Part shown: one piece after another, positions 1 through 64,000 of the stretch
Position numbering within the stretch: position 1 is the first letter of the stretch
Layout: each line of letters begins with the position of its first letter
Assembly (NCBI GenBank): GCA_003009755.1
Contig: PXUB01000003.1
Coordinates: 25,667-89,666 of the forward strand
Length of the DNA: 64,000 nt
Origin: Thermoplasmatales archaeon SW_10_69_26
GTDB taxonomy: Archaea; Thermoplasmatota; SW-10-69-26
Reading direction: 5' to 3'
Position numbers and translations under genes: made by a program
Notes under the pieces: model-generated
The model's database searches: none
What the model was told of the DNA's origin: nothing
What the model saw: only the letters and a program-made list of their open reading frames with translations

Positions 1-555
1 TGCCGGGAGATCGGGGAAAGCGGGGTCAACGGCGGCGCCCAGACGCACGGCGCCGGCGTCCTCGTCGACCACGGGGACGCGGACGACACCTACGAGGCGG
101 GCGTGCACGTGAACTGCGACCCGCGGTGCACCGCCGGACGCGACGGCGCCAACGGCGCCGGCACCGCCGGGACCGGGCTCCTCGTGGACGAGGGTGGCGA
201 CGACGCCTACCGGGCCGGCGTCGACGTGCACATGCCCTGCGAGGGGACCTCCTGCGACGTGAATGTCGGCGGGGACGGCGCCAACGGCGGCGCCGACAGC
301 GTGGGCCGGGCCGCGCTGGTGGACCTCGGCGGCGACGACGCCTACCTCGGCGGGGTCGACGTGACGTGCGAGGCCGAGCTGTGCGAGGTCGGTCAGGAGG
401 CCGTCAACGGCGGCGCTGACCTGGGGGCGGGCCTGCTCGTCGACGCCCAGGGGACCGACCGGTATGAGGACGACCAGGGCGGCACCGGCACCGACCGGAC
501 CGTCGCGCCCAAGGGCGAGCTCGGCGCCCAGATCGACACCGACGACGCGCCCTGA
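1..555 (+). CDS. Gly/Asp-rich repeat protein, C-terminal part (5' end outside window)
   Basis: The frame is open from the first base and stops at TGA 553-555, so this is the end of a longer gene. It holds about five repeats built on GANGG followed by LLVDxGGDDAY, with cysteine pairs between repeats (for example VNCDPRC and VTCEAELC). The tail TDRTVAPKGELGAQ closely matches the tail of the large protein at 5161-7122 on the other strand, so the two are paralogues. Short Gly/Asn/Asp-rich repeats of this kind often form stacked beta structures in secreted proteins; that is inference. The function is unknown. Confidence 0.8.
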   Translation, partial: CREIGESGVNGGAQTHGAGVLVDHGDADDTYEAGVHVNCDPRCTAGRDGANGAGTAGTGLLVDEGGDDAYRAGVDVHMPCEGTSCDVNVGGDGANGGADSVGRAALVDLGGDDAYLGGVDVTCEAELCEVGQEAVNGGADLGAGLLVDAQGTDRYEDDQGGTGTDRTVAPKGELGAQIDTDDAP

Positions 556-895
556 GCCGAGACGAGCCCCTCTGGGGGCCCGTCGAGGGCGTCACCACGT
601 TCCACGCGTCGTCCCCCGGTCCGAACGAACGGGGCGAGGAGGCGTGAGACGCGAGCGTGGCGCCCGAGCCTGCTCGGTCCACTGGCCGCCCTCGTCGCCC
701 CGGTGGCCGGTTCCAGCCGGTCAGCTTCCCCCTCGAGCCGGGGCAGGCCTGCAGCACGCGGGTCTCCGGGTCGCGGGCCTCGACCGACAGGGAGAGCTCG
801 TCCCCGTTCTCCTCGTCGCTTCGTCTGCCGCCACACATGCTCGGCGCGGCGAAGCCTCACCAGCCCTCCGCGGGTTCGGCCCGCGAGGCCTCGCC
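556..895. other. Intergenic stretch, no convincing gene
   Basis: About 340 bases lie between the repeat protein and the P450. Short open frames exist on both strands, but they are arginine- and proline-rich and match nothing I recognise. One minus-strand stretch (about 730-810) reads somewhat protein-like and could be a remnant. I see no RNA gene here. Confidence 0.4.
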
Positions 896-2185
896 GTGCC
901 CTCGATCCCCACCACGATCCTGCCTGACAGCACGCTCTCCTTGATGCGCAAGCCCTACGATTTCATCCGCGAGGAGTGCCAACGCCAGGGCGCCGACCTC
1001 TTCGCGACCCGGCTCATGCTCGAGCCGACGATCTGCGTGACCGGCCCCGAGGCCGCCGAGCTCTTCTACGACGAGGACCGGTTCCGACGCTACGGCGCCG
1101 CCCCGGTCCGCGTCCAGAAGACCCTCTTCGGCGACGAGGGCATCCAGAGCCTCGACGGCCAGGCCCACCGCCACCGCAAACGGATGCTGATGGACCTGAC
1201 CACGCCGGAACGGGCCCGGGACCTGGCAGTGCGCTTCCGGCAACTGTGGCGGTCGACGGTGCCCCGCTGGGCCAGCGCCGACCGCGTCGTGCTCTACGAC
1301 GAGGTGCGCGAGCTGATCACCCGCAGCGTGTTGCCCTGGGCCGGCATCCCCGTCGACGAGGACGAGATCCCGACGCGGACCCGCCAGCTCAGCAGCCTCT
1401 TCGAGACCGCCGGCGCCGTCGGACCCAAGCATTGGAAGGGCCGCATGGACCGATGGCAGGCCGACCGCTGGGCCGGTGACCTGATCCAAAGCGTCCGCGA
1501 TGGCGAGATCGATCCACCGGAGGGCTCCCCGCTGCACGAGGTCGCCTGGCACCACGACCTGGCCGAGCGGCTGCTCGACCCGCGCGAGGCCGGCGTCGAG
1601 CTGTTGAACCTCCTGCGGCCGACCGTCGCCGTCGGCGTCTACATCACTTTCGTCGCCCACGCCCTCCACCAACACCCCACCTGGGACGACGACATCGACG
1701 ACGAGCGAGCCTCGCGCTGGTTCGCCGAGGAGGTCCGCCGACACTACCCCTTCTTCCCCGTCGTCGCCGCCCGCACGCGGCGATCGTTCACCTGGAAGGG
1801 CTACCGGTTCCCCGCCGACCGCCGCGTCCTCTTGGACGTCGACGGCACCAACCACGACCTCCGCGTGTGGGAGGACCCCCACGAGTTCCGGCCCGAACGC
1901 TTCCGCGAGGCCGACCACGGCCCCTACGGCTTCATCCCGCAAGGCGGCGGCGACCCCGAGACCGGCCACCGATGTCCCGGCGAGGACATCACGCTGGCTC
2001 TCACGGAGACGGCGCTGGACTGCCTGCAGCAGACCAGCTACGGCGTGCCCGCCCAGGACCAGGCGATCGACCGCAGCCGCTTGCCCGCGTTGCCCTCCGA
2101 GGGCTTCGTGATCGACGACGTCGAGCCCCAGCCCGAGATCGAGGCCGCGATCGAACCGCCCGAACAGCGCCGGACGGCCCCCTGA
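896..2185 (+). CDS. Cytochrome P450, CYP152-type fatty-acid peroxygenase
   Basis: Predicted 429-residue haem protein related to the bacterial fatty-acid alpha/beta hydroxylases that use hydrogen peroxide (P450-BSbeta, SPalpha, OleT). The N-terminal DSTLSLMRKPYDFI and the block KTLFG...LDGQAHRHRK are typical of CYP152. The I-helix carries LLRPTVAVGV: the Arg-Pro pair that binds the substrate carboxylate replaces the usual AGxET. ExxR is seen as EEVR, and the haem ligand is in HRCPGED. I chose GTG 896 because it gives the usual family length; the frame stays open upstream to 464 but reads as low-complexity Arg/Pro there. Hydroxylation versus decarboxylation cannot be told from the sequence. Confidence 0.88.
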   Translation: MPSIPTTILPDSTLSLMRKPYDFIREECQRQGADLFATRLMLEPTICVTGPEAAELFYDEDRFRRYGAAPVRVQKTLFGDEGIQSLDGQAHRHRKRMLMDLTTPERARDLAVRFRQLWRSTVPRWASADRVVLYDEVRELITRSVLPWAGIPVDEDEIPTRTRQLSSLFETAGAVGPKHWKGRMDRWQADRWAGDLIQSVRDGEIDPPEGSPLHEVAWHHDLAERLLDPREAGVELLNLLRPTVAVGVYITFVAHALHQHPTWDDDIDDERASRWFAEEVRRHYPFFPVVAARTRRSFTWKGYRFPADRRVLLDVDGTNHDLRVWEDPHEFRPERFREADHGPYGFIPQGGGDPETGHRCPGEDITLALTETALDCLQQTSYGVPAQDQAIDRSRLPALPSEGFVIDDVEPQPEIEAAIEPPEQRRTAP

Positions 2186-2247
2186 TCCACCGTCCGCAGG
2201 GATCTCGAAGCGTTCAAGCCGATCCACCAGCGTCCTCCCCGACCACG

Positions 2248-2667
2248 ATGGTCGACACCCACCAGGACCGGGACATGAGCACGCACTTCACGGTCGTCGC
2301 CGCCCTCAACCTCGTCCTCGCCGTGCCCGCCATCCTGCTGGGCCTGTTCGTCTTCGTCGGCGGCCTGATCGGCGGCGGCGCCGTCGGCGCCTTCTCCGAC
2401 GTGCCCGCGGTCGGCGGCCTCGTCGCAGGGGCCGGCATCGTCGTCGGCCTCGGCATCATCGCGTTGGCCATCCCCGCCATCGTCGCTGGCGTCGGCCTGC
2501 TCAATCGCACGTCGTGGGCCAAACCCTGGACGATCGGGGCCGCCGTCCTGCACCTGATCAACGTCCCGATCGGCACCGCGTTCGGCATCTACGCGCTCTG
2601 GGCCATGCTCCAGCCCGAGACCGACCGCGCCCTGGGTCGGCCTACCTCGGCACCCCAACGCCCATAG
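2248..2667 (+). CDS. Small membrane protein of unknown function
   Basis: Predicted 139 residues with three or four hydrophobic helices rich in Gly, Ala, Val and Ile (roughly residues 14-45, 55-85 and 95-125). A second possible start is ATG 2275, nine codons downstream; neither has a clear ribosome site. It follows the P450 by about 60 bases in the same direction and could be cotranscribed with it. I do not recognise the family. Confidence 0.7.
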   Translation: MVDTHQDRDMSTHFTVVAALNLVLAVPAILLGLFVFVGGLIGGGAVGAFSDVPAVGGLVAGAGIVVGLGIIALAIPAIVAGVGLLNRTSWAKPWTIGAAVLHLINVPIGTAFGIYALWAMLQPETDRALGRPTSAPQRP

Positions 2668-2690
2668 GCCACGCTGGGCCTCTCGGACCC

Positions 2691-3767
2691 ATGACCGACC
2701 CATCGATCCGCGAACCGGACGTGCTCAACGAGCCCGGCGCCCGCGAACGCGCCGGCTGGGCCGCCGAAGCCGCCGAGCGCGAGAACGCCTTCGTGATCGC
2801 CTCCGGCAGCGTCCAACGCGAGACCCCGATCGTCGCGGACGTCGAGGAGGCCCTCGAGGACTTCCACGTCGGCACACACGTCGGGATCGGTCAACACGCC
2901 CCCAAGGACAACGTCGAGAAGGCCACCGAGGCCGCGCGCCGCGCCGACGCCGACCTCCTCGTCTCCGTCGGCGGCGGCAGCGTGCTCGACGCCGCCAAGT
3001 TCGTGCAACGCGAGCTCTCCGACGGGTTCGAGACCGAGATCCCCGCCCACGTCGCGATCCCGACCACGCTGTCCGGCTCCGAGTTCACGATCCTCGCCGG
3101 CTGGACCGCCGAGGGCTCCGACGGCCAGCCCGTCAAGACCGGCATGAGCGACCCCCGCATCGTGCCCGACGTCGCCCTGCTCGACGGCGAAGCCTGCACG
3201 TACACGCCGCGCTGGCTGTGGGCCGCCACCGGGATCCGCGCCGTCGACCACGCCGTCGAAGGCATCACCAGCTCGCAAGCCACCGAGGAAAGCGACGAGC
3301 GCTGCCTCGAAGCGATCGAGCTCTTCGCCGAGCACCTGCCCGAGGCCGTCGACGACGCCGACGACGTCGAGGCCCACACCCAGTGCCTGGAGGCGGGCCG
3401 CCAAGCCTCGGCCGGCATCAACTACGCCGCCAGCGGCGCCGGCCTCTCCCACAAGCTCGGCAAGGCGATCGGCTCCACCTGGGACGTCCCCCACGGCGTC
3501 ACGAGCGCGCTCACGCTGCCCAAGGTGCTCGAGTTCGAGGCCGAGCGCCAGCCCGAACGCGTCGCGCTCATCGAGGACGCGCTGGGCGTCGACGACGCCG
3601 CGGACGCCATCCGCCAGCTCGTCGCCGACGTCGGCATCGAGCGCAAGCCGCTCAAGGAGTACGGCATCGAGGGTACAGATGTGCCCTGGATCGTCGAGTA
3701 CGCGCTCGGCAAGCGCGACGACGACGTCGAGCAGCTGACGCTGGAGCTGCTGGAAGACGTGGAATAG
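2691..3767 (+). CDS. Iron-containing alcohol dehydrogenase family protein
   Basis: Predicted 358 residues of the group III (iron-type) alcohol dehydrogenase / maleylacetate reductase superfamily. The nucleotide-binding motif VSVGGGSVLDAAK is intact, followed by IPTTLSGSE. Metal ligands are expected from the Asp at DVALLDG and from His residues in AVDHAVEG, LSHKLG and the DVPHG region. The substrate cannot be assigned. The last about 90 codons are partly copied at 4898-5062, on the far side of the Xre-RES module. The start ATG 2691 is 23 bases after the preceding stop. Confidence 0.85.
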   Translation: MTDPSIREPDVLNEPGARERAGWAAEAAERENAFVIASGSVQRETPIVADVEEALEDFHVGTHVGIGQHAPKDNVEKATEAARRADADLLVSVGGGSVLDAAKFVQRELSDGFETEIPAHVAIPTTLSGSEFTILAGWTAEGSDGQPVKTGMSDPRIVPDVALLDGEACTYTPRWLWAATGIRAVDHAVEGITSSQATEESDERCLEAIELFAEHLPEAVDDADDVEAHTQCLEAGRQASAGINYAASGAGLSHKLGKAIGSTWDVPHGVTSALTLPKVLEFEAERQPERVALIEDALGVDDAADAIRQLVADVGIERKPLKEYGIEGTDVPWIVEYALGKRDDDVEQLTLELLEDVE

Positions 3768-3886
3768 GAAGGGCGGAGGCCTGCGGGCTTGGGTCCTCCG
3801 ACGATCTCAGCCTGACCAGATCGACCCGATCGGAGAACGTCCGCTGTAGCCACCGGAAGGACTAAGCCACTTGGCGGTCTTAGATA

Positions 3887-3898
3887 TGCCATATGGCA
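3887..3898. promoter_or_regulatory. 12-base palindrome overlapping the antitoxin start
   Basis: TGCCATATGGCA is a perfect dyad and contains the ATG at 3893. Just upstream, CTAAG and CTTAG form a second spaced dyad (3871-3882). Operators over their own start are typical of autoregulated Xre-type antitoxins, so this is a plausible autoregulatory site. That role is inferred from position and symmetry only. Confidence 0.45.
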
Positions 3899-4363
3899 CT
3901 AGGCGCCGGGGCGGGGGATGCGCCCTCTGTCGAGGCGGCAGGCGACACCGAGCTCCCGACGGTCATCCGGAGCTTGAACTTGCAGGCGTCGAGCCCGCTC
4001 GCGGTCGCCGACGAGATCGAACAGGGGTTGGGCGTCGACGCGCTGGAAGCCCTGCAAGAGACCCTCCGGTTGTCCGGTGACCAGATGGCCGAGGCCATCG
4101 GTATCTCCCCCCGAACGCTCTCCCGGAGGAGGGACGCCGGCATGCTCACCCCCGAGGAGTCGGACCGGCTCGTTCAGCTCGGGATCCTGTTCGACGAAGC
4201 CGTCGCGCTCTTCGACGGCGAAGTCGAGCAAGCCCGCGATTGGTTCAAGCACCCGACGCGAGCTCTGGGGGACGCGTCCCCGCTGGCCACGGCCAGCACG
4301 TTCGTCGGCGCCCGCGAGGTGGAGAAGCTCATCGGCCGACTGGAGCACGGGGTCTTCGCTTGA
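3893..4363 (+). CDS. Xre/ParS/MbcA-type antitoxin (DUF2384)
   Basis: Predicted 156-residue antitoxin of an Xre-RES module. A helix-turn-helix-like segment (about residues 60-88: LSGDQMAEAIGISPRTLSRR) is followed by the DUF2384 C-terminal half, visible as DEAVALFDG, ARDWFKHPTRALG and VEKLIGRLEHGVFA. These proteins bind the operator and block the toxin's active site. The stop TGA 4361-4363 overlaps the TTG start of the RES gene, the usual tight coupling. The region before residue 35 is not conserved, so the start could be further downstream. Confidence 0.88.
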   Translation: MALGAGAGDAPSVEAAGDTELPTVIRSLNLQASSPLAVADEIEQGLGVDALEALQETLRLSGDQMAEAIGISPRTLSRRRDAGMLTPEESDRLVQLGILFDEAVALFDGEVEQARDWFKHPTRALGDASPLATASTFVGAREVEKLIGRLEHGVFA

Positions 4364-4818
4364 CTCGGATCTGGCGGATGTGCAGATCTCGCCACCTCGA
4401 CGACGCCTTCGACGGCGAGGGAGCCCGACGCTACGGCGGCCGGTGGAACAGCCCCGGAACCCGGATGGTCTACACCGCGGACAGCGCCGCCCTCGCCACG
4501 CTCGAGATCCTCGTCAACCTCGAGCAGACAGCCTTGCTCGCGGCCTACAACTTCGTCCCGGCCGACCTCGACGAGGAGTTCATCGAGGATCTCGGCAACG
4601 ACGAGATGCCCGACGACTGGCGTCAGGCCCCGCCCTCCGAGAGCACGCAGCGCATCGGGGACGAGTGGATCGAAAGCGAGAGCTCCGTTGGACTGAGAGT
4701 CCCCAGTTCCGTGGTGCCTGGAGAGAACATCCTCCTGAACCCCGACCACTCCCACTTCCGGGAGATCGAGGTCCAAGAACCGATGGACTGGGACGCGGAT
4801 CCCCGGCTTCTGCCCTAG
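4360..4818 (+). CDS. RES-domain toxin (NAD+-degrading family)
   Basis: Predicted 152-residue RES protein. Key features are present: ARRYGGRWNSPG, VYTADSAALATLEILV, and the C-terminal SSVGLRVPSSVV...NILLNPDH. These cover the conserved Arg, Glu and Ser of the family and suggest an intact enzyme. Characterised relatives deplete NAD+ unless held by the Xre antitoxin. I chose TTG 4360 because it overlaps the antitoxin stop in a TTGA arrangement and because the family starts right at the RIWR-like segment. Confidence 0.88.
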   Translation: MTRIWRMCRSRHLDDAFDGEGARRYGGRWNSPGTRMVYTADSAALATLEILVNLEQTALLAAYNFVPADLDEEFIEDLGNDEMPDDWRQAPPSESTQRIGDEWIESESSVGLRVPSSVVPGENILLNPDHSHFREIEVQEPMDWDADPRLLP

Positions 4819-4897
4819 TAGCTCACACGTCTCGTTCCCCTTCACAGTCCGTGGGAGGTCAGTAGGGGCGTCCGACCGAGCGGGGTGGGCAACGCGA

Positions 4898-5062
4898 ACT
4901 GGGATCCCCCGCGGCGTCACGAGCGCGCTCACCCTGCCCAAGGTGCTCGAGTTCGAGGCCGAGCGCCAGCCCGAACGCGTCGCCCTCGTCGAGCACGCGC
5001 TCGGCAAGCGCGACGACGACGTCGAGCAGCTGACGCTGGAGCTGCTGGAGAGCGTCGAGTAG
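4898..5062 (+). pseudogene. Duplicated 3' fragment of the iron alcohol dehydrogenase
   Basis: From CTGGGATCCCCC (4898) to TAG 5060-5062 the sequence repeats the end of the 2691-3767 gene with few changes. An internal stretch of about 120 bases is missing. The join falls where the intact gene has two similar segments (GAGGACGCGCTGGGC and GAGTACGCGCTCGGC), so a microhomology deletion explains it. The final reading VEQLTLELLE is kept and the stop is in the same place. It has no start or catalytic part. It lies just after the Xre-RES pair. Confidence 0.85.
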
Positions 5063-5160
5063 ACGGGTCGGCGTCCGTCTCCGTCGGGTCGAGGACGACC
5101 GTGGCCTAGCTGTCCGTCGCCTCGTTGCCCACCTCGGCCCTCAGAGGTCGGCCGGGCATC

Positions 5161-7122
5161 TTAGGGGGTGGTGTCGTCGCTGTCCACCTGGGCGCCCACG
5201 GTCCCCTTCGGGGCCACGGTGCGGTCCACGCCGGTCCCGCCGGCACCGTCCTCGTACTCGTCGCGACCGCCGCCGTCCAGCAGCGCACCGACGCCCCCGG
5301 ACCAGCCGCCTCCGTTCGTGCCCCTGTCCTCGGCGGTGTAGATGTCGTTCCCGGCTCGGTCGAGCAGGAACCCCTCACCGTCCCAGTAGCCGCCGCCGTT
5401 CGTCCCTGCACCTTCCGCGGCGTAGGTGTCGTCCCCGGACCGATCAAGGAGACGGCCTTCGCCTCCGGCAGCGCCACCGTTCGTCCCTTCGAAGCCACCC
5501 TGGTACGTGTCGTTGCCCGCTCGGTCGACCAGCAGACCGCTGGCGCCGTCGGCTCCCCCACCGTTCGTGCCCACGTCGGCGGCAGCGTACGAGTCGTTCC
5601 CGGCCTCGTCGATCAAGGTTCCCTCGCCGTCGAAGTTGGCCCCCTCGTGGGCTCCGCCGTTGGTACCCGACGTCCCGGCGGTGTAGGTGTCGTCGCCACC
5701 TTCGTCGAGCAGGAAGCCCGTGCCCGAGTCCCCTCCTCCGTTCGTGCCCCTGTCCTCGGCGGTGTAGGTGTCGCTTCCGCCTCCGTCGAGCAAGGCACCC
5801 ACGCCAGCGAACCATCCGCCGCCGTTCGTGCCGAGGTCTTCCGCGCCGTAGGCGTCGTTGCCAGCTCGGTCGAGCAGGAAGCCGACCCCGTCGGATGTGG
5901 CTCCGCCATTCGCACCCGAGAGACGGGCGGTGTAGGTGTCGTTGCCGGCTCGGTCAAGCAGGGAGCCGGTGCCGAGGTTGTCTCCGCCTCCGTTCGTGCC
6001 GTGCGAAGCGGCCGTGTAGGTGTCGTTCCCGGTTTCGTCGAGCAGGAACCCTGCGCCGAGCGATCCACCCCCGTTCGTGCCGACGCGATGCGCATGGTAG
6101 ACGTCGTCCCCGCCCTCGTCGAACAGGAAGCCCGCACCCTCGTAGCCACCGCCGTTGGCACCACAGCTGCGGGGGTCGGTTCGATCTCCGAAGGCATCCT
6201 CGCCGTGACCGAGGTCGATCAACGCCGCGGACGCATACTCTCTCGTCTGGAGGAGCTGGCAAGTCCCCTCGGCGAGGTTGCTGCCACCGGCGTTGTTGCG
6301 GTAGCGGTCGTCGCCTCCCCCGTCGACCAGCACAGCCACGTCTTCCTCGTAGAGGTTGTCGCAAGAGGTCAAGTCGATCGAGAACGCAGGTGCCACGGTG
6401 AGGGGGTCACAGGCGGTCTGGGCCCCCGACTGGGGGAAGGCATCCTGTAGCCGGGTGGCGGCCTGGAGGACGTGTGTTCGGGACGTGAGGATGGGTCCCA
6501 GGTCTACGCCCGCCTCGGCCAGCGGGGTCGCACCCCTCGCGGAAGCGCTCTGGTGGGACGGACGGTCGGGGTCGACATCGGTCCCGGATGCAGCCATCGC
6601 GGCTTGGGGGCGCACGGTTCCCGGGTCGTAGCCCTCGTAGGCTCGCTGCGTGGCGGCATCGAAGGCCAAGAAGGCGTCGACGAACCGCGTCAGGGCATCG
6701 TGTTGCTCCGCGGGGAGGGTGTCGAGAACCTGGAGGGCCCGCCGGTCCTCGGACGAGGGTGTGGTGTTGTGGCGATCCATGAGCGTGGTCAAGGCATCGC
6801 TGGGCGAGCCATGGTGGGGCACCTCCACGTCGGCGAGCTCGGCTCCGTGCTGGTTGGCCTGCCACTCCGCCGCCTGCCGGGTCAGGCTCACCCTGTCTGC
6901 CTCCAGCGTGACTGGGGCCTCGGTCCGGCTACCGATCGCGCTGGCGTCCACCGAGAGCCGCTGGGCTACCGGGTCCGGGAGGAGCGGCAGGTGCAGCCGA
7001 TCGCGGACGTTCGCGTCCGCTGACGGGGACGCTGCGGTGGCGGAGGTCGCCAACCCCAACAGGACCAAAGCCACCACGCCCACGCCGACGATCGCCCAAG
7101 ATAGGGATCGCGTAACCGTCAT
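5161..7122 (-). CDS. Large secreted Gly/Asn/Asp repeat protein
   Basis: Predicted 653 residues. A hydrophobic N-terminal segment (SWAIVGVGVVALVLLGLA) ends in ATA-A and looks like a signal peptide. Residues about 30-270 form an alpha-rich domain of unknown type. The C-terminal half has about eleven repeats of 22-29 residues, each with GTNGG then LLDxxGNDTYxA. It ends in TDRTVAPKG-like sequence shared with the protein at 1-555. I chose ATG 7122; ATG 7170 (MFFRARR) is also possible. The repeat spacing suggests stacked beta turns, perhaps metal-binding through the Asp/Asn ladder. That role is inference. Confidence 0.82.
   Translation of the reverse strand: MTVTRSLSWAIVGVGVVALVLLGLATSATAASPSADANVRDRLHLPLLPDPVAQRLSVDASAIGSRTEAPVTLEADRVSLTRQAAEWQANQHGAELADVEVPHHGSPSDALTTLMDRHNTTPSSEDRRALQVLDTLPAEQHDALTRFVDAFLAFDAATQRAYEGYDPGTVRPQAAMAASGTDVDPDRPSHQSASARGATPLAEAGVDLGPILTSRTHVLQAATRLQDAFPQSGAQTACDPLTVAPAFSIDLTSCDNLYEEDVAVLVDGGGDDRYRNNAGGSNLAEGTCQLLQTREYASAALIDLGHGEDAFGDRTDPRSCGANGGGYEGAGFLFDEGGDDVYHAHRVGTNGGGSLGAGFLLDETGNDTYTAASHGTNGGGDNLGTGSLLDRAGNDTYTARLSGANGGATSDGVGFLLDRAGNDAYGAEDLGTNGGGWFAGVGALLDGGGSDTYTAEDRGTNGGGDSGTGFLLDEGGDDTYTAGTSGTNGGAHEGANFDGEGTLIDEAGNDSYAAADVGTNGGGADGASGLLVDRAGNDTYQGGFEGTNGGAAGGEGRLLDRSGDDTYAAEGAGTNGGGYWDGEGFLLDRAGNDIYTAEDRGTNGGGWSGGVGALLDGGGRDEYEDGAGGTGVDRTVAPKGTVGAQVDSDDTTP
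5225..6180 (-). repeat. In-frame coding repeats of the GTNGG / GNDTY unit
   Basis: About eleven coding units of roughly 66-87 bases, seen on the plus strand as recurring CCGTTCGTGCC and GGCGGTGTAGGTGTCG blocks. Spacing varies and third positions differ, so the units are not recent exact copies. They are part of the protein at 5161-7122. Confidence 0.85.
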
Positions 7123-7176
7123 CCGTGCGAGCCGCCCAGCGGGGAGAACCCGCCGTGCGCGGAAAAACATGAGGTC

Positions 7177-7671
7177 TTGCCGCCCAGTTGGGGCACACCT
7201 CTGACTGCTCCGGCCGCCGCCGACCATGGCGCTGGACAGAAGTTCGTGGAGATGCAGGTTGGGCAAGCGCCGCTCCCGACGGCTGGCAACCACGTTCACC
7301 TCGACCCCGCCGACCCGGTCGGCACAGAGCGGACCGTGGCGACGTTCGAGGTCCCCGACCACGACGATCGGTTCTACCTGCACGTGACCGAGGTCCAGAC
7401 CAACGGCGCGGCGGTCGAGTTCAGCGACCGCATCACCGCCGTCAGCCCCGACGGTAACCGAAGCGAGGTCGGCGGCTACACGCCGAACGGCAACTTCGTC
7501 GCGGTCTGGGCCTGCTACGATCCCCCGGCTCCGTTCTGTTCGGATGAGCGCCATCCCGGCCTGGATCCACCCCACGTGACCGAGGCCGGAGACGGGGAGT
7601 ACGAACTCCGGTTCGTCGGCCTCACGTCCCTCAGCTACACCGTCTCCGTGTACGGGTTCGTCGACGGATAG
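7177..7671 (+). CDS. Secreted-family paralogue lacking its signal peptide
   Basis: Predicted 164 residues. From AAADHGAGQKFVEMQVG onward it aligns with the next gene (AADDGAGETFVEMEIG), and both end in YTV..YG. The signal peptide of the neighbour is absent: the frame opens at a TTG only a few bases from the start of the divergent repeat protein. It is probably an N-terminally truncated duplicate and may not be expressed. The C-terminal YELRFVGLTSLSYTV resembles the strand pattern of pre-peptidase C-terminal type domains; that comparison is tentative. Confidence 0.5.
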   Translation: MPPSWGTPLTAPAAADHGAGQKFVEMQVGQAPLPTAGNHVHLDPADPVGTERTVATFEVPDHDDRFYLHVTEVQTNGAAVEFSDRITAVSPDGNRSEVGGYTPNGNFVAVWACYDPPAPFCSDERHPGLDPPHVTEAGDGEYELRFVGLTSLSYTVSVYGFVDG

Positions 7672-7680
7672 TCCCCGAAG

Positions 7681-7690
7681 TCCTTATCCA
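7681..7690 (+). promoter_or_regulatory. TATA-like promoter element
   Basis: TCCTTATCCA is centred about 26 bases before ATG 7712, which places transcription initiation at or next to the start codon. This fits a leaderless archaeal promoter. Confidence 0.5.
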
Positions 7691-7711
7691 CGCCGAGACG
7701 GTTCGACTGAC

Positions 7712-8230
7712 ATGCGATGGAGGTCCGGGCTCGCGGTCTGGGTCGGTCTAGCGATGGCGTTGCTGGGGATGGCTCCGGTCGCCGCCGACGACGGCGCCGG
7801 AGAAACGTTCGTCGAAATGGAAATCGGTGACGCACCGGCACCTACCGTCGGGTACACGACCGAGACGGACGGCGGTTTTCCCGCCGACCGGGGACGCACC
7901 GTGGACACCTTCGAGGTGCCCGACCGCTTCGACGAGTTCCACCTCTACATGACCGAGAAGCACACCGAGGCCACGACGCGCGCCGAGGTGTGGGAGAGCT
8001 TCACTGCTGAGGCGCCCAGCGGGGCCTCGGTCCAGGTCGGCGGCCACACCGGCGGCACCGGGTTCGGGTTCAGCACCTGCCTCCCGCCGGCGGTGTCCTG
8101 CACGTACGAGAAGCACCCCGGATCGAACCCGAACTACGTCAAGCCGGCCGAGGACGGAACCTACGAACTCCGGGTGGAGGGCGTCGTGACCGGCACCTAC
8201 ACGGTCACCGGCTATGGGCTCAGCGGGTGA
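7712..8230 (+). CDS. Secreted protein of unknown function
   Basis: Predicted 172 residues with a clear signal peptide (SGLAVWVGLAMALLGMAPVAA, cut near AA-DD). The mature part has two cysteines (FSTCLPPAVSCTY) and a C-terminal strand-rich stretch GTYELRVEGVVTGTY. It is the intact partner of the truncated copy at 7177-7671; the pair arose by tandem duplication. Confidence 0.75.
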   Translation: MRWRSGLAVWVGLAMALLGMAPVAADDGAGETFVEMEIGDAPAPTVGYTTETDGGFPADRGRTVDTFEVPDRFDEFHLYMTEKHTEATTRAEVWESFTAEAPSGASVQVGGHTGGTGFGFSTCLPPAVSCTYEKHPGSNPNYVKPAEDGTYELRVEGVVTGTYTVTGYGLSG

Positions 8231-8251
8231 GAGCCTCGGCTTCCGGGCCGC

Positions 8252-8500
8252 TCATGCGCCCCGCGGGTCGACGAGCCGGAACCCGATGTCCGAGCCCATC
8301 TGCTGATCGAACGCCAGCTGCCTGTTCAGGTACGCCAGCGATTCCAGGTAGCGCGCATTCGCCAGCGGGCCGGCATCCGTCGTCTCGAACCCGATATCCT
8401 CGGCCAACGAGACCGCCTCCCGGCGAGCCTGCTCGTCGCCGGCCGCGACCACCGTCAACGGTTCCCCGCGCACGTCGCCGGACGGAGAGGCTTCCGAGAA
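8252..8500 (-). pseudogene. C-terminal remnant of an F420-dependent NADP reductase-like protein
   Basis: Minus-strand reading gives TVVAAGDEQARREAVSLAED, then IGFETTDAGPLANARYLESL, and then a segment ending GSDIGFRLV. This matches the end of the 8-hydroxy-5-deazaflavin:NADPH oxidoreductase family, where DAGPL and the following helix are conserved. The N-terminal Rossmann half is absent; the sequence runs directly into the HPD fragment. It is a broken piece. Confidence 0.65.
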
Positions 8501-8567
8501 AGGAACTGTTCGAGGACGCCCCCTCCCGGGGCCGCCTCGTGACCGACCGAGCCGCTGAGGCTCCCCG

Positions 8568-8737
8568 CTATTCGAGCGTGCGGCGCTCGGCCTGCTGTTG
8601 CTCGATCGCCTTGAACAGGGCCTTGAAGTTGCCCTTGCCGAACCCTTGGGCGCCCCTACGCTGGATGATCTCTCGAAGAACATCGTCGGGCGATCCTGGA
8701 TCGGGTTCGTGAACAGCTGCAGCAGGTAGCCCTCGTG
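8568..8737 (-). pseudogene. Duplicated 3' fragment of 4-hydroxyphenylpyruvate dioxygenase
   Basis: The segment repeats the last about 57 codons of the gene at 9811-10971, including LLQLFTNPIQDRP and GFGKGNFKALFKAIEQQQ. Two extra bases (CTCTCG versus CTCG near 8674) break the frame. Similarity continues past the stop codon (GACCGACCGAGCC in both). It lies just before the nucleotidyltransferase/HEPN module, mirroring the arrangement at 3.7-5.1 kb. Confidence 0.88.
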
Positions 8738-8798
8738 ACCCCTGGACGTGAGTCCACCTTTCGAAACCATCAAACCGTCGCCGCTGCGTTCGCGATGC

Positions 8799-9119
8799 GT
8801 GCCGAACCGACGGAGAGACGCCGCGAGGGAGTTCGCCCGCCGGCTCGAGCAGTTGCTGGGCGACAACGTGCGGTCGATCCTCCTCTTCGGATCCGTGGCC
8901 CGCGGCGAGGACGACGCTTCCAGCGATGTGGATCTCCTGGTGATCGTTGAGGACGAAGGCGAGGTGCCCGATCTCTCTGAGGCAATCGGGTCCTGGATGG
9001 TGGAGCACGACGAGGTTCTCCAGCTCCACGTCGTCTCGCGGGAGAAGTACGAGGAGCTCCGTTCCAGAGGCACCGCGTTCGCCAACACGATCGCAAGAGA
9101 GGGCGAAGCGCTTGCCTGA
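8799..9119 (+). CDS. MNT-type nucleotidyltransferase (antitoxin of HEPN/MNT pair)
   Basis: Predicted 106 residues with the minimal nucleotidyltransferase core: LFGSVARGEDDASSDVDLLV contains GSxARG and the DxD metal ligands. In MNT/HEPN systems this protein adds AMP to the HEPN toxin and silences it. GTG 8799 (VPNRRRDAARE) fits the family length; an upstream GTG at 8748 is in frame but lies on the edge of the duplicated HPD fragment. The stop overlaps the next gene's start by 8 bases. Confidence 0.8.
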   Translation: MPNRRRDAAREFARRLEQLLGDNVRSILLFGSVARGEDDASSDVDLLVIVEDEGEVPDLSEAIGSWMVEHDEVLQLHVVSREKYEELRSRGTAFANTIAREGEALA

Positions 9120-9507
9120 CGGAGCGGACCGGGAAGCGCAGGCGACCTTCGAGGAGGCCGAGCGGTTCCTCGACGAGGCTCATCGCCTCCACCGAGCGGG
9201 TTTCTCCGGGCCCTCGCTTCGATCCTCCTACTATGCCTGTACCACGCGGCGCGAGCTCTGCTCCGTCTCGAGGGAAGCGACCCGAAGACACATCGCGGCG
9301 TGGTTTCCGAGTTCACGCGCCTCCTCGTGCGCGAGGGACCGTTCACGGAGGGAACGAGTGGCGACCTCAGCCGGGTCCTGTCAACGGTTGGAGAGCGACT
9401 ATGAACCCGGCTTGGAGGTCACCCAAGAGAAGGCCAACTGGGCCCTGGAACGCGCCCGACGATTCGTGAACGAGGTAGGTGACGAACTGGCGACACGCCT
9501 GTCGTGA
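9112..9507 (+). pseudogene. HEPN-domain toxin gene with two frameshifts
   Basis: The start TTG 9112 overlaps the antitoxin gene. The N-terminus (QATFEEAERFLDEAHRL...SSYYA) and C-terminus (DYEPGLEVTQEKANWALERA) are in one frame. The middle, which reads LYHAARALLRLEGSD, PKTHRGVVSEFTR and GPFTEGTSGDLSR, is in another. About one base is missing near 9238 and the frame returns near 9385. All HEPN motifs, including DPKTHRG, are recognisable, so decay is recent or an assembly error is present. As written the toxin is not made intact. Confidence 0.75.
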
Positions 9508-9810
9508 GGTCCAGCCGTCGGACGAGGCAACCTCGAAAACGGAGCTGGCGAGAACGAGGGGATGAGAGGACGACCCCTCCCGGGGCCGTCTAACCGGCGG
9601 TGGACGCGACGATGCGAGCGAGGTCGGCGACGAACGAGCGGACCGAGGCAGGGCGTACGAAGAGATGAGTTCGGCGTGAGCGGTCGCTGACGAGGAGCGC
9701 GAAGCAGGGATACCCCTGTGGTATCCCGATGCAGCGCAACGACCGTCAGCGGGACCCGCTCACGCCGGCCTGCCGAGGGAGCTCGTGAGGCAGCCGACCG
9801 ACCGAGCCCC
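9508..9810. other. Intergenic region with a strong hairpin
   Basis: No gene is seen. GGGATACC and GGTATCCC (9707-9727) form a perfect 8-base stem with a 5-base loop downstream of both flanking genes. A block near 9567-9592 (GAGGACGACCCCTCCCGGGG) recurs with few changes at 8512-8539 beside the HPD fragment, so the duplicated DNA extended beyond the gene's end. Confidence 0.5.
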
Positions 9811-10971
9811 CTATTCGAGCGTGCCGCGTTCTTCCTGCTGCTGCTCGATCGCCTTGAACAGGGCCTTGAAGTTGCCCTTGCCGAACCCTTGGGCGCCCTT
9901 GCGCTGGATGATCTCGAAGAACATCGTCGGGCGATCCTGGATCGGGTTCGTGAACAGCTGCAGCAGGTAGCCCTCCTCGTCCTGGTCGACGAGGATGCCG
10001 AGCTCGGCCAGGTCCTCGAGCTTCTCGTCGATGTCTTCGACGGGGATGCGGTCGGGCAGGTCCTCGTAGTAGGTCTCCGGGGCGTCCAGGAAGTCGACGC
10101 CGCGGCCGCGCATCTGGTCGATCGTGGTCAGGATGTCGTCGGTCGTGATCGCCAGGTGCTGCACGCCCGGCCCGGGGTAGAAGTCCACGTACTCCTGGAT
10201 CTGGGACTTCTTGAGGCCCTCGGCGGGCTCGTTGAGCGGGATCTTGACCGACAGGTCGTCGTTGGCCATGACCACGGACCGCAGCGCGGTGTAGTCCGTC
10301 GAGATGTCGTCCTCGTCGAACCCGACGAAGCGCTCGAAGCCGAACACGTCCTCGTAGAAGCTGGCCCAGGGCTCGAGACCGCCCTCCGGCAGGTTGCCGA
10401 CGGTGTGGTCGATCGTGCCGAGGCCGACGTCGCCGGCGCCGTCCGCGTCGTCGTAGGGCTCGTAGCCGGGCAGGAACACGCCGTCGTAGTCGGAGCGGTC
10501 GACGAACGTGTGCACGGTGTCGCCGAACGTCGCGATCGTCGCGATCTCGACGGTGCCATGCTCGTCCTCGAGCGTCTCCGGCTTGCGCACCGCGACCCCG
10601 TCGTCGATCTCGCCCTGCGTGAGCTGATCCTCGTAATCGCGGGCGCGGTCGAGCGCGGTCTGGAACGTGTCCTCGACATCGTCAGCCGCCAAGGCGACGT
10701 CGCGGACGCCGTCGGTGTGCAGAGCCACGTGGTCGGCGATCGTGGTGTCCGGCGTCATCGGCGCCGTCAGGACGATCCGGATGTCCCCCTGCTCCATCAC
10801 GTAGCTGGCCCGATCCTCCACGTCCGTCTCTGGGCCGGCGTAGGCGACGGGTTCGAAGCCGTACGCGTGTTCGTAAACGTAGGCCGCCTGCTTGGCGTTC
10901 CCAACGTACAGTTCGACGTGGTCGAACCCCTCGATCGGGAGCTGTTCCACGTCCGTGTCGTTCGAGGTCAC
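9811..10971 (-). CDS. hpd: 4-hydroxyphenylpyruvate dioxygenase
   Basis: Predicted 386-residue iron enzyme that converts 4-hydroxyphenylpyruvate to homogentisate in tyrosine degradation. It has two VOC-type halves: the first with FDHVELYVGNAKQAA, the second with the iron ligands in TIDHTVGN, GVQHLAI and FFEIIQRKGAQGFG. The GTG start at 10971 is preceded by GGAGGG about 8 bases away. A CCTTATC element lies about 45 bases upstream (near 11018). A fumarylacetoacetase-family gene 4 kb away (14784-15746) could act in the same pathway. The 3' end is duplicated at 8568-8737. Confidence 0.9.
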   Translation of the reverse strand: MTSNDTDVEQLPIEGFDHVELYVGNAKQAAYVYEHAYGFEPVAYAGPETDVEDRASYVMEQGDIRIVLTAPMTPDTTIADHVALHTDGVRDVALAADDVEDTFQTALDRARDYEDQLTQGEIDDGVAVRKPETLEDEHGTVEIATIATFGDTVHTFVDRSDYDGVFLPGYEPYDDADGAGDVGLGTIDHTVGNLPEGGLEPWASFYEDVFGFERFVGFDEDDISTDYTALRSVVMANDDLSVKIPLNEPAEGLKKSQIQEYVDFYPGPGVQHLAITTDDILTTIDQMRGRGVDFLDAPETYYEDLPDRIPVEDIDEKLEDLAELGILVDQDEEGYLLQLFTNPIQDRPTMFFEIIQRKGAQGFGKGNFKALFKAIEQQQEERGTLE

Positions 10972-11096
10972 CCTGAGCCCTCCATGACCCTGAACGGACG
11001 GCGCCGCGATAAGGGTTGTGTGTCACCGCGTGCCATCGACCGCGCGCAAGGTGCCTTGTCGAAGAGTACAAGGGTCCGGGCGAGCTGGCCGGGGTG

Positions 11097-11870
11097 ATGG
11101 ACGACCTCGAGCTGCTCCGCTCGATGGCCGACGAGGTCGAGGCGGCGGTCGGTGACCTCTCCCTGAAGGAACGAAGCGAGGAGGCCGGCATCGGCGCCGA
11201 CGGCCTACCCGCCCACCGCATCGACCGCGTCGCCGAGCAGGCGGTCTTCGACGTTCTCGAGGGATCCCCCGCCGAGCTGAACGTCTGCTCCGAGGAGCAC
11301 GGGGTCGAGGAGGTCGGCGCGCCCCGCACCCTGATCGTGGACCCCGTCGACGGCACGCGCAACGCCCGCCGCGGCATCCCGTTCTACTGCGTGTCCCTGG
11401 CGATCACCTCCGGCGGCCTCGATCGGGTCGAAGCCGCCCTCGTGCGCAACATCCCCGCCAACCAAGACTACGTGGCCGTGCGCGGCGAGGGCGCCTACTG
11501 CGATGGCGAGCCGATCAGCGTCTCCGCCTTCGATCCCGAGGAGGCGATCCGCAGCCCGATCCTCGTCTCGCCGGTCGGCACGGTCGCCGCCGGTCCGCTC
11601 GAGCAGGCACCCAACGTCCGCGGCCTCGGCGCCGCCGCGCTCGAGATGTGCCTGGTCGCCCAGGGCTCGATGGACGCCTTCCTCCACCTGACCGAGGGCC
11701 TGCGCATCGTGGACGTCGCCGCGGGCCTGCTCATCGTCGAGGAGGCCGGCGGCAACGTCGTCGCCCCCGACGGCTCACGCCCCGAGCTCCCCGTCGACCC
11801 CAGCGCCCGCACGAGCCTGGTCGCCGTCGGCGACGAGACCGTCCTCTCCGATCCGGAGGTGGCAGCGTGA
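11097..11870 (+). CDS. Inositol monophosphatase / archaeal FBPase family phosphatase
   Basis: Predicted 257 residues of the lithium-sensitive phosphatase superfamily. The metal site is in CSEEHG and VDPVDGTRN, followed by IPFYCVSLA; the second metal motif appears as LRIVDVAAGLLIVEEAGG. Archaeal members act on inositol-1-phosphate, fructose-1,6-bisphosphate or both, and the sequence does not decide between them. It is the first gene of a three-gene operon; the next gene overlaps its stop as GTGA. Confidence 0.85.
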   Translation: MDDLELLRSMADEVEAAVGDLSLKERSEEAGIGADGLPAHRIDRVAEQAVFDVLEGSPAELNVCSEEHGVEEVGAPRTLIVDPVDGTRNARRGIPFYCVSLAITSGGLDRVEAALVRNIPANQDYVAVRGEGAYCDGEPISVSAFDPEEAIRSPILVSPVGTVAAGPLEQAPNVRGLGAAALEMCLVAQGSMDAFLHLTEGLRIVDVAAGLLIVEEAGGNVVAPDGSRPELPVDPSARTSLVAVGDETVLSDPEVAA

Positions 11871-12682
11871 AGCTGGGCGTCAGCGGCCGCGCCGACATGG
11901 ACCGCCGCGTCGAACTGGCGCAGGAGGTCGTCGAGACCTGGGAGAAGGTCGCCGGCGACACCCCCTCGATCGAGCCCGCGCTCGCCGACGCCCTCGGTCG
12001 CGACGGCGGCACCCCGGTCGAGGAGATGGACGCCGAGATCATCGTGCCCGTCGGCGGCGACGGCACGATCCTGTGGACGCTGATGAAGAACCCCGAGGCC
12101 CAACTGCTCGGCGTCAACGACGGCGAGCTCGGCTATCTGACCGAGGTCGAACCCAACGAGATCCCCGACAGCCTCGAACGCCTGCACGCCGGCGACTACT
12201 TCGTCGAAAGCCGCAGCAAGCTCGACGTCACCCTCGACGGCGAACCGCTGGGCTCGTGCGCCAACGAGGTCGTCGTCAAGACCCCCCGCCCGAGCAAGCT
12301 GTTGTCCTTCGAGGTCTACGCCGAGGACCACCGCCTGGAGGACGTCCAAGCCGACGGCATCATCCTGGCCACGCCCACCGGCTCGACCTCGTACTCGATG
12401 TCGGCCGGCGGCCCGCTGGTCCACCCGGCGCTCGAGGCCGTGCTCTTCGTGCCCATGGCACCGTTCCGCGTCAGCCAACGCCCGATGGTGCTGCCCGCCT
12501 CCAGCGACGTCCGCCTTCGGCTGCAGGAGAAGGGCAAGGAGGGCGTGCTCGCGCTCGACGGCCAAAGCGAACACCGCATGGAGCCCGGCGACGAGCTCGT
12601 CGTCAGCCGCTCGGACGACGAGGCCCGCTTCGTCCGCTTCGAACCGCACTTCTACTCCCGCCTGCGGGAACTGTTCGGGTGA
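11867..12682 (+). CDS. NAD kinase
   Basis: Predicted 271 residues. The GGDG motif ([10 protein letters not shown]), the [10 protein letters not shown] segment and [20 protein letters not shown] are the hallmark sites of ATP-NAD kinase. It makes NADP+. The GTG start overlaps the previous stop by four bases and is preceded by CCGGAGGTGG. IMPase and NAD kinase domains are also linked, or even fused, in other archaea, so the operon pairing is expected. Confidence 0.93.
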
Positions 12683-13122
12683 TCCTCGTGGGGTTCATCG
12701 ACTGGCTGCTCGGCCGAGAGGACGAGACCCCCAACCAGCGCCAACGCAGCGAGCACCCCGTCCAGAAGATCGAGAAGGAGGTGCTCGAGACGATCATCGA
12801 GTCCGCCAAGGCCGCCCACCCCAACGAGTTCGCCGGCGCGCTCCGCGCCGAGGGCGACACGATCACCGCCGTCCTGCTCGTGCCCGGCACCGTGCAAGGC
12901 GCCCGCCACGCCGTCATCCGCATGAACCGCTTGCCGGTCGACCGCAGCGTCGTCGGCGTCGTCCACAGCCACCCCTCGAAGAGCGCCCGCCCCTCCAAGG
13001 AGGACCTCCAGCTCTTCGGCAAGCACGGCCACACCCACATCATCATCCACCACCCCTACACCGAGACCACCTGGCGGACCTGGAACCACCGCGGCGAACC
13101 GGTCCACCTAGACGTCGTCTGA
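12679..13122 (+). CDS. JAMM/MPN+ domain metalloprotein
   Basis: Predicted 147 residues. The zinc motif [14 protein letters not shown] gives H-x-H followed ten residues later by Asp. The upstream glutamate of the family is expected in [13 protein letters not shown] proteins are isopeptidases, in archaea often acting on SAMP-type ubiquitin-like conjugates. The start GTG 12679 overlaps the NAD kinase stop; GTG 12688 is an alternative. It is the third gene of the operon. Confidence 0.85.
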
Positions 13123-13310
13123 CCCCCCTCCGCTCTGAAACGGGGGCGGCGAGTTCCCGATTCCGCTCACTATCTGGGACGACGCCGGTCCTTGTTATGG
13201 CTGCTCTGGCGGCCAACTTCGGCCGTTTCGAAATCGAAGGTCGCCCGAAATTTCCCAACGCTTACATAGGCCGTGTTGGGTTAGACGGCAACCCCGAGGG
13301 AGACCTTCCA

Positions 13311-13550
13311 ATGACGCACGTGATCGCCGAACCCTGCATCGGGACCAAGTCCGGAGACTGTGTCGACGTCTGCCCCGTCGACTGCATCTACGAGGAGGAG
13401 GAGATGTTCTACATCCACCCCGAGGAGTGCATCGACTGCGGGGCTTGCGTCGCCGTGTGCCCGGTGACGGCGATCTTCACCGAGGGCGACCTGCCCGACA
13501 AGTGGTCCGAGTACAAGGAGAAGAACCGCGAGCTCGCCGGCCTCGCGTAA
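13311..13550 (+). CDS. Ferredoxin with two cluster-binding motifs (7Fe or 8Fe type)
   Basis: Predicted 79 residues. Cysteines occur in [17 protein letters not shown] and [13 protein letters not shown]. The first motif has a longer spacing (C-x7-C-x3-C), as in 7Fe ferredoxins that hold a 3Fe-4S plus a 4Fe-4S cluster. ATG 13311 is chosen because [11 protein letters not shown] is the usual N-terminus. A TTACATAGG element lies about 45 bases upstream. Confidence 0.92.
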
Positions 13551-13608
13551 GCGACGTATCGACCACCCGTCGCGAACCCTGAAGGCCCCCGGCGAGCATT
13601 CCAAGCCC

Positions 13609-14283
13609 GTGGCCCTCGACCGCGAACGCGTCCACGGCCAGCGGGTCCGCCCGGCCCGACGCCCTCGCTGGCGGTCCTACGCCCCTGCGATCGTCACCAC
13701 GCTCCTGGCAGCGTCGTTGATCCCTGCCGGGAGCGGTCTCGCCGACCTCGGCGCTCGGATCGCCCTGCCCGCCCACGCCTCGGTGACGATCGCCGCGGGA
13801 CTCGTCGTGTTGCTCACCAGCCTCACGGCTGCCCTTTGCGACCAGCCGCCGGCCCGCTGGTACATCGCCGGCGTCTTCGCCGTCAGCCTCGGCGGCAACG
13901 TCGCCCCGACGACGTGGGTCTCGATCCCGCTCGTCGCGACCGGCGTGATCGGCCTGCTCGTCCGCGAGGTCGAACGCGGCTTCGACGGCATCACGCTCGG
14001 CCCGGCCGGGTTGACGATCCACCGCCCGCTCAAGGACCCGCTCACCGTCGACTACGAGGACGTCCGCGCCGTCCACACGACACCCTCCGTCGACGACGAC
14101 GGCACGCTCATCCTCGAGACCGAGCACGGCACCGTCACCGCTGGCGACCTCCCCGCCGTGGGCGATCTCAAGGCCCGCATCGAGGCCCGCACCGGCGGCT
14201 TCGACGTCGACGATCCCCAACAGACCGCTCGCGAGGTCCGCGAACGCATCCAGGACATCGTGCGAGGCAAGACCCCGACGTGA
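13609..14283 (+). CDS. Membrane protein with a C-terminal soluble domain
   Basis: Predicted 224 residues with a basic N-terminus, then three or four transmembrane helices (about residues 23-110) and a soluble C-terminal part of beta-rich look (LTIHRPLKDPLTVDYEDV...GTLILETEHGTV) that could be a PH-like fold. No family is recognised. The stop overlaps the next gene's GTG. Confidence 0.65.
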   Translation: MALDRERVHGQRVRPARRPRWRSYAPAIVTTLLAASLIPAGSGLADLGARIALPAHASVTIAAGLVVLLTSLTAALCDQPPARWYIAGVFAVSLGGNVAPTTWVSIPLVATGVIGLLVREVERGFDGITLGPAGLTIHRPLKDPLTVDYEDVRAVHTTPSVDDDGTLILETEHGTVTAGDLPAVGDLKARIEARTGGFDVDDPQQTAREVRERIQDIVRGKTPT

Positions 14284-14741
14284 GCTCCGCCGACCCCGAG
14301 ATCCGCAGCCTGACCCCCGGCGACCGCGAGGCCGTCCGCCAGCTGCACGAGGCCTCCTTCGCCGACGAGGTCGCCTTCGACGACATCGTGCTCGACCGCG
14401 TGTTCCGCCACTGGAACACGCTCAACCTCGTCGCCGAGACCGAGGACGGCATCGTCGGCTTCGCCGCCGCCTTGCACGGCAGCCGACCGAAGGCCCGCCT
14501 GCTCACGATCCAGACCCACCCCGAGGCCCGCGGGCGAGGCGTCGCCAGCGCCCTCCTCGCGGAGGTCCAACGCCGGCTGCGAGCCCGCAAGGCCGACGTG
14601 CTCGAGCTCGAGGTGCACGTCGACAACGAGCCCGCGATCGAGCTCTACGAGAAGCGGGGCTTCGCGATCGAGCGCGAGGACCCGGCCGCCTACCCGAGCC
14701 TCGACACCTCGGCCGGCTACGTCATGCACAAACAGCTCTAG
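14280..14741 (+). CDS. GNAT-family N-acetyltransferase
   Basis: Predicted 153 residues. Acetyl-CoA binding is shown by LLTIQTHPEARGRGVASALL (motif A, RGRGVAS) and by the later LELEVHVDNEPAIELYEKRG block typical of RimI-like protein N-terminal acetyltransferases. GTG 14280 overlaps the membrane protein's stop (GTGA), so the two are probably cotranscribed. Confidence 0.85.
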   Translation: MSSADPEIRSLTPGDREAVRQLHEASFADEVAFDDIVLDRVFRHWNTLNLVAETEDGIVGFAAALHGSRPKARLLTIQTHPEARGRGVASALLAEVQRRLRARKADVLELEVHVDNEPAIELYEKRGFAIEREDPAAYPSLDTSAGYVMHKQL

Positions 14742-14783
14742 CGAACCCAACGCCTTTTTGAGGGCGATACGGCTGGCCGGTCG

Positions 14784-15746
14784 ATGCGGTTGGTCTCGTT
14801 CCAGCGGTCGGACGCCGCGAGCGTCGAGGCAGGCGTGCTCGACGACGGCAGCGTGATCCCGGTCCGCCAGCTCGTCGACATCGCCCACGCCGTCGTCGAC
14901 CGCGACCCGCCCGAACGCCTGCGCTCGGCCGATCCCGTCACGATGGAGGTCCTGCTCGACGGTTTCGGCGAACACCAACCGCTGCTGGAGGCCGCGCTCG
15001 CCGAGATCGACGACTCCCAGGGCCTGTCCCGCGAGGACGTGTACCTGCATCCGCCGGTCCCGACGCCGCCCTCGCTTCGCGACTTCTACGCCTTCGAGGG
15101 CCACGTCAGCCGCTCGTGGAAGCGCCGCGGCGAGCCCGTGCCCGACGCCTGGTACGAGATCCCCGTCTTCTACTTCTCGAACCCGGCCGCCACGTACGGG
15201 CCCGGCCAACCCGTTCCTCGCCCCAACTCGACCCGAGCCCTCGACTTCGAGCTCGAGGCCGCCTGGATCGTCGGCAAGCGCGCCCGCGACCTCGACGAGA
15301 CCGAGGCCGAGAACGCCATCGTCGGCCTCACCATCATGGACGACTTCAGCGCCCGCGACGTCCAAAAACAAGAGATGAGCGTCGGCCTGGGCCCCTCGAA
15401 GGGCAAGGACTTCGCGACCGCGCTGGGCCCTGCGATCGTGACGCTCGACGAGCTGCCCCGAACCGACGAGGGCCACTTCGACCTCACCATGGAGGCCTAC
15501 GTCGACGGGGAACGGATCTCCCAAGGCAACCTCGACCAGCTCCAGTACACGATCGCCGAGATGACGGCCCACGCCAGCCGCGACACCTGGTTGCAACCCG
15601 GCGACGTCATGGGCACCGGCACCGTCGGCACCGGCTCGACCCTCGATCAGGGCACCGAGGAGTGGCTGGAACCCGGCCAGACCGTGCGCCTGGAGATCGA
15701 GGGCCTCGGCACGCTGGAGAACGAGATCGTCGACCCCGGCGCCTGA
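14784..15746 (+). CDS. Fumarylacetoacetate hydrolase family protein
   Basis: Predicted 320 residues. The catalytic core shows FYAFEGHV, LDFELEAAWIVGK (metal-binding Glu) and IMDDFSARDVQ, with the C-terminal GDVMGTGTVGTGST. Family members cleave fumarylacetoacetate or decarboxylate related acids. With the dioxygenase at 9811-10971 it could complete tyrosine degradation, but no homogentisate dioxygenase is in the window, so this is inference. A CCTTTTTGAG element sits about 30 bases before the ATG. Confidence 0.85.
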   Translation: MRLVSFQRSDAASVEAGVLDDGSVIPVRQLVDIAHAVVDRDPPERLRSADPVTMEVLLDGFGEHQPLLEAALAEIDDSQGLSREDVYLHPPVPTPPSLRDFYAFEGHVSRSWKRRGEPVPDAWYEIPVFYFSNPAATYGPGQPVPRPNSTRALDFELEAAWIVGKRARDLDETEAENAIVGLTIMDDFSARDVQKQEMSVGLGPSKGKDFATALGPAIVTLDELPRTDEGHFDLTMEAYVDGERISQGNLDQLQYTIAEMTAHASRDTWLQPGDVMGTGTVGTGSTLDQGTEEWLEPGQTVRLEIEGLGTLENEIVDPGA

Positions 15747-15789
15747 GACGTCACGGCCGGGCACGATCGCGCCGACCTCTCGCCGGCCG

Positions 15790-15927
15790 TCAGAAGAGCA
15801 GGACCCAGGCGATGTAGCCGTAGCCGAAGAACACGAACGCCATCGACACGATCCACAGCCACCGGAAAGCGTTGGCGCGGCGCTCGGGATCCTCGAGCAC
15901 GGCGAGGAGCCGATCCTCGATCGACAT
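15790..15927 (-). CDS. 45-residue membrane protein
   Basis: The minus strand encodes MSIEDRLLAVLEDPERRANA followed by one hydrophobic helix (FRWLWIVSMAFVFFGYGY and IAWVLLF). The charged head plus single helix is coding-like and is bounded by genes on both sides. Such mini membrane proteins are common in archaea and mostly unstudied. I do not recognise a family. Confidence 0.6.
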   Translation of the reverse strand: MSIEDRLLAVLEDPERRANAFRWLWIVSMAFVFFGYGYIAWVLLF

Positions 15928-16011
15928 CCACCGAAGTTCACCTGTCCTTTGCCGTTCAACGTTTCCCCTTCACCCCCCGGCTTCAAGGACCCCCACCTCT
16001 TCGTCGGGCCG

Positions 16012-16785
16012 ATGCCATCCCAGTCGGCGCCCGGCGACCCGATCGTGCTCAAACGCGACGACAGCACGCACCTGTTCCTCGTGCCCGAGCCCGGCGACAC
16101 CGTCGACGTCGACGGGATCGGCGTCGTGAGCGGCGACCTGCTCGCCGACCTGGCCGTCGGCGACCGGATGGAGCTGGGCCGCACCGCCTTCCGGGTGCTG
16201 TCCCCCACCCCCCAGCTCGTCTTCGAAGCCCTCGAACGCGGCGCCCAAGTGATCCGCCCCGCCGACGCCGCCCGCATCGCCCACCTCGCCGCGATCGGTC
16301 CGGGCACCCGCGTCGTCGAAGGCGGCGCCGGCAGCGGCGCGTTGACCGCCTACCTGGCTCACCTCGTCGGCGACGACGGCCAGGTCGTCACCGTCGACCG
16401 GCGCCAGGACCACCTCGACGTGGCTCGCCGCAACGTCGAGCGCGCCGGCCTGGCCGACCGCGTCAGCTTTCGGGAAGCCGAGCTGGCCGGCGTGGAGGAG
16501 GCCTGCGATGCGTTCGTGGTGGACGTGCCCTCGCCGGCCGACGTCGCTCCCGCCGTCGAGGACGGCCTGCGCCCCGGCGGCCGGGTCGTGTTCTACAACC
16601 CGCTCGTCGACCAGGTGCAGGCCGTCCGCGAGGCGCTCGACGAGGCGCCCTTCGCCGAGGTGCGCACCCTCGAGGCCCTGCAGCGGGACTGGGTCGTGCA
16701 CGAGCGCGGCGCTCGCCCGGACTTCGACATGCTCGGCCACACCGGGTTCCTGACCGCGGCCACGCGCGTCACCGAGCGCTCGTGA
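16012..16785 (+). CDS. trmI: tRNA (adenine-N1)-methyltransferase, TrmI family
   Basis: Predicted 257 residues. An N-terminal beta domain is followed by a Rossmann methylase: VVEGGAGSGALTAYLA is the SAM motif I, VTVDRRQDHLDVARRN motif II and DAFVVDVPSP the catalytic strand. PTPQLVF...RGAQVIRPADAA is typical of TrmI, which modifies A57/A58 of tRNA in archaea. ATG 16012 gives the family length. Its 3' end overlaps the convergent lipoprotein gene by 17 bases. Confidence 0.85.
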   Translation: MPSQSAPGDPIVLKRDDSTHLFLVPEPGDTVDVDGIGVVSGDLLADLAVGDRMELGRTAFRVLSPTPQLVFEALERGAQVIRPADAARIAHLAAIGPGTRVVEGGAGSGALTAYLAHLVGDDGQVVTVDRRQDHLDVARRNVERAGLADRVSFREAELAGVEEACDAFVVDVPSPADVAPAVEDGLRPGGRVVFYNPLVDQVQAVREALDEAPFAEVRTLEALQRDWVVHERGARPDFDMLGHTGFLTAATRVTERS

Positions 16786-18085
16786 CCTGAACCTGGAACA
16801 CCAACAGCCGACCGCCCAGGTTGTTCTCGCCGTAGGCTTGGCGCCCGTAGGCGTCCTCGGGCGCGATGAACCCGACCACGGTCTCGCCCAACCGGGCACG
16901 CTGGATCAAATCGCCCGGCTGGGTCTTGTTCAGCGTCTCGGGCGAGGGCGACAGCGGGATGGCCTGAGGCTGGGCCGGCGGGTCCTTGAACCAGGTCAGG
17001 GACGCCTCGTCGACGTAGATGGTTTCGGTCGTGTCGAAGGCCCGGCCGTCCTCGAGCACCCCGATGTAGCGGAGGTGCACCTTGTCCTGATCGACGGCGG
17101 GCTGACCGAGTTCGCCCACGCGCGTCGTCAACTCGAGCGAGGTCGAGGACTCCTCGCCCCGGAACGTGACGTCGAACGTCTTCTCGGTCCCGGTCTCGGC
17201 GTCCTCGGGCACCGTCACGTTCAGCCCGTAGACCACGGTTTGGCCGGAGGAGACGACGACCTGCTCGGCGTTCGTGATCGTCGCCCCCCACCCCTCGACG
17301 TCGTCCAGCGAGGTCTCCATCGTCCCGTCGAGGATCGAGGGCCCCGTGTTGCGGACCGCGATCAGGTGCTCGGCGGTGTCGCCCGGCTCGGCCACCTCGG
17401 TGCAATCGTACCCGTAGGCGGACAGCTCGGGCGGGGGCGCAGCCGGCTCGGGCGGATCGATCCACGTCACGTTCTCCAGGTGAGCCCCGTACAGCGGTCG
17501 GTTGCGGTCGTCGGTCGGGGTGTAGGACAGCTCGCGCGCCGTGTCCAGGCCCTCGACGACCTTGCCGAACACCGGGTTGCGGTCGTCGAGGCTCGGCGAG
17601 GGCGACAACGTGATCACGAACTGGCTGCCGGCCCCGTTCGGCTGCGGGCTCAACAGCGAGACGATGCCGGGCTCGTCGTGGCGCAGGAACTGGTGGTGCT
17701 CGTCGACGGTGTTGAAGTGGTAGCCGCCCGAGCCCCACGCGTCCCGATCGTCGTTGCTCGAGCGCGGGTCGCCGCCGAACACGGCCTCGTCGGGGAACAC
17801 CTGGTGGAAGCGGGTGTCCTCCCAAGTGTCCTCCTGCTGGGCCAGCCGGTTGACGTGGCCCGCCGTGAAGGGGACCTGTTGCCCGTACACGACGATCGTC
17901 ATCGTGCCGTTCGTCGTCTCGAACCGCAACCGAGGGTTGTGCTCGGTCGTCGGCTCGAACGAGGTGTCCAGCTGGCCGCAGGGCTCGATCGGGTTCTCGG
18001 TCGACGGCCCAGCGCCGGTGCCCGCGCATCCGGCGAAGACGGGTACCAGAACGACGAGCGCGAGCGCGAAACCCCGGCCACGCAT
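16769..18085 (-). CDS. Lipoprotein with cyclophilin and FKBP prolyl-isomerase domains
   Basis: Predicted 438 residues. A lipobox (LVPVFAGC) ends the signal peptide. Residues about 50-210 are cyclophilin-like: FETTNGTMTIVVYG, TRFHQVFP, GSQFVITLSPSPSLD and NPVFGKVVEGLD. A middle beta domain (about 230-340) resembles archaeal surface CARDB/NEW3-type segments. Residues about 345-438 are FKBP-like: VHLRYIGVLEDGRAFDTT, then GETVVGFIAPEDAYG and GRLLVFQVQV. Two unrelated isomerase folds in one extracytoplasmic protein suggest a surface folding factor. A GTTTTTG element lies about 27 bases upstream. Confidence 0.82.
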   Translation of the reverse strand: MRGRGFALALVVLVPVFAGCAGTGAGPSTENPIEPCGQLDTSFEPTTEHNPRLRFETTNGTMTIVVYGQQVPFTAGHVNRLAQQEDTWEDTRFHQVFPDEAVFGGDPRSSNDDRDAWGSGGYHFNTVDEHHQFLRHDEPGIVSLLSPQPNGAGSQFVITLSPSPSLDDRNPVFGKVVEGLDTARELSYTPTDDRNRPLYGAHLENVTWIDPPEPAAPPPELSAYGYDCTEVAEPGDTAEHLIAVRNTGPSILDGTMETSLDDVEGWGATITNAEQVVVSSGQTVVYGLNVTVPEDAETGTEKTFDVTFRGEESSTSLELTTRVGELGQPAVDQDKVHLRYIGVLEDGRAFDTTETIYVDEASLTWFKDPPAQPQAIPLSPSPETLNKTQPGDLIQRARLGETVVGFIAPEDAYGRQAYGENNLGGRLLVFQVQVTSAR

Positions 18086-18304
18086 GCTCTGGCCAACCCG
18101 GGCCCCGGCAAAAACGTTCCCGATGTTGGCCCTGGTCGTGACAGCTGGCCCGTCCCCGCCGCTTGCCTCGGGGGAACACCGAGGTTGCGGATATCGAAAG
18201 GGCTTTCCCGAGCTCGCCGGCTCGGCCGATCGCAGGGTCGCCGTGGACAGAGCGCCATCGTCCCCCGATCCGCCGACCCGCGGGTCCGTCACCCTGGGGG
18301 CTGG

Positions 18305-19591
18305 ATGGAGGCGGCGACCGTGACGACCGCCTCTTTCCTGCTGGGCTTGGCGGCGGCGATCGGCGTGGGCGCGCTCGTCGGCATCGAGCGCGAACACCGG
18401 CGCGACCGCACGACCGTCGTCGCCGGCATCCGCACGTTCCCGCTGATCGCGATCGCCGGCTACCTGACCGCGCTGCTGGCCGTCGAGTTCGACAGCGAGC
18501 TCGTCATGGCCGCCGGTGTCGTGGCCGCCGCCGCGTTCACGATCGGGTTCTTCTACGTCCGCTACCTCTCGGGCAGCCTCGGCCTCACGACACCGATGGC
18601 GGTCTCGGTCACCTTCCTCGCCGGAGCCCTCATCGGCGTCGACCTCCTGCTCGAGGGCATCGTGGTCGCCGTCGCCGCCACCTTCCTTTTGTTGACGAAG
18701 GACCGGCTGCACCAGCTGGCCGAGACCCTGACCCAGGACGAGGTGATGGGCGCCTTGCAGTTCGTCGCCTTGGCGTTCGTCGCCTTCCCGATCGCGACCG
18801 AGTTCGAGGGCCCCTACCTGCGAGGCCTCGTCGGCGACGGGCGACCGATCGATCTCCAGTGGACCCTGCTCATCGTCGTCGCCGCCAGCGGCCTGGCCTT
18901 CCTCTCGTTCCTCGCCATGCGCCAACTGGGCGGTCGACGCGGGATGGCGGCCAGCGGCGCGCTGGGCGGCCTCGTCAACTCCGAGGCGGCCACCGCCAGC
19001 GTCGCCACGATCGCCCAGAACACCACCGGCCTGCAGCGGGCCGCCGCCACCGCCGTCGTCGCCGCCGCCGGCACCTCGCTGATCCGCAACCTCGTGCTCG
19101 CCGGGTTCGCCGACCCGTCGCTGGCGATGGTGGAACCGTTCGCGATCGTGCTCGCCGCGCCGGTCGTCGTGACGATCGTGGGCGTCGCCTGGCTGGCCAG
19201 CGGCGCCGAGGAAAGCCAACCCCCCGACGACATCGGGCTGCGCAGCCCGTTCGCGATCAAGCCGGCGCTCACGTTCGCGCTCGTGTTCACCGCCGTCAAC
19301 GCCGCCGCCTTCTTCCTCCAGCAAGGCGCCGGCGACCTCGGCGTGTACGCCACCAGCATCGGCGCCGTCGTCTCCTCCGGCGCGGTCGTCGCCTCCGCCG
19401 CCAACCTCGTCTACACCGGCACCGTGAGCCCCACCGTCGGCCTGATCACGGCCACCTTGGCCACCATCATCGGGTTCCTCGCCAAGATCGGCGTCGTCGC
19501 CTTCGCCAACCGCGGCCTCGTCCGGGACGTCACGCCCTCGCTCGTGCTCGGCGCGCTCGCCACCGTCGGCGGCCTGCTGTTCGTCATCTGA
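18305..19591 (+). CDS. MgtC/SapB-DUF4010 membrane protein
   Basis: Predicted 428 residues with about a dozen helices. The N-terminal block LGLAAAIGVGALVGIEREHR is the MgtC signature, and the rest (MAASGALGGLVNSEAATASV; TPSLVLGALATVGGLLFV) is DUF4010. Role unknown; relatives are tied to metal or magnesium homeostasis. The ATG at 18305 follows a GC-rich leader. Confidence 0.85.
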   Translation: MEAATVTTASFLLGLAAAIGVGALVGIEREHRRDRTTVVAGIRTFPLIAIAGYLTALLAVEFDSELVMAAGVVAAAAFTIGFFYVRYLSGSLGLTTPMAVSVTFLAGALIGVDLLLEGIVVAVAATFLLLTKDRLHQLAETLTQDEVMGALQFVALAFVAFPIATEFEGPYLRGLVGDGRPIDLQWTLLIVVAASGLAFLSFLAMRQLGGRRGMAASGALGGLVNSEAATASVATIAQNTTGLQRAAATAVVAAAGTSLIRNLVLAGFADPSLAMVEPFAIVLAAPVVVTIVGVAWLASGAEESQPPDDIGLRSPFAIKPALTFALVFTAVNAAAFFLQQGAGDLGVYATSIGAVVSSGAVVASAANLVYTGTVSPTVGLITATLATIIGFLAKIGVVAFANRGLVRDVTPSLVLGALATVGGLLFVI

Positions 19592-19636
19592 TCCGCGAGC
19601 ACCAGGCTTTTCCTCGCCGCCACGGTGCCTTCTGCG

Positions 19637-20482
19637 ATGCCCGTCGCGATCGTCACCGGCGGCCCCGGCACGATCGGGGCCCGCATCTGCGAGCACCTCG
19701 CCCGCGAGGGATACGACGTCGCCATCGGTTACCGCCAAGACCACGAGGGCGCCCGCGCCGTCGCCGACGACGTCGAGGACCGAAGCCAACAGGCGACCAC
19801 GCTGGCCGGCGACGTCACCGACGCGATGGTCCGCCGCCGCATCGTGCAACGCACCGTGGACGAGCTGGGCGGTCTCGACCTGCTCGTCAACAACGCCGGG
19901 ATGCGCGAGACCGAGCCCTTCCTCGAGGTCCCCGCCGGCGAGCTCGAACGCACGCTGCGCCTCGACGTGGCGGCCGGCTTCCACCTCGCCCAGCAAGCCG
20001 CCGAGCCCATGCTCGATGGGGACGGCGGCGCGATCGTGAACGTCGCCGCGGCCGCGGGCCTCCGCGCCGACCCAGCCCGGGCCGTCTTCTCGATCGCCAA
20101 GGCCGGCGTGCTCGCGTTGACGCGCTCGGCCGCCGTCGAGCTGGCGCCCGAGGTGACCGTCAACGCCGTCGCGCCCGGGTTCGTCGCCAGCGCCGACGAC
20201 ACCGACCGGGCCCCGGGCGAGCAGACGACCGTCGAGGAGCAGACCCCGGCCGGGCGATGGACGAGCGCCGCCGAGGTCGCCGACGCCGTCACCTACCTCG
20301 CCCAAGCCCCGGCCACGCTCACCGGCGAGGTGCTCACACTCGATGGCGGCCTGGCCAGCCAGCTGTACCCGGCCGGGGACGAGACCGACCGGGCCGGGGA
20401 CGAGGAGCTGGGCCCCGGCATCGAGCAACGCATCGAGGGCCCGCCCGAGGAAGCCGTCGAACGCCACGAACGCGATCGTTGA
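19637..20482 (+). CDS. Short-chain dehydrogenase family protein lacking catalytic Ser and Tyr
   Basis: Predicted 281 residues. The cofactor motif TGGPGTIGARI and VNNAGM are intact. The catalytic Ser is replaced: the strand reads IVNVAAAAG where ISS is usual. The catalytic Tyr is also replaced: RAVFSIAKAG has Phe151 before the conserved Lys155. The last 50 residues are an acidic extension. It may be a binding protein rather than an oxidoreductase. A GGCTTTTCC element lies about 27 bases before ATG 19637. Confidence 0.8.
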   Translation: MPVAIVTGGPGTIGARICEHLAREGYDVAIGYRQDHEGARAVADDVEDRSQQATTLAGDVTDAMVRRRIVQRTVDELGGLDLLVNNAGMRETEPFLEVPAGELERTLRLDVAAGFHLAQQAAEPMLDGDGGAIVNVAAAAGLRADPARAVFSIAKAGVLALTRSAAVELAPEVTVNAVAPGFVASADDTDRAPGEQTTVEEQTPAGRWTSAAEVADAVTYLAQAPATLTGEVLTLDGGLASQLYPAGDETDRAGDEELGPGIEQRIEGPPEEAVERHERDR

Positions 20483-20500
20483 GCCGACCGCGGACGAGGG

Positions 20501-20534
20501 CCAGCGTGGACGAGGGCCATCGGCCCCACGCTGG
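20501..20534. terminator. Hairpin after the SDR gene
   Basis: CCAGCGTGG (20501-20509) pairs perfectly with CCACGCTGG (20526-20534), with an inner GGCC/GGCC pair. It lies 19 bases after the stop at 20482. No T-run follows, so a termination role is uncertain. Confidence 0.4.
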
Positions 20535-20716
20535 TCGGGCCCCGGCCCGCCCACCTCGCCGACGATCGGGTCACCGGCGAGACCAGCAGCGAGCGGGACG
20601 TGCTCGTCGTCTTCGCCGCCGAGGAGGCCGACCGCCAGGACACGCCCGCCCCCGCGGCCGCCCTCGCCGCGATGGCCATCGTGGGCGCCGCGCTCCTAAA
20701 CTGCCGGACGTGTTTT

Positions 20717-20985
20717 GCTTAAGCTCTCGCGCCGGTCTGAGCGAGGTAAGGTCGCGGAGCCCGAGGAAGGAAACCCCTGTGGGTTTTCGACGGATGCTGG
20801 GGGCGACAACGGCCGAGCACCGGTCTGCCACGCAGACCGGTCTCGGCTGCGTACGGATCTTCGATCCGGGCGAATCCAGCGATCGGCCACCGGCCGATCG
20901 GTGGAGAATACGAATCTCCGATTCGTGTGAACCTTCGTCTCGGCTCCGCGCTTTCACCGCCTGAGGGCGGCGAGAGCTTAACCCA
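20717..20985 (+). ncRNA. Candidate structured non-coding RNA of unknown family
   Basis: Ends pair perfectly over 12 bases (TTAAGCTCTCGC 20719-20730 with GCGAGAGCTTAA 20970-20981). Inside, GCGGAGCC...AAGG (20754-20770) pairs with CCTT...GGCTCCGC (20932-20949). Between these lie five perfect hairpins: 20771-20786, 20812-20847 (16 pairs, one bulge), 20854-20868, 20880-20900 and 20910-20926, four of them with three-base loops. An AT-richer CTCCTAAAC lies about 25 bases before the 5' stem. Long frames here are arginine-rich. I found neither the GAGGAAAGTCC core of RNase P nor the SRP domain IV motif, so the family is open. The strand follows the apparent TATA position and could be reversed. Confidence 0.6.
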
Positions 20986-21069
20986 AGCATGGCCGGCAGT
21001 CTAGCTCGACGCCGCTGAGACGAGCGTCCGGTCGGACGTTGAAGACCCAGCCCGTGCCTAGCCGGCTCG

Positions 21070-23007
21070 ATGCCGGGGACCGTCGCCGAACAGCTCGTCG
21101 AGGATCACCTGGTCGAGGGAACGATGGAGCCGGGCGAGGAGATCGCGCTCGCGATCGACCAGACCCTCACCCAAGACGCCACCGGCACGATGGTGATGCT
21201 CGAGCTCGAGGCGATGGGCATCGAGGAGATCGACACCAACCTCTCCGCCCAGTACGTCGATCACAACCTCATCCAGGAGGACAACAAGAACCCCGACGAC
21301 CACCTGTTCCTGCGAAGCGCCGCCGAGAAGTGGGGGCTTTGGTACTCGCCGGCCGGCAACGGCGTCTCCCACCCCGTCCACCAGCAGCACCTCGGCGTGC
21401 CCGGGCAGACGCTGCTCGGCTCGGACAGCCACACCCCCGCGGCGGGCTCGATCGGCATGCTGGCCATGGGCTCGGGCGGCCTCGACGTCGCGATGGCGAT
21501 GGCTGGGGAACCCTACTACGTCAACATGCCCGAGATCTGGGGGGTCGAGCTCCGCGGCGAGCTCCCCGACTGGTGCAGCGCCAAGGACGTCATCCTCGAG
21601 ATGCTGCGCCGCCACGACGTCGACGGCGCCCTCAACCGCATCATCGAGTACCACGGCCCCGGGCTCGCGGACCTCTCGGCCATGGACCGTCACGTCATCG
21701 CCAACATGGGCACCGAGCTGGGCGCCACCAGCACCGTGTTCCCCGCCGATCGGGAGGTCCAGCGGTTCCTGCGCCGCCAGGACCGCGCCGGGGACTTCCA
21801 GCCGGTCACCACCGACGACGACGTCACCTACCACGCCACGGAGACGATCCACCTCGACGAGATCGAACCGATGATCGCGTTGCCCTCCAGCCCCGGCAAC
21901 GTCGAACCCGTCGCCGACGTGCAAGGCGAGGAGATCTACCAGGCCTACATCGGGTCCAGCGCCAACCCCGGCCTGCGGGACTTCGGCGTGCCCGCGGAGA
22001 TCGTCGACGGCCACCAGATCCCCGCCGACGTCAGCTTCGACGTCAACCCCACCTCCCGCCAGATGCTCGAGAACCTCATCGACGGCGGCCACCTCGGCCA
22101 GCTGCTGCGATCGGGCGCCCGCATCCACCAGGCCGGCTGCAACGGCTGCATCGGCATGGGCCAAGCCCCCGCCTACGGCCGCAACAGCGTCCGCACCGTG
22201 CCCCGCAACTTCCCCGGCCGCTCGGGCACCCGCGAGGACAGCGTCTTCCTCGTCAGCCCCGAGACCGCCGCCGCCAGCGCCCTGACCGGCGAGATCACCG
22301 ATCCCCGCACGCTCGCGGACACCCACGGGATCGCGTACCCCGAGTGGAACGAGCCCGACGACATCATCGTCGACCGCGCCAACCTCCGCCCACCCAGCCC
22401 CGACGGCGCCGGCGAGCTGCACAAGGGACCCAACGTGCGCTCGCTGCCGGAGTTCGAACCGATCGAGCCACCGCTCGCGGGCGAGGTCATGATCCACGTC
22501 GGCCACGACATCTCGACCGACGAGATCATGCCCGCCGGCTCCAACGTGCTGCCGTTCCGCTCGAACGTGCCCAAGATCAGCGAGTGGGTGTTCGACCAGC
22601 TCGACCCGGCCTTCTACGATCGCGCGATCGACGCCGAGGGCCCCTGGGTCGTCGTCGCCGGCCGCAACTACGGGCAAGGCAGCTCCCGCGAGCACGCCGC
22701 CCTGGCGCCCTACCACTTGGGCATGCGGGCCGCGATCGCGATGAGCTATGCCCGCATCCACTGGCAGAACCTCGTCAACTTCGGCATCGTGCCGCTCGAG
22801 TTCCTCGACGAAGCCGACTACGAGGCGATCGACCAGCGCGACGAGCTGGCCTTCCCCGCCATCCGCGAGGAGATGGCCAGCGGCCACCGCGTCACGGTCG
22901 AGAACCGCACCCAGGGCACGACGTTCGAGGCCGAGCACGAGCTCAGCGACCGCCAAGTGGACGTCGTCCTGGAAGGCGGCCTCATCCGGGACTACAAGCA
23001 GCGCTGA
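21070..23007 (+). CDS. Aconitate hydratase family protein
   Basis: Predicted 645 residues, in the size class of the shorter bacterial/archaeal aconitases. Active-site landmarks: GSDSHTPAAGSIGMLAMGSG, the CxxC pair AGCNGCIGMG (Cys357, Cys360) and the swivel-domain GSSREHAALAPYHLG. The position of the first cluster cysteine reads GSSANPG, so Ser297 replaces Cys in the usual GSCTN motif. This could be a feature of the subfamily. The reaction is presumably citrate to isocitrate, though related enzymes act on homoaconitate or methylaconitate. ATG 21070 is chosen. Confidence 0.85.
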   Translation: MPGTVAEQLVEDHLVEGTMEPGEEIALAIDQTLTQDATGTMVMLELEAMGIEEIDTNLSAQYVDHNLIQEDNKNPDDHLFLRSAAEKWGLWYSPAGNGVSHPVHQQHLGVPGQTLLGSDSHTPAAGSIGMLAMGSGGLDVAMAMAGEPYYVNMPEIWGVELRGELPDWCSAKDVILEMLRRHDVDGALNRIIEYHGPGLADLSAMDRHVIANMGTELGATSTVFPADREVQRFLRRQDRAGDFQPVTTDDDVTYHATETIHLDEIEPMIALPSSPGNVEPVADVQGEEIYQAYIGSSANPGLRDFGVPAEIVDGHQIPADVSFDVNPTSRQMLENLIDGGHLGQLLRSGARIHQAGCNGCIGMGQAPAYGRNSVRTVPRNFPGRSGTREDSVFLVSPETAAASALTGEITDPRTLADTHGIAYPEWNEPDDIIVDRANLRPPSPDGAGELHKGPNVRSLPEFEPIEPPLAGEVMIHVGHDISTDEIMPAGSNVLPFRSNVPKISEWVFDQLDPAFYDRAIDAEGPWVVVAGRNYGQGSSREHAALAPYHLGMRAAIAMSYARIHWQNLVNFGIVPLEFLDEADYEAIDQRDELAFPAIREEMASGHRVTVENRTQGTTFEAEHELSDRQVDVVLEGGLIRDYKQR

Positions 23008-23258
23008 CCGCTCGCCGACCCTGCCCAAGAGCCGAAGTGAGAGGAGGGGAACACGAAGCCGGGTGCAGGGAGAGGACATCGGCCCGCCGGGCGCCGCCCG
23101 AGCGGCCAGTCTCTCCGTCGCGCTGCCTCGGAACCCGCTGGCCGGGGGTCCCTCCTCGCGCTCCTCGATCTCGTCTCGGTCAGCCGCAGCGAGCGGCCAG
23201 CGGATCCCCCCTCTCCGTGGCCGGGAACTGAAACGACGGAGGCCCGTTCGCTGAGGTG
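23008..23258. other. Intergenic region with a 10-base inverted repeat
   Basis: No gene is seen. CCGCTGGCCG (23135-23144) and CGGCCAGCGG (23194-23203) are perfect complements 49 bases apart, so the region could form an extended stem. It lies between aconitase and the hemerythrin gene. Confidence 0.45.
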
Positions 23259-23753
23259 ATGCAGCGCCACGAGGCTCTCGCCGACCTCTCCCGCGATCAC
23301 CACCGCGGGCTCGTGTGGGCCAAGCGCCTGAGCGACGCCGCCGAGGACGAGGCTGAGGCCACCGCCGAGGCCTTCGTGGCGTTCTGGGACGACGAGCTGG
23401 CCGCCCACGTCACCGAGGAAGAACACGTTCTGTTGCCGATCTACCAGCGCCACGTCGACCTCACCGAGGACGAGCTGGTCCTCACCATGCTGGCCGACCA
23501 CGCCTGGTTCCGCGACCGCGTCCCCGACCTCCGCACCCGGTCGAGGGAGGGCCAGCCGCTGGGTGAGGCCCTCGCGGAGCTGGGTCGACGGCTGCACGAC
23601 CACGCCCGCATGGAGGACCGCGAGCTGTTCGGTCGCATCGAGGAGACGCTGGCCGAGGACGAGCTGGCCGAGGTCCACGACCGCTCGCGCCGGTTCCGCC
23701 GAGCCCACCGTGGCGAGGGCGCCATCGGTCCCCGACCCACGCGCGAGGACTAA
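23259..23753 (+). CDS. Hemerythrin HHE-domain protein
   Basis: Predicted 164 residues, four-helix. Metal-site histidines appear in LSRDHHRGL, AHVTEEEHVLLP, MLADHAWFRD and LHDHARMEDREL, in the right order for a hemerythrin-like di-iron site. It probably binds oxygen or nitric oxide, or senses them. The 3' end overlaps the convergent SRPBCC gene by four bases. Confidence 0.87.
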   Translation: MQRHEALADLSRDHHRGLVWAKRLSDAAEDEAEATAEAFVAFWDDELAAHVTEEEHVLLPIYQRHVDLTEDELVLTMLADHAWFRDRVPDLRTRSREGQPLGEALAELGRRLHDHARMEDRELFGRIEETLAEDELAEVHDRSRRFRRAHRGEGAIGPRPTRED

Positions 23754-24205
23754 ACCGCCAGCGGGTCGACCAGCTCCTCACGCATCTCCTCGAGGTGGTG
23801 CCGGGTGTCCCATCGAAGGATCCTCTCGACGATCGGGCGCGTGGCGCCGGAGATCCAGGACAGCGGCCCTCGCGGGTCGACGTCGGCCACGAGCGAGACC
23901 TGGGTCCCCTCGGGATCGAACGTCGGCTCGAACGTGTAACGCGCCCGGAACGTGGCCCACGTGTTCTCCCCGAGCAGCTTGACCGTGTTGCCGCGCTGCT
24001 GGGCACGCACGCGCTCGGTGAACACCGGCAGGCCCAGCCACTCGACGCGGTCCTCGATCACGTGGGCGCGCTGTTCCTCCATCACGCGGCGCTCGATCCC
24101 GGGGACGAACGTGTGATCCCGCTGGCCCTCCCGGTAGTCGGTCCACCACGACAGGGCCCGTTCGGGATCGACGCCGGCGACGGTGTCCTCGAGCTCGACG
24201 CGCAC
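23750..24205 (-). CDS. SRPBCC (START-like) family protein
   Basis: Predicted 151 residues with the helix-grip pattern: ERALSWWTDYREGQ near the N-terminus, alternating strands (FRARYTFEPTFDPEGTQV) and a long C-terminal helix (RILRWDTRHHLEEMREELV). Such proteins bind hydrophobic ligands. GTG 24205 is preceded by a CTAAAGC element about 25 bases upstream. Similar proteins lie at 34668-35156 and 45307-45684. Confidence 0.7.
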   Translation of the reverse strand: MRVELEDTVAGVDPERALSWWTDYREGQRDHTFVPGIERRVMEEQRAHVIEDRVEWLGLPVFTERVRAQQRGNTVKLLGENTWATFRARYTFEPTFDPEGTQVSLVADVDPRGPLSWISGATRPIVERILRWDTRHHLEEMREELVDPLAV

Positions 24206-24282
24206 GCTGACCCAACCTGGGGCTGATGCTTTAGTCCCACGAAGCGAAGGCCGTGGGCGCCCTCGGGTCGGCCCTCGAGGCG

Positions 24283-25326
24283 TCAGATGCTGTCCACGAT
24301 CAGGTCGTCGAACGCGGCCACGCGTTTGCGCCACTCCTTGGGGTGGACGAAGCGGCTCACGGCGGCCACGTTGGACAAGATCGCGTTGCCGTCCTGGGGC
24401 GTGAAGCAGAACCCGCTCACGGTCGAGCCGTCGGTGTGGATCGACTCGCGAGCGATGACGCCCTGGTTGAGGATGCGACCGAAGGGCCCGAACTGCCGCC
24501 CCATGTTGAACACGAGGTCGGCGTTCATCTTGTCGGTGAGAGCGATGTACTCGTCGTCCTCGAACCGGGCGATCGCCTCCTCGCGGGTGACGGGGTCGTC
24601 GAGATCCAGTTGGAACCAGATCGTGTGCATGAACTGCGTGGGGACCTTGATCGCGGAGGAGAACAGGTCCAGATCCTGGTCGCGGGTCCCGTAGAGGTCG
24701 ACGACGTCCTCGGCGTGGTGGGTGCCCTCGTCGGCGTCGTGGACGCTGAGCTTCGGCGCCAGCGGGCCCGCGCCCTGCTGGCCGACGTCGGTGGCCCGAC
24801 GGATGCAGACCACGCGCCCGCTGTCGAGGGCATGGCCCCCGTCGCCGAGCGCGCGCACGATCGCGGCGATGTTGTGCGTGTTGCAGGACACGATGTGCAC
24901 GAACCGGTCGTCCACGGCGTCGAGCACGTCGTTGTTCACGCCCAGCGCGAACGGCGTACCGAACCCGGCCTCGCTCCCCTGCGCGAGGAAGCCCTCGGGG
25001 CCGTCCATCGTCTCGTAGGTGGGCTTGCGGTCCAGCGCGATCCCGCTCGGCGTCGCCTCGACGACGACGGTCGCCTCCTCGACCGTGCCATCGAGCTCGC
25101 CGTCCACGTCGAACCCCGACTGCGCGAACTGCTTGCGGCGGTCCTCGTCGACGACGAACTCGGCACCCGCCTCGCGGACGCGATCGACGAGCGGTGCGTC
25201 GCTGCGTCGAGGGGTGTGCTTGGTGAACGTGACGCGGTCGAGGCCCAGCTCGGTGCCGCGGTCGGCCAGCAGGTAGGCCAACGGGGCCCCGATCGTGCCG
25301 GCACCCTGGATATGGACCCGGGTCAT
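24283..25326 (-). CDS. gap: Type II (archaeal) glyceraldehyde-3-phosphate dehydrogenase
   Basis: Predicted 347 residues. The N-terminal VHIQGAGTIGAPLA binds NAD(P), and the catalytic cysteine is in VSCNTHNI. The class is archaeal and lacks the bacterial-type SCTTN motif. The protein serves glycolysis or gluconeogenesis with the triose-phosphate isomerase 1 kb away. ATG 25326 is leaderless, with a strong TATA at 25351-25361. Confidence 0.92.
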   Translation of the reverse strand: MTRVHIQGAGTIGAPLAYLLADRGTELGLDRVTFTKHTPRRSDAPLVDRVREAGAEFVVDEDRRKQFAQSGFDVDGELDGTVEEATVVVEATPSGIALDRKPTYETMDGPEGFLAQGSEAGFGTPFALGVNNDVLDAVDDRFVHIVSCNTHNIAAIVRALGDGGHALDSGRVVCIRRATDVGQQGAGPLAPKLSVHDADEGTHHAEDVVDLYGTRDQDLDLFSSAIKVPTQFMHTIWFQLDLDDPVTREEAIARFEDDEYIALTDKMNADLVFNMGRQFGPFGRILNQGVIARESIHTDGSTVSGFCFTPQDGNAILSNVAAVSRFVHPKEWRKRVAAFDDLIVDSI

Positions 25327-25350
25327 GCTTGGGCCAACCACCACGACCAT

Positions 25351-25361
25351 CCTTATAAAGG
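25351..25361 (-). promoter_or_regulatory. TATA box of the GAPDH gene
   Basis: On the minus strand CCTTTATAAGG lies about 27 bases before ATG 25326. It is the clearest archaeal TATA element in the window and implies a leaderless mRNA. Confidence 0.65.
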
Positions 25362-25416
25362 TTGCACGACGGTTGGTGCCCAAGCAGGTCGTCGCTATGG
25401 ATGGCGGGCCGACGGT

Positions 25417-25989
25417 TCACCGCTTGCAGATGTCGACGAAGTTCTCGAAGATCTCCTCACCGTGCTCGGTGTGGGAGACCTCCGGGTGGAACTGCAATCC
25501 GTACAGCGGGCGCTCGCGGTGGCGCATCGCCTGCACGCGGCAGGCCTCCGAGCTGGCCAGGGTCTCGAAGCCCTCGGGCACGGTCGTCACCTCGTCGTTG
25601 TGGCTCTCCCAGACCTGGCTGCGATCGGGGAGGCCGGCTAGGATGTCGTCCTGACCGACCCCGTCCTCGAGCACCAGCTCGGTCTTGCCGAACTCCGGCG
25701 TCTGGGCCGCCTCGGCGCGCCCGCCGAAGTGGCCGGCCATGAACTGGTGGCCCGCGCAGATGCCCAAGATCGGCACCTCGGCCTCGTCGAGGTAGGTCCC
25801 GCACTCGCCCAAGGTGTCCTCGAGCCCGATGCGCGGGGACCCGCCCGAGAGGACGAGACCGTCCACGTCGAGCTCGGCCAGCGGCGTGTCGTTGGGCACG
25901 ATCTCCGTGTCCACCCCGAGATCGCGCAGCGTGCGCCACTCCCGGTGCGTCCACTGCCCTCCATTGTCGATGACGACGATGCGGACCAC
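25417..25989 (-). CDS. guaAA: GMP synthase glutamine amidotransferase subunit
   Basis: Predicted 190-residue class I amidotransferase. The nucleophile is in GICAGHQFMAGHFGG, and the His/Glu of the triad in LQFHPEVSHTEHG. Archaea split GMP synthase into this subunit and a separate ATP-pyrophosphatase subunit, which is not in the window. The GTG start has GGAG about 8 bases upstream and a CTTAAG element further up. Confidence 0.92.
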   Translation of the reverse strand: MVRIVVIDNGGQWTHREWRTLRDLGVDTEIVPNDTPLAELDVDGLVLSGGSPRIGLEDTLGECGTYLDEAEVPILGICAGHQFMAGHFGGRAEAAQTPEFGKTELVLEDGVGQDDILAGLPDRSQVWESHNDEVTTVPEGFETLASSEACRVQAMRHRERPLYGLQFHPEVSHTEHGEEIFENFVDICKR

Positions 25990-26064
25990 GGTCGGCTCCT
26001 ATCCCGACCAAGCCTCCCTCCGTTCTTAAGCGATTCGTCGTCGGCCCCCGCCGTGGACCCCGGG

Positions 26065-26227
26065 CTGTCTCGTTAAGCAGGGGCCGCGAAGGACACGAGG
26101 GATCGCCACGGCCACGAAGGGCCTGTGACTCGCCGCCGGGCGGCGTTGTCACGGCAGCTGCTCGCCTTTGTGCCCTGCGTCCCTTCGCGTACTTGGTGGT
26201 CCCCCCCGTTCCTTATCCTTACAGCGC
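26065..26227 (+). repeat. 160-base structured intergenic repeat, copy 1
   Basis: The copy begins CTGTCTCGTTAAGCAGGGGC and ends CTTATCCTTACA. It contains GAAGGACACGA and CCACGAAGG on one side, CCCTTCGCGT and TTGGTGG on the other, and a GTGAC...GTCAC stem with GCCGCC/GGCGGC at the centre. The whole is a long imperfect dyad. It is near-identical to copies at 47530-47688 and 56799-56960. It lies between guaA and the TPI gene. Confidence 0.85.
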
Positions 26228-26280
26228 GCGTGGACCCCCTCGCGTGGTTTTTCAACGATGCCGACGTTGGTCGCGCCACC

Positions 26281-27009
26281 ATGGCAGCACCGATCGAAGA
26301 CCTCGAGCCGCCGGTCCTCGTCGTCAACTACAAGGTGTACCCCACGGCGCTGGGCGAACGCGCCCTCAGCCTTACACGCGAACTGGAGGAGGCCGCCGCC
26401 AGCTACCCGGACGCCACGCTCGCCATCGCCCCCAGCCACCCCGACGTCGGCGCCGTCGCCCAGGCCAGCGACCTACCCGTGCTCGCCCAGCACGCCGACG
26501 GCCACCGACCCGGGTCCGGTACCGGTCGCGTGCTGCCCGAGAGCCTCTCCGACCGAGGCGCGATCGGGAGCCTCATCAACCATGCCGAGCGCCAGGTCAC
26601 CGAGAAGGAGGCCAACCGGTCCGTGGACCGCCTGACGGAGAAGGGCATGGCCGTCATCGCGTGCGCCGAGGACGTCGAGGTCACGCGCACGATGGCCTCC
26701 CTGGAACCGACCTATGTCGCCATGGAGCCGCCCGAACTCATCGGCGGCGACGTCTCCGTCACCAGCGCCGATCCCGGCATCATCGAGGACAGCCTCGAGG
26801 CGGCCCAGGAGATCGATCCCGACGCCCGCATCCTGTGCGGAGCCGGCGTCAAGGACGCCGAGGACGTGGCCAAGGCTCGCGACCTCGGCGCCGAGGGCGT
26901 GCTCGTGGCCTCCGGGGTCACGAAGGCAGAGGACCCGACCCAGGCGGCCCGCGACCTGCTGCGAGGCGCCGTCGAGCCGGCAGCGACGCTCGAGGGAAGC
27001 GAGAAGTGA
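26281..27009 (+). CDS. tpiA: Triose-phosphate isomerase, archaeal type
   Basis: Predicted 242 residues, the short archaeal length. Asn and Lys of the active site are in VVNYKVYPT, the catalytic Glu in AMEPPELIGG, and the phosphate loop in LCGAGVKDAED. ATG 26281 is chosen because MAAPIEDLEPPVLVVNYK fits the family start; GTGGTTTTTC lies about 33 bases upstream. Confidence 0.92.
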   Translation: MAAPIEDLEPPVLVVNYKVYPTALGERALSLTRELEEAAASYPDATLAIAPSHPDVGAVAQASDLPVLAQHADGHRPGSGTGRVLPESLSDRGAIGSLINHAERQVTEKEANRSVDRLTEKGMAVIACAEDVEVTRTMASLEPTYVAMEPPELIGGDVSVTSADPGIIEDSLEAAQEIDPDARILCGAGVKDAEDVAKARDLGAEGVLVASGVTKAEDPTQAARDLLRGAVEPAATLEGSEK

Positions 27010-27031
27010 AGAGGAGAGAGAAGAGGGGAAG

Positions 27032-27048
27032 CGGCCGGAAACCGGCCG
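27032..27048. terminator. Hairpin between convergent genes
   Basis: CGGCCGG and CCGGCCG flank a three-base AAA loop, midway between the stops of the TPI gene (27009) and the small protein gene (27058). Both strands could use it as a terminator. Confidence 0.45.
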
Positions 27049-27057
27049 AAGTGGAGG

Positions 27058-27243
27058 TTACGACTTCCGCAAGTACGGAAGTCCGGTCGAGTCGTTGACG
27101 CCAACCTCGTAGCCGTCAGGCAACTTGGATTGGCTCCCGGACTTCGGTTCGTCCTTGGAGAAGAAGTAGATCGTCTGCTCCCCACCGTTCTTCAGATCCA
27201 CGTTGCGGGAATAGAGTGTGTACCCGTTGTGCTCGTACGGCAT
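27058..27243 (-). CDS. Small conserved archaeal-type protein (61 residues)
   Basis: The protein reads MPYEHNGYTLYSRNVDLKNG, then QTIYFFSKDEPKSG, then LPDGYEVGVNDSTGLPYLRK. The pattern 'vxLKNGxxQTIYFFS...P.GYEV..N..TGLPyLkK' is, from memory, a recurring small archaeal domain of unknown function. ATG 27243 has a GCTATAC element about 22 bases upstream. Confidence 0.75.
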   Translation of the reverse strand: MPYEHNGYTLYSRNVDLKNGGEQTIYFFSKDEPKSGSQSKLPDGYEVGVNDSTGLPYLRKS

Positions 27244-27287
27244 CCCTTGCACCCGACGGTGGTATAGCGTGGCCAGGCATGAAGGTT

Positions 27288-27311
27288 CCGCTTTCCCTCC
27301 GGGGAAAGCGG
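27288..27311. promoter_or_regulatory. Strong hairpin in a divergent promoter region
   Basis: CCGCTTTCCC and GGGAAAGCGG form a perfect 10-base stem with a four-base loop. It lies between the divergent starts at 27243 and 27475. Its role is unknown; it could be an operator, a terminator or part of an RNA. Confidence 0.4.
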
Positions 27312-27474
27312 TCCTCACAAGGGAAACAGCCGACGGCAGCGGGGTTGACGCCGAGCGTCACCGCGATCCGTCCCCACGCGGTGTGGATGGGGCCCATTGA
27401 AAGGGCCGAAGGGAATATGGCAGGGAAGGCATGGAGGCCTGTCCCCTTCGATGGCATCCTCCGGAGGAGGAGTA

Positions 27475-27960
27475 GTGGTCGGTCCCGACGAGATCGTGGC
27501 CAACGCCCGCGACCGGGGGGTCCCCGTGGATCTGCTCTCGGATCTGGGCCCCATCCGAACGGTCGTCGAGGCCTCGGAAGCCGCCGGCCGCAGCCTCGGG
27601 GAGGTCGGGAACACGGTCCTCGTCACGATCCAGGGCCGACCCGTGCTCGTCGTCGTCCCCGGCGACCGCGCCCTCGACGGCGAAGCCGTCGGCGCCACGT
27701 ACGGCGCGGACGCGCTCGAGATCTCCCTCGCCACGCAAGCCGAGGCCCGCGAGCTGACCGGCTACGATCTCGGCCTGATCCCGCCCGTCGGCCACGAAGC
27801 CGACTGCGACCTCCTCGTCGACCGCCACCTCCTCGACCACGAGCGGGTCCTGTTCCCAGCCGGCACCGACGACACCCTCCTCGAGCTGGATCCCCGCCAG
27901 CTCGCCGCGCTGGACGACGCCGAGGTGGGCGAGTGGAGCCGCGCCAAGGACGAGGGTTGA
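27475..27960 (+). CDS. YbaK/aminoacyl-tRNA deacylase family protein
   Basis: Predicted 161 residues with the YbaK fold pattern: GNTVLVTIQGRPVLVVVPGD, ALEISLATQAEARELTGYDL, IPPVGHEADCDLLVDRHLLD. Family members hydrolyse mischarged tRNAs. GTG 27475 is preceded by GGAGGAGGAG; an upstream in-frame ATG at 27451 is possible. It lies just before the aIF1A gene, in line with a translation role. Confidence 0.75.
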   Translation: MVGPDEIVANARDRGVPVDLLSDLGPIRTVVEASEAAGRSLGEVGNTVLVTIQGRPVLVVVPGDRALDGEAVGATYGADALEISLATQAEARELTGYDLGLIPPVGHEADCDLLVDRHLLDHERVLFPAGTDDTLLELDPRQLAALDDAEVGEWSRAKDEG

Positions 27961-28013
27961 CCCCGTCCGGACTGCCGAGGTTTTATCACGAGTCACGGCT
28001 AAGAGGAGCCACG

Positions 28014-28331
28014 ATGGCCGAGGACGATGACCAGGGCAGCGGGTTCAACGGGCCTCTGCCCGACGAGCGGAAGCGGGAGATGTTCGCTCTCGCCAAGAAC
28101 CTGCTCGGCGGCTCCCGCCTCGAGGTCGTCTGCGAGGACGGCGAGACCCGCATGGGACGCATCAAGGGCAAGCACAAGCGCCGCATGTGGATCCGCGAGG
28201 GGGATCTGTTGATCGTCAAGCCCTGGGACTTCCAGGACGAGAAGTGCGACGTCGAGTACCGCTACGTCCAGAACCAGTCCGAGTACCTCTCTCGCCGGGG
28301 CATGATCCCCGACGAGCTGGACGTGTTCTAG
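28014..28331 (+). CDS. eif1A: Translation initiation factor aIF1A
   Basis: Predicted 105 residues with the OB-fold S1-like domain: LLGGSRLEVVCEDGETRMGR, IKGKHKRRMWIREGDLLIVK and the C-terminal EYLSRRGMIPDEL. It binds the small ribosomal subunit A site during initiation. GGTTTTATCACG lies about 32 bases upstream of the ATG and GAGGAG serves as ribosome site. Confidence 0.95.
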   Translation: MAEDDDQGSGFNGPLPDERKREMFALAKNLLGGSRLEVVCEDGETRMGRIKGKHKRRMWIREGDLLIVKPWDFQDEKCDVEYRYVQNQSEYLSRRGMIPDELDVF

Positions 28332-28850
28332 CTCGGTCGGTCGGCTCCCTTGGGGTCTCCCGTCGGCAGGCTGCCCCCAGCGGCTCCCGCCGACGGCGTC
28401 GCTCTGGATCGGAACGCCTCCGGCATTCCTGCTTCGAGCTCGTTGTCAGTGACCGCTGAGGCTATGCAGTGGATTCGGGCAGCCTGCCTCGGTCCGACCC
28501 TTCGGTCGCCGACCTCCCTCGCTGTGAAGCCGGGGTCATTGTCAGCGAACATGGGAGGGCGGCCATCCTGCCTTGGGTCCAATCGGCAGAGGCCGGCCCT
28601 CCGAGGAGGACGGATCCTGATCCGTCCGAACCGTGAGGGCTCCTGCCGTCAGGCGAACCCTCGCGGGAAGCCGAGCTTGCTCGGCTGACCCTTCGGTCGC
28701 CGACCTGCCTCGCTGCTGTGCAGCTGCCTGTTGCTGCTTGAAGCCTGGACGATGATAGAGGGGGAACTCCGCAGGTCGTTTCCTCGTCTGAGCGGGGGAG
28801 GTTCTACCGCCAAGAGGGGAACCGATCCCGATCTGCCGTGGCACGACCCC
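28332..28850. other. 520-base non-coding region with many hairpins and a 29-base direct repeat
   Basis: Perfect stems occur at 28360-28396 (8 bases, with an inner 4-base stem), 28608-28627 (9 bases, loop CT), 28670-28685 (7 bases, loop TT) and 28712-28724 (5 bases). A 29-base sequence starting GACCCTTCGGTCGCCGACCT occurs at 28496-28524 and, with one change, at 28687-28715. GACC-GGTC inside it forms a tetraloop hairpin on either strand. No convincing protein is seen. It could hold one or two RNAs or a decayed insertion sequence. Confidence 0.5.
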
Positions 28851-28853
28851 ACA

Positions 28854-28860
28854 CATATAT
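28854..28860 (+). promoter_or_regulatory. ATATATG TATA element
   Basis: CACATATATGG stands out in GC-rich surroundings, 57 bases before ATG 28917. That implies a leader of about 30 bases. It is symmetric, so it could also serve the minus strand and the hairpin-rich region. Confidence 0.45.
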
Positions 28861-28916
28861 GGCGGCTGACCGATACGGGCCACGGGCGCTGGGAGGCGTC
28901 CAGGAAGCAACTCGAT

Positions 28917-29345
28917 ATGCGGAACACGATCATCCTGCTGGCAGCTGCGAGCCTGTTGACGATGGCGCCGGCGGCCGTCGCCGGTCACGGCGAAACGTTC
29001 GAAGAGGACGGCGAGATCCTCCTCGGTCAGCCCGGCACCAATGCCGGGGTCGGCGTCACCGAGCTCGGCGCCGCCTGCGATACCGAGAGCGAGCTGAACG
29101 GTGTCGACGGCCAATGGTACGCCATCGACGGCTTCGACGACCACGACTTCGAGCTGACGATGGACGACACGCTCGACGTCGACATGTACTTCTACACGAC
29201 CGAATGCGAGTTCATCGACGACGGCTTCGACGGAGCCGAGGCCTTCCTCGGCGGCACCGAGGACGGCACGGTCCCGTCCGAGGCCGCCTTCGCCGTCGTC
29301 GACGGCTTCGCCGGCACCGGCGACTTCACGCTCTCGATCAGCTGA
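28917..29345 (+). CDS. Small secreted acidic protein
   Basis: Predicted 142 residues. The signal peptide IILLAAASLLTMAPAAVAG is followed by a very acidic mature part with two cysteines (AACDTES; TTECEF). The pattern FDDHDFELTMDDTLDVDMYF and AVVDGFAGTGDFTLSIS is beta-sandwich-like, as in pre-peptidase C-terminal domains. No enzyme motif is seen. Confidence 0.72.
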   Translation: MRNTIILLAAASLLTMAPAAVAGHGETFEEDGEILLGQPGTNAGVGVTELGAACDTESELNGVDGQWYAIDGFDDHDFELTMDDTLDVDMYFYTTECEFIDDGFDGAEAFLGGTEDGTVPSEAAFAVVDGFAGTGDFTLSIS

Positions 29346-29445
29346 CGATCGGGCCCACCGCGGGCGGCCGCTGGCCGCCCGCCGTCTTCTTCTGTACATC
29401 TGACCCTCGCCGGGGCTCCAAGAGGCACCGGTGGCTTCCCAGCCC

Positions 29446-29760
29446 ATGCGCGCGATGGTGTTCTTCTCCCTGCATCCGATCGGCCGGGACGACAGCATGT
29501 CCGACGAGATCGCCGAGGCCGTCAAGGTCCTCCGCGAACACGGCCTCGAGCACGAGGTCGGCCCGACCGGGACCACGATCTTCGGCGAGCTCGGCGACAT
29601 CATGCAAGCGATCGAGGAGTGCCACGACCGGATCAGCGAGGACGGCACCCGCGTGAACAGCGAGCTGATGATCGACGCCAAGCCCGGGCTCGACGTCGGC
29701 GAGATGCGGGGCCGCGTCGACCGGGTCATGGAGCGGTTGGAGGAGCCGGCTCCCGCCTGA
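29446..29760 (+). CDS. Thiamine-binding protein, MTH1187/YkoF family
   Basis: Predicted 104 residues: MRAMVFFSLHPIGRDDSMSD, HGLEHEVGPTGTTIFGE and RVNSELMIDAKPG match the ferredoxin-like fold that binds hydroxymethylpyrimidine or thiamine. An in-frame GTG at 29431 could add five residues. A damaged paralogue follows directly. Confidence 0.82.
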   Translation: MRAMVFFSLHPIGRDDSMSDEIAEAVKVLREHGLEHEVGPTGTTIFGELGDIMQAIEECHDRISEDGTRVNSELMIDAKPGLDVGEMRGRVDRVMERLEEPAPA

Positions 29761-29798
29761 GCCCGCAGCCTCGAGACCCGCCGCCCGGTTCGCGGGTC

Positions 29799-30090
29799 GT
29801 GCGCGCGATAGCGGTCGTCTCGATCCATCCCATCGGCGAGGGGGCCAGCCTCGGCGACGAGATCCGAGACGATCGAAGTCCTCGAGGACGGCGGCCTCGA
29901 GCACGAGGTCGGCCCCAGCGGCACCACGATCCTCGGCGGCTGGGACGAGGGGATGGCCACGCTCGAGCGCTGCAACGAGGCCTTGGGCGCCCCCGAGACG
30001 CGGGTCAACACCGTGATCGAGGTCGACGCCAAGCCCGGCCTCGACCCCGGCGACATCGAGGCGAAGGTCGACCGCGGGACCGGTCCCTAA
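29799..30090 (+). pseudogene. Frameshifted second MTH1187-family gene
   Basis: VRAIAVVSIHPIGEGASLGD is read in one frame and, from about 29870, ETIEVLEDGGLEHEVGP, SGTTILGGWDEG and RVNTVIEVDAKPG in another. A single-base change near 29868 separates them. It is either a recent pseudogene or a sequencing error. The two copies align along their whole length. Confidence 0.75.
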
Positions 30091-30800
30091 ACATGAATCG
30101 CTACGGGCCGGCCCGTCTGCGGGTCCTCGTCGGGAACCTCGGGCAACCGGCCGGCCTCGCCCTCGGCCACGCGGTGGGCCGACCAGGCGGCGATCGAGGC
30201 GTCGAGCACGTCGCGCGGGCTCATCCGGCCGACGCCACCGAGCGAGCGCGTGGGCCGCAGCCCGGCTTCCGCCAACAGCGTCAGCCGTTCGTAGGTGGCT
30301 CGCGCGCCGCGCCCGTAGGTCTCCAGCGGCCCGCCCTCGCCGCGTGCGTCGTTGAGCGCCAGGTAGGAGACCTCGGGGTGCATCTCGACGATCCGATGAT
30401 CGTCGCCGGCGGCCTCGTTCACCGCCAACAGCCGCTGGCGGCCGGCGAACATCGGCTCCGCGGGCTGCGGGCAGCCCTGCTCCTCGGCGATCCGGCAAGC
30501 CTGCTCGTAGCTGTCGACCTCGAACACGGCCAACGGCGGCGTCCAGAACACGCGCTCGCCGGCCTCGCCCAGCGCCTCGCGAGCGGCCACGTCGGCCCGG
30601 CGGCGGCCATCGCGCTGGTTGCCCTCGGGGTCGTCGTGCCCGATCGGGACGTCGACGGCGATCGTGTCCGCGCCCTCGGCGGCGTCGAGCAGCTCGTCGA
30701 GCTGGTCGAAGCGGCGGATCGCCGCCAGCGAGCCGTCCTGCAGCTCGACGGCGACCCAGGCGTCCGGCTGGCGGGCGTCGACGCCCAAGACCCTCGTCAC
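30087..30800 (-). CDS. DUF429 family protein (copy 1)
   Basis: Predicted 237 residues. The RNase H-like fold is indicated by VLGVDARQPDAWVAVEL, IAVDVPIGHDD and VEMHPEVSYLAL; relatives are annotated as predicted nucleases. The acidic residues in GVD and AVDVP are kept. It shares the tail DPQTGRPVAIHV with two neighbours (DPRTGR.VA.H). Its stop overlaps the damaged thiamine-binding gene. Confidence 0.75.
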   Translation of the reverse strand: MTRVLGVDARQPDAWVAVELQDGSLAAIRRFDQLDELLDAAEGADTIAVDVPIGHDDPEGNQRDGRRRADVAAREALGEAGERVFWTPPLAVFEVDSYEQACRIAEEQGCPQPAEPMFAGRQRLLAVNEAAGDDHRIVEMHPEVSYLALNDARGEGGPLETYGRGARATYERLTLLAEAGLRPTRSLGGVGRMSPRDVLDASIAAWSAHRVAEGEAGRLPEVPDEDPQTGRPVAIHV

Positions 30801-30840
30801 GCGCCCGGCAGAACGCCGGGCCCGTTTGTACGTGACGGCC

Positions 30841-31206
30841 TCAGCAGGTGGAGTGGATCAAGGCGCCGACGTCGGCGTCCTCGGCGAGCTCGTTGTACCG
30901 CTCGACCGCCGCGTTCGACTCGAGCACCTCGGTCTCGATGCCCTGTTCCTCGAGCCAGGCCAGCGTCTGGTCCTGCACCTGCAGGCGCTCGTTCTGGCCG
31001 CGGGAGAGGATGATGCGCTGGGCCCCCTCGTCGACGAGCTCCTCGACGTCCCCGATCTGGATGCCGGGGACGTGGCTGGTGCCGGTCTCGTTCCAGTTCC
31101 AGCCGCGAGCGCCGCCGGGCCACAGTTTCGCGTCGCGGAACGAGCCGTGGCCCTCGACGTCGACCTGGCCCCACGACAGGTCCTCGATCGTTGGTGGCTT
31201 CTCCAT
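30841..31206 (-). CDS. Mth938-domain protein
   Basis: Predicted 121 residues: DLSWGQVDVEGHGSFRDAKL, then RIILSRGQNERLQ, then NAAVERYNELAED and GALIHSTC. This is the Mth938/NDUFAF3-like fold of unknown biochemical role. The C-terminal Cys and Asn-Glu pattern are typical. It sits between two DUF429 genes on the same strand, with gaps of about 40-50 bases. Confidence 0.75.
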   Translation of the reverse strand: MEKPPTIEDLSWGQVDVEGHGSFRDAKLWPGGARGWNWNETGTSHVPGIQIGDVEELVDEGAQRIILSRGQNERLQVQDQTLAWLEEQGIETEVLESNAAVERYNELAEDADVGALIHSTC

Positions 31207-31254
31207 CGTCGACCCTCGTGCTGGCAAGCGGGTCCCGGCTACATGGGTGCTGGG

Positions 31255-31950
31255 TCAGGCGTGCACGGCGACCAGGCGACCCGTGCGCGGGTCCGAGGGC
31301 GGGTCCCCGGGCAGACGGCGGGCCTGGCCGCGGCTCACGCGGTGGGCGGTCCAGGCGGCCGCGCAGGCGTCCAGCGCCGGGCGCGGGTCGTGGTCGGCCG
31401 GTTCCACCTCCTCCGGGTGCAGGCCCTCCCCGTGCAGCCGCTCCAGCCGCTCGTCGAGGGCGGCCCACGAGCTGCCGTAGTGCTCGGGCGGGCGCCGACC
31501 CGCGCCCATGTGGGCGAAGCTGACCTCCGGATGCACCTCGACCAGGCGCTGGTCGCGACCGGCGCGGTCGGCCAGCGCCGCCAGCCGGTCGGCGGCGAAC
31601 CACAGCGCGGCCTCGAGCTTGGGCCAGCCGCGCTCCCGGCACATCGCCAACGCCTCGTGGTACGTGTCGGTCGCGAACACGGCCGGCGGTGGCAACACGA
31701 AGAACCGCTCGCCGGCCTCGCCCAGCACCTCGCGCGCGGCCACGTCGCAGGCCCGCCACCCGTCGCTCTCGCCTCGGGGGTCCTCGTGGCCGAGGGGCAC
31801 GTCGACGGCGATCGTGGCCACCTCATCATCGGCCGCCAGGGCCGCGTCGAGATCCCCGGCCGCGTGCAGGTCGACGAGCTCGCCGTCCTCGATCTCGGCG
31901 ACCCAGAACGGGGCTCGTCCGCGAGCGTCGACGCCTTGGACCCGCACCAC
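31255..31950 (-). CDS. DUF429 family protein (copy 2)
   Basis: Predicted 231 residues. VQGVDARGRAPFWVAEIEDG, IAVDVPLGHEDPRGESDGW and VEVHPEVSFAHM align with copies 1 and 3. Divergence among the three is high, so duplication is old. GTG 31950 starts it. Confidence 0.75.
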   Translation of the reverse strand: MVRVQGVDARGRAPFWVAEIEDGELVDLHAAGDLDAALAADDEVATIAVDVPLGHEDPRGESDGWRACDVAAREVLGEAGERFFVLPPPAVFATDTYHEALAMCRERGWPKLEAALWFAADRLAALADRAGRDQRLVEVHPEVSFAHMGAGRRPPEHYGSSWAALDERLERLHGEGLHPEEVEPADHDPRPALDACAAAWTAHRVSRGQARRLPGDPPSDPRTGRLVAVHA

Positions 31951-31984
31951 ACGCTCGCGAACCCGGGTCCGGGTTGAAGACTGT

Positions 31985-32701
31985 TCACACGTGGATCGCG
32001 ACCGCTCGCCCCGTGCGGGGATCCGTGGGCGGATCGGTGGGCACCGTCCGCGCCGCCTCGCGTCTCACCCGTCGGGCGACCCAAGCGCAGGCGGCCGCGT
32101 CGACGACGTCGTGGGCGCGGGCCCGCCCGGCCTCGCCGGCCTCGCGGGGCAGCTCGATGCCCGCCGCCGACAGAAGCGACAGCCGTGCCCACCGTCCCCG
32201 CCAGGACCGCTTGGATCCGATCGCGAGGTCGGGGTCGTGGGTTCCAGCCATCGCCTGGAAGGCCAGTTCGGGGTGAGCCTCCACGAGGCGCGGGTCGCCG
32301 GTGGCCACCTCGCGGACCTCGCGGATGCGGTCGGCCAGCGCCCAGGCTTGGCGGGAGGGGGCGATCGTGTCGCGCTGGCGGGCCCGATCGACGGCCGCCT
32401 CGTAGGTCTCGGCCGCCATCACGTCCGGGGGCGGGACGGGGAAGACCGAGGCGGCCCTGTCCCCCAACAGGTCGCGAGCGCGCTCGTCGGCCCGCCGGCG
32501 GCCGTCGGCGTCGCCGTGGGGGTCCTCGTGCCCGATCGGGACGTCGACGGCCACGGCCTCGGCGGCCGGGTTGGCGTCGAGGGCTTCGGTCAGCTCCTCG
32601 ACGAAGGACAACGCGGGTGAGGCGTCCTCCGCCAGGCGGCACACGAGCCAGCCTTGGACCGAACCCATGCGAGCACCGTCGACACCGAGCACGCACGACA
32701 T
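31985..32701 (-). CDS. DUF429 family protein (copy 3)
   Basis: Predicted 238 residues. CVLGVDGARMGSVQGW, VAVDVPIGHEDPHGDADG and VEAHPELAFQAMAG define the family. Start ATG 32701 follows the upstream GNAT gene by about 11 bases, so the five genes from 33279 to 30087 may be one transcript. Confidence 0.78.
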   Translation of the reverse strand: MSCVLGVDGARMGSVQGWLVCRLAEDASPALSFVEELTEALDANPAAEAVAVDVPIGHEDPHGDADGRRRADERARDLLGDRAASVFPVPPPDVMAAETYEAAVDRARQRDTIAPSRQAWALADRIREVREVATGDPRLVEAHPELAFQAMAGTHDPDLAIGSKRSWRGRWARLSLLSAAGIELPREAGEAGRARAHDVVDAAACAWVARRVRREAARTVPTDPPTDPRTGRAVAIHV

Positions 32702-32712
32702 CGGATCGGTCC

Positions 32713-33279
32713 TCAGGCGCGCCCGGTGCGGCGCTCCCACTCCTCGCGCAGCAGGCCGAAGAAGATCTTGTCCATCCAGTCGCCTTGGCGGCGGGTGTGC
32801 CAACGCAACCGGCCTTCCTCGTGGAACCCGTAGCGTTTGAACAGGTCGATGCTGGCCTTGTTACCCTCGAGCACGACGCCGTAAAGCTTGGTCAGGTCCA
32901 GGCGGTCGAAGGCGATCTCGAGCAACAGGTCGAAGGCCTCGAAGGCCACGCCCTCGCCCCACATCTCGCGGCCGAGCCAGATCCCGATCTCGGCGTTGTG
33001 GGATTCCAGGTCGACGTCGGAGAGGGCAGCCATGCCGACGAGGCGATCGGCCTCGATCGTGGCGATCGCCAGGTGGAAGGACTTGCCCACGCGGGCCTCC
33101 TCCTCGGCGAGCGCGATGAAGCGGGCCCCGTGCTCGCGCGAGTAGGGGTGTGGGAGGTCGGTCCAGCGGGCGATCGCTTCGTCGTCGGCGGCGTCGACCA
33201 GGTCCTCCAGGTCCCCGTCCTGGACGGGGCGTAGGCGGACCCGCTCGCCTTCGCGCCGCAGAGCCTTGGCCTGGACCAC
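32713..33279 (-). CDS. GNAT acetyltransferase, RimJ/RimL type
   Basis: Predicted 188 residues. RLRPVQDGDLEDLVDA, AEIGIWLGREMWGEGVAFEA and YGVVLEGNKASIDLFKRYGF are typical of RimJ-like enzymes that acetylate protein N-termini or small amines. GTG 33279 is preceded by GGAGACC and, further up, GCCTTTAGG. Confidence 0.85.
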   Translation of the reverse strand: MVQAKALRREGERVRLRPVQDGDLEDLVDAADDEAIARWTDLPHPYSREHGARFIALAEEEARVGKSFHLAIATIEADRLVGMAALSDVDLESHNAEIGIWLGREMWGEGVAFEAFDLLLEIAFDRLDLTKLYGVVLEGNKASIDLFKRYGFHEEGRLRWHTRRQGDWMDKIFFGLLREEWERRTGRA

Positions 33280-33299
33280 ATCGATGCTGGAGGTCTCCT

Positions 33300-33775
33300 C
33301 CGCCTAAAGGCACGGGGCTTTTCCCACCGCGGGAGCCCCGTTCTCGGGTTCCGCCGGTCAACGGCGGGCCGCCCGATCTCGTCCGCGATGGTGAACTGTG
33401 AGCAGTCACCCAGCTGGGACAGGCAGCCGCGCTGGACGGGGACCGTCGGTGGTCAGCTGGCGGTAGAGGACGGTCGGTCGGCCGTGTCGGCGCCCGTGAG
33501 GCCGCCCGCATAGAGGTTCCCGCTTCACCGTGTCGGGCGCGTTGCCCGCGTTGTGGTGCCACCCGTCCGGATCCTCGTCGGTGCCGTCGACGGCGAACCC
33601 GAGGCGTCCCTCCTCGGCCGCGGTCACGGCGGTGAAGAGGACTGAGGTGAGATCCTCGGGCTCCAAGCCGATCGCGGAGAAGAGGAAGGAGAACCCCCTG
33701 GCGGGGGGCCAGGGGGAGAGGGGGCGGACCCCAGCACGTCAGCGGATAGACGCAGACCGCCGGCGGGTGGCCGGT
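33300..33775. other. Intergenic region with a doubtful minus-strand frame
   Basis: A minus-strand frame (33406-33666) begins MEPEDLTSVLFTAVTAAEE and reads protein-like for about 50 residues (GFAVDGTDEDPDGWHH), then becomes Arg/Pro-rich. It could be a truncated gene. CCGCCG and CGGCGG near 33350 form a small stem. Nothing else is seen. Confidence 0.35.
33694..33716 (-). terminator. Hairpin plus pyrimidine tract
   Basis: CCCCCTGGC and GCCAGGGGG are a perfect 9-base stem. On the minus strand it is followed by TTCTCCTTCCTC. It lies about 60 bases beyond the stop of the secreted protein at 33776 and would terminate that transcript. Confidence 0.55.
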
Positions 33776-34117
33776 CTAGACGGAGGCGCCGTCCTCGATC
33801 GGGAACAGGGGACAGTCGGGTCCGCACTGGAAGGGTCCGTTGTTCAGCTCGAACTCGCAGTCGCCCTCGTGCTCGAGCAGGGTGTTCGTGTCGGCCAGGT
33901 CCTGGCAGGCCTGCTCGTCGTGGACGATCACGGAGGGGCAGCCGTCCGAGCCGTCGACGGTGACGTAGCGGCCCTCCTCGTGGAAGAGGTAGACCTGCGT
34001 GCAGTTGTCGGGCTGCTTGCCGGGGATCTCGGTCTCCGCGCCGGCGAGGGGGGCGGTCAGCGCGGAAGCCAGCAGGCCAAGCGTCGCGATCGCGAGGATG
34101 GTGGTTCGTAGGTTCAC
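33776..34117 (-). CDS. Secreted cysteine-rich protein, shared-leader family (6 Cys)
   Basis: Predicted 113 residues. The leader VNLRTTILAIATLGLLASAL closely matches those at 34301, 35288 and 36294. The mature part has six cysteines and a C-terminal NNGPFQCGPDCPLFP that resembles GPFEPCPQSHCPP of the gene at 36294. GTG 34117 is chosen because it starts the shared leader. Export and disulfides are likely; the function is unknown. Confidence 0.72.
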   Translation of the reverse strand: MNLRTTILAIATLGLLASALTAPLAGAETEIPGKQPDNCTQVYLFHEEGRYVTVDGSDGCPSVIVHDEQACQDLADTNTLLEHEGDCEFELNNGPFQCGPDCPLFPIEDGASV

Positions 34118-34300
34118 GGGAACACCGCCCACGCCAAATCCAGGCCAAGGCAAATCTCTTGCGGTGCCGACGCAGCGAGGATCGCTCTCCCGCGGAACGT
34201 TCCCACGATGGGTCGAAGCCTCGGACGCGGGATCGAGGCTAGCCGTCAGGGGTGAAGAGGGAGAGGGAGCGGACCGGTCGCGTCCGGCCCGCCGGGCCGA

Positions 34301-34603
34301 TCACTTCTCGATCGGGGTCGAGGAGGCCTCGGAGTCGATCACCGGGCAGGTACAAACGGGGTTGCAGGGGATGGTGGTGACGAGCTGGCAGGGGTCCGTC
34401 TCGATCGCGCAGGCGATGAACATCGGCGTCGCGTCTGTGCACGTCTCGTTGACCTCGTCCTCGATCGCCTCGCGGCAGTCGTCGGTGTCGTCGTGGACGT
34501 TCTGGGGCTCGCAGGTCGCCTCGCTGGCGCTCGCGGTGGCGGTGAACGCGGTCGCGAAGAGGCCGAGCGCGGCGACGGCCAGCAGCGTGGTTCGAAGCTT
34601 CAC
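34301..34603 (-). CDS. Secreted cysteine-rich protein, shared-leader family (8 Cys)
   Basis: Predicted 100 residues. The leader VKLRTTLLAVAALGLFATAF is near-identical to its neighbours. The mature part has eight cysteines, ending PCNPVCTCPVID, and no similarity to known enzymes. An in-frame GTG at 34612 would add three residues. Confidence 0.72.
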   Translation of the reverse strand: MKLRTTLLAVAALGLFATAFTATASASEATCEPQNVHDDTDDCREAIEDEVNETCTDATPMFIACAIETDPCQLVTTIPCNPVCTCPVIDSEASSTPIEK

Positions 34604-34667
34604 GTCGATCACTCGGCGGGCCAGGCCGGCTGGGCCCGATAGTCGTTGCGGATCCCGCTCGGTGCGC

Positions 34668-35156
34668 TCACGTCGATGCCCTCGTGGGCGAGGCCGCCTC
34701 GCCCGCGCGATGCTCCTCGAAGACGGCGACCGCGTCCGAGAAGACCTCGGTGAACATCTGCTTCCAGTTCGGGATCATGACGCGCTGGGCGAGCTTGCCT
34801 GGGAGGTGATCGTAGCTGATCGTCGAGCGGATCTCCAGGTGGGCGCCCGTCTCCGTGGCGGTCACCTCGTAGCGGTCGACGATCTCGAACCCGGGCCCGG
34901 GGACGACGAACCGCCACCGTCCGGGCCCCTCGTCGTGGAGGGTCTCCTCGAGCGTGAACGTGAGCCCCATCGGTCCCCGCCACTCGGTCTCGTAGACCGC
35001 GCCGTCCTCGGTCGTGGCGAGCCGCTCGATCCGATGCGGCTGCTCGCGGGGGTCCTCGGCCTCGTACACCTCCGGAAGGTCGGTCCACCACTGCTCCAGG
35101 CGCTCGGGCGAGGCGGCGACGTCGAAGCCGAGGACGAGCTCTTCGGGTTCCACCAT
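34668..35156 (-). CDS. SRPBCC (START-like) family protein
   Basis: Predicted 162 residues: ELVLGFDVAASPERLEQWWT, TFTLEETLHDEGPGRWRFVV and a C-terminal helix WKQMFTEVFSDAVAVFEEH. This is the ligand-binding helix-grip fold. A CTCTATCATC element lies about 30 bases before the start; GTG 35162 is an alternative start. It is embedded among the secreted-protein genes. Confidence 0.75.
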   Translation of the reverse strand: MVEPEELVLGFDVAASPERLEQWWTDLPEVYEAEDPREQPHRIERLATTEDGAVYETEWRGPMGLTFTLEETLHDEGPGRWRFVVPGPGFEIVDRYEVTATETGAHLEIRSTISYDHLPGKLAQRVMIPNWKQMFTEVFSDAVAVFEEHRAGEAASPTRAST

Positions 35157-35287
35157 CGCCACACCGACGGGACGGTGCGGGGGATGATAGAGCTTGGCCC
35201 GGACGTTGACGGCCAGCTCCGCTCGCTTGGCGGAGGGTGAACGGAAAACAGAGCGCGGGGGCGGCCCCCGCTCGGTGGGACGACGGC

Positions 35288-35557
35288 TTACAGGAACCGG
35301 GGGTGCGGGTCGCAGGTGCAGGTGCAGAACAGGCGAAACTCCTCGCAGGGGTGGAACTCCGGCGAGCAGTCCACGCTGTATTTGAGGACGGTCTCCTCGC
35401 AGACGAGGGCCCGAACGTCGTCCTCGTCGGGCAGGTCTTCCTCGTCGGGCAGGTTGTCCTCGTCGGGGAGGTCGTGGTTGGCGCTGGCGGAGGGGGCAAA
35501 CGCGGTCGCAAACAGGCCTACGGCGGCGAAGGCGAGAACGATCGTTCGGGGGTTCAT
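35288..35557 (-). CDS. Secreted cysteine-rich protein, shared-leader family (6 Cys)
   Basis: Predicted 89 residues. The leader MNPRTIVLAFAAVGLFATAF is followed by three acidic repeats (LPDEDN, LPDEED, LPDEDD) and a short domain with six cysteines ending CTCTCDPHP. ATG 35557 is clear. Confidence 0.75.
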   Translation of the reverse strand: MNPRTIVLAFAAVGLFATAFAPSASANHDLPDEDNLPDEEDLPDEDDVRALVCEETVLKYSVDCSPEFHPCEEFRLFCTCTCDPHPRFL

Positions 35558-35644
35558 CCAAACACCGACGGATCAACGCCGGTCGAGGCGAAAAGGCTTG
35601 CGAAGCCCGCCGCGGCCTCGGCCCGCTGGGGTGACGTGCCGGTC

Positions 35645-35908
35645 TCACTGCTCGAGGACCTGCTCGAGCAGCTCGCGCTGGGTCTCGATCTGCTCCTGCA
35701 TCTGCTCCATCTGCTGGAGCGCCTGCGTGAGCCGCTGTTGGCTCTCGACCGCCTCCTCGAGCTCGGGTCCCGTGTCCTTCAGGAACTCGCGGATCGCCCG
35801 ACGCACGACGGCGGTCCGGCTGGGGTACTCGCCGGCCTCGACCAGCGCGTCCATGAACTCCACGTCCCGGACCGGGATCCGGGTCGTGATCCGCTGGGTG
35901 TCGGGCAT
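35645..35908 (-). CDS. Ribbon-helix-helix regulator with coiled-coil tail
   Basis: Predicted 87 residues. ITTRIPVRDVEFMDALVEAG and SRTAVVRRAIREFL form a CopG-type DNA-binding domain. The Gln/Glu/Leu-rich tail (QQRLTQALQQMEQMQEQIET) is a coiled coil for oligomerisation. It could regulate the surrounding secreted-protein genes. A GTATTTGG element lies upstream of ATG 35908. Confidence 0.82.
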   Translation of the reverse strand: MPDTQRITTRIPVRDVEFMDALVEAGEYPSRTAVVRRAIREFLKDTGPELEEAVESQQRLTQALQQMEQMQEQIETQRELLEQVLEQ

Positions 35909-35956
35909 GGGAGCCGGACCCATGCTTTGGTCGGCTGGCCCCAAATACGTTCGGGT

Positions 35957-36215
35957 GCTAGGCGAGGTCCCCGCCGCGCCGGGCCCCGAGCGTCCATCGA
36001 CGGTAGGCATCGCCGGAGGCCACGATCGGGTGTAGACCTTCGACGGGATCGGGCGTCCCCGGCGCCTGCCGGTCGACGAACGCCACCCCTGCCACCAGCC
36101 CCAGACCGACGGCCAGGCCAGCGACCGGCTCCCACCCCGCGAGCTCGGGTCGCTCCCGTCACCGGAAAGCGTCGTTGTAGAAGGCCCACTGGGCCGCGAG
36201 ACCGCCCCTCGGTCC
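35957..36215 (-). other. Degenerate minus-strand frame, possible membrane-protein remnant
   Basis: Minus-strand reading gives LAGWEPVAGLAVGLGLVAGV, then AFVDRQAPGTPDPVEGLHPI and a stop near 35958. An in-frame stop and no good start lie upstream (AFYNDAF before it). It looks like a decayed gene rather than a live one. Confidence 0.3.
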
Positions 36216-36293
36216 CGAGCTTGGGGGTGGTTGATCAGGGAGGAAAGAGGGAAGGAGGGGCCAGCTGGCCCCGGGTCGGTCGACGGTGGGGGC

Positions 36294-36662
36294 TCAGTCC
36301 TGGCCGGGCTTGGGCGGGCAGTGGCTTTGCGGGCAGGGCTCGAAGGGACCGTGGTCCTCGCAGAACGTGAGCGCGACCCCGAACTCCCCGGTGTCGCAGG
36401 CGTTCTGCGGATCGTCGAGGACGCCGTTCACGTACTCGCAGTACGTGGATGGGACGTGGATCCCGTCGGGGTCGAGCTCGCAGGGCACGTCGGCCGGGGG
36501 ATCCTGGGTCTGGTCGTCGACGTTGCACTGGATGCCGTTGGGTTCACCGTGCGGGTACACGGCGCAATCGACCGGGCCCGGCTGGGCGGCCACGGCGGGA
36601 GCGAGCCCAGTGGCGAACAGACCGGTAGCCGCGATCGCGAGAAGCGTGGTCTCGAGATCCAT
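36294..36662 (-). CDS. Secreted cysteine-rich protein, shared-leader family (8 Cys)
   Basis: Predicted 122 residues. The leader MDLETTLLAIAATGLFATGL is again of the shared type. The mature part has eight cysteines; GEPNGIQC recurs in the damaged copy upstream. ATG 36662 starts the leader. Its C-terminus GPFEPCPQSHCPP resembles that of the 33776 gene. Confidence 0.73.
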   Translation of the reverse strand: MDLETTLLAIAATGLFATGLAPAVAAQPGPVDCAVYPHGEPNGIQCNVDDQTQDPPADVPCELDPDGIHVPSTYCEYVNGVLDDPQNACDTGEFGVALTFCEDHGPFEPCPQSHCPPKPGQD

Positions 36663-36719
36663 GAGATACCATCGCGAGCAGTCCCGCTGACCGGCAAAAG
36701 CGTTACGCATCACCGGCAC

Positions 36720-36875
36720 CACGGTGCCGAGCGGGGCGTCTCGTGGACCGTCCACGGCCCCTTCGATGCCGTTGGGTTCACCGTCGGCAGCCATCCCAGT
36801 CGACAGGGCCATGCTGGTCGGCCTCGGCGGGAGCGAGCCCGGTGACGCGGCATCGAGCCCGAGGATTGACAACAT
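36720..36875 (-). pseudogene. Truncated paralogue of the shared-leader secreted family
   Basis: Minus-strand sequence repeats parts of the 36294 gene: GATGCCGTTGGGTTCACCG (36764-36782, also at 36529-36547) and a GGCGGGAGCGAGCCC block. The reading MAADGEPNGIEGAVDGPRD matches PHGEPNGIQCNVDDQTQD but lacks the cysteine and the leader. It is a broken copy. Confidence 0.6.
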
Positions 36876-36896
36876 ATCGCCGTCTCATGTTAAGAC

Positions 36897-37283
36897 GTGC
36901 GCGTCATCAGCGTCTCCCTGCCCGAGGACACCGTGGACGAGCTCGACCGGCGAGCCGACCAAGACGGATACAGCGGCCGCAGCGAGCTCGTGCGCGCGGC
37001 ACTGGGGCCCTTCCTCGATCAGGCTCGAGGCGAGGAGGCACGCGAGGGACCGGCCACGGCCACGCTGGTCCTCGCCTACGACGAGGAGATCAGCGATCTC
37101 GTGAATCGGCGCCGCCACGATCACGCCGAACCGATCACGACCATGGTCCACGGGCACACCGATGATCATCGGTGCCTGGAGGTCCTCGTCCTCGAGGGGG
37201 GAAGCGACGAGATCCGGTCGTTGGCGAACGACCTGCGGGGCCGCCCGGGGATGAACCAGGTCGAGCTGACGTGGCTCGACTGA
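36897..37283 (+). CDS. NikR-family metal-responsive repressor
   Basis: Predicted 128 residues. The N-terminal ribbon-helix-helix reads MRVISVSLPEDTVDELDRRA and GRSELVRAAL. The C-terminal ACT-like domain carries His74, His85, His87 and Cys93, with exactly the 11-2-6 spacing of the nickel site in E. coli NikR (His76, His87, His89, Cys95). It lies directly before the znu-type operon, so it probably controls metal import. Nickel or another divalent ion is possible. GTG 36897 has ACATATCG 20-24 bases upstream. Confidence 0.87.
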   Translation: MRVISVSLPEDTVDELDRRADQDGYSGRSELVRAALGPFLDQARGEEAREGPATATLVLAYDEEISDLVNRRRHDHAEPITTMVHGHTDDHRCLEVLVLEGGSDEIRSLANDLRGRPGMNQVELTWLD

Positions 37284-37334
37284 CTGTTGATAGTAAAACA
37301 GGCCTTCACAGTTAACAGGAGGAAACTAATAACG
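37284..37334 (+). promoter_or_regulatory. AT-rich operator/promoter before the metal importer
   Basis: In a region rich in G+C this stretch is AT-rich. CTGTTGATAGT (37287-37297) and ACAGTTAACAG (37309-37319) are imperfect inverted halves: 8 of 11 bases match when one is complemented. GATAGTAAAAC may be the TATA element and GGGAGGGGGG the ribosome site. Binding of the NikR-type regulator is inferred. Confidence 0.5.
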
Positions 37335-37354
37335 GGAGGGGGGTGGCAGGCGTG

Positions 37355-38371
37355 ATGACGCGCCGATTGCTCCCCCTGCTCGCCGCGACGCTGCTCGCCA
37401 CCGCCGGTTGCGTCGGCCCCCTGACCGACACCGGCGATAGCCCCGATGTCCTCGTCACCCACTACCCCATCGAGTTCCTCGCCTCCGAGATCGCCGGCGA
37501 CGATGTCGACGTCGACGCCTTCGTCGAGGGGGGCCAGCCCCACGACTTCAACCCAGGCTTCGAGGACAGGTCCGCCCTCGAGGACGCGAGCCTGGTCGTG
37601 TACCAGGGCGCCGGCTTCTCGCCCGGCGTCGAGGGGATGCTGGCCAGCGCCGGCGAGGACGGGCCGCCCTCGCTTGCCCTCGTCGACACCGTCGACACGA
37701 TCGTTCACGAGGACGAGCACCGTCACGAGGCTGAGGAAAACCATTCCAACCACGAGGACCGCGACGGTGGCGACCAGGACGAGCACCACGAGAGCGAGCA
37801 CGAGCGCGAGCACGACGAGCACGCGGAGGGTCGCGAGGACCCGCACACCTGGCTGGACCCCGTGCGCATGACCCAGCACGCCGAGGCGATCCGCGACGCG
37901 ATGCAGGAGGCCTTCCCCGAGCACGAGGAGGCCTTCGCGAACCGGACCGCCGACCTCGTCGACGACCTCGAGGCCCTCCACGGGGACTTCGAGGCCGGCC
38001 TCGCGACCTGCGAGGTCCGGACCGCCGTCGTCAACCACAACGCTTTCGCTTACCTCGGAGACCGCTATAACATCACCTTCGAGGCCGCCCACGGGCTCTC
38101 GCCCGACACGGAGCCCTCGGCCGAGACGATCGACCGCCTCGCGGAGATCGTCGACCACCACAACCTCACGACCGTGTTCTTCGAGGAGTTCGTCAGCCCG
38201 GAGGTCGTCGAGACGATCGCCGACGAGACCGGCGCCGACACCGAGGTCCTCTCGCCCCTCGCGGCGCTCACCGACGAGCAGCGCGCCGACGGCGAGACCT
38301 ACCTCACCCGCATGCGAGCCAATCTCCACGCGCTCGAGGACGCGATGCGCTGCACCTCCTCGGGGGCGTGA
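37355..38371 (+). CDS. znuA: Metal ABC transporter substrate-binding lipoprotein (ZnuA type)
   Basis: Predicted 338 residues. The lipobox LLATAGC anchors it. VTHYPIEFLASEIAGD and GGQPHDFNPGFED start the cluster A-I fold. A long His/Glu/Asp-rich loop (about residues 125-165) and DPHTWLDPVRM, NHNAFAYLGDRY mark zinc-type binders. ATG 37355 is preferred over GTG 37343. Confidence 0.88.
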   Translation: MTRRLLPLLAATLLATAGCVGPLTDTGDSPDVLVTHYPIEFLASEIAGDDVDVDAFVEGGQPHDFNPGFEDRSALEDASLVVYQGAGFSPGVEGMLASAGEDGPPSLALVDTVDTIVHEDEHRHEAEENHSNHEDRDGGDQDEHHESEHEREHDEHAEGREDPHTWLDPVRMTQHAEAIRDAMQEAFPEHEEAFANRTADLVDDLEALHGDFEAGLATCEVRTAVVNHNAFAYLGDRYNITFEAAHGLSPDTEPSAETIDRLAEIVDHHNLTTVFFEEFVSPEVVETIADETGADTEVLSPLAALTDEQRADGETYLTRMRANLHALEDAMRCTSSGA

Positions 38372-38375
38372 TCCC

Positions 38376-39143
38376 GTGAACGCCAAGGCGTGCGTGCTCG
38401 GCGCCGAGGACGTTACCGTCCGCTACGGGGCCACCACCGCGCTCGACGGTGTCTCGCTGCGAGTCGAGGACGGCGAGTTCGTGGGTCTCGTGGGCCCCAA
38501 CGGCTCCGGCAAGTCGACGCTGGTCCGCACGCTGCTCGGACTCGTCGAGCCCGACGAGGGCCAGACGTGCTGCTGCGGGCGCCCGATCCACCGTTTCGAG
38601 GACTGGTCTCGGGTCGGCTACGTCCCCCAGGACGCGGTGCACGTGGACCCGAACTTCCCGGCCAGCGTGCTCGAGGTCGCCCTGCTGGGCCGCGTGGCCG
38701 AGCGGGGGCTGGTCAACCGGTGGACCGACGAGGACCGCGAGGCCGCCCACGCGGCGCTTGAACGGGTGGGCATCGGGCACCTGGCGGATCGCTCGATCGG
38801 CACGCTCAGCGGCGGCGAACGCCAGCGCGCGTTCCTCGCCAAGGCGCTGGCAAGCGACCCGGACCTGCTGTTGCTGGACGAACCGATGGCCGGCGTGGAC
38901 GCCGCCGCGCGCGAGGACTTCTACAACCTCGTCGACGACCTCAACCACGCTGAGGGGCTCACGATCCTGCTCGTCTCCCACGATCTGCCGGCCGTGCGGA
39001 TGTGCTGTCACCGGCTCGTGGCGCTCAACCAGCGCGTGGTGTTCGACGGCTCCCCCAGGGACTTCGAGGACGAGGGCGGCCTCAGCGAGGCCTACGACAT
39101 GCACGTCCCCCACCACCCGGACCGGGCAGGGGGCCGCCCGTGA
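38376..39143 (+). CDS. znuC: Metal ABC transporter ATPase (ZnuC type)
   Basis: Predicted 255 residues. Walker A GPNGSGKST, Q-loop YVPQDA, signature LSGGERQR, Walker B LLLLDEP and the switch His in LVSHDL are all present. GTG 38376 follows znuA by 4 bases. The stop overlaps the next start. Confidence 0.93.
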   Translation: MNAKACVLGAEDVTVRYGATTALDGVSLRVEDGEFVGLVGPNGSGKSTLVRTLLGLVEPDEGQTCCCGRPIHRFEDWSRVGYVPQDAVHVDPNFPASVLEVALLGRVAERGLVNRWTDEDREAAHAALERVGIGHLADRSIGTLSGGERQRAFLAKALASDPDLLLLDEPMAGVDAAAREDFYNLVDDLNHAEGLTILLVSHDLPAVRMCCHRLVALNQRVVFDGSPRDFEDEGGLSEAYDMHVPHHPDRAGGRP

Positions 39144-39964
39144 CCGGGCTCGAGCTCTTCCTCGAGTACGAGTTCCTGCAGCTGGCCCTGGCCGCCAGCG
39201 GGGTGATGGCGCTGCTCGCCGGGGCCCTGGGGGTGCCGCTGGTCCTGCGCGAGATGGCCATGTTCGGGCACGGGTTCGCCCACGTGAGCTACGCCGGGGT
39301 CGCCCTCGGCCTCCTGGCGGGGCTGTACCCGCTCGGCGTGGCGCTGGTTGTGACCGTCGTCGGTGCCCTCGTGATGGAGCGGCTGCGGGCGCGGGGAGCC
39401 TTCTCCGGGGACACCCGCCTGGCCGTCGTCGTCAGCGTGGGGTTCGCGATCGGCGTCACCACGGTCAGCCTGGCTGGTGGGTTCACCACCCACGTGCACG
39501 CCTACCTCTTCGGGTCCCTGTTCTCGGTGACCTCCACCGAGCTGTGGGCGATGCTGCCGCTCGCCGCCACGCTGCTGGTCGCCTTCACGCTCCTCTACAA
39601 GGAGATCTTCTACATCACGCTCGACGAGGAGGCGGCCCACCTGTCGGGGGTCCCGGTGGGCTGGATCAACGCGGCCCTGCTGGCCCTGACCGCGGCGACC
39701 ATCGTTCTCGCCTCCCGTGTGGTCGGCCTGCTCCTCGTCGCCGCGCTGCTGGTCATCCCGGCGGCGACGGCGCTCCAGATGGCAACGAGCTTCAAGGGCG
39801 CGATCCTCGGCTCGATGGCGGTCGGCCTGGTCAGCGTCGTGCTCGGGTTGGCGGCGGCGGTCAGCGTGGACGTGGCCGCGGGCGGGGCGATCGTGCTCGT
39901 CGGCGGCGCCGTCTTCGCGCTGGTGACCGGCGCGCGCCGGGCGGGCCTCGTGCGGCGCGGCTGA
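39140..39964 (+). CDS. znuB: Metal ABC transporter permease (ZnuB type)
   Basis: Predicted 274 residues with about eight helices. REMAMFGHGFAHVSYAGVAL is the family's first conserved loop, and the GRV-type coupling region follows DEEAAHLSGVPVGWIN. GTG 39140 overlaps the ATPase stop as GTGA, so the three genes form one operon. Confidence 0.9.
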   Translation: MTGLELFLEYEFLQLALAASGVMALLAGALGVPLVLREMAMFGHGFAHVSYAGVALGLLAGLYPLGVALVVTVVGALVMERLRARGAFSGDTRLAVVVSVGFAIGVTTVSLAGGFTTHVHAYLFGSLFSVTSTELWAMLPLAATLLVAFTLLYKEIFYITLDEEAAHLSGVPVGWINAALLALTAATIVLASRVVGLLLVAALLVIPAATALQMATSFKGAILGSMAVGLVSVVLGLAAAVSVDVAAGGAIVLVGGAVFALVTGARRAGLVRRG

Positions 39965-39975
39965 GGGCAGGCCTG

Positions 39976-41262
39976 CTACTTCGGTTGTTGCCCGGTCACG
40001 TCCTCCACGATGGCCCAGAACTCGTCCTTGCTGACGCCCTGCTGTTCGTCGGTGTGCTCGCGGAACTCGTCGACGAACGCGCGAGCCTCGTCCTTGCCGC
40101 GCTTCTCGATCGTGGTCTTGATCCGCTCGGCGATCTCCGAAAGCTGGCCCTCCTCGGCGTCGACGCCGGCCCGGTCGAGCCGGTCCTCGATCGCGGCCGT
40201 GCCGGTGTGCTTGCCGAACACGAATCGGCGCTCGTGGCCGACGTCCTCCGGGTGCATCGGCTCGTAGGTGATCGTGTTCGACAGGACGCCGTGCGTGTGG
40301 ATGCCGGACTCGTGCGTGAACGCGTTGTGGCCGACGACCGGCTTCATCTGGTCGACCGGGACGCCGGTGGTCTCCTCGACGCGCTCGGACAGGTCCTTGA
40401 GCAGCTCGGTGTTGATGCCGGTGTCGTAGTCGTACAGCTGCTCGAGCGTCATCACGACCTCCTCGAAGGCCGTGTTGCCGGCGCGCTCGCCGATCCCGTT
40501 CACGGCCGTGTTGAGGTTGGGGACGCCGGCCTCGAAGGCGGCGATCGCGTTCGCGGTGCCGAGCCCGAAGTCGTTGTGGTTGTGGAACCCCCACTCGGGT
40601 GCGCCCTGCTGGCCACCGATCGGGCCCTCCGGCAGGTCGAGCTCGCGCATCGTCTCGAAGAACCAGCTCGTGGCCGTGGGCGTCATGACGCCGACGGTGT
40701 CGGAGAACAGCACGCGCTCGGCGCCGGCCTCGATCGCGGCGTTGTACAGCTCGGCGACGAACTCGGGGTCGGCCCGCACCGTGTCCTCGGTGACGAACGT
40801 CGTCTTCAGGCCGTGGTCGACGGCGTGCTCGACGGCGTCGACGGCCATCTCGATGCACTCCTGTTTGGAGCGCTGCAGCTTGTACTTGAGGTGGACGTCC
40901 GAGCACGCGATGAAGGGCACGCACTCGTCGCAGCCCGCCTTCAACACGGCGTCGATGTCGGACCGGATCGTGCGCGCAGCCCCCATGATCGAGGCCTGGC
41001 TGAGGCCCTCGTCGCTGATCGCCTTGATCGACGTCAGCTCGCCCTCGCTGACGGCCGGGATCCCGCAGTTGAGGATGTCGCACCCGATCTCGTCGAGCAG
41101 CTTCGCCAGCTCGACCTTCTCCTCCGTGGTGTAGTAGACGCCGGGCGTCTGCTCGCCGTCGCGCAGCGTCTCGTCCCAGATCACCAGCTCGTCGGGCAGA
41201 TCGTAGCCGTGGTCCGGCTCCACGGTCCAATTGTGCGTGACGACGTCCTCGTCCTCGGGCAT
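39976..41262 (-). CDS. Homocitrate / isopropylmalate / citramalate synthase family
   Basis: Predicted 428 residues. WDETLRDGEQTPGVYYT starts the HMGL-like barrel; the metal histidines are in FHNHNDFGLG; and GHNAFTHESGIHTHG is the second signature. Isopropylmalate synthases carry an extra regulatory domain of about 120 residues that is absent here, which favours a homocitrate- or citramalate-type enzyme. ATG 41262 has GGTTTTTACC about 40 bases upstream. Confidence 0.85.
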   Translation of the reverse strand: MPEDEDVVTHNWTVEPDHGYDLPDELVIWDETLRDGEQTPGVYYTTEEKVELAKLLDEIGCDILNCGIPAVSEGELTSIKAISDEGLSQASIMGAARTIRSDIDAVLKAGCDECVPFIACSDVHLKYKLQRSKQECIEMAVDAVEHAVDHGLKTTFVTEDTVRADPEFVAELYNAAIEAGAERVLFSDTVGVMTPTATSWFFETMRELDLPEGPIGGQQGAPEWGFHNHNDFGLGTANAIAAFEAGVPNLNTAVNGIGERAGNTAFEEVVMTLEQLYDYDTGINTELLKDLSERVEETTGVPVDQMKPVVGHNAFTHESGIHTHGVLSNTITYEPMHPEDVGHERRFVFGKHTGTAAIEDRLDRAGVDAEEGQLSEIAERIKTTIEKRGKDEARAFVDEFREHTDEQQGVSKDEFWAIVEDVTGQQPK

Positions 41263-41386
41263 GCCGGTCACCGTGACAGGGAAGGACAGAACACGGTAAA
41301 AACCTCGCTCGCCGGGCGGCCGACGACCGCGTCCACGGGACCCCCGAGGGTTGTCCTCGGGGTCGACTTGGCCCGCGTCGTCGACC

Positions 41387-41404
41387 CTTGACAACTGTGT
41401 CAAG
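41387..41404. promoter_or_regulatory. Perfect palindrome before the YeaQ-like gene
   Basis: CTTGACA and TGTCAAG flank ACTG and end three bases before GTG 41407. Such placement over a start suits a repressor site or the binding site of a stress regulator. No bound protein is known. Confidence 0.45.
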
Positions 41405-41406
41405 AG

Positions 41407-41697
41407 GTGACGACCTACACCGACGTTGCTATGGTCACTGTATGGGGCGTCGTCGCGTTCCTGGTGATCGGAGCGCTGGCCGGATGGTTGGCCGGCGAGG
41501 TCGTCCGAGGCTACGGCTTCGGGATCCTCGGCAACATCGTCGTCGGGGTGGTAGGCGCCTTACTGGGTGGCCTGCTCTTCGACGCCGCTGGCATCGGTGG
41601 CGAAGGCGGCTTCCTGTGGACGCTGTTCGTGGCGTTCGTGGGAGCCGTCGTGTTGCTGTTCGTCGCCGGGCTCGTCGGCCGAGCCACGACCACGTAA
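41407..41697 (+). CDS. GlsB/YeaQ-type small membrane protein
   Basis: Predicted 96 residues with three helices: VWGVVAFLVIGALAGWLAGE, GFGILGNIVVGVVGALLGG and FVAFVGAVVLLFVAGLVGR. The GxxxG-rich helices are characteristic of the transglycosylase-associated (GlsB/YeaQ/YmgE) family, often stress-linked. ATG 41431 is an alternative start. Confidence 0.85.
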   Translation: MTTYTDVAMVTVWGVVAFLVIGALAGWLAGEVVRGYGFGILGNIVVGVVGALLGGLLFDAAGIGGEGGFLWTLFVAFVGAVVLLFVAGLVGRATTT

Positions 41698-41754
41698 GCT
41701 CCGCCACCGCCCGCCGTGGGCGGTCTCGCGGTCTCTTCTCCTTTCTTCTCCCTC

Positions 41755-43092
41755 TCAGCTCCTCGTCTCGGCCACGATCGGGACCGGCTCGCCGGGACGA
41801 AGCGTCAAGCTCGGATCCAGCGGCGGGCGCTCGTCGCGGCCCGGCCGGATCTCCATCGTCTGCAGGATCCGGGCCAGGCACAGACGCAGCTCGAGCATCG
41901 CGAACGTGTCCCCGATGCACGTCCGCGGTCCGCCACCGAAGGGGAAGTGCGCGAACCGCGGCTTGTCTCCGGCTCGCCCATCCAGCCAGCGCTGGGGGTC
42001 GAAGGTCCCCGGCGCCTCCCACAGCTGGGGATCGCGATGGACGACCCACTGGCTCGTCATCACCTGGGTCCCGGCGGGGAGCCGACGCCCGGCGATCTCG
42101 ACGTCCTCGACGGCTTGCCGCCCGATGGCCCACACCGGCGGTAAAAGCCGCATCGCCTCGTCGATCACGGCGTCGAGCAGGCCCACGTCGGCGAGGGCCG
42201 CTGGCGTGGCGTCCCCGCCGGCGTGGCTGGCCAGCTCCTCGGACAGCTCGGCCTGGATCTCGGGGTGGCTGGCGAGCAGCCACAACGTCCACGTCAACGC
42301 GAGCGCGGTCGTTTCGTGCCCGGCCAACAGGAAGGTGACGAGCTCGTCCCGCAACCGGGAGCGGTCCATCGCTTCCCCGTGCTCCCGGTAGTTCTGGATC
42401 AACCGGCTCATCAGGTCCACGCGGTCCTGGCCGGGCTCGTGCTCGTCGATGAGGTCGTCCACGACGCCGTGCAGCGTCTCGACGCCGCGCTGGTAGCGCC
42501 GGTTGGCCGGCAGCGGCCAGGACTTGGGCACCATCGCCAGCAGGCGCCGGTCGGCCCGGAACCGCTGCATCACGTCGTCCAGCGCGGCGCCGATCTCGTC
42601 GGCCCGGTCGTCCACGTCGACGCCGAACAGCGTCTCGGCCGCGATGCGGAGCGTGAGCTGGCTGGCATCCTCGTGCAGGTCGCGGTGGCCGTGGCGTCGC
42701 CAGCCGTCGAGCAGGTCCTCGGTGTGCCCGACCATCGGTCCAGCGTAATCGCGCACGCGCTCGGGCCGGAAGTCCGGCTGGGCGAGCTGGCGCTGGGTGC
42801 GCCAGGTTCCCCCCTCGGCAGCCAGCAGGCCGCCCCCGATCACGTCCCCGAGCGTGTCGCGCAGGTACTCGTGCTTCTCGAAGCTGTCGTCCTCGGTCAC
42901 GAGCACCTGCTCGATCCCCGCCGGGTCGGCGAGCAACACGTAGTCGAGGCCGCCCATCCGGAACCGAGCCAGGGAGCCGTGCTCGCTTCGCAGCTCGGTC
43001 AGGAACGCCAGCGGCTCGCGGCTGAAGCTCGGGATCGAACCCACGATCGGCCAACCGTCCTCGCCGGGGAGCTGCTCGTAGGCAGACGCCAC
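41755..43092 (-). CDS. Cytochrome P450 (oxygen-activating class)
   Basis: Predicted 445 residues. The I-helix AGHETTALALTW, ExxR (DEAMR), the PERF-like DPQRW and the haem loop FPFGGGPRTCIG are all present, so unlike the CYP152 gene this should be a classical monooxygenase needing a redox partner. The start LPGEDGWPIVGSIPSF lies near the N-terminus with no membrane anchor. GTG 43092 is used. The substrate is unknown. Confidence 0.87.
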   Translation of the reverse strand: MASAYEQLPGEDGWPIVGSIPSFSREPLAFLTELRSEHGSLARFRMGGLDYVLLADPAGIEQVLVTEDDSFEKHEYLRDTLGDVIGGGLLAAEGGTWRTQRQLAQPDFRPERVRDYAGPMVGHTEDLLDGWRRHGHRDLHEDASQLTLRIAAETLFGVDVDDRADEIGAALDDVMQRFRADRRLLAMVPKSWPLPANRRYQRGVETLHGVVDDLIDEHEPGQDRVDLMSRLIQNYREHGEAMDRSRLRDELVTFLLAGHETTALALTWTLWLLASHPEIQAELSEELASHAGGDATPAALADVGLLDAVIDEAMRLLPPVWAIGRQAVEDVEIAGRRLPAGTQVMTSQWVVHRDPQLWEAPGTFDPQRWLDGRAGDKPRFAHFPFGGGPRTCIGDTFAMLELRLCLARILQTMEIRPGRDERPPLDPSLTLRPGEPVPIVAETRS

Positions 43093-43171
43093 ACCGGCCC
43101 AGCCGGTTCGCCTTGGACAAGGTTGCCGGTGACGCCAACGCCTATGCCGTGCGTCGCGTTTGCCGGCCGCG

Positions 43172-44149
43172 ATGGTGGACCCGGAGGAGACCGATCCCCG
43201 CCGCGTGCTCGAGGTCGCCGACGAGGCCAGCGGCCTCGAGGCCTGGATCGCGGTGGACGAGCGCGTCGACGAGCTCGCCGCCGGCGGCATCGCCCAGGTC
43301 GCCGTCCCCAGCGCGGACGCGGGCCTGGCCGAGGCCAAGCGGCGGGCCCGCACGTGGACGCTGGCGGCCCGCGCCGCCGAGATCGAGGCCGGGGGCGCCC
43401 AGGTCCTCGTCCGCGACACCGAGCTCGGGGCCGAGGCCGCGTTCGAGGCCCTCGGGGGACCGCTCGACCAGCTCGAGCCCACGCTCGCCGTCGGGTTCGA
43501 CGAGGACCTGGAGGAGGCCCAGGCGGCCAGCGAACACGTCAACCCCGAGGGCACCGTGCCGGCACGGGCCCAAGCCGTCGGTACCCTCTCCGGCATCCAG
43601 GCGGTCCTGTGGGCGCTCGAGGGCGATCCCCGCGCCGAGGGCTCGGCGATCGTGCTCGAAGACTGGACCCCCGTGACGCGTCTCGTGGCCCAGGGCCTCA
43701 GCGAGGAGGGCGCCCTCGTGCGCGTGGCTGCCGCCGAGGGCGACCACGGGGACGTCGCCGACGCCGGCCACGAGGCGATCGAGGCCGAGGCCTGGCGGGA
43801 CGCCGATGCCGACGTGCTCGTCCCCTCCTCGCCGGGGCTCGTGACGAGCGAGGCCGCCGACCGGCTCGCTGCCCGGGGGGTCTGCCCCGCGCAGGTTGGC
43901 ACCCTGGCCTCGGCCAAGGCGCGGGAAGGGCTCGCCGAGCGCCAGGTCCAAACCGCCCCGGAGGCGCTCGTGGCCGCCGGCGCCGTGATCGAGGCCGTGC
44001 TCGTCTGGCGGGAGGGCCAGGCGCCCCGCGTGCAGGATGCCATCGACCGCCGCCTGTCCGAGGTGTACGAGCGCACCCGGCGCGTGCTCGCCGAGGCGGC
44101 CGACGAGGGGACGACACCGGCCCAGGTCGTCCGCGATCGGTGGGGCTGA
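43172..44149 (+). CDS. Glu/Leu/Phe dehydrogenase-like pseudoenzyme
   Basis: Predicted 325 residues, paralogous to the next gene over its full length. The two lysines of the amino-acid dehydrogenase site are missing: AARAAEIEAGGAQ has Ala65 and Gln77 where the partner has Lys68 and Lys80. The Rossmann GxGxxG is also gone (IVLEDWTPVTRL). The frame is open and the start (ATG 43172) has a CCTATGC element about 27 bases upstream. It is likely a non-catalytic subunit or regulator. Confidence 0.8.
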   Translation: MVDPEETDPRRVLEVADEASGLEAWIAVDERVDELAAGGIAQVAVPSADAGLAEAKRRARTWTLAARAAEIEAGGAQVLVRDTELGAEAAFEALGGPLDQLEPTLAVGFDEDLEEAQAASEHVNPEGTVPARAQAVGTLSGIQAVLWALEGDPRAEGSAIVLEDWTPVTRLVAQGLSEEGALVRVAAAEGDHGDVADAGHEAIEAEAWRDADADVLVPSSPGLVTSEAADRLAARGVCPAQVGTLASAKAREGLAERQVQTAPEALVAAGAVIEAVLVWREGQAPRVQDAIDRRLSEVYERTRRVLAEAADEGTTPAQVVRDRWG

Positions 44150-44203
44150 GGCCAACATCCTCGCCCGAAGGTCTTTCGTCCCCGGGACACGCTAGTCCGT
44201 TCC

Positions 44204-45214
44204 GTGTGGGATCCAACGGCGCCCCGTGACCGCGAACCCGACCGCCTCGTCCGCGTCGAGGACGCCGAGGCCGGCCTCACGGCCTGGATCGTGATCGACC
44301 GGGTCCGAGAGGGGCTCTCGGCCGGCGGCATCCGACGCCGTCGCTACGCCTCCGCCGACGACGCGATCGAGGAAGCCAAGGCCCTGGCCGCGGCGATGTC
44401 GCTCAAGCTGGGCGCCGCCGGACTCCCCGCCGGCGGAGCCAAGACCGTGATCCTCGACCACGACGACCTGCTCGTGCCGGAGGCCTACCGGGCGCTGGGC
44501 CGACGCATCGACGAGCTGGATCCCGCCCACCTGTGCGGGCCCGACGTCGGGACCGGCGAGGAACAGCTGACACACGTCCGGGAGGAGACCGAGCGCGTGA
44601 ACCCGGGCGCCAACGAGCCCGCCGAGCGGACCGCCCAGGGGGTGCTTGCGGGCATCCGCTCCGGGCTGTCGGCGATGGAGGACCCGGTCGGGCTGTCCGG
44701 CTCGCGCGTCATCGTGCAAGGCTACGGCGCGGTCGGATCCGCCTTGGCTCGCCGCCTGCGGCGCGAGGGCGCGATGGTGCGCGTCGCCGACACCGACCCG
44801 GTGGCGCGCTCCCGTGCCCGCAGCGAGCAGTTCGAGCTCCTGGAGCCCGAGAACGTGTTCGACGAGGCGTGCACCGTGTTCGCTCCGTGCGCCATGGGGG
44901 ACGTGGTCACCGAGGACGTGGCCGCCCGCATCCCGGCGCGGTTGGTCTGCGGCTCCGCCAACGGGCCCCTGGCGTCGGCGGAGGCCGGCCGCATCCTGCA
45001 CGACCGCGGCGTCGCCTACGCGCCCGACGTCCTCGTGAACGTCGGCGCCGTCGCCGAGGGCGTGCTCACGTGGCGCGAGGGCCGCACGAAGGCCGTGCTC
45101 GACCGGGTCGACGAGGTCATCGAGGACGTCGAGACCCGCGTGCACGATGTGCTCACCACGTCCCGCGAGGAGGACGTCCCCCCGGGCGAGATCGTCGCCC
45201 ATCGGTGGGGCTAG
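44204..45214 (+). CDS. Leucine/valine/phenylalanine dehydrogenase family, catalytically intact
   Basis: Predicted 336 residues. KLGAAGLPAGGAK carries Lys68 and Lys80, the same numbering as bacterial leucine dehydrogenase. GPDVGTGEEQL holds the catalytic Asp, and VIVQGYGAVGSALARRL is the NAD site. It oxidatively deaminates a hydrophobic amino acid or glutamate. It follows its degenerate twin by 54 bases; both end in ...RDRWG/AHRWG. Confidence 0.85.
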   Translation: MWDPTAPRDREPDRLVRVEDAEAGLTAWIVIDRVREGLSAGGIRRRRYASADDAIEEAKALAAAMSLKLGAAGLPAGGAKTVILDHDDLLVPEAYRALGRRIDELDPAHLCGPDVGTGEEQLTHVREETERVNPGANEPAERTAQGVLAGIRSGLSAMEDPVGLSGSRVIVQGYGAVGSALARRLRREGAMVRVADTDPVARSRARSEQFELLEPENVFDEACTVFAPCAMGDVVTEDVAARIPARLVCGSANGPLASAEAGRILHDRGVAYAPDVLVNVGAVAEGVLTWREGRTKAVLDRVDEVIEDVETRVHDVLTTSREEDVPPGEIVAHRWG

Positions 45215-45306
45215 ACTGCCGGACCGATCTGGGGCGACCTCTCGCTTGGCCCGGGCAGCCGTCGGCAGGCCTAGGTTCATGTGGGAGGGGCACCGAAGCG
45301 TACTCG

Positions 45307-45684
45307 ATGTCTCGCTCGACCCCGTTCCGCGAAGCCGCCACGGTGCGCGTCAACGCGCCCGAGGACCGCGTCCGGGAGCTGTTGTCCGACCGGGACGTGC
45401 TCGAGGCCTTCGACGAACGGTTGGCGGGCGAGGACGTCGAGGTCCACCACGAGGACGAGCGAGTCGAGGTGACCGCCCCCGGCCAGCGCTTGCGGCTGGC
45501 GTTCCGGCTGCGCGGCGAGGGCGAGTCGACGAGCGTGGCGGCCCTGGAGGACGTCGAACCGAAGGGATTCGTCGAGCGGACGAAGTGGATGCTGTTCCCC
45601 GGCCAAGCCCACGAGGACCTCGAGACCGAGCTCGACCGGTTCCGCCACATCGTCGAGGCCTTCGACACCCAGCACAGCGCCTAG
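45307..45684 (+). CDS. Small SRPBCC-like protein
   Basis: Predicted 125 residues: TVRVNAPEDRVRELLSDRDV at the start, alternating charged strands (VEVTAPGQRLRLAFRLRGEG) and a C-terminal helix DLETELDRFRHIVEAF. This fits a compact START-like fold. No ligand can be predicted. Confidence 0.65.
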   Translation: MSRSTPFREAATVRVNAPEDRVRELLSDRDVLEAFDERLAGEDVEVHHEDERVEVTAPGQRLRLAFRLRGEGESTSVAALEDVEPKGFVERTKWMLFPGQAHEDLETELDRFRHIVEAFDTQHSA

Positions 45685-45729
45685 GCCTACCGGGCACAGC
45701 TTTGTAGAGGGAACCGGCCTGCGTCATGC

Positions 45730-46668
45730 GTGCCGCTGCTGCCTGCGGACCCGTTCTCGCTGATCGGGCTGGCCCTCGTCGCCGTCACCGTGGCGATGCT
45801 GGTCGCCTCCGACTGGCCGAAGGCCTACCTCCTCGGCGCATCCACGATCGTCCTGTTCGCGCTGCAGTTCTTCGACCAGGCGATCTTGGGCAACCCGCTG
45901 GGCCTGCGCGAGCTGGCGCTTACGCCCTCCGGGTTCCTGGCCGGCGAGTGGTGGACGCCGATCTCGTACGCGTTCCTGCACGGCGGCCTCATGCACATCA
46001 TCGGCAACCTGTTCATCCTGCTCACCGCCGGCCCCGCGCTCGAGGACAGCGTCGGCCCGACGTGGTTCCTCGGCATCTACGCGGCCGGGGCGCTCGTCGC
46101 CGCCGGCGCCGGCGTCGGGCTGGCCTACGTCGACGTCGGGCAAACGGCCGTCACGTTGCCCTCCACCCTGACCCCGATGGTCGGGTCCTCGGGAGCGATC
46201 TTCGCCGTGTTAACCGCGTTCGCCGTCCGCCATCCCCGCGAGAAGCTGCCGCTGCCGTTCTACATCATCCTGTGGCTGCCCGCGATGGTCGTCCTCCTGG
46301 CGTTCCTGGCGATGAACATCGGGTACATGTTCCTCGACACCAGCGTCGCCTGGTACGGCCACTTCGGGGGCTTTTTGGCGGGCCTGGCGATCGCCTCGCT
46401 CCCGATCGACTTCGAGACGGAGGCGACCGACAGCGTCGACCTCGAGGGCCTGGCCCCGCTGGCCGAGGACCCGAAGGCCCAGCAGGCGCTCGAGCGGCTG
46501 CGCGAGGTCGACGAGGATCAAGCCGACGTGGCCGAGGTCTGGCTCGACGAGTTCGCCGAGAACACGCAGTGCCCGGTGTGCTCGAAGCCGCTGCAGCGCG
46601 ACGGGCTCGACGTGCGCTGCCCCAGCAGCCACGACGTTCGCCGACCCTCCGGTGCCGACGGCTCGTGA
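45730..46668 (+). CDS. Rhomboid-family intramembrane protease with C-terminal zinc ribbon
   Basis: Predicted 312 residues. Six or so helices contain the catalytic Ser in VGSSGAIFAV and the His in WYGHFGGFLAG; FLHGGLMHIIGNLF is the conserved early motif. After an acidic linker the tail has CPVCSKPLQ and DVRCPSS, which look like a half zinc ribbon on the cytosolic side. GTG 45730 has GCTTTGTAGAG about 27 bases upstream. Confidence 0.88.
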   Translation: MPLLPADPFSLIGLALVAVTVAMLVASDWPKAYLLGASTIVLFALQFFDQAILGNPLGLRELALTPSGFLAGEWWTPISYAFLHGGLMHIIGNLFILLTAGPALEDSVGPTWFLGIYAAGALVAAGAGVGLAYVDVGQTAVTLPSTLTPMVGSSGAIFAVLTAFAVRHPREKLPLPFYIILWLPAMVVLLAFLAMNIGYMFLDTSVAWYGHFGGFLAGLAIASLPIDFETEATDSVDLEGLAPLAEDPKAQQALERLREVDEDQADVAEVWLDEFAENTQCPVCSKPLQRDGLDVRCPSSHDVRRPSGADGS

Positions 46669-46669
46669 G

Positions 46670-47476
46670 TCAGCTCTCGGAGGCGGCGCCGCGCTCGGCG
46701 ATCGGCGCCGTCGCGCGCTTGTGCTCGCTGGCCGCCACCATCCCTTCGACCCGGGCCACCTCGTCCCCACCGACGTCGGCCGCCTCGGCGATCGTCTCGC
46801 GAGCCTGGCCGCGCTCGAGACCCGCCAGCACCACGTCCAGCTCGGTGTAAGCAAGGCCCAGCTCGTCCTCGTCGGTCTGGCCCTCCCACAAGCCGGCCGT
46901 CGGCGGGCGCTCGAGGATCGCCTCGGGCACGCCCAGCTCGGCCGCGAGCACCCGCTCCTGGGTCTTGTAGACGTCGCCCAGGGGGAGCAGGTCGACGCCG
47001 CCGTCGCCGTACTTCGTGAAGTACCCGGTCAACAGCTCGCTTTTGTTCCCGGTGCCGATCACGAGCCCGTCGTGGGCGTTGGCGCGGGCGTACATCGCCG
47101 CCATCCGCAGGCGGGCCTGCAGGTTGCCGCGCACCGTGCGGTCGACCGCGATGCCGAGCTCGTCCTCCAACGTCTCCGCGCTGGGGCCGATCTGGATCGT
47201 GTCCAGCTCGACGCCGGCGGCCTCGGCGGCCTGTCGAGCCAGGCGCTCGTCCCGCTTCGTGGAGGTCGGGCCCGGTAGCGTGAGGGCCTCGACGTTCGCG
47301 GGCCCCAGCGCCTCGACAGCCAAGGTCAGCGTCGTGGCCGAATCCAGGCCACCGCTGAGGCCCACGACGGCCACCTCGGCCTCCGCGCGGTCGACGCGGT
47401 CAGCCAGGAACCCGGTCGTCAGGTTCAGCGTACGGTCGACGTCGAAGGACAGCCAGTCGTGGGGGACCGCGGGCAC
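46670..47476 (-). CDS. nadE: NH3-dependent NAD+ synthetase
   Basis: Predicted 268 residues. The ATP-pyrophosphatase P-loop VVGLSGGLDSATTL, the NLQARLRMAAMYARAN block, GTGNKSELLTGYFTKYGDGG and ERPPTAGLWEGQTDE are diagnostic. It makes NAD+ from the adenylated nicotinate intermediate. GTG 47476 has GCCTTTACC about 25 bases upstream. It belongs with the NAD kinase in cofactor supply. Confidence 0.93.
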   Translation of the reverse strand: MPAVPHDWLSFDVDRTLNLTTGFLADRVDRAEAEVAVVGLSGGLDSATTLTLAVEALGPANVEALTLPGPTSTKRDERLARQAAEAAGVELDTIQIGPSAETLEDELGIAVDRTVRGNLQARLRMAAMYARANAHDGLVIGTGNKSELLTGYFTKYGDGGVDLLPLGDVYKTQERVLAAELGVPEAILERPPTAGLWEGQTDEDELGLAYTELDVVLAGLERGQARETIAEAADVGGDEVARVEGMVAASEHKRATAPIAERGAASES

Positions 47477-47529
47477 GCGCGAGGAAAGGAGGACGCCGGG
47501 TAAAGGCGTTGGCCTCCCCGGCCCCGGCG

Positions 47530-47688
47530 GTCTCGTTAAGTAGGGGCCGCGAAGGACACGAAGGATCGCCGAGGCCACGAAGGGCCTGTGACTCGCCGCC
47601 GGGCGGCGTTGTCACGGCAGCTGCTCCGCTTGGTGCCCTGGCGTCCCTTCGCGTACTTGGTGGTCCCCCCGTTTCTTATCCTTACAGC
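47530..47688 (+). repeat. 160-base structured intergenic repeat, copy 2
   Basis: Same element as 26065-26227 and in the same orientation. GTCTCGTTAAGTAGGGGCCG opens it, the central GTGACTCGCCGCCGGGCGGC is unchanged, and TTCTTATCCTTACA closes it. It sits upstream of nadE and downstream of the large secreted protein gene. Confidence 0.85.
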
Positions 47689-47710
47689 CCGTCTCCGGCC
47701 GCCCGCTCCC

Positions 47711-50074
47711 TCACTCGCCGGTCGGCGGGGCGCTGGACGTCTCGCGGTTGCGGTCGGGGTCGTTGTCGAACGGGTCCACGTCGACCCACGTCTGTTGGCC
47801 CTGACCGAAGTCGAAGGCGTCCGTGTTCTCCGTGCTGAACACCGGCGGCTGACCCAGCTCGGAGCCGCCACCGAGCGTCCCGTCGGTCCGCGCGACGTCG
47901 AAGGTGTACACGGTCGCGATCGTGTCGCCAGAGCAGTCGAGGCTGCAGTCGTGGACGAACGACAGGGCGGACGTGAAGCCGCCCGTCGGCTCCCGGCACT
48001 GCGTCTCGAAGTCGCTGTCCAGGCCCAGGTCCTCGCCGGGCATCACGACGTTCGGGGCCGGGTCGTCACCGTTCGCTGCATCGGCGTAGGCCTGCAGGTC
48101 TGCGACGTTCGAGGCGATCTCGCTGGCGAGCGCCGAGTCCGCCCTCGGATCGCCGGGGCTCCACAGCTCGTGCACCGCGTTCGATCCGAGCACGAAGATC
48201 GTGTTGCCCTCGGGGTAGGGGGACGTCTGGCCGGTCTCCGTGTCGACGAACGTGGTGGGCTCGTTCAGGTAGACGAGCTGGGCCAGGCCGGTGTCGGCGC
48301 CGTACCCGGCGTCGACCATCATCTCGGTGTGCGTGGCTCCGCCGACGGCCGTGCAGCCCTGCCCAGGCGCGGGCTCGCCGCCCTCGACCCACATGTCCCA
48401 AAGCAGCGGGTAGGCGCCGGTCCCCTCGATCCCATCGACCTGGTACTTGGCGCCGAGGAACGCCTGGTCGTAGTCGCCGTCGTCGTTCTTATCGGTGAAC
48501 ATGCCGACCTTGCCCTCGGTCCACATCGTGCCGGGCCCGGGTCGGTTGGCGCTGTCCTGGTGGTCGGCCGAGGTCAGGTACAACCCGTCGTTGCCGGTGC
48601 CGAACCCGGCCAGGTCGGCGCCGGCGAAGTTCTCCAGCCCGCTGCCGGAGCGCTCGCCGGTCACGCCGAGGGCGACGTCACCGTCCACGATGTCCACCCA
48701 GTCGTCCACCGTGTCGACCTCCTCCGAGCTCGTCAGCGCCTGACACTCGGTGATGCTGCGCTCGAGGGCATCGTCCGTCAGCGACTGGCTGGTGTCCCCG
48801 AGAGTGCCGGCCGCTTCGGCGTTGGGTTCGACGCGGTCGGCCTTGGTGACCAGCGTCTGCGCCTCGTCGACCGACGACAGGTCTGGACCGCCGGGGAGGT
48901 CGGGAGCGTTGGACAGGACGTCGCCGGCCCGCTCTTCGACATCCTGCTGGACGGTGTCCGCGCCGTCGTTGGCCCACGTCCACGTCGTCGGGAACGAGGC
49001 CTGCTCGACGGCGGAGGCGGTCGGCGAGTACACGTCGAGGTCGTGCGCCATGTAGGGCAGCGAGGATCCGGCCTTGGGATCGAGAGCGAAGCCGGGTGCT
49101 CGCCCGTTGCAGTCCTGCTCGAGCACCGGGCCCGCCACCCAGTGCAGGATCTCGTAGTTGAACTCCGAGTTCCCGGTGCACGTCGCCGGGCACTGGATGC
49201 GGCCGTGCCAGGCTCCGCCCGAGGCCGGGCTGCAGACGTAGGCCGGGCTCTTGCACTCCTCGTCGTAGCTGCGGAACTCCGTATCGGAGTCCCGGGGCCC
49301 GAAGTAGGTGAGCTCGATCCCGCACGAGCCGATGTTGTTGATCGCGGCGAAGTCCCCGAACGGCTCGAACCCGCAGACCGCCGGGACGGCGCTGTCGGGG
49401 ATGTCCGCGGCGCCGATCATCGATTTCAGCCGTTCGCCGCTGATCGGGTTGCCCTCGTCGTCGTACAGGAACCCGACGAACGCCTGGTAGGGCTCCTGGG
49501 ACATCGGGCCGTTCATCTCCCAGGCGCCCGTCTGGGACTGGACGACGTGCGTGGCGAACGGGTAGTGCACGGCGACGTGGTAGGCCTGGGTGCGGTCGCC
49601 GTCCTCGTCGTCGGCGTCGTCGGCGCTGTCGGTGAGACCCAGCTCCTGACCGACGTCGTGGACGCCCTGCCAGACGGGGTCGACGAACGGCTGGTTGAAC
49701 CGCTCGATCGCCGTCCCCATGTAGTTGGCCACGTGGACGTCGAACCCGCCGATCCCCTCCGCCAACAGCTCTTGGTCGGAGGGTCCGGCTTGCTGGAGAC
49801 CCGTCCCCTCGTGGTAGACCAGCTCCCCGCAGAAGGCGTCCCCGGCGGTGGCCTCTCGGGCGGCCTCGGCGGAGATCTCGCCCTCGGACTCGTAGCAGTC
49901 CTCGGTCGCGACCCCGCGCTCGTAGGCCTCTTGGGGGACGGTTGGGTCGTCGGGATTCTCCTCGGCGCCCAGCCCGACCGTGTCTTCGTAGCCTGCGCTC
50001 AAGTGGCGTGCGCCCACGCTGGGCAGCACGCTGCCGATCAACAGCAGTGCAACGATGATCGCCTTCGTTCTCAC
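47711..50074 (-). CDS. Large secreted protein of unknown function (787 residues)
   Basis: The signal peptide TKAIIVALLLIGSVLPSVGA is followed by a long acidic mature protein with many cysteines (for example AWHGRIQCPATCTG and FVHDCSLDCSG). Blocks such as VGMFTDKNDDGDYDQAFLG and a C-terminal QQTWVDVDPFDND are seen, but no catalytic motif is recognised. A GGGAGGT ribosome site lies 8 bases before GTG 50074. It is probably a surface or envelope protein. Confidence 0.8.
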   Translation of the reverse strand: MRTKAIIVALLLIGSVLPSVGARHLSAGYEDTVGLGAEENPDDPTVPQEAYERGVATEDCYESEGEISAEAAREATAGDAFCGELVYHEGTGLQQAGPSDQELLAEGIGGFDVHVANYMGTAIERFNQPFVDPVWQGVHDVGQELGLTDSADDADDEDGDRTQAYHVAVHYPFATHVVQSQTGAWEMNGPMSQEPYQAFVGFLYDDEGNPISGERLKSMIGAADIPDSAVPAVCGFEPFGDFAAINNIGSCGIELTYFGPRDSDTEFRSYDEECKSPAYVCSPASGGAWHGRIQCPATCTGNSEFNYEILHWVAGPVLEQDCNGRAPGFALDPKAGSSLPYMAHDLDVYSPTASAVEQASFPTTWTWANDGADTVQQDVEERAGDVLSNAPDLPGGPDLSSVDEAQTLVTKADRVEPNAEAAGTLGDTSQSLTDDALERSITECQALTSSEEVDTVDDWVDIVDGDVALGVTGERSGSGLENFAGADLAGFGTGNDGLYLTSADHQDSANRPGPGTMWTEGKVGMFTDKNDDGDYDQAFLGAKYQVDGIEGTGAYPLLWDMWVEGGEPAPGQGCTAVGGATHTEMMVDAGYGADTGLAQLVYLNEPTTFVDTETGQTSPYPEGNTIFVLGSNAVHELWSPGDPRADSALASEIASNVADLQAYADAANGDDPAPNVVMPGEDLGLDSDFETQCREPTGGFTSALSFVHDCSLDCSGDTIATVYTFDVARTDGTLGGGSELGQPPVFSTENTDAFDFGQGQQTWVDVDPFDNDPDRNRETSSAPPTGE

Positions 50075-50218
50075 CGTGGCGGACCTCCCAGGTCGGCCTC
50101 GCGCCCCTCCAGACGCATGGGAATCCATCACAAGGTCACGGTATGAGGGTTTCGGCCGACCCCTTGAACGCGGTGCCCAGCGGAAGCCTCAAACCCTCCC
50201 ACCCCCTCATCGGGACGT

Positions 50219-51064
50219 ATGCGAGTGGTGCTATGCCAGCGCGCCTCGACCGTCGGCGAGGTCAAGCCCAACCTCGCCCAGGCGCTCGAGGACGTCGCCG
50301 AGCACGGACCCGACGCCGACCTCGTCCTGTTCCCGGAGCTGTTCCTCACCGGGTACACGGCTGGCCAACGCCACCGCGAGCTGGCGCTCGATCTCGACGG
50401 CTCGGTGCTCGACGAGCTCGCCCGAGCCGCCCGCGAGCAGGGGACAGCGATCTTGATCGGCGGCCCCCGTCAGGGCGAGGACGGCACGCACAACAGCGCC
50501 TTCCTCCTCGCCCCCGACGGCCAGCGCCACGCCTACGACAAGGTGCACCTGCCGACGTTCGACGTGTTCGAGGAAGGACTGGTCTTCGAACCCGGCAACC
50601 GCGGCCTGATCGTCGACCTCGGCGACGTCACGCTCGGCATCGCCATCTGCTACGACCTGTTCTTCCCCGAGATCACCAAGGACCTGGCGATGCGCGGCGC
50701 CGACGTGCTCGCCACGATCTCGGCTGGACCCACGACGAGCAGCGACTACTTCGAGGCCGTGCTCCCCGCTCGCGCCCTCGAGACGACGAGCTTCGTGCTC
50801 TACGGCAACCTCGTGGGCACGCAGGGCGAAATCACGTTCGGCGGCGGCTCGCAGGCGATCAGCCCGCTGGGCGAGACCCTGATCGAGCCCGCCGGCCGAG
50901 ACGAGACCGTGCTCACCGCGGAGCTGGACCTCGACCACGTCGACCTGGCCCGCCGCAAACGCCCCGCGCTACGCGACACCCGCATGGCGCGCGGCCAGCC
51001 CGCCAAGGGCCAAGCCCCCTGGCCGACGACGCGCGAGGAGCTGGAGGACGCCGACGCGGACTAG
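50219..51064 (+). CDS. Carbon-nitrogen hydrolase (nitrilase superfamily)
   Basis: Predicted 281 residues. The Glu-Lys-Cys triad is seen in VLFPELFLTGY, YDKVHLPTFD and AICYDLFFPE. Substrates in the family include amides, nitriles and N-carbamoyl amines; none can be assigned. The 3' end overlaps the convergent mini membrane gene by four bases. Confidence 0.87.
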   Translation: MRVVLCQRASTVGEVKPNLAQALEDVAEHGPDADLVLFPELFLTGYTAGQRHRELALDLDGSVLDELARAAREQGTAILIGGPRQGEDGTHNSAFLLAPDGQRHAYDKVHLPTFDVFEEGLVFEPGNRGLIVDLGDVTLGIAICYDLFFPEITKDLAMRGADVLATISAGPTTSSDYFEAVLPARALETTSFVLYGNLVGTQGEITFGGGSQAISPLGETLIEPAGRDETVLTAELDLDHVDLARRKRPALRDTRMARGQPAKGQAPWPTTREELEDADAD

Positions 51065-51252
51065 GGCCGAGCGCGGAACTCGCCGTGCTGCATCCCCAGC
51101 CACATCATCAAGAGGCCGAAGACGACCATCGAGGGCAGCACCATCATGAAGATCGTGCTGGTCGTCATCGGCACGAAGGCGACCATCGCGATCGTCGCCA
51201 GGGCGATGACCGCCACGAACGTCCCCCACGTCACGGATCGGTTGAACTCCAT
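51061..51252 (-). CDS. Two-helix membrane protein (63 residues)
   Basis: MEFNRSVTWGTFVAVIALAT is followed by a second helix IFMMVLPSMVVFGLLMMWLG. Methionine-rich helices and a short basic tail are seen. No family is recognised. Confidence 0.6.
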   Translation of the reverse strand: MEFNRSVTWGTFVAVIALATIAMVAFVPMTTSTIFMMVLPSMVVFGLLMMWLGMQHGEFRARP

Positions 51253-51337
51253 CACCAACGCCTAACGCCGGCCCCCGCGATAAACGTGCGCCCGTCCGCC
51301 GGCGGAACCTTCAACCTACGCTCCCCGTTGGAGGCTC

Positions 51338-52030
51338 GTGCGGTACGCCACGCTCGTCAGCGGCGGCAAGGACAGCTGCCTGGCCCACCACCTGGCCCGC
51401 GAGGACGGCTTCGAGCCGGTGGCCGGCATCGTGATCCGGCCCACCGATCCCGACAGCCACATGTTCCACGTCCCCAACCTCGACGTCGCCGTCGCCCAGG
51501 TCCAGGCCCTCGGCCTGGAGCCGATCGAGCTCGAGGCCCCGCCCGGCAAGGAGACCGAGACCGAGATCCTCGTCGACGCCTTCCAAGCCGCCCACGACCG
51601 AGGCGCGGAGACGATCGTGGCCGGCGCCGTCGCGTCCGAGTATCAGCGCGTGCGCGTCGAACGCGCCGCCGAGGAGGTCGGGCTCAAGGTCCACACCCCG
51701 CTGTGGCGCAAGGACCCCTGGCAGATCCTCGACCTGCTCGTCACCGGCGGCTACGACGTCCGCTTCTCGACGGTGGCCGCCTACGGGTTCGCGGAGCACT
51801 GGCTGGGCCGCCGCCTGGACGAGGACGCCCTCGAGGACCTGGCCGACCTCGAAGCCGCGTACGGCGTCCACCCGATCGGCGAAGGCGGCGAGTACGAGTC
51901 GCTCGTGCTGGACGCGCCCGGCTTCCAACGCCGCATCGATGTCCTGGACACCGCGTCCACGTTCCAGCGCGACCGCGGGGAGTGGTCCGTCACCGAGCAC
52001 CAGCTCGTCGACCCCGACCCGCCCGCCTGA
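51338..52030 (+). CDS. dph6: Diphthine-ammonia ligase (Dph6-like ATP pyrophosphatase)
   Basis: Predicted 230 residues. LVSGGKDSCLA is the PP-loop and GEGGEYESLVLDAP the family-specific C-terminal motif. It performs the last amidation of diphthamide on elongation factor 2, a modification found in archaea and eukaryotes. GTG 51338 has TTGGAGG upstream. Confidence 0.88.
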   Translation: MRYATLVSGGKDSCLAHHLAREDGFEPVAGIVIRPTDPDSHMFHVPNLDVAVAQVQALGLEPIELEAPPGKETETEILVDAFQAAHDRGAETIVAGAVASEYQRVRVERAAEEVGLKVHTPLWRKDPWQILDLLVTGGYDVRFSTVAAYGFAEHWLGRRLDEDALEDLADLEAAYGVHPIGEGGEYESLVLDAPGFQRRIDVLDTASTFQRDRGEWSVTEHQLVDPDPPA

Positions 52031-52070
52031 GGCCAGAACGTTTTTCGCAGCCCCACGCTTGCGAGACTGG

Positions 52071-52997
52071 ATGGCCGAGGACGCCGCCGACGTGCTGGTC
52101 GCCGGGACCGTCGCCTACGACACCGTCGAGACCCCCTTCGAGGACGTGCAGAAAGCCCTGGGCGGCTCGGCGACGTACTTCGCGAGCGCCGCCAGCCTGT
52201 TCACCACGACGCACGTCGTCAGCGTCGTCGGCGGCGACTTCGAGATGGGCGAGCTCACGTTCCTCCGCGACCGCGGGGTCGACCTCTCCGGGATCGAGGT
52301 CATCGAAGACGGCGAGACCTTCCACTGGTCCGGCGAGTACCACTACGACATGAACACCCGGACCACGCACGCTACCGACCTCAACGTGCTCGAGGGTTTC
52401 GACCCGCACATCCCCGAGGACGCCCGCGACGTGGACCAGGTGTTCCTCGCCAACGTCGACCCCGAGCTGCAGCTCGAGATCCTCGACCAGCTCGAGGGCG
52501 ACCCCTTCGTCGCCGCCGACACGATGAACTTCTGGATCGAGGGCAAGCCCGAGGCCCTCAAGGACGTGCTCGCTCGCGTCGACGCGCTGCTGATCAACGA
52601 CGAGGAGGCGCGCGAGATGGCCGACACCCCCCACCTAACGGAGGCCATGCGCCGCATCCAGGGCCTGGGCCCCGACGTGGTCGTGGTGAAGAAGGGCGAA
52701 CACGGCTGCGTGCTCGCCAACGGCCAGGACTGGTTCTCCGCGCCCGCCTTCCTCCACGCCGACGTCAACGATCCCACCGGCGCCGGCGACGCCTTCGCTG
52801 GCGGGTTCCTCGGCACGCTGGCCGCCGCCGACGAGATGGACGACGACGCGCTGCGCAAAGCTGCCGTCTACGGCACCGCCAGCGCCTCGATCGTGATCGA
52901 GGACTTCGGCCCCGCCCAGCTCGAGAACGCCGACCGATCGCTCATCGAGAAGCGCGCCAAGCGGCTCGCGAGCTTCGCCCAGTTCCCCGAGATCTGA
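52071..52997 (+). CDS. PfkB-family carbohydrate/nucleoside kinase
   Basis: Predicted 308 residues. VAYDTVETPFE...GGSATYFASAA at the N-terminus and DPTGAGDAFAGGFLGTLA (anion hole and catalytic Asp) are clear. The substrate may be a sugar, ribonucleoside or related compound. ACGTTTTTCG lies about 28 bases before the ATG, so the message is leaderless. A deaminase gene for MTA/SAH is nearby on the opposite strand. Confidence 0.85.
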   Translation: MAEDAADVLVAGTVAYDTVETPFEDVQKALGGSATYFASAASLFTTTHVVSVVGGDFEMGELTFLRDRGVDLSGIEVIEDGETFHWSGEYHYDMNTRTTHATDLNVLEGFDPHIPEDARDVDQVFLANVDPELQLEILDQLEGDPFVAADTMNFWIEGKPEALKDVLARVDALLINDEEAREMADTPHLTEAMRRIQGLGPDVVVVKKGEHGCVLANGQDWFSAPAFLHADVNDPTGAGDAFAGGFLGTLAAADEMDDDALRKAAVYGTASASIVIEDFGPAQLENADRSLIEKRAKRLASFAQFPEI

Positions 52998-53112
52998 GCG
53001 GACGCAGCTGGGCGAACACGCAGAGGAGAGCCAAGCACAGGCAAGCAGAGGGAGCAAGGGCCCGGGCTGAGGGCAGCCGAAGCGCTGACCTGGCGGCGAC
53101 GAGCCGCTGGCC

Positions 53113-54414
53113 TCACCCCTCGGCCTCGGTGACGAGATCTGTGGCCGCCTGCTCGGCGTCGGCCACGACCGTCCCGACGTCGAGGCGCTCGTGCTCGCCC
53201 TCGTGGTAGACGACCTCCCCGTCGGCGATCGTCGTCCGCACGTCCCCGCCGCGCGCGGCGTACACCGCCTGCGAGACGGGGTCGTGCATCGGTCGAAGGT
53301 GCGGCCGGTCGGTGTCGAGCAACGCGAGGTCCGCCCAGGCTCCCTGCTGGACGCGGCCGGCGTCGGTGAACCCCAGCGCGTGGGCACCGGCGCGGGTCGC
53401 CATCGCCAAGGCCTGCCCGGCGGGCAGCTGCTCGGCGTCCCAGCGGTGGTGCTTGTGCGTCAACGCCGCGCGCTTGGCCTCCTGCAACACGTCGATGCGG
53501 TTGTTGCTCGCCGGCCCGTCGGTTCCCACCGCGACCGTGGCGCCGGCGGCGAGAAGCTCGGGCACGGGCGTGGTGCCGCCGGTCGCCAGCTTCTGGTTCG
53601 CCGTCGGGCAATGGGCCACGCTGGCGCCGGCGTCGGCGACGCGTTCGGCCTCGGCCCGCGTCATCCAGCCGCAGTGGGCGAGGATCGATCGCTCGGTCAG
53701 GCAGCCGTGCTCGTCCAGGTGAGCCAGCGGTCGCAGACCGTGCTCGGCCTCGGCCTCGTAGACCTCCTGCATCGTCTCCGCGACGTGGATCTGGATGCTG
53801 GCCCCGTGCTCGTCGGCCAGCTCGGCCACCGTCTCCAACGTCTCGGCGCTCGTCGAGTACACGGCGTGGGGCGCCAGGCTCGCCCGCACGCGGCCCTCGC
53901 CGGGCGGACGCTCTCGCAGGAGGGTCTTCGTGTTGGCCAGCACCTCCTCGGGGCGGCCTTCCGCTGTGGGTTGGTCGACGATCGAGGCGCCGGCCAGGCA
54001 GGCCAGCCCGGCCTCCTCGGCGGCTCGGGCCACGTCCTCGGCGAACAGGTACATGTCCGCGAACGCCGTGATGCCCGCCTCGATCATCTCGGCGGCCGCC
54101 AACCGAGCCCCGGCGTGCACGTGATCGCCCGTGAGGTGGGCCTCGACGGGCCAGATCGCCCGCTCGAGCCACGGCTGCAGGGGCAGATCGTCGGCGTAGC
54201 CACGCAGCACCGTCATCGCGGCGTGCCCGTGCGCGTTCACCAGACCCGGCACGAGCAGGTCGCCCCCGCCCTCGATGACGCGATCGGCCTCGGGCCGGGC
54301 CTGCCCGATCTCGCGGACGCGGCCCTCGTCGACGACGACGGACACGTCCTCGCGGATTCTGGGGCCCTGAGGAGCGGGGTCGAGCACGGTGACCTGGTCG
54401 ATGCGCAGGGACAC
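53113..54414 (-). CDS. mtaD: Amidohydrolase, MTA/SAH deaminase type
   Basis: Predicted 433 residues. Metal ligands are in VNAHGHAAMTVLRG, IHVAETMQE, LAHCGWM and TDGPASNNRIDVL, the pattern of 5'-methylthioadenosine/S-adenosylhomocysteine deaminases. The start is GTG 54414. Such enzymes recycle by-products of SAM-dependent reactions. Other adenosine-like substrates are possible. Confidence 0.87.
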   Translation of the reverse strand: MSLRIDQVTVLDPAPQGPRIREDVSVVVDEGRVREIGQARPEADRVIEGGGDLLVPGLVNAHGHAAMTVLRGYADDLPLQPWLERAIWPVEAHLTGDHVHAGARLAAAEMIEAGITAFADMYLFAEDVARAAEEAGLACLAGASIVDQPTAEGRPEEVLANTKTLLRERPPGEGRVRASLAPHAVYSTSAETLETVAELADEHGASIQIHVAETMQEVYEAEAEHGLRPLAHLDEHGCLTERSILAHCGWMTRAEAERVADAGASVAHCPTANQKLATGGTTPVPELLAAGATVAVGTDGPASNNRIDVLQEAKRAALTHKHHRWDAEQLPAGQALAMATRAGAHALGFTDAGRVQQGAWADLALLDTDRPHLRPMHDPVSQAVYAARGGDVRTTIADGEVVYHEGEHERLDVGTVVADAEQAATDLVTEAEG

Positions 54415-54477
54415 GTGGACCCCAAGCGGGGTCTCAAGAAGAAGGTGTTCGCAACCTCACCCGAGGGGTGAGCAACC

Positions 54478-54514
54478 GGGGACCGACGCGTGCTCGCAGC
54501 CGGCGTCGGTCCCC
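54478..54514 (-). terminator. 12-base-pair hairpin
   Basis: GGGGACCGACGC and GCGTCGGTCCCC pair perfectly around a 13-base loop. It lies 17 bases downstream of the stop at 54531 on the minus strand and upstream of the deaminase start, so it probably separates the two transcripts. Confidence 0.55.
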
Positions 54515-54530
54515 GCGAACGCAAGCGGCC

Positions 54531-55247
54531 TCAGACGGTGGCGGCCTGGCGCGGCTTCTCCTCGACCTCTTCGGCCTTCAGCACGCGGCGGCCGCCCTCC
54601 TCGACGACGTTGCCGTCGAAGCGGTAGGTCGTGCCCTCCTCGATCGGGAGCTTGGCGGGCACGGACACGCGGCCCTGGCCCGACGTGCCGTCGGGGGTCT
54701 CGATGTCGAGCAGAGCCTTCTCGCCGCTGGAGAGGACCTCGGTGACGCGGCCGGTGACCTCGACGTGGGCGCCCTCGTTGCGGGCGATCTCGTCGGGCTC
54801 GACCTGCTTCTTGTAGGGCTGGCCCTGAACCCAGAGGCTCTGGAAGGAGCGATCCAGGCGGCTGACGAGGGACGGGTGCACCGTCTCGAGGGCCAGCGTG
54901 CCGGCCTTCACCGGGCCGGTGCAGAAGATCGCGCGACCGGACCCGACGACGAAGTTGCCCTTCGCCTCCTCGTGGATCCGGATCTCGCAATCCTGCTCCA
55001 TCGAGCTCGGGAGCTTGGCGCCGGGGGCGACGAGCACGCGGCTGCCGTGCGGCACGTTCACGTCCTCGAGCGAGGTCGTGACGATGCCCGGAGGCTCGTC
55101 GCTCGCGAACTCAACGAGGTCCCAGTCCTTCGTGAGCGAGGCTCGCTCGTCGTTGCGGACGCGACGGATCGCCACCTCGAAGGCGAACGCGGTCGCGGCC
55201 ACGCCAACGACGAAACCGATCGTCGTCCAGAGAACGTCTACGGGCAT
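54531..55247 (-). CDS. Membrane-anchored protein with beta-rich soluble domain
   Basis: Predicted 238 residues. One N-terminal helix (VLWTTIGFVVGVAATAFAF) anchors it. The middle (DVNVPHGSRVLVAPGAKL, NFVVGSGRAIFCTG) resembles a bactofilin-like or polymer-forming beta segment, and the end (EVTGRVTEVLSSGEKALLDI) looks OB-like. Function unknown. Confidence 0.68.
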   Translation of the reverse strand: MPVDVLWTTIGFVVGVAATAFAFEVAIRRVRNDERASLTKDWDLVEFASDEPPGIVTTSLEDVNVPHGSRVLVAPGAKLPSSMEQDCEIRIHEEAKGNFVVGSGRAIFCTGPVKAGTLALETVHPSLVSRLDRSFQSLWVQGQPYKKQVEPDEIARNEGAHVEVTGRVTEVLSSGEKALLDIETPDGTSGQGRVSVPAKLPIEEGTTYRFDGNVVEEGGRRVLKAEEVEEKPRQAATV

Positions 55248-55358
55248 CCCATCCCTCGTTCTCCCTTGACGGCCGGCCGCATCAAAAGGGTTGCCTTTTC
55301 GATGCAGGTCTCAGGGGAGAGGTTGCGGAGGCTCAACCGAAGCTGGAGGTACCGATCC

Positions 55359-56219
55359 CTAGTACAGGTATCGAAGCGTGTAGTCGATGCCGACGTTCTG
55401 GTCCGAGGTCACGTACACCCACGCCGCGCCGTCCGGCGGGAAACACACCCGCGGGAAGTCCCGTGCCTGCTCGCAGTGGGTGCCCTCGATCCGGTCCAAC
55501 TCCTCCGTGTAGAAATCCGCATGCAGCGGTGATTCGAGTCCCACCGGAGGACGGAACCCGCCCACACGCAGATCCTCGTTCGTCAACCGAAGCCGCTGTT
55601 CCCCTGTCGCCGGGGAGTCCAGCTTGACCCAGTCACCGTCGACACCGCTTGCGGAACCCGGACCGGCAACCCGACTAAGGCCCACCGGCGCCGGCCCCGT
55701 CTCCAGGTCCTGACCGACCAGGAAGGACCCGCGTTCCACCTGCTCGTACCGCGTCACCGACAGATTGTAGCTCTCCGCCTCGATCCGGAGCGTCCAGCTC
55801 CCCGTCTGGTTCACGGGCTGGTAAATGAACTTGCGGGTGAAGTTGCTCCGCCAAGGCGTGTCGGTCTGGCAGGTCATGTACCCCGCCTCGGCCTGGAAAT
55901 CATACCCGGGGGCATACAGGCAGAAGTCGGGGCCGCCCGGAGCCCCTTCCGGGTTCTGGGAAACGAACATGAGGGTTTGGTCACCGGTTGCATTGACCCG
56001 ATACCAGTCCTCGTCGTCCCCGTTGGCGCCGTCGATGCCTCCCTGGCATCGGAGGACGGGAGGCTCGAGGTAGGCACCAGGGAACTCGGCGTCGCTGCCG
56101 GTGCCACAATCATCCTGTGCCGCTGCTGTCGCAGCGTTCGCGGCAGATCCTACGAGTCCGCCTCCCAGCAAGAGGGAGGTGAGGCAGACGATACCGGCCA
56201 GCGATCGGGCGAGCTCCAC
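55359..56219 (-). CDS. Secreted protein of unknown function (286 residues)
   Basis: The signal peptide SLAGIVCLTSLLLGGGLVGS is followed by two domains that both resemble pre-peptidase C-terminal type beta sandwiches: DEDWYRVNATGDQTLMF and DGDWVKLDSPATGEQRLRL. Cysteines are paired (GTHCEQARDFPRVCFPP). Likely exported; no enzyme motif. Confidence 0.72.
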   Translation of the reverse strand: MELARSLAGIVCLTSLLLGGGLVGSAANAATAAAQDDCGTGSDAEFPGAYLEPPVLRCQGGIDGANGDDEDWYRVNATGDQTLMFVSQNPEGAPGGPDFCLYAPGYDFQAEAGYMTCQTDTPWRSNFTRKFIYQPVNQTGSWTLRIEAESYNLSVTRYEQVERGSFLVGQDLETGPAPVGLSRVAGPGSASGVDGDWVKLDSPATGEQRLRLTNEDLRVGGFRPPVGLESPLHADFYTEELDRIEGTHCEQARDFPRVCFPPDGAAWVYVTSDQNVGIDYTLRYLY

Positions 56220-56357
56220 TCGATAGCCTCCCGCGGCTCTGTTGAAGGCTTTGGATAGGTTTAGCCTCTGTTGTCTCGGAGGGTTGCCACGGATGGTAGC
56301 CCTCGCGGATCGACAACGGGCCGGAGCCGAGCCGAGGAAGGCCGTGGGGTATCGGCC

Positions 56358-56669
56358 TTACTGCCTCAGCATGATCTCGATGTTGACGTTGTCGGGGACC
56401 TGGATGCGCATCAGCTGGCGCAGGGCGCGCTCGTCGGCGTCGATGTCGATCAGCCGCTTGTGGACGCGCATCTCCCAGTGATCCCACGTCTCCGAGCCCT
56501 CGCCGTCGGGGGCCTTGCGCGTGGGGACGGTCAGGCGCTTCGTCGGGAGCGGGACGGGTCCGCGCATCGCCACACCGGTCCGTTCGGCGATGGATTGGAT
56601 CTGTCCGCAGACCTCCTCGAGCTTGTCGTGGTCGATGCCGGCCAGCGAGATGCGTGCACTTTGTGCCAT
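56358..56669 (-). CDS. rps10: Small ribosomal subunit protein uS10
   Basis: Predicted 103 residues: [39 protein letters not shown] and [20 protein letters not shown] are diagnostic. In many archaea this gene follows the elongation factor 1-alpha gene; here it stands alone between a secreted protein and the third repeat copy. ATG 56669 is clear. Confidence 0.95.
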
Positions 56670-56798
56670 GGTGCTTCCCTCGTGGGGGTGTTTCAGCCCC
56701 GAATTCCCTCGCGAGCCTGGCAGGGCCCGGGAGCAACCTCGAGGCTGACGAGACCAGGCGAGGCCCACGCATAAGCATTGGGGCCCGGGCAGCTCGGG

Positions 56799-56960
56799 CT
56801 GTCTCGTTAAGCAGGGGCCGCGAAGGACACGAAGGATCGCCAAGGCCACGAAGGCCCTGTGACTCGCCGCCGGGCGGCCTTGTCACGGCAGCTGCTCCCC
56901 GTTGTGCCCTGGCGTCCCTTCGCGTCCTTGGTGGTCCCCCCCGTCTCTTATCCTTACATC
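56799..56960 (+). repeat. 160-base structured intergenic repeat, copy 3
   Basis: CTGTCTCGTTAAGCAGGGGC to TCTTATCCTTACA, in the same orientation as copies 1 and 2, with a handful of base changes. It lies between the divergent uS10 and deacetylase-like genes. Confidence 0.85.
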
Positions 56961-57030
56961 GCGCGGGCAGGTCGCCCTGTCGGACCGACGCGCGGGCAAG
57001 GCCCTTCACGGGCGAGCAGCTTGCGCTGGC

Positions 57031-58068
57031 GTGTCCCTCGCCATCGTCACGCATCCGGCCTGCGAGGCTCACGCCCCGCCGGACGATCGACGCAGCGGGC
57101 ATCCCGAGCGACCACAGCGGCTCCCCGCCGCGCTGGCCGGCACCGAGGCGATCCCCGACGTCGACCGGGTCGAGGCTCGGGAGGCCGACACCGACGAGCT
57201 GGCGACGGTGCACACGAGCCAGCACGTCCAGGACGTCGAGCGGGCGGCCCGAGCGGGCGAGTGGATCGATTCGGACACCTACGCCCTGCCGGACAGCTGG
57301 GAGGCGGCCCGCCGCAGCGCCGGCGCCGCCGTGCAGGTCGCCCGCCGGACGATGGACGGCCAGCCGGCGTTCGCCGTCGCGCGCCCGCCCGGCCACCACG
57401 CCGAGCCCGCCGAGGCGATGGGCTTTTGCTTGTTCAACAGCGTCGCGCTCGCGGCCGAGACGCTCACCCGCGAGGGCCACCGGGTCGCCATCGTCGACGT
57501 CGACGTCCACCACGGCAACGGCACGCAGGCGATCTTCGCCGACCGCCCAGACGTCCTGTACGCCAGCATCCACCAATCCCCCTTCTACCCGGGGACAGGC
57601 CTGGCCCACGAGACAGGCACCGGACCCGGCGAGGGCTACACCGTGAACCTGCCCGTCCCCGCCGGCACCGGGCACGCCGGCTGGCTCGAGCTGATCGAAC
57701 GCGTCATCGTGCCCGTGCTGGAGAGCTTCGACCCGGACGCGGTGCTCGTCAGCGCCGGGTTCGACGCCCACCGCAAGGACCCCGTCGGTGGTCTCGACCT
57801 CGTCTCGGACACTTTCCACGAGGCGATCGAGCGCCTGCGGCACCCCCGCTGGCCGGTGGGCGCCGTGCTGGAAGGTGGCTACTCGCTGGAGGCGCTGGAG
57901 ACGTGCGTGGCCGCGACCGGATGCGCGCTCGCCGGCCAGGCGAACCCCGAGCGGGAGACGATCGAGCAGGGCGTGCGGCCCTGGGGGATGGTGGAAAGCG
58001 ACGTCACCCATCACCACGGCGAGCACTGGCCGATCCATACCGGGTCCCGCGACGTCCGGCTCGAGTAG
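57031..58068 (+). CDS. Histone deacetylase / acetoin-utilisation family protein
   Basis: Predicted 345 residues. Zinc-site motifs RPPGHHAEPAEAMGFCLFN, VDVDVHHGNGTQ and SAGFDAHRKDP are complete, so it should be an active deacetylase. Targets may be acetyl-lysine or acetylated small amines. GTG 57031 is about 70 bases after repeat copy 3. Confidence 0.9.
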   Translation: MSLAIVTHPACEAHAPPDDRRSGHPERPQRLPAALAGTEAIPDVDRVEAREADTDELATVHTSQHVQDVERAARAGEWIDSDTYALPDSWEAARRSAGAAVQVARRTMDGQPAFAVARPPGHHAEPAEAMGFCLFNSVALAAETLTREGHRVAIVDVDVHHGNGTQAIFADRPDVLYASIHQSPFYPGTGLAHETGTGPGEGYTVNLPVPAGTGHAGWLELIERVIVPVLESFDPDAVLVSAGFDAHRKDPVGGLDLVSDTFHEAIERLRHPRWPVGAVLEGGYSLEALETCVAATGCALAGQANPERETIEQGVRPWGMVESDVTHHHGEHWPIHTGSRDVRLE

Positions 58069-58212
58069 GCGCCAGCGGGTGGGGGTGATGGTCGAGGGGC
58101 CCAGCGGCTGCAGGCCGAGGCGGAGGGCCGGGTCCAGGCGGGTCGGACTGGGTGAGGGATGCGCCGGAACACTCTTAAGCCGTCTGCGTTCGTGTGATAC
58201 CGAGAGGTTCTC

Positions 58213-59760
58213 ATGAACAGCCGCCTCGTTCTCGTCGTCGCGTTCACGATGCTGACCGTCCCGCTGGTCGGATGCATCGGCCAGCAGACGGATGAGATCG
58301 GATCGCAATCGGCCGAAGATCCGACCCAGGAGGTGGACACGCCCGGCAACCCCGCTCAAGCCTACGTCGCGGACGGGGATAGCGCCACCGAGATCGACGC
58401 CGAGGACGTCCTCGCCGAGGGCGTCCCGGCCCCCAGCGGGATCGACCGCCACATGGACCTGGACGAGGAGAACGTCTTCGAGCCGACGATCGGCGTCACG
58501 AGCGAGGGCAACATCTTCGTGTCCAACCTCGGCGGCTCCGCCGGCACCGACTACTCCTCGCTGCTCCGCAGCACCGACGACGGCGAGACGTGGGAGGACG
58601 TGACCGGCTCGGTCGGTCCCGTCTCCAGCCCGCCGCAGAGCAACGACCCCTACGTGTACGTCGACGAGGAGACCGACCGCATCTACAACCTCGACATGCA
58701 GGGCCTGCAAGGCAACTACATCCGCTGGAGCGACGACGAGGGCGAAACGTGGACGCCGCGCCCGCAGGCCGGCGAGACCCCCGTGCTCGACCACCCGACC
58801 CTGTTCGCCGGCGACCCGACGACGCTCGAGACGACGGCCTACGAGAACGTCGTCTACCTGTGCGTGAACCGCGTCGCCGACAGCGCCTGTACGACGAGCC
58901 TCGACGGCGGCGTGACCTGGCGACCCTTCACGACCGTGTACCCCGGCGCCGACCAAGGCGTCGCCAGCGAGGCCGAGGGCTTCTGCGGCGGCCTGCACGC
59001 CCACGGCACCACCGGTCCCAACGGCACCGCCTACCTGCCCAAGGGCCACTGCGGCCTGCCCACCGTCGCCGTCAGCACCGACGACGGCGCCACGTGGCAG
59101 CTGCACGAGATCTCCACCGAGGTCGAGGCCGGCGACCATGAGGTCGCCATCGCCACCGACGACGAGGGCACCGTCTACGCCTTCTGGTACAACGACGACA
59201 ACGAGGGCTACCTGGCCCACAGCACCGACAAGGGGCAGACCTGGAGCGACCCCGTCAACGTCGACCCGCCCGGCACCAGCCTGACCCAGTTCCCGACGAT
59301 CGCCGCCACCGGTGACGGCTCCGTCGCGCTGTCCTACGTCGCCACGACCGACGACATCGACAGCTTCGAGGACGCCGACGAGGAGACGACCTGGAACGCC
59401 TACATCACGACGGTCACGAACGCCACCAGCGAGGAGCCGGCGTTCCTCACGACGACCGCCAACGACCCCGAGGACCCGATCGCTCGCGGCAACTGCAACT
59501 CCGGCAACCGCTGCTTCGGCGACGAAGGCGGCTCGCTCGGCGACTTCATCGACGTCGTCATCGACGACGACGGTCGCCCGTGGGCCGCCCTCGTGGACAC
59601 CTGCACCGAGGACTGCGTCGACGATCCCTCCGCCGGCCGCGACGTCGGCGTCGGCTTCGTCGGCACCGTCAACCAAGGCCCCTCGCTCGAGGACCCCACC
59701 CAGGCCCTCGACCCGCTGGTCACCCCCGACGACGTCCCGAACGCGACCGGGGACGACTGA
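58213..59760 (+). CDS. Secreted lipoprotein with BNR/Asp-box beta-propeller repeats
   Basis: Predicted 515 residues. The lipobox LTVPLVGC anchors it. Asp-box motifs (S-x-D-x-G-x-T-W) recur: STDDGETWED, SDDEGETWTP, STDDGATWQL, STDKGQTWSD. This is the sialidase-like propeller seen in extracellular glycan-binding or degrading proteins. No sialidase catalytic set is recognised. A paralogue follows. Confidence 0.82.
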   Translation: MNSRLVLVVAFTMLTVPLVGCIGQQTDEIGSQSAEDPTQEVDTPGNPAQAYVADGDSATEIDAEDVLAEGVPAPSGIDRHMDLDEENVFEPTIGVTSEGNIFVSNLGGSAGTDYSSLLRSTDDGETWEDVTGSVGPVSSPPQSNDPYVYVDEETDRIYNLDMQGLQGNYIRWSDDEGETWTPRPQAGETPVLDHPTLFAGDPTTLETTAYENVVYLCVNRVADSACTTSLDGGVTWRPFTTVYPGADQGVASEAEGFCGGLHAHGTTGPNGTAYLPKGHCGLPTVAVSTDDGATWQLHEISTEVEAGDHEVAIATDDEGTVYAFWYNDDNEGYLAHSTDKGQTWSDPVNVDPPGTSLTQFPTIAATGDGSVALSYVATTDDIDSFEDADEETTWNAYITTVTNATSEEPAFLTTTANDPEDPIARGNCNSGNRCFGDEGGSLGDFIDVVIDDDGRPWAALVDTCTEDCVDDPSAGRDVGVGFVGTVNQGPSLEDPTQALDPLVTPDDVPNATGDD

Positions 59761-59766
59761 TCCGAG

Positions 59767-61302
59767 GTGGACGAGGTGTCGGCTCGCCTCCCCCTCGCCC
59801 TGGCAGTCCTCGTGCTGGCGGCCCCGCTGGCCGGCTGCATCGGGACCACCCGGGACGACACGGTGCAGGCGCAGAACGCAACCGACAACGTGACCGAGCC
59901 CGAGCCGACCGTCGGCAACCCGGCCGAGGTCTACGTCGCCGGCACCAACGCCAGCTCGGCGCTCGGCAACGCCACCGGCGAGCTGCCGGTCGGCATCGGT
60001 CTGCCCGTCCCGGGTCCGCTGTTCGAGCCGACGATCGGCGTCACCAGCGAGGGCACGCTGTTCGTGTCCAACACCGGCAGGGGCGAGCTCACCGAGGAGG
60101 ACCCACCGCCCGACACCGAGTACTCCTCGATCCTGCGCAGCACCGACGACGGCGAGACGTGGGAGGACGTGACCGGCTCGGTCGGTCCCGTGTCGGTCCC
60201 GCCGGAGACCGGCGACCCCTACGTGTACGTCGACGAGGAGACCGACCGCGTCTACAACCTCGACATGATCGGGCTCAACTGCAACTGGGTCCGCTTCAGC
60301 GACGACGCCGGCGATTCCTGGGTCAACAACCCGGCCGGTTGCGGCCAACCGCCGGTCCTCGACCACCCGACGATCTTCGCCGGCGACCCGACGACGCTCG
60401 AGACGACGGCCTACGAGAACGTCGTCTACCTGTGCGTCAACCGGGTCGCCGACAGCGCGTGCGCGACCAGCCTCGACGGCGGCGTGACTTGGAGCCCGTT
60501 CCGCACCGTCTACCCCGGCGCCGAAGCCGACGGCAGCTTCTGCGGCGGCCTGCACGCCCACGGCACGACCGGTCCCGAGGGCACCGCCTACCTCCCCAAG
60601 GGCCAATGCGGCACGCCCACCCTAGCCATCAGCCAGGACAACGGTCTCACCTGGGAGACCGTCGAGATCACGACCGAGGTCCCCTCGGTCGGCCACGAGG
60701 TCGCCATCGCCACCGACGACCAAGCCAACGTGTTCGCCCACTGGATCGGCGAGGACCTGCACGCCTACCTGGCCTACAGCGAGGACCAGGGCCGGACGTG
60801 GAGCGAGCCCGTCGACGTCACACCGCCCGACGTCGAGCTGACCAGCCACCCCACGATCGCGGCCGGCGCGAACGGCTCCGTCGCGCTCGCCTACGTCGGC
60901 ACCGAGACCGCCGCCAGCGGCTACGGCGAGGTGTCGGCCAACGCGACCTGGAACGGCTACATCACGACCGTGCTCGACGCCCGCACCGCCGAGCCGACCG
61001 TCACGACCGTCACCGCCAACGATCCCGACAACCCGCTGGCCCGGGGCGAGTGCGGCGGCACGCGGTGCCGGGCGGCCAACGACGCCGGCATCGGCGACTT
61101 CATCGACGTCACGATCGACGACGACGGTCGCCCGTGGGCCGCCTTCGTCGACGTCTGCCTCGAGACGTGCGAGCAGACCGGTGAGTCGGTGCGCGAGGAG
61201 GGCATCGGGTTCGTCGGCACGCTCACCGAGGGCTCCGCGCTCGTCGGCGACGGCGCGCTCGAACCGCTGGACGCCGAGCCCCCGAACGCGACCGAGAGCT
61301 GA
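59767..61302 (+). CDS. Secreted lipoprotein with BNR/Asp-box repeats, paralogue
   Basis: Predicted 511 residues starting at GTG 59767, six bases after the previous stop. The lipobox AAPLAGC is present. It shares long stretches with its neighbour (EPTIGVTSEG, PTTLETTAYENVVYLCVN, FCGGLHAHGTTGP) and ends in the same DDDGRPWAA block. The pair is a tandem duplication. Confidence 0.82.
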   Translation: MDEVSARLPLALAVLVLAAPLAGCIGTTRDDTVQAQNATDNVTEPEPTVGNPAEVYVAGTNASSALGNATGELPVGIGLPVPGPLFEPTIGVTSEGTLFVSNTGRGELTEEDPPPDTEYSSILRSTDDGETWEDVTGSVGPVSVPPETGDPYVYVDEETDRVYNLDMIGLNCNWVRFSDDAGDSWVNNPAGCGQPPVLDHPTIFAGDPTTLETTAYENVVYLCVNRVADSACATSLDGGVTWSPFRTVYPGAEADGSFCGGLHAHGTTGPEGTAYLPKGQCGTPTLAISQDNGLTWETVEITTEVPSVGHEVAIATDDQANVFAHWIGEDLHAYLAYSEDQGRTWSEPVDVTPPDVELTSHPTIAAGANGSVALAYVGTETAASGYGEVSANATWNGYITTVLDARTAEPTVTTVTANDPDNPLARGECGGTRCRAANDAGIGDFIDVTIDDDGRPWAAFVDVCLETCEQTGESVREEGIGFVGTLTEGSALVGDGALEPLDAEPPNATES

Positions 61303-61350
61303 CCGAGGCTCGCGGGACCGTTAACAAGGCGGGGCTCGTTCGGGGCCACG

Positions 61351-62316
61351 ATGCCCGACGTCCGGTTCCTGTTCGCCGCCAGCCTGGCCTCGCCCGATCC
61401 CGGGCTCGAGGACCTCGACGACCAGATGCCCCGCGGTGCCGCCGAGGGCGAGATCCCCGCCCTCGACGACCCCGAGTTCGGCGAGGGTCGCTGGCTGCGC
61501 AGCGAGGACCCCGTCATCGTCGTCGAGGTCGACGACCAAGCCCGATGCTACCCGCTGCGGGTGCTCGACTACCACGAGATCGTCGACGACGAGATCGCCG
61601 GCCACCCCGTCGCCGTCACCTTCTGCCCGCTGTCCGGCGCCGGCATCGCGTGGGATCGACGCGTCGGTGACCGCGAGCTATCATTCCTCGTCAGCGGCCG
61701 CCTGTACCGCAACGATCTCGTCATGAAGGACCGCGAGACCGGCAGCCTGTGGCCCCAGATCCTCGGCCGGGCCCTCCACGGCGAGCTCCAATGCACCCAG
61801 CTGGCCTACGTGCCCACCTGGCGGACCACCTACGGCTGGTTCCGCCAACGCTACCCCGACGGCCTCGTGCTCTCGCGCCCGGGCCGCCACCGCGCCATCC
61901 AGTACGAGTCCCGCGCCAACCCCGGCTACCCCGACAGCGACCAGACGCTGTTCGAGCCCGAGCACGAGGACGAGCGCATACCTCGCAAGCGCCGCGTGGT
62001 CGGCCTCGCCCACGGGGACGACGCGCTGGCGATCCGGCGCTGGGACCTCGAGGAGGTCGGCCTGACGATCGAGACCGTCGGCGGCGAGGACGTCATCCTC
62101 GGCGTCGTCCGCGGCCGCACCGTCGCCTGGTGGACCGGCGACAGGACCTTCACTGTCGACGAAGACGGCTACCTCGTCGGACCCCGCGGCGAGCGCTGGG
62201 ACAGCTACCACGGCCGCGAGGGCAACCGACACCTCGAGCCCGCCCCCGTCGTCGACTGCTTCTGGTTCGCCTGGGCCGACATCCACCCCGACACGCGCCT
62301 TTGGCACGAGACCTGA
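61351..62316 (+). CDS. DUF3179 family protein
   Basis: Predicted 321 residues: VVVEVDDQARCYPLRVLDYH, VAVTFCPLSGAGIAWDRRVG and GSLWPQILGRALHGEL match DUF3179, a family of unknown biochemical role with a conserved Cys in FCPLxxxG. No signal peptide is apparent in this copy, though many family members are exported. GTTAACAAGG lies about 30 bases before the ATG. Confidence 0.83.
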   Translation: MPDVRFLFAASLASPDPGLEDLDDQMPRGAAEGEIPALDDPEFGEGRWLRSEDPVIVVEVDDQARCYPLRVLDYHEIVDDEIAGHPVAVTFCPLSGAGIAWDRRVGDRELSFLVSGRLYRNDLVMKDRETGSLWPQILGRALHGELQCTQLAYVPTWRTTYGWFRQRYPDGLVLSRPGRHRAIQYESRANPGYPDSDQTLFEPEHEDERIPRKRRVVGLAHGDDALAIRRWDLEEVGLTIETVGGEDVILGVVRGRTVAWWTGDRTFTVDEDGYLVGPRGERWDSYHGREGNRHLEPAPVVDCFWFAWADIHPDTRLWHET

Positions 62317-62329
62317 GGTGGTGGCGCGC

Positions 62330-62665
62330 GCGGTTGGCGGTGAGCACACAGAGCCACACAGGCACGGAGGCACAGAGAAGGGGGAGGGGGGACAGCTCAG
62401 GGATCGAGATGCGAAGAAGAGGTGGGAGTAGCGGAGGACAGGCGGGAAAGGTCGAACCGTGACCATGCCGTTGCCCGAGCGAGCTCCTTCGGAGGGTGTT
62501 GCTTTCGGGTCGCCCCTCCCTAGCCGTCGGTGTCGAGGTCGGCTGGCGATCGCAGCCTTCCCCTCCACCGGGGCTGACCGGTGGTGCTGGCTGAGATCAA
62601 CCTCCTTCAGGCGCGGCCCCGATTCGCACGGGGCCGCGCACCGCGGCCTGCCTGGAGGAGACAGG
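62330..62665 (+). other. Left flank of the IS110-type element, possible bridge-RNA region
   Basis: This is non-coding. The first part (62340-62380) holds short repeats of the CACAGAG/GCACGGAGG type that occur in many genomes. From about 62460 the stretch has hairpins: CTCC-TTC-GGAG, GGCTG...CAGCC (62541-62557), CCACCGG...CCGGTGG (62565-62584) and the 11-base stem at 62611-62639. IS110 elements of the IS621 type encode a structured bridge RNA just upstream of the transposase, so this region is a candidate. The element ends are not defined. Confidence 0.4.
62611..62639. promoter_or_regulatory. 11-base-pair hairpin before the transposase gene
   Basis: GCGCGGCCCCG and CGGGGCCGCGC pair perfectly around a seven-base loop (ATTCGCA). 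It ends 26 bases before ATG 62666. It could limit transposase translation or close the 3' part of an upstream RNA. Confidence 0.55.
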
Positions 62666-63748
62666 ATGCGCTACGCCGGCATCGACATCAGCAACAACCG
62701 CTTGGACCTGTGCGTGGTGGACGAGACGGGCGACGTCGTTCACCGAGACGAGCTTGCGAACAACGAGGCGGGCTACGAGGAGTTGACCGAACTCCTCACC
62801 CCCGAGGATCCGATCGGGCTCGAGGTTGGCACGTTGGCCTACCCGGTGCACGATTTCATGGTCGAGCGAGGCTACACCGTCCGGTTGGGCGATTCGCAGC
62901 GGATGAAGACGATCTGGCAGTGCGATCAGAAGTTCGACGGCAAGGACGCCTTCGAGATCGCGGATCTTCTTCGGATCGACAAGTTCCCCGAGGTCCACAT
63001 CCCCGACCCGGACGTGCTCGAGGCGCGCGAGTTGATTCGGGCGCGCAAAGACGTGGTCGAGCAGTGTACGCAGGCCAAGCAGCGGTTGGGCTCGTATCTG
63101 CGTCGGGAGGGGATCGATCCGCCGTTCGGCTCGGATGCATTGTACGGGGAGAAGGGACGAGCGTGGCTGCGTGAGCAGGATCTTGACGCAAAGAAGCGGT
63201 CGTTGATGGAGGCGCACTTGGCGCAGATCGAGGCTCTCGAGCCGCGGGTCGAGGAGTTGGATGAGATGGTGGCCGGGTTGATCGTGGATGATGCGATCGT
63301 GGATCGGCTCGTCTCGATCCCCGGCGTAGGGCTGCATAATGCGGCGGTGTTGCGTTTCGAGGTCGGGTCGATGGAGCGCTTCGACACGATCGGGCACTTT
63401 CGAGCCTACGCGGGTGGAGCTCCCCGGAATCGGCAGAGTGGTGGGCCGGCGCGGCAGGAGGGGCCGGTGCGTCGGTGCAACAAGCGGGTGAAGGCGGCGG
63501 TGGGGATCGCGGCGGAGTCGGCGGCAGTGAAGACGAAGGGCGAGAATCCGGTGAAGGCGATCTATCGCAAGCAGCGGGGCAAGGGCAAGCCTCGCAGCAA
63601 TGCTCTTGGACATGCTCGGGGGAAGATGTGCAACACGATCTATGCGGTCTGGACGAAGGGCGAGGAGTGTCGGTGGGGGAGTGAGGCGACGGCGGAGAAC
63701 AAGCGGTTGAAGATTAAGCGTCTGGCTCGCCGGGGGTCGGCTTCATGA
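62666..63748 (+). mobile_element. IS110-family transposase (DEDD recombinase)
   Basis: Predicted 360 residues. The RuvC-like N-terminal domain has Asp7 (YAGIDIS), Glu53 (GLEVG) and Asp91/Asp94 (KFDGKDAFE), the DEDD tetrad. The C-terminal transposase_20 domain has SIPGVGLHNAAVL, FRAYAGGAPRNRQSGG with the family serine, and a basic tail. Codon use is less GC-rich (many TTG, GCG and GAG triplets with A/T) than its neighbours. GGAGGAG lies just upstream. It is complete in the window. Confidence 0.88.
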
Positions 63749-64000
63749 CCGCTTCCCCCCCGATGACGGTGTAGGAGACGTCTTTGGGGGCTTGCGGCAC
63801 TGGCGTTCCCGGGTGGGCTTCGTGTTCGATTGCGGCCGTGGTGGACCGCTTAGACCGGGTTGCCTGGATTCCTGGGTTCGCCCGAGCCGTCGCCCCCGGC
63901 GGGCCGGACATCACAGTCATGTGCGTGGAGGTTGGTTAGTGCTTCGTGTAGGCTGCGGGGGTGGTTGGTTGCCCGCCAGCACCACAGACCGGAGGGGGGG
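63749..64000. other. Right flank of the IS110-type element
   Basis: About 250 bases to the window's end have no clear plus-strand gene. A minus-strand frame (63714-63920) overlaps the transposase end and reads KDVSYTVIGGEAVMKPTP near its end; it has no recognised match. In IS1111-type members the guide RNA would be on this side. The element's end is not visible. Confidence 0.4.

Follow-up and report, generated by a model that had tools for sequence, protein, structure and literature searches.

How do solitary toxin-antitoxin (TA) modules move between chromosomes without a recombinase? This is a long-standing question, and it is raised in a concrete form by the window analysed here (a stretch of 64,000 nucleotides, positions 25667-89666 of contig 3, from a genome of 2.82 Mb in 49 contigs). 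Two convergent genes spaced by about 6 kb, one on each strand, are each separated by a TA module from a second, broken copy of their own 3' end, and such copied gene ends hint at how TA modules may enter genomes without a mobile element. A sequence-only reading of this DNA had already drawn attention to the architecture common to the two TA types, and had thought either of an insertion in the manner of integrative islands or of a homologous exchange repairing the target gene.

At the first locus, the intact gene for an iron-containing alcohol dehydrogenase (ADH; 2691..3767, + strand; PF25137/PF00465) is 72% identical to its ortholog in G001, the sole other genome from the window organism's family in our comparison set. 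It is followed on the same strand by an intact gene for an Xre-family antitoxin (Xre/MbcA/ParS type; 3893..4363; PF20432, 1.6e-16, and PF09722, 8e-14) and an intact gene for a putative RES-domain toxin of the NAD+ phosphorylase family (4363..4818; PF08808, 1e-31), the two being adjacent as the Xre-RES family requires according to the Pfam profiles. Beyond them lies an orphan ADH 3' end (4899..5062, + strand), devoid of a 5' part, which keeps the reading frame and is 92-93% identical to the repeated 3' part of the gene (3479-3767). Positions 3479-3587 correspond to 4899-5005 (92.7% identity) and 3691-3767 to 4986-5062 (92.2%), about 123 bp being missing internally from the orphan end by an in-frame deletion, and the left and right flanks of the module score 159 bits against each other. 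The placement of the Xre-RES pair between the ADH gene and a copied ADH end, as first described, is therefore correct. The downstream alignment shows that the two copies have nothing in common past the stop codon, and a whole-genome DNA search gave no further full copy of this gene end. The RES gene is the only one of the genome and none was found in six other genomes of the class, an observation that speaks for a donor; its best plasmid matches are from Halomonas (46%).

At the second locus, the intact gene (9811..10971, - strand; repeated 3' end 9811-9975) presumably codes for 4-hydroxyphenylpyruvate dioxygenase (HPD), a name taken from the earlier reading and from sequence resemblance, outside any Pfam match. 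An intact gene for an MNT nucleotidyltransferase antitoxin (8799..9119, + strand, starting at 8799 or 8748; PF01909, 2e-10) and a HEPN toxin gene (9112..9507, + strand) lie between it and an orphan copy (8481..8734, - strand) made of an HPD end (8564-8734) and a remnant of the HPD downstream DNA (8481-8567). Read as the open frame 9112-9507, the HEPN protein matches PF05168 with E=7e-4, under the family cut-off, whereas the match improves to 2e-13 once the central part is taken from a different frame, so that the gene carries two frame disruptions. The toxin is probably inactive, although it descends from the MNT-HEPN family. Membership of that family is defined by an MNT gene adjacent to an intact HEPN gene; here the MNT gene adjoins a HEPN gene that is not intact. 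Both modules had been taken as working pairs; Xre, RES and MNT are all intact, but the HEPN gene is broken.

Positions 9807-9975 of the HPD copy correspond to 8564-8734 with 94.2% identity and a 2-bp insertion, the flanks of this module score 261 bits against each other, and no further full copy of the HPD end was found by the whole-genome DNA search. The presence of this copy agrees with the original description, but the extent given there was too short, since the HPD repeat, unlike the ADH repeat, continues past the stop codon. Within the 696 kb of the genome searched, the 14-bp motif GGCCCCGGGAGGGG has just two occurrences, at 8533 and 9587, and 8481-8567 aligns with the HPD downstream region (9538..9810, - strand) better than any of 300 shuffles (0/300 as good); together, the shared motif and this alignment indicate direct repeats at about 8481-8734 and 9538-9975, with the MNT-HEPN module in between. 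In the HPD gene copy the homologous parts are split by some 190 bp of an interspersed repeat that occurs downstream of other genes too; the orphan copy has lost most of it. The apparent coding of 9600-9807 was rejected, as it is this interspersed repeat. A third, older gene end stands beside the HPD orphan copy (8254..8503, - strand). Its full-length counterparts, on contig 6 and in G001 (the ortholog), are about 58-63% identical to it, and we assign it, by sequence resemblance and not by Pfam match, to a gene resembling NADP/F420-dependent oxidoreductases, of which it would be the 3' end; it does not adjoin its parent.

Could such an arrangement arise by chance, or be general in this genome? 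We surveyed 30 segments totalling 905 kb (32% of the genome, 743 genes called by a simple script scoring codons), and the ADH and HPD cases are the sole high-identity partial gene copies near their parents. Compared flank against flank, 494 other gene pairs gave one score of 95 bits, from tandem paralogues, and nothing above 42. The suspicion that the two cases are not fortuitous is thus confirmed: partial 3' duplicates, whose frequency away from TA modules would have spoken against it, are not common in the rest of the 905 kb sampled. The proposal to screen the genome's other TA pairs was less rewarding, most being free of the pattern: no gene-end repeat was seen at the genome's other five MNT-HEPN loci or at nine PIN loci. 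The gene-end pattern is real, but these loci indicate that it is not a feature of every TA locus. The MNT-HEPN pair on C17 is bracketed by an interspersed repeat and not by a gene end, and repeats near TA loci on C35, C1 and C20 were likewise rejected as gene ends, being interspersed intergenic repeats. We also discarded a tandem duplication in which gene end and module were doubled together and one module was lost afterwards, since past the fragments there is no remnant of a toxin or of intergenic DNA. Rfam gave no match in the window. As for an assembly artefact merging strain variants of a metagenome-assembled genome, the genomes are fragmented, as the 49 contigs testify, but the window fragments are degenerate (indels, an internal deletion, a decayed toxin), which a second living strain would not be, and independent genomes show the pattern again, so we regard this explanation as very improbable.

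The recurrence comes from a HEPN search across 31 genomes, flanks included, which yielded 37 loci in addition to that of the window. Of these 37 loci, 6 are bracketed by direct repeats scoring at least 50 bits within 1.5 kb. The controls gave 4 of 309 windows that do not overlap one another (p=1.5e-4, Fisher) and 2.0% of 3,730 positions (p=1e-4, binomial); the control repeats are dominated by tandem paralogues, so the background is not understated. Not all six are gene ends, and inspection left three clear gene-end loci, one of them beyond the 1.5-kb limit. The repeat at G021:C131 was not counted as a clear case, being a multi-copy gene segment, and the short repeats at G015:C519 and G016:C59 were likewise left out of the clear cases.

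The three clear loci belong to G002, of the same class as the window genome, and G021, of the same phylum. At locus L195 of G002, the 3' end of an N6/N4 DNA methyltransferase gene is present in five copies (3-386, 1871-2244, 3723-4247, 5382-5480 and, partly, 6978-7189), and toxin genes occupy all four intervals between them: MntA-HepT (404-1058), a Fic protein (2266-3252), HTH-MNT with HEPN (4289-5376) and a second Fic protein (5622-6887). At locus L191 of the same genome, within the V/A-ATPase operon, atpA (ending at 1689) is followed by AbrB-MNT with HepT (1769-2625), an atpA 3' end (2818-3112), another gene, HTH-MNT with HEPN (4325-5402), a second atpA 3' end (5478-5592) and two modules that we recognised by eye, from sequence resemblance and not by Pfam match, as presumably of PIN type, before the next ATPase gene closes this spacer at about 7,070. 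At locus L185 of G021, a HEPN-MNT pair lies between two copies of the hycI 3' end (3566-3617 and 4530-4581). The architecture is therefore shared by the window archaeon with two or more of its relatives, which supports the idea of a design common to two TA types and extends it to relatives and to stacked arrays.

It might still be argued that the link with TA genes is not special, any newly acquired DNA leaving gene-end scars and TA genes being simply a common cargo. In G002 a surface-protein gene has a partial copy with which no TA module is associated, and the orphan end at 8254-8503 lies away from its parent; both would fit this. Moreover, our controls are mostly resident genes, so that the enrichment does not prove TA genes to be a special cargo. 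The enrichment of HEPN loci nevertheless goes against this explanation, as do the toxin genes filling the whole methyltransferase array, and we consider it possible, though we would bet against it.

The order of gene, insert and displaced end, and stacked modules resembling a tandem accretion, also recall the integration at a gene 3' end of a circle carrying module and gene end, by site-specific recombination or a single crossover, which would restore the gene and displace its original end. However, the gene-end repeats range from 52 to nearly 400 bp, their start points within the gene vary, and many different genes are targeted. Among the proteins scanned, in the window and at the relatives' loci, none could be identified as a recombinase, and neither a circle nor a viral contig carrying relatives of RES, MNT, HPD or ADH was found. 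The between-repeat intervals of the window (about 0.8-1.1 kb) contain TA genes only. We thus consider such an integration improbable, and the suggestion of an integrative-island type of insertion finds no support in the window.

Another competitor is insertion with a long target duplication, about 100-400 bp of target being copied on both sides of the module. Restriction-modification (R-M) systems insert in this way according to Nobusato et al. (2000), as relayed in PMC3874152, PMC3031569 and PMC1643837, with variable duplications of about 100 bp in the accounts of PMC3874152 and PMC3031569. As far as these accounts go, the likeness is real, with a selfish two-gene module between duplicates of adjoining DNA that measure some 100 bp at least, and both the geometry and the size range of the direct repeats flanking our modules agree. 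The window differences agree too: the 12 that can be polarised with the G001 ortholog (by eye) have all changed in the fragment and not in the gene, as decay after an identical duplication predicts. Third codon positions hold 9 of 16 window differences (p=0.05), a weak bias. These two features, and the downstream sequence taken in by the HPD duplication, count against an exchange with a donor.

The relatives tell a different story. Third codon positions account for 29 of the 43 differences between the G002 atpA copies (p=5e-6) and for 37/54 (p=1e-7), 43/57 (p=1e-10) and 13/21 (p=0.007) between the methyltransferase copies, and for 4 of the 6 between the hycI copies of G021. Copies identical at birth, as in a plain target duplication, should show no codon bias, and an orphan fragment cannot gain one afterwards, because without its 5' part it is not translated as a protein and cannot stay under coding selection. 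The G002 copies thus diverged as coding genes before fragmentation and, provided that the alignments are in the true frame, they probably did so while still functional, each in a lineage of its own, one of them being orphaned only later. In addition, the likeness between the relatives' copies stops at or near the stop codon, the DNA downstream being unrelated, as expected of ends drawn from different contexts; the ADH copies, sharing nothing past the stop, also disagree with target duplication. The G002 codon bias is therefore in favour of a donor gene end arriving with the module over a simple target duplication, which we consider unlikely. Beyond the modules of the G002 arrays stands the end of a different allele, judging from the third-position bias, as a homology-facilitated illegitimate displacement expects. 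The window itself would suit either target duplication or an exchange with a close relative and subsequent decay. The comparison with R-M systems, limited to what these accounts relate, also has differences: here the cargo is TA or Fic, in archaea, the repeats are gene 3' ends, the arrays are stacked, and the G002 copies diverged as genes prior to fragmentation.

We therefore favour, with a probability of roughly 0.6, the hypothesis that each TA module arrived with a donor gene end, through one homologous and one illegitimate junction. Donor DNA would bring the module along with its own version of the adjacent gene's 3' part; on one side, a homologous exchange inside this gene would leave it intact, possibly as a chimera of resident and donor sequence, whereas the other side would be joined illegitimately, with no homology to guide it, within the 3' part that belonged to the resident gene. 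The severed resident end would stay beyond the module and decay, and repeats of the event at one gene would build an array of gene, module, old gene end, module and older gene end. The direction of transfer, the donor, the two kinds of junction and the common origin of the two window cases are what we infer here; of the two routes first imagined, the homologous exchange repairing the gene fits best, thanks to the G002 third positions and the ends at stop codons, although for the window it would apply by extension. No donor and no empty site were found: G001 alone has the ADH and HPD genes, and there the neighbours of both are different and not syntenic with the window. Like the majority of TA loci, which lack the pattern, this counts against the exchange. 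A broader proposal, which we hold tentatively and at a little under even odds, is that TA and Fic modules of Thermoplasmata-type archaea travel beside ordinary genes, using the 3' ends of these as homology handles, with no need for a mobile element, and that repeated rounds produce arrays spaced by relics from different donors.

If gene ends are indeed such handles, each relic would bear witness to one earlier acquisition and to the lineage of the donor, and the history of module gain could be read from the sequence. The target duplications of R-M systems and the displacement arrays of effector-immunity genes would then be joined under one route, extending to archaea and to housekeeping genes, including those of the conserved V/A-ATPase operon. 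In the type VI effector-immunity displacement of Vibrio cholerae, the new module enters through homology on its conserved side, the opposite side being joined illegitimately (PMC5361080); in these arrays, as with the orphan 3' ends of Rhs/CDI systems, the old 3' part is pushed downstream and repetition yields arrays (PMC5361080). What is displaced in those systems is the toxin gene, whereas here an unrelated gene is concerned (ADH, HPD, atpA, methyltransferase, hycI) and stays intact. The 1,577-bp duplication around an ICE at the PabI locus of Helicobacter pylori, for which one homologous and one non-homologous junction were inferred (PMC4615327), has the same combination of junctions with incoming DNA but is a single bacterial case with a large element. 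We found no literature on gene-end copies around TA modules or on such archaeal arrays in sources that mostly exclude subscription journals, and this absence of precedent is weak evidence of novelty. The modules themselves have the same domains and gene order as the known Xre-RES and MNT-HEPN families: compared with its family, the Xre-RES pair of the window has nothing unusual, whereas HEPN differs in being broken.

Copies of gene fragments evidently arise without toxin-antitoxin (TA) modules too, since at one locus of G002, a genome of the same class (L205; coordinates of loci outside the window are internal to the locus), an internal stretch of a large surface-protein gene is partially copied (4200-4417 and 7173-7391, 84% identity) and the interval between the two copies holds no TA module. 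A second locus of that genome (L191, 1689-7070) carries stacked TA modules that, over about 5.3 kb, interrupt the V/A-ATPase operon 3' of atpA, and in G021, a genome of the same phylum, a short, Cys-rich segment, apparently of a gene, occurs three times (L187, 1400-4826), interleaved with MNT-HEPN and an AAA-ATPase-like gene.

The window also contains several interspersed repeats. Two short intergenic families, with copies at 20695-20769 and 20914-21005, also have copies adjoining TA loci on other contigs of the same genome (C35 and C20). A repeat of about 190 bp (9614-9807, downstream of the HPD gene and beside the MNT-HEPN module, and 28331-28522; 74% identity) begins at both sites directly at the stop codon of the preceding gene, and further, diverged copies lie on other contigs. 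Another, intergenic and of about 170 bp (26061-26230, 47522-47691 and 56795-56965), is present in a dozen copies, 91-96% identical, within roughly 430 kb of the genome; an Rfam search of the window returned no match.

Finally, some longer stretches of the window are repetitive or duplicated. The products of two genes (1-555 and 5161-7575, the latter without a Pfam match) look secreted and are rich in a motif resembling DGANGGGxxxGxGxLLDxxGDDxY; about 1.3 kb is duplicated in tandem at 58477-61294 (75% identity), and three paralogous genes stand in tandem on the minus strand at 30087-32668.

What the first reader, a model, noticed from the sequence alone, without database searches (positions are those of the whole stretch)
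33776..36875. Cluster of four secreted proteins with one shared leader and divergent cysteine-rich mature parts
Genes at 33776, 34301, 35288 and 36294 all begin with a leader of the form RTTxLAxAAxGLFATAF. Their mature domains differ strongly but carry 6, 8, 6 and 8 cysteines, and some keep C-terminal GPFxxC...CP traces. A fifth, broken copy lies at 36720-36875. A conserved export signal with fast-changing disulfide domains is typical of secreted toxins, bacteriocins, adhesins or phage-exposed surface proteins. A CopG-type regulator and an SRPBCC protein are interleaved. I know of no described archaeal family with these features.
Basis: partly seen in the sequence, partly recalled or inferred. 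Interest (0 to 1): 0.75.

Follow-up and report, generated by a model that had tools for sequence, protein, structure and literature searches.

The report
Archaeal cluster of disulfide-rich secreted miniproteins
A high-GC archaeon carries four neighbouring genes for small exported proteins that share one export signal but whose cysteine-packed bodies have diverged beyond recognition; no relative was found in any collection searched, so it is a real but functionally unknown family, perhaps used against other microbes.

Summary
Four minus-strand genes (33776-34117, 34301-34603, 35288-35557, 36294-36662) share a 26-residue Sec-type leader. A leader profile finds exactly these four in the whole genome (E ≤ 2e-11; next best 0.27). 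Similarity starts at the start codon and stops at the predicted cleavage site. The mature parts (63-96 aa, 7-11% Cys, 6/8/6/8 Cys, net charge -15 to -17) do not align above shuffled sequence, except that B and C share a cysteine framework (p = 0.0005). A decayed fifth copy of D at 36749-36847 is real (z = 25; two 1-base deletions). All four genes also share a promoter-like element at about -46.

New evidence: predicted secreted proteins here favour even cysteine counts (41:11 versus 93:96 for the rest), and the genome encodes VKOR and a DsbA-like protein, so the cysteines are probably disulfide-bonded. "Fast-changing" is not shown: leader synonymous sites are near saturation, so the paralogues may simply be old. 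No homologue appeared in any collection searched.

Most likely reading: a lineage-specific family of exported, disulfide-stabilised miniproteins born by tandem duplication, with an antagonist (archaeocin-like) role the leading but weak guess. Metal-related or surface roles are not excluded. Structure prediction failed.

The parts
33776..34117 (-). Gene A: 113 aa, 26-aa leader, mature part with 6 Cys (C-x20-C-x10-C-x15-C-x10-C-x3-C), net charge -17
34301..34603 (-). Gene B: 100 aa, leader plus mature part with 8 Cys (C-x11-C-x11-C-x9-C-x6-C-x7-C-x3-C-x1-C), net charge -15
34668..35162 (-). SRPBCC (Polyketide_cyc2) protein interleaved between B and C; no role shown
   Evidence: Pfam PF10604, E 1.5e-6; start choice
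35288..35557 (-). Gene C: 89 aa, leader, acidic spacer of three 18-nt repeats (35417-35473), then 6 Cys (C-x10-C-x6-C-x6-C-x1-C-x1-C), net charge -15; shares a Cys framework with B
35645..35908 (-). Ribbon-helix-helix regulator interleaved between C and D; resembles haloarchaeal CdrS below the curated cut-off
   Evidence: RHH_8, RHH_1; NF058555, 41.3 bits, cut-off 100
36294..36662 (-). Gene D: 122 aa, leader plus mature part with 8 Cys (C-x12-C-x14-C-x13-C-x13-C-x11-C-x8-C-x4-C), net charge -17
36749..36847 (-). Decayed partial copy of D (end of leader to 'GEPNGI'), two single-base deletions, a Cys codon changed, no start
   Evidence: (D3, D4)
34149..34163 (-). Promoter-like element of A: CGCAAGAGATTTGCC, starting 46 nt before the start codon
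34639..34650 (-). Promoter-like element of B, weaker: CGCAACGACTAT, starting 47 nt before the start codon
35587..35602 (-). Promoter-like element of C: CGCAAGCCTTTTCGCC, starting 45 nt before the start codon
36693..36707 (-). Promoter-like element of D: CGTAACGCTTTTGCC, starting 45 nt before the start codon

Best explanation
A, B, C and D are a paralogous, lineage-specific family of exported miniproteins. Each gene appears to have its own start of transcription with a shared core-promoter element (inferred). The conserved leader is a Sec signal peptide cut at the A-x-A site (inferred), and the 63-96 residue product is folded outside the membrane by disulfide bonds, probably with the genome's VKOR/DsbA-like oxidation system (inferred). 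The array grew by tandem duplication, as the decayed copy of D shows. After duplication the leader stayed under protein-level constraint while the body drifted or was replaced, keeping only many, even-numbered cysteines and strong acidity. The most likely use is as released, protease-resistant effectors towards other cells, i.e. archaeocin-like antagonists (inference, roughly 0.35-0.4 for this use; export plus disulfide bonding alone about 0.85).
For: Leader specific to these four genes in the whole genome and far above other leaders of the genome; repeat confined to the leader. Mature parts 7-11% Cys against 1.1% for other predicted secreted proteins and 0.8% for all genes in the sample. Even-Cys excess in the predicted secretome 41:11 versus 93:96 elsewhere, Fisher p = 1.3e-4. 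VKOR and Thioredoxin_4 proteins present. B/C Cys framework p = 0.0005, before correction for six pairs. Decayed copy of D. Shared upstream element exceeds all 150 random gene quartets; its strict form occurs only three times in 2.8 Mb, all in front of these genes. No relative in held genomes or libraries.
Against: No immunity gene, transporter or processing protease was recognised next to the genes. The bodies are strongly acidic, unlike most membrane-active antimicrobial peptides (general knowledge). No comparison with strains or sister species was possible, so diversification within the lineage cannot be measured. Only one genome has the family, and AlphaFold2 gave no usable model.
Confidence: 0.38

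Rival explanations
1. Old housekeeping-type paralogues: small extracytoplasmic disulfide proteins with no role in conflict (for example envelope, matrix or stress proteins). The leader is conserved by constraint on export, and the bodies drifted under weak constraint.
For: Leader synonymous divergence is near saturation, pS 0.42-0.64 in a GC3-rich genome, so much time has passed; no conflict-associated neighbours recognised.
Against: Signal peptides usually drift faster than bodies in ordinary secreted paralogues (general knowledge); here the order is reversed.
Confidence: 0.35
2. Metal-related secreted proteins: the neighbours are NikR and a zinc-type ABC uptake system, and the cysteines bind metal outside the cell.
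For: NikR at 36897-37283 and ZnuA at 37343-38371 lie next to D; Cys-x-Cys motifs in B and C.
Against: Those neighbours are on the opposite strand; the secretome-wide even-Cys bias points to disulfides, not free thiolates. The nearest relative's ZnuA lies at a contig end, so gene order could not be tested.
Confidence: 0.12
3. Leader shuffling: one signal-peptide-plus-promoter cassette was copied in front of unrelated cysteine-rich bodies, so the bodies are not homologous at all.
For: Similarity stops at the cleavage site and bodies are no more alike than shuffles.
Against: B and C share a Cys framework, and the decayed copy of D includes body as well as leader.
Confidence: 0.12

Closest known systems
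Halocins / archaeocins of the halocin C8 type (recalled; archaeocins are discussed in PMC8416519, which cites Makarova et al. 2019)
   Same: Small, exported, cysteine-rich archaeal proteins
   Different: No match to any NCBIfam model; 6-8 Cys rather than the ten recalled for HalC8; no twin-arginine motif; no recognised immunity part; four divergent paralogues side by side
Conotoxin-type precursor superfamilies and fungal small secreted Cys-rich proteins
   Same: Conserved signal peptide with divergent disulfide-rich bodies
   Different: Unrelated organisms and sequences, no propeptide seen; rapid diversification not shown here
VARTIG hypervariable modules of Thermococcales (PMC8416519)
   Same: Archaeal exported proteins with one constant and one variable part
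   Different: Large Ig-domain proteins with variable C-terminal parts and many genomes to compare; no sequence relation was sought

Membership tests
Halocin C8-type archaeocins | Sequence match to a curated bacteriocin/halocin model | tested here: not met
   No such family hit at E <= 10 in NCBIfam and none in Pfam at E <= 1. That NCBIfam holds a halocin C8 model is from memory.
Halocin C8-type archaeocins | Adjacent or fused immunity function | tested here: inconclusive
   Neighbours are SRPBCC, RHH, GNAT, NikR and ZnuA; immunity proteins are rarely recognisable by sequence.
Halocin C8-type archaeocins | Growth inhibition of related cells | not testable with these tools
   Needs purified protein
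Paralogous family with a shared Sec leader | Leader similarity above genome background | tested here: met
Paralogous family with a shared Sec leader | Homologous mature domains | tested here: inconclusive
   Only the B/C cysteine framework is significant; sequence is not
Fast-diversifying secreted toxin family | Mature dN/dS above leader dN/dS among close relatives | not testable with these tools
   No close relative carries the genes; leader dS is near saturation
Known enzyme or structural fold | Sequence or fold match | tested here: inconclusive
   No sequence match in PDB; models too poor to search (pLDDT 48 and 44)

The most novel reading that the evidence does not exclude
An archaeal counterpart of venom-type gene families: a constant promoter-leader module feeding duplicated, diversifying disulfide miniproteins used in conflict with other microbes.
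Probability: 0.2. Interest if true: 0.8.

Novelty: new variant of a known kind. Interest (0 to 1): 0.42.

Why it matters
Archaeal antagonistic peptides are few and poorly sampled. Four natural variants on one export signal would be a compact, directly testable set of disulfide miniproteins from a lineage with few held genomes, and the even-cysteine signal suggests that this lineage has an oxidising secretome.

Tried and rejected
Family libraries (Pfam, NCBIfam, PHROGs, PADLOC) and PDB sequences gave no credible match. Weak profile hits in class relatives were read and are ordinary signal peptides or unrelated frames. Hits in G057 and G048 are weak (E 0.002-0.004): the frames read at the first are not secreted Cys-rich ORFs and the second contains stops. 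A pattern scan of GTDB contigs and of viral contigs confirmed nothing; the SRPBCC neighbour likewise. Gene order in the closest relative could not be read because its ZnuA lies at a contig end. AlphaFold2 on single sequences of B and D failed, so no fold search was run. The whole genome was not available as a file; about 320 kb of other stretches was taken instead as background. Makarova et al. 2019 itself is not held.

Full report
What is there. The minus strand carries four short genes in one direction: D (36294-36662), C (35288-35557), B (34301-34603) and A (33776-34117), with a ribbon-helix-helix regulator between D and C and an SRPBCC protein between C and B. All four pass a codon-usage coding test trained on the same genome. 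The genome is archaeal by its uS10, aIF1A and GMP synthase subunit A.

The leader. The first 26 residues are alike in all four. Against 70 other secretion-like leaders from 384 kb of this genome the family stands alone: within-family scores are 53-75, and the best outside match to a family leader is 33.5. A leader profile run over the whole genome returns these four (E 6e-16 to 2e-11) and then 0.27. That model was built from the same four sequences, so the independent evidence is the background comparison. At DNA level the repeat is 78 nt, begins at the start codon and ends at the predicted cleavage site. There is no twin-arginine motif or lipobox in the sequence, so Sec export and signal peptidase I are inferred.

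The bodies. The mature parts have 63-96 residues, net charge -15 to -17, and 6, 8, 6 and 8 cysteines. They are four of the five most cysteine-rich predicted secreted proteins in the sample. Local and global alignments between bodies are not better than shuffled sequence, whether or not cysteines are held in place, and BLASTP finds nothing between B and C. Cysteine spacing is shared between B and C (C-x9/10-C-x6-C-x6/7-C-x1/3-C-x1-C; p = 0.0005 against random positions, p = 0.013 against shuffled gaps, both before correction for six pairs). The A-D 'GPF' resemblance is suggestive only.

Are the cysteines bonded? In the sample, predicted secreted proteins with cysteines outside this family have even counts in 41 of 52 cases, while the rest have 93 even and 96 odd (binomial p = 3.6e-5, Fisher p = 1.3e-4). 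The genome encodes a VKOR protein and a Thioredoxin_4 (DsbA-like) protein above curated cut-offs. Disulfide bonding is therefore likely but inferred.

Age and mode. Between leaders, synonymous differences are pS 0.42-0.64 and dN is 0.21-0.44. In a genome whose third positions are mostly G or C this is near saturation, so the duplications may be old and rapid change of the bodies is not required. The fifth copy at 36749-36847 is a decayed partial duplicate of D: shuffle z = 25, two single-base deletions, no start. It shows that duplication and loss occur in this array.

Promoters. All four genes carry CGYAA 45-47 nt before the start, followed in A, C and D by WTTT. A best-block statistic for the four upstream regions exceeds all 150 random quartets; the motif was noticed before the test was designed, so this is supportive, not blind. 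The strict form occurs three times in 2.8 Mb, in front of A, C and D. Similar BRE/TATA-like elements peak a few bases closer to the start in other genes, so this is probably a variant core promoter inherited with the duplicates rather than a special operator. A hairpin with a pyrimidine-rich tail follows A and C, but the number of such sites is not above shuffle expectation.

Relatives. None of the proteins has a convincing relative in 97 related genomes (A and D), in the six other class members (profile, B, C), in the pattern scan of GTDB contigs, in viral contigs or, for D, in plasmids. Family libraries and PDB sequences are silent. Only one other member of the same taxonomic family is held, and it is 75% complete, so absence from the nearest lineage is weak evidence.

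Meaning. Export, disulfide bonding and common origin of the leaders are well supported. Function is not. Antagonism is favoured slightly because leader-constant, body-variable, disulfide-rich sets are typical of effectors (general knowledge); an ordinary envelope or matrix role is nearly as likely, and metal handling is possible given NikR and ZnuA next door.

Noticed in passing
window 30087-32692 (-): Three tandem DUF429 paralogues (30087-30788, 31255-31950, 31985-32692), with a small gene at 30841-31206 between the first two.
   Followed up: partly
window 7246-8230 (+): Two adjacent predicted genes with a shared motif of the form VEM(Q/E)(V/I)G(Q/D)AP.PT and no Pfam match.
   Followed up: no
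L051:15295-15618 (+) (G000 contig C45): Another small predicted secreted protein with 6 cysteines in about 111 mature residues, not alignable with the family.
   Followed up: partly
window plus L041-L056 (384 kb sample of the genome): Strong excess of even cysteine counts in predicted secreted proteins (41:11), absent from other proteins.
   Followed up: yes
window 62666-63748 (+): IS110-family transposase near the contig end.
   Followed up: no
window 41755-43092 (-): Cytochrome P450 in an archaeon whose best NCBIfam hits are terpene oxygenases, below cut-off.
   Followed up: no
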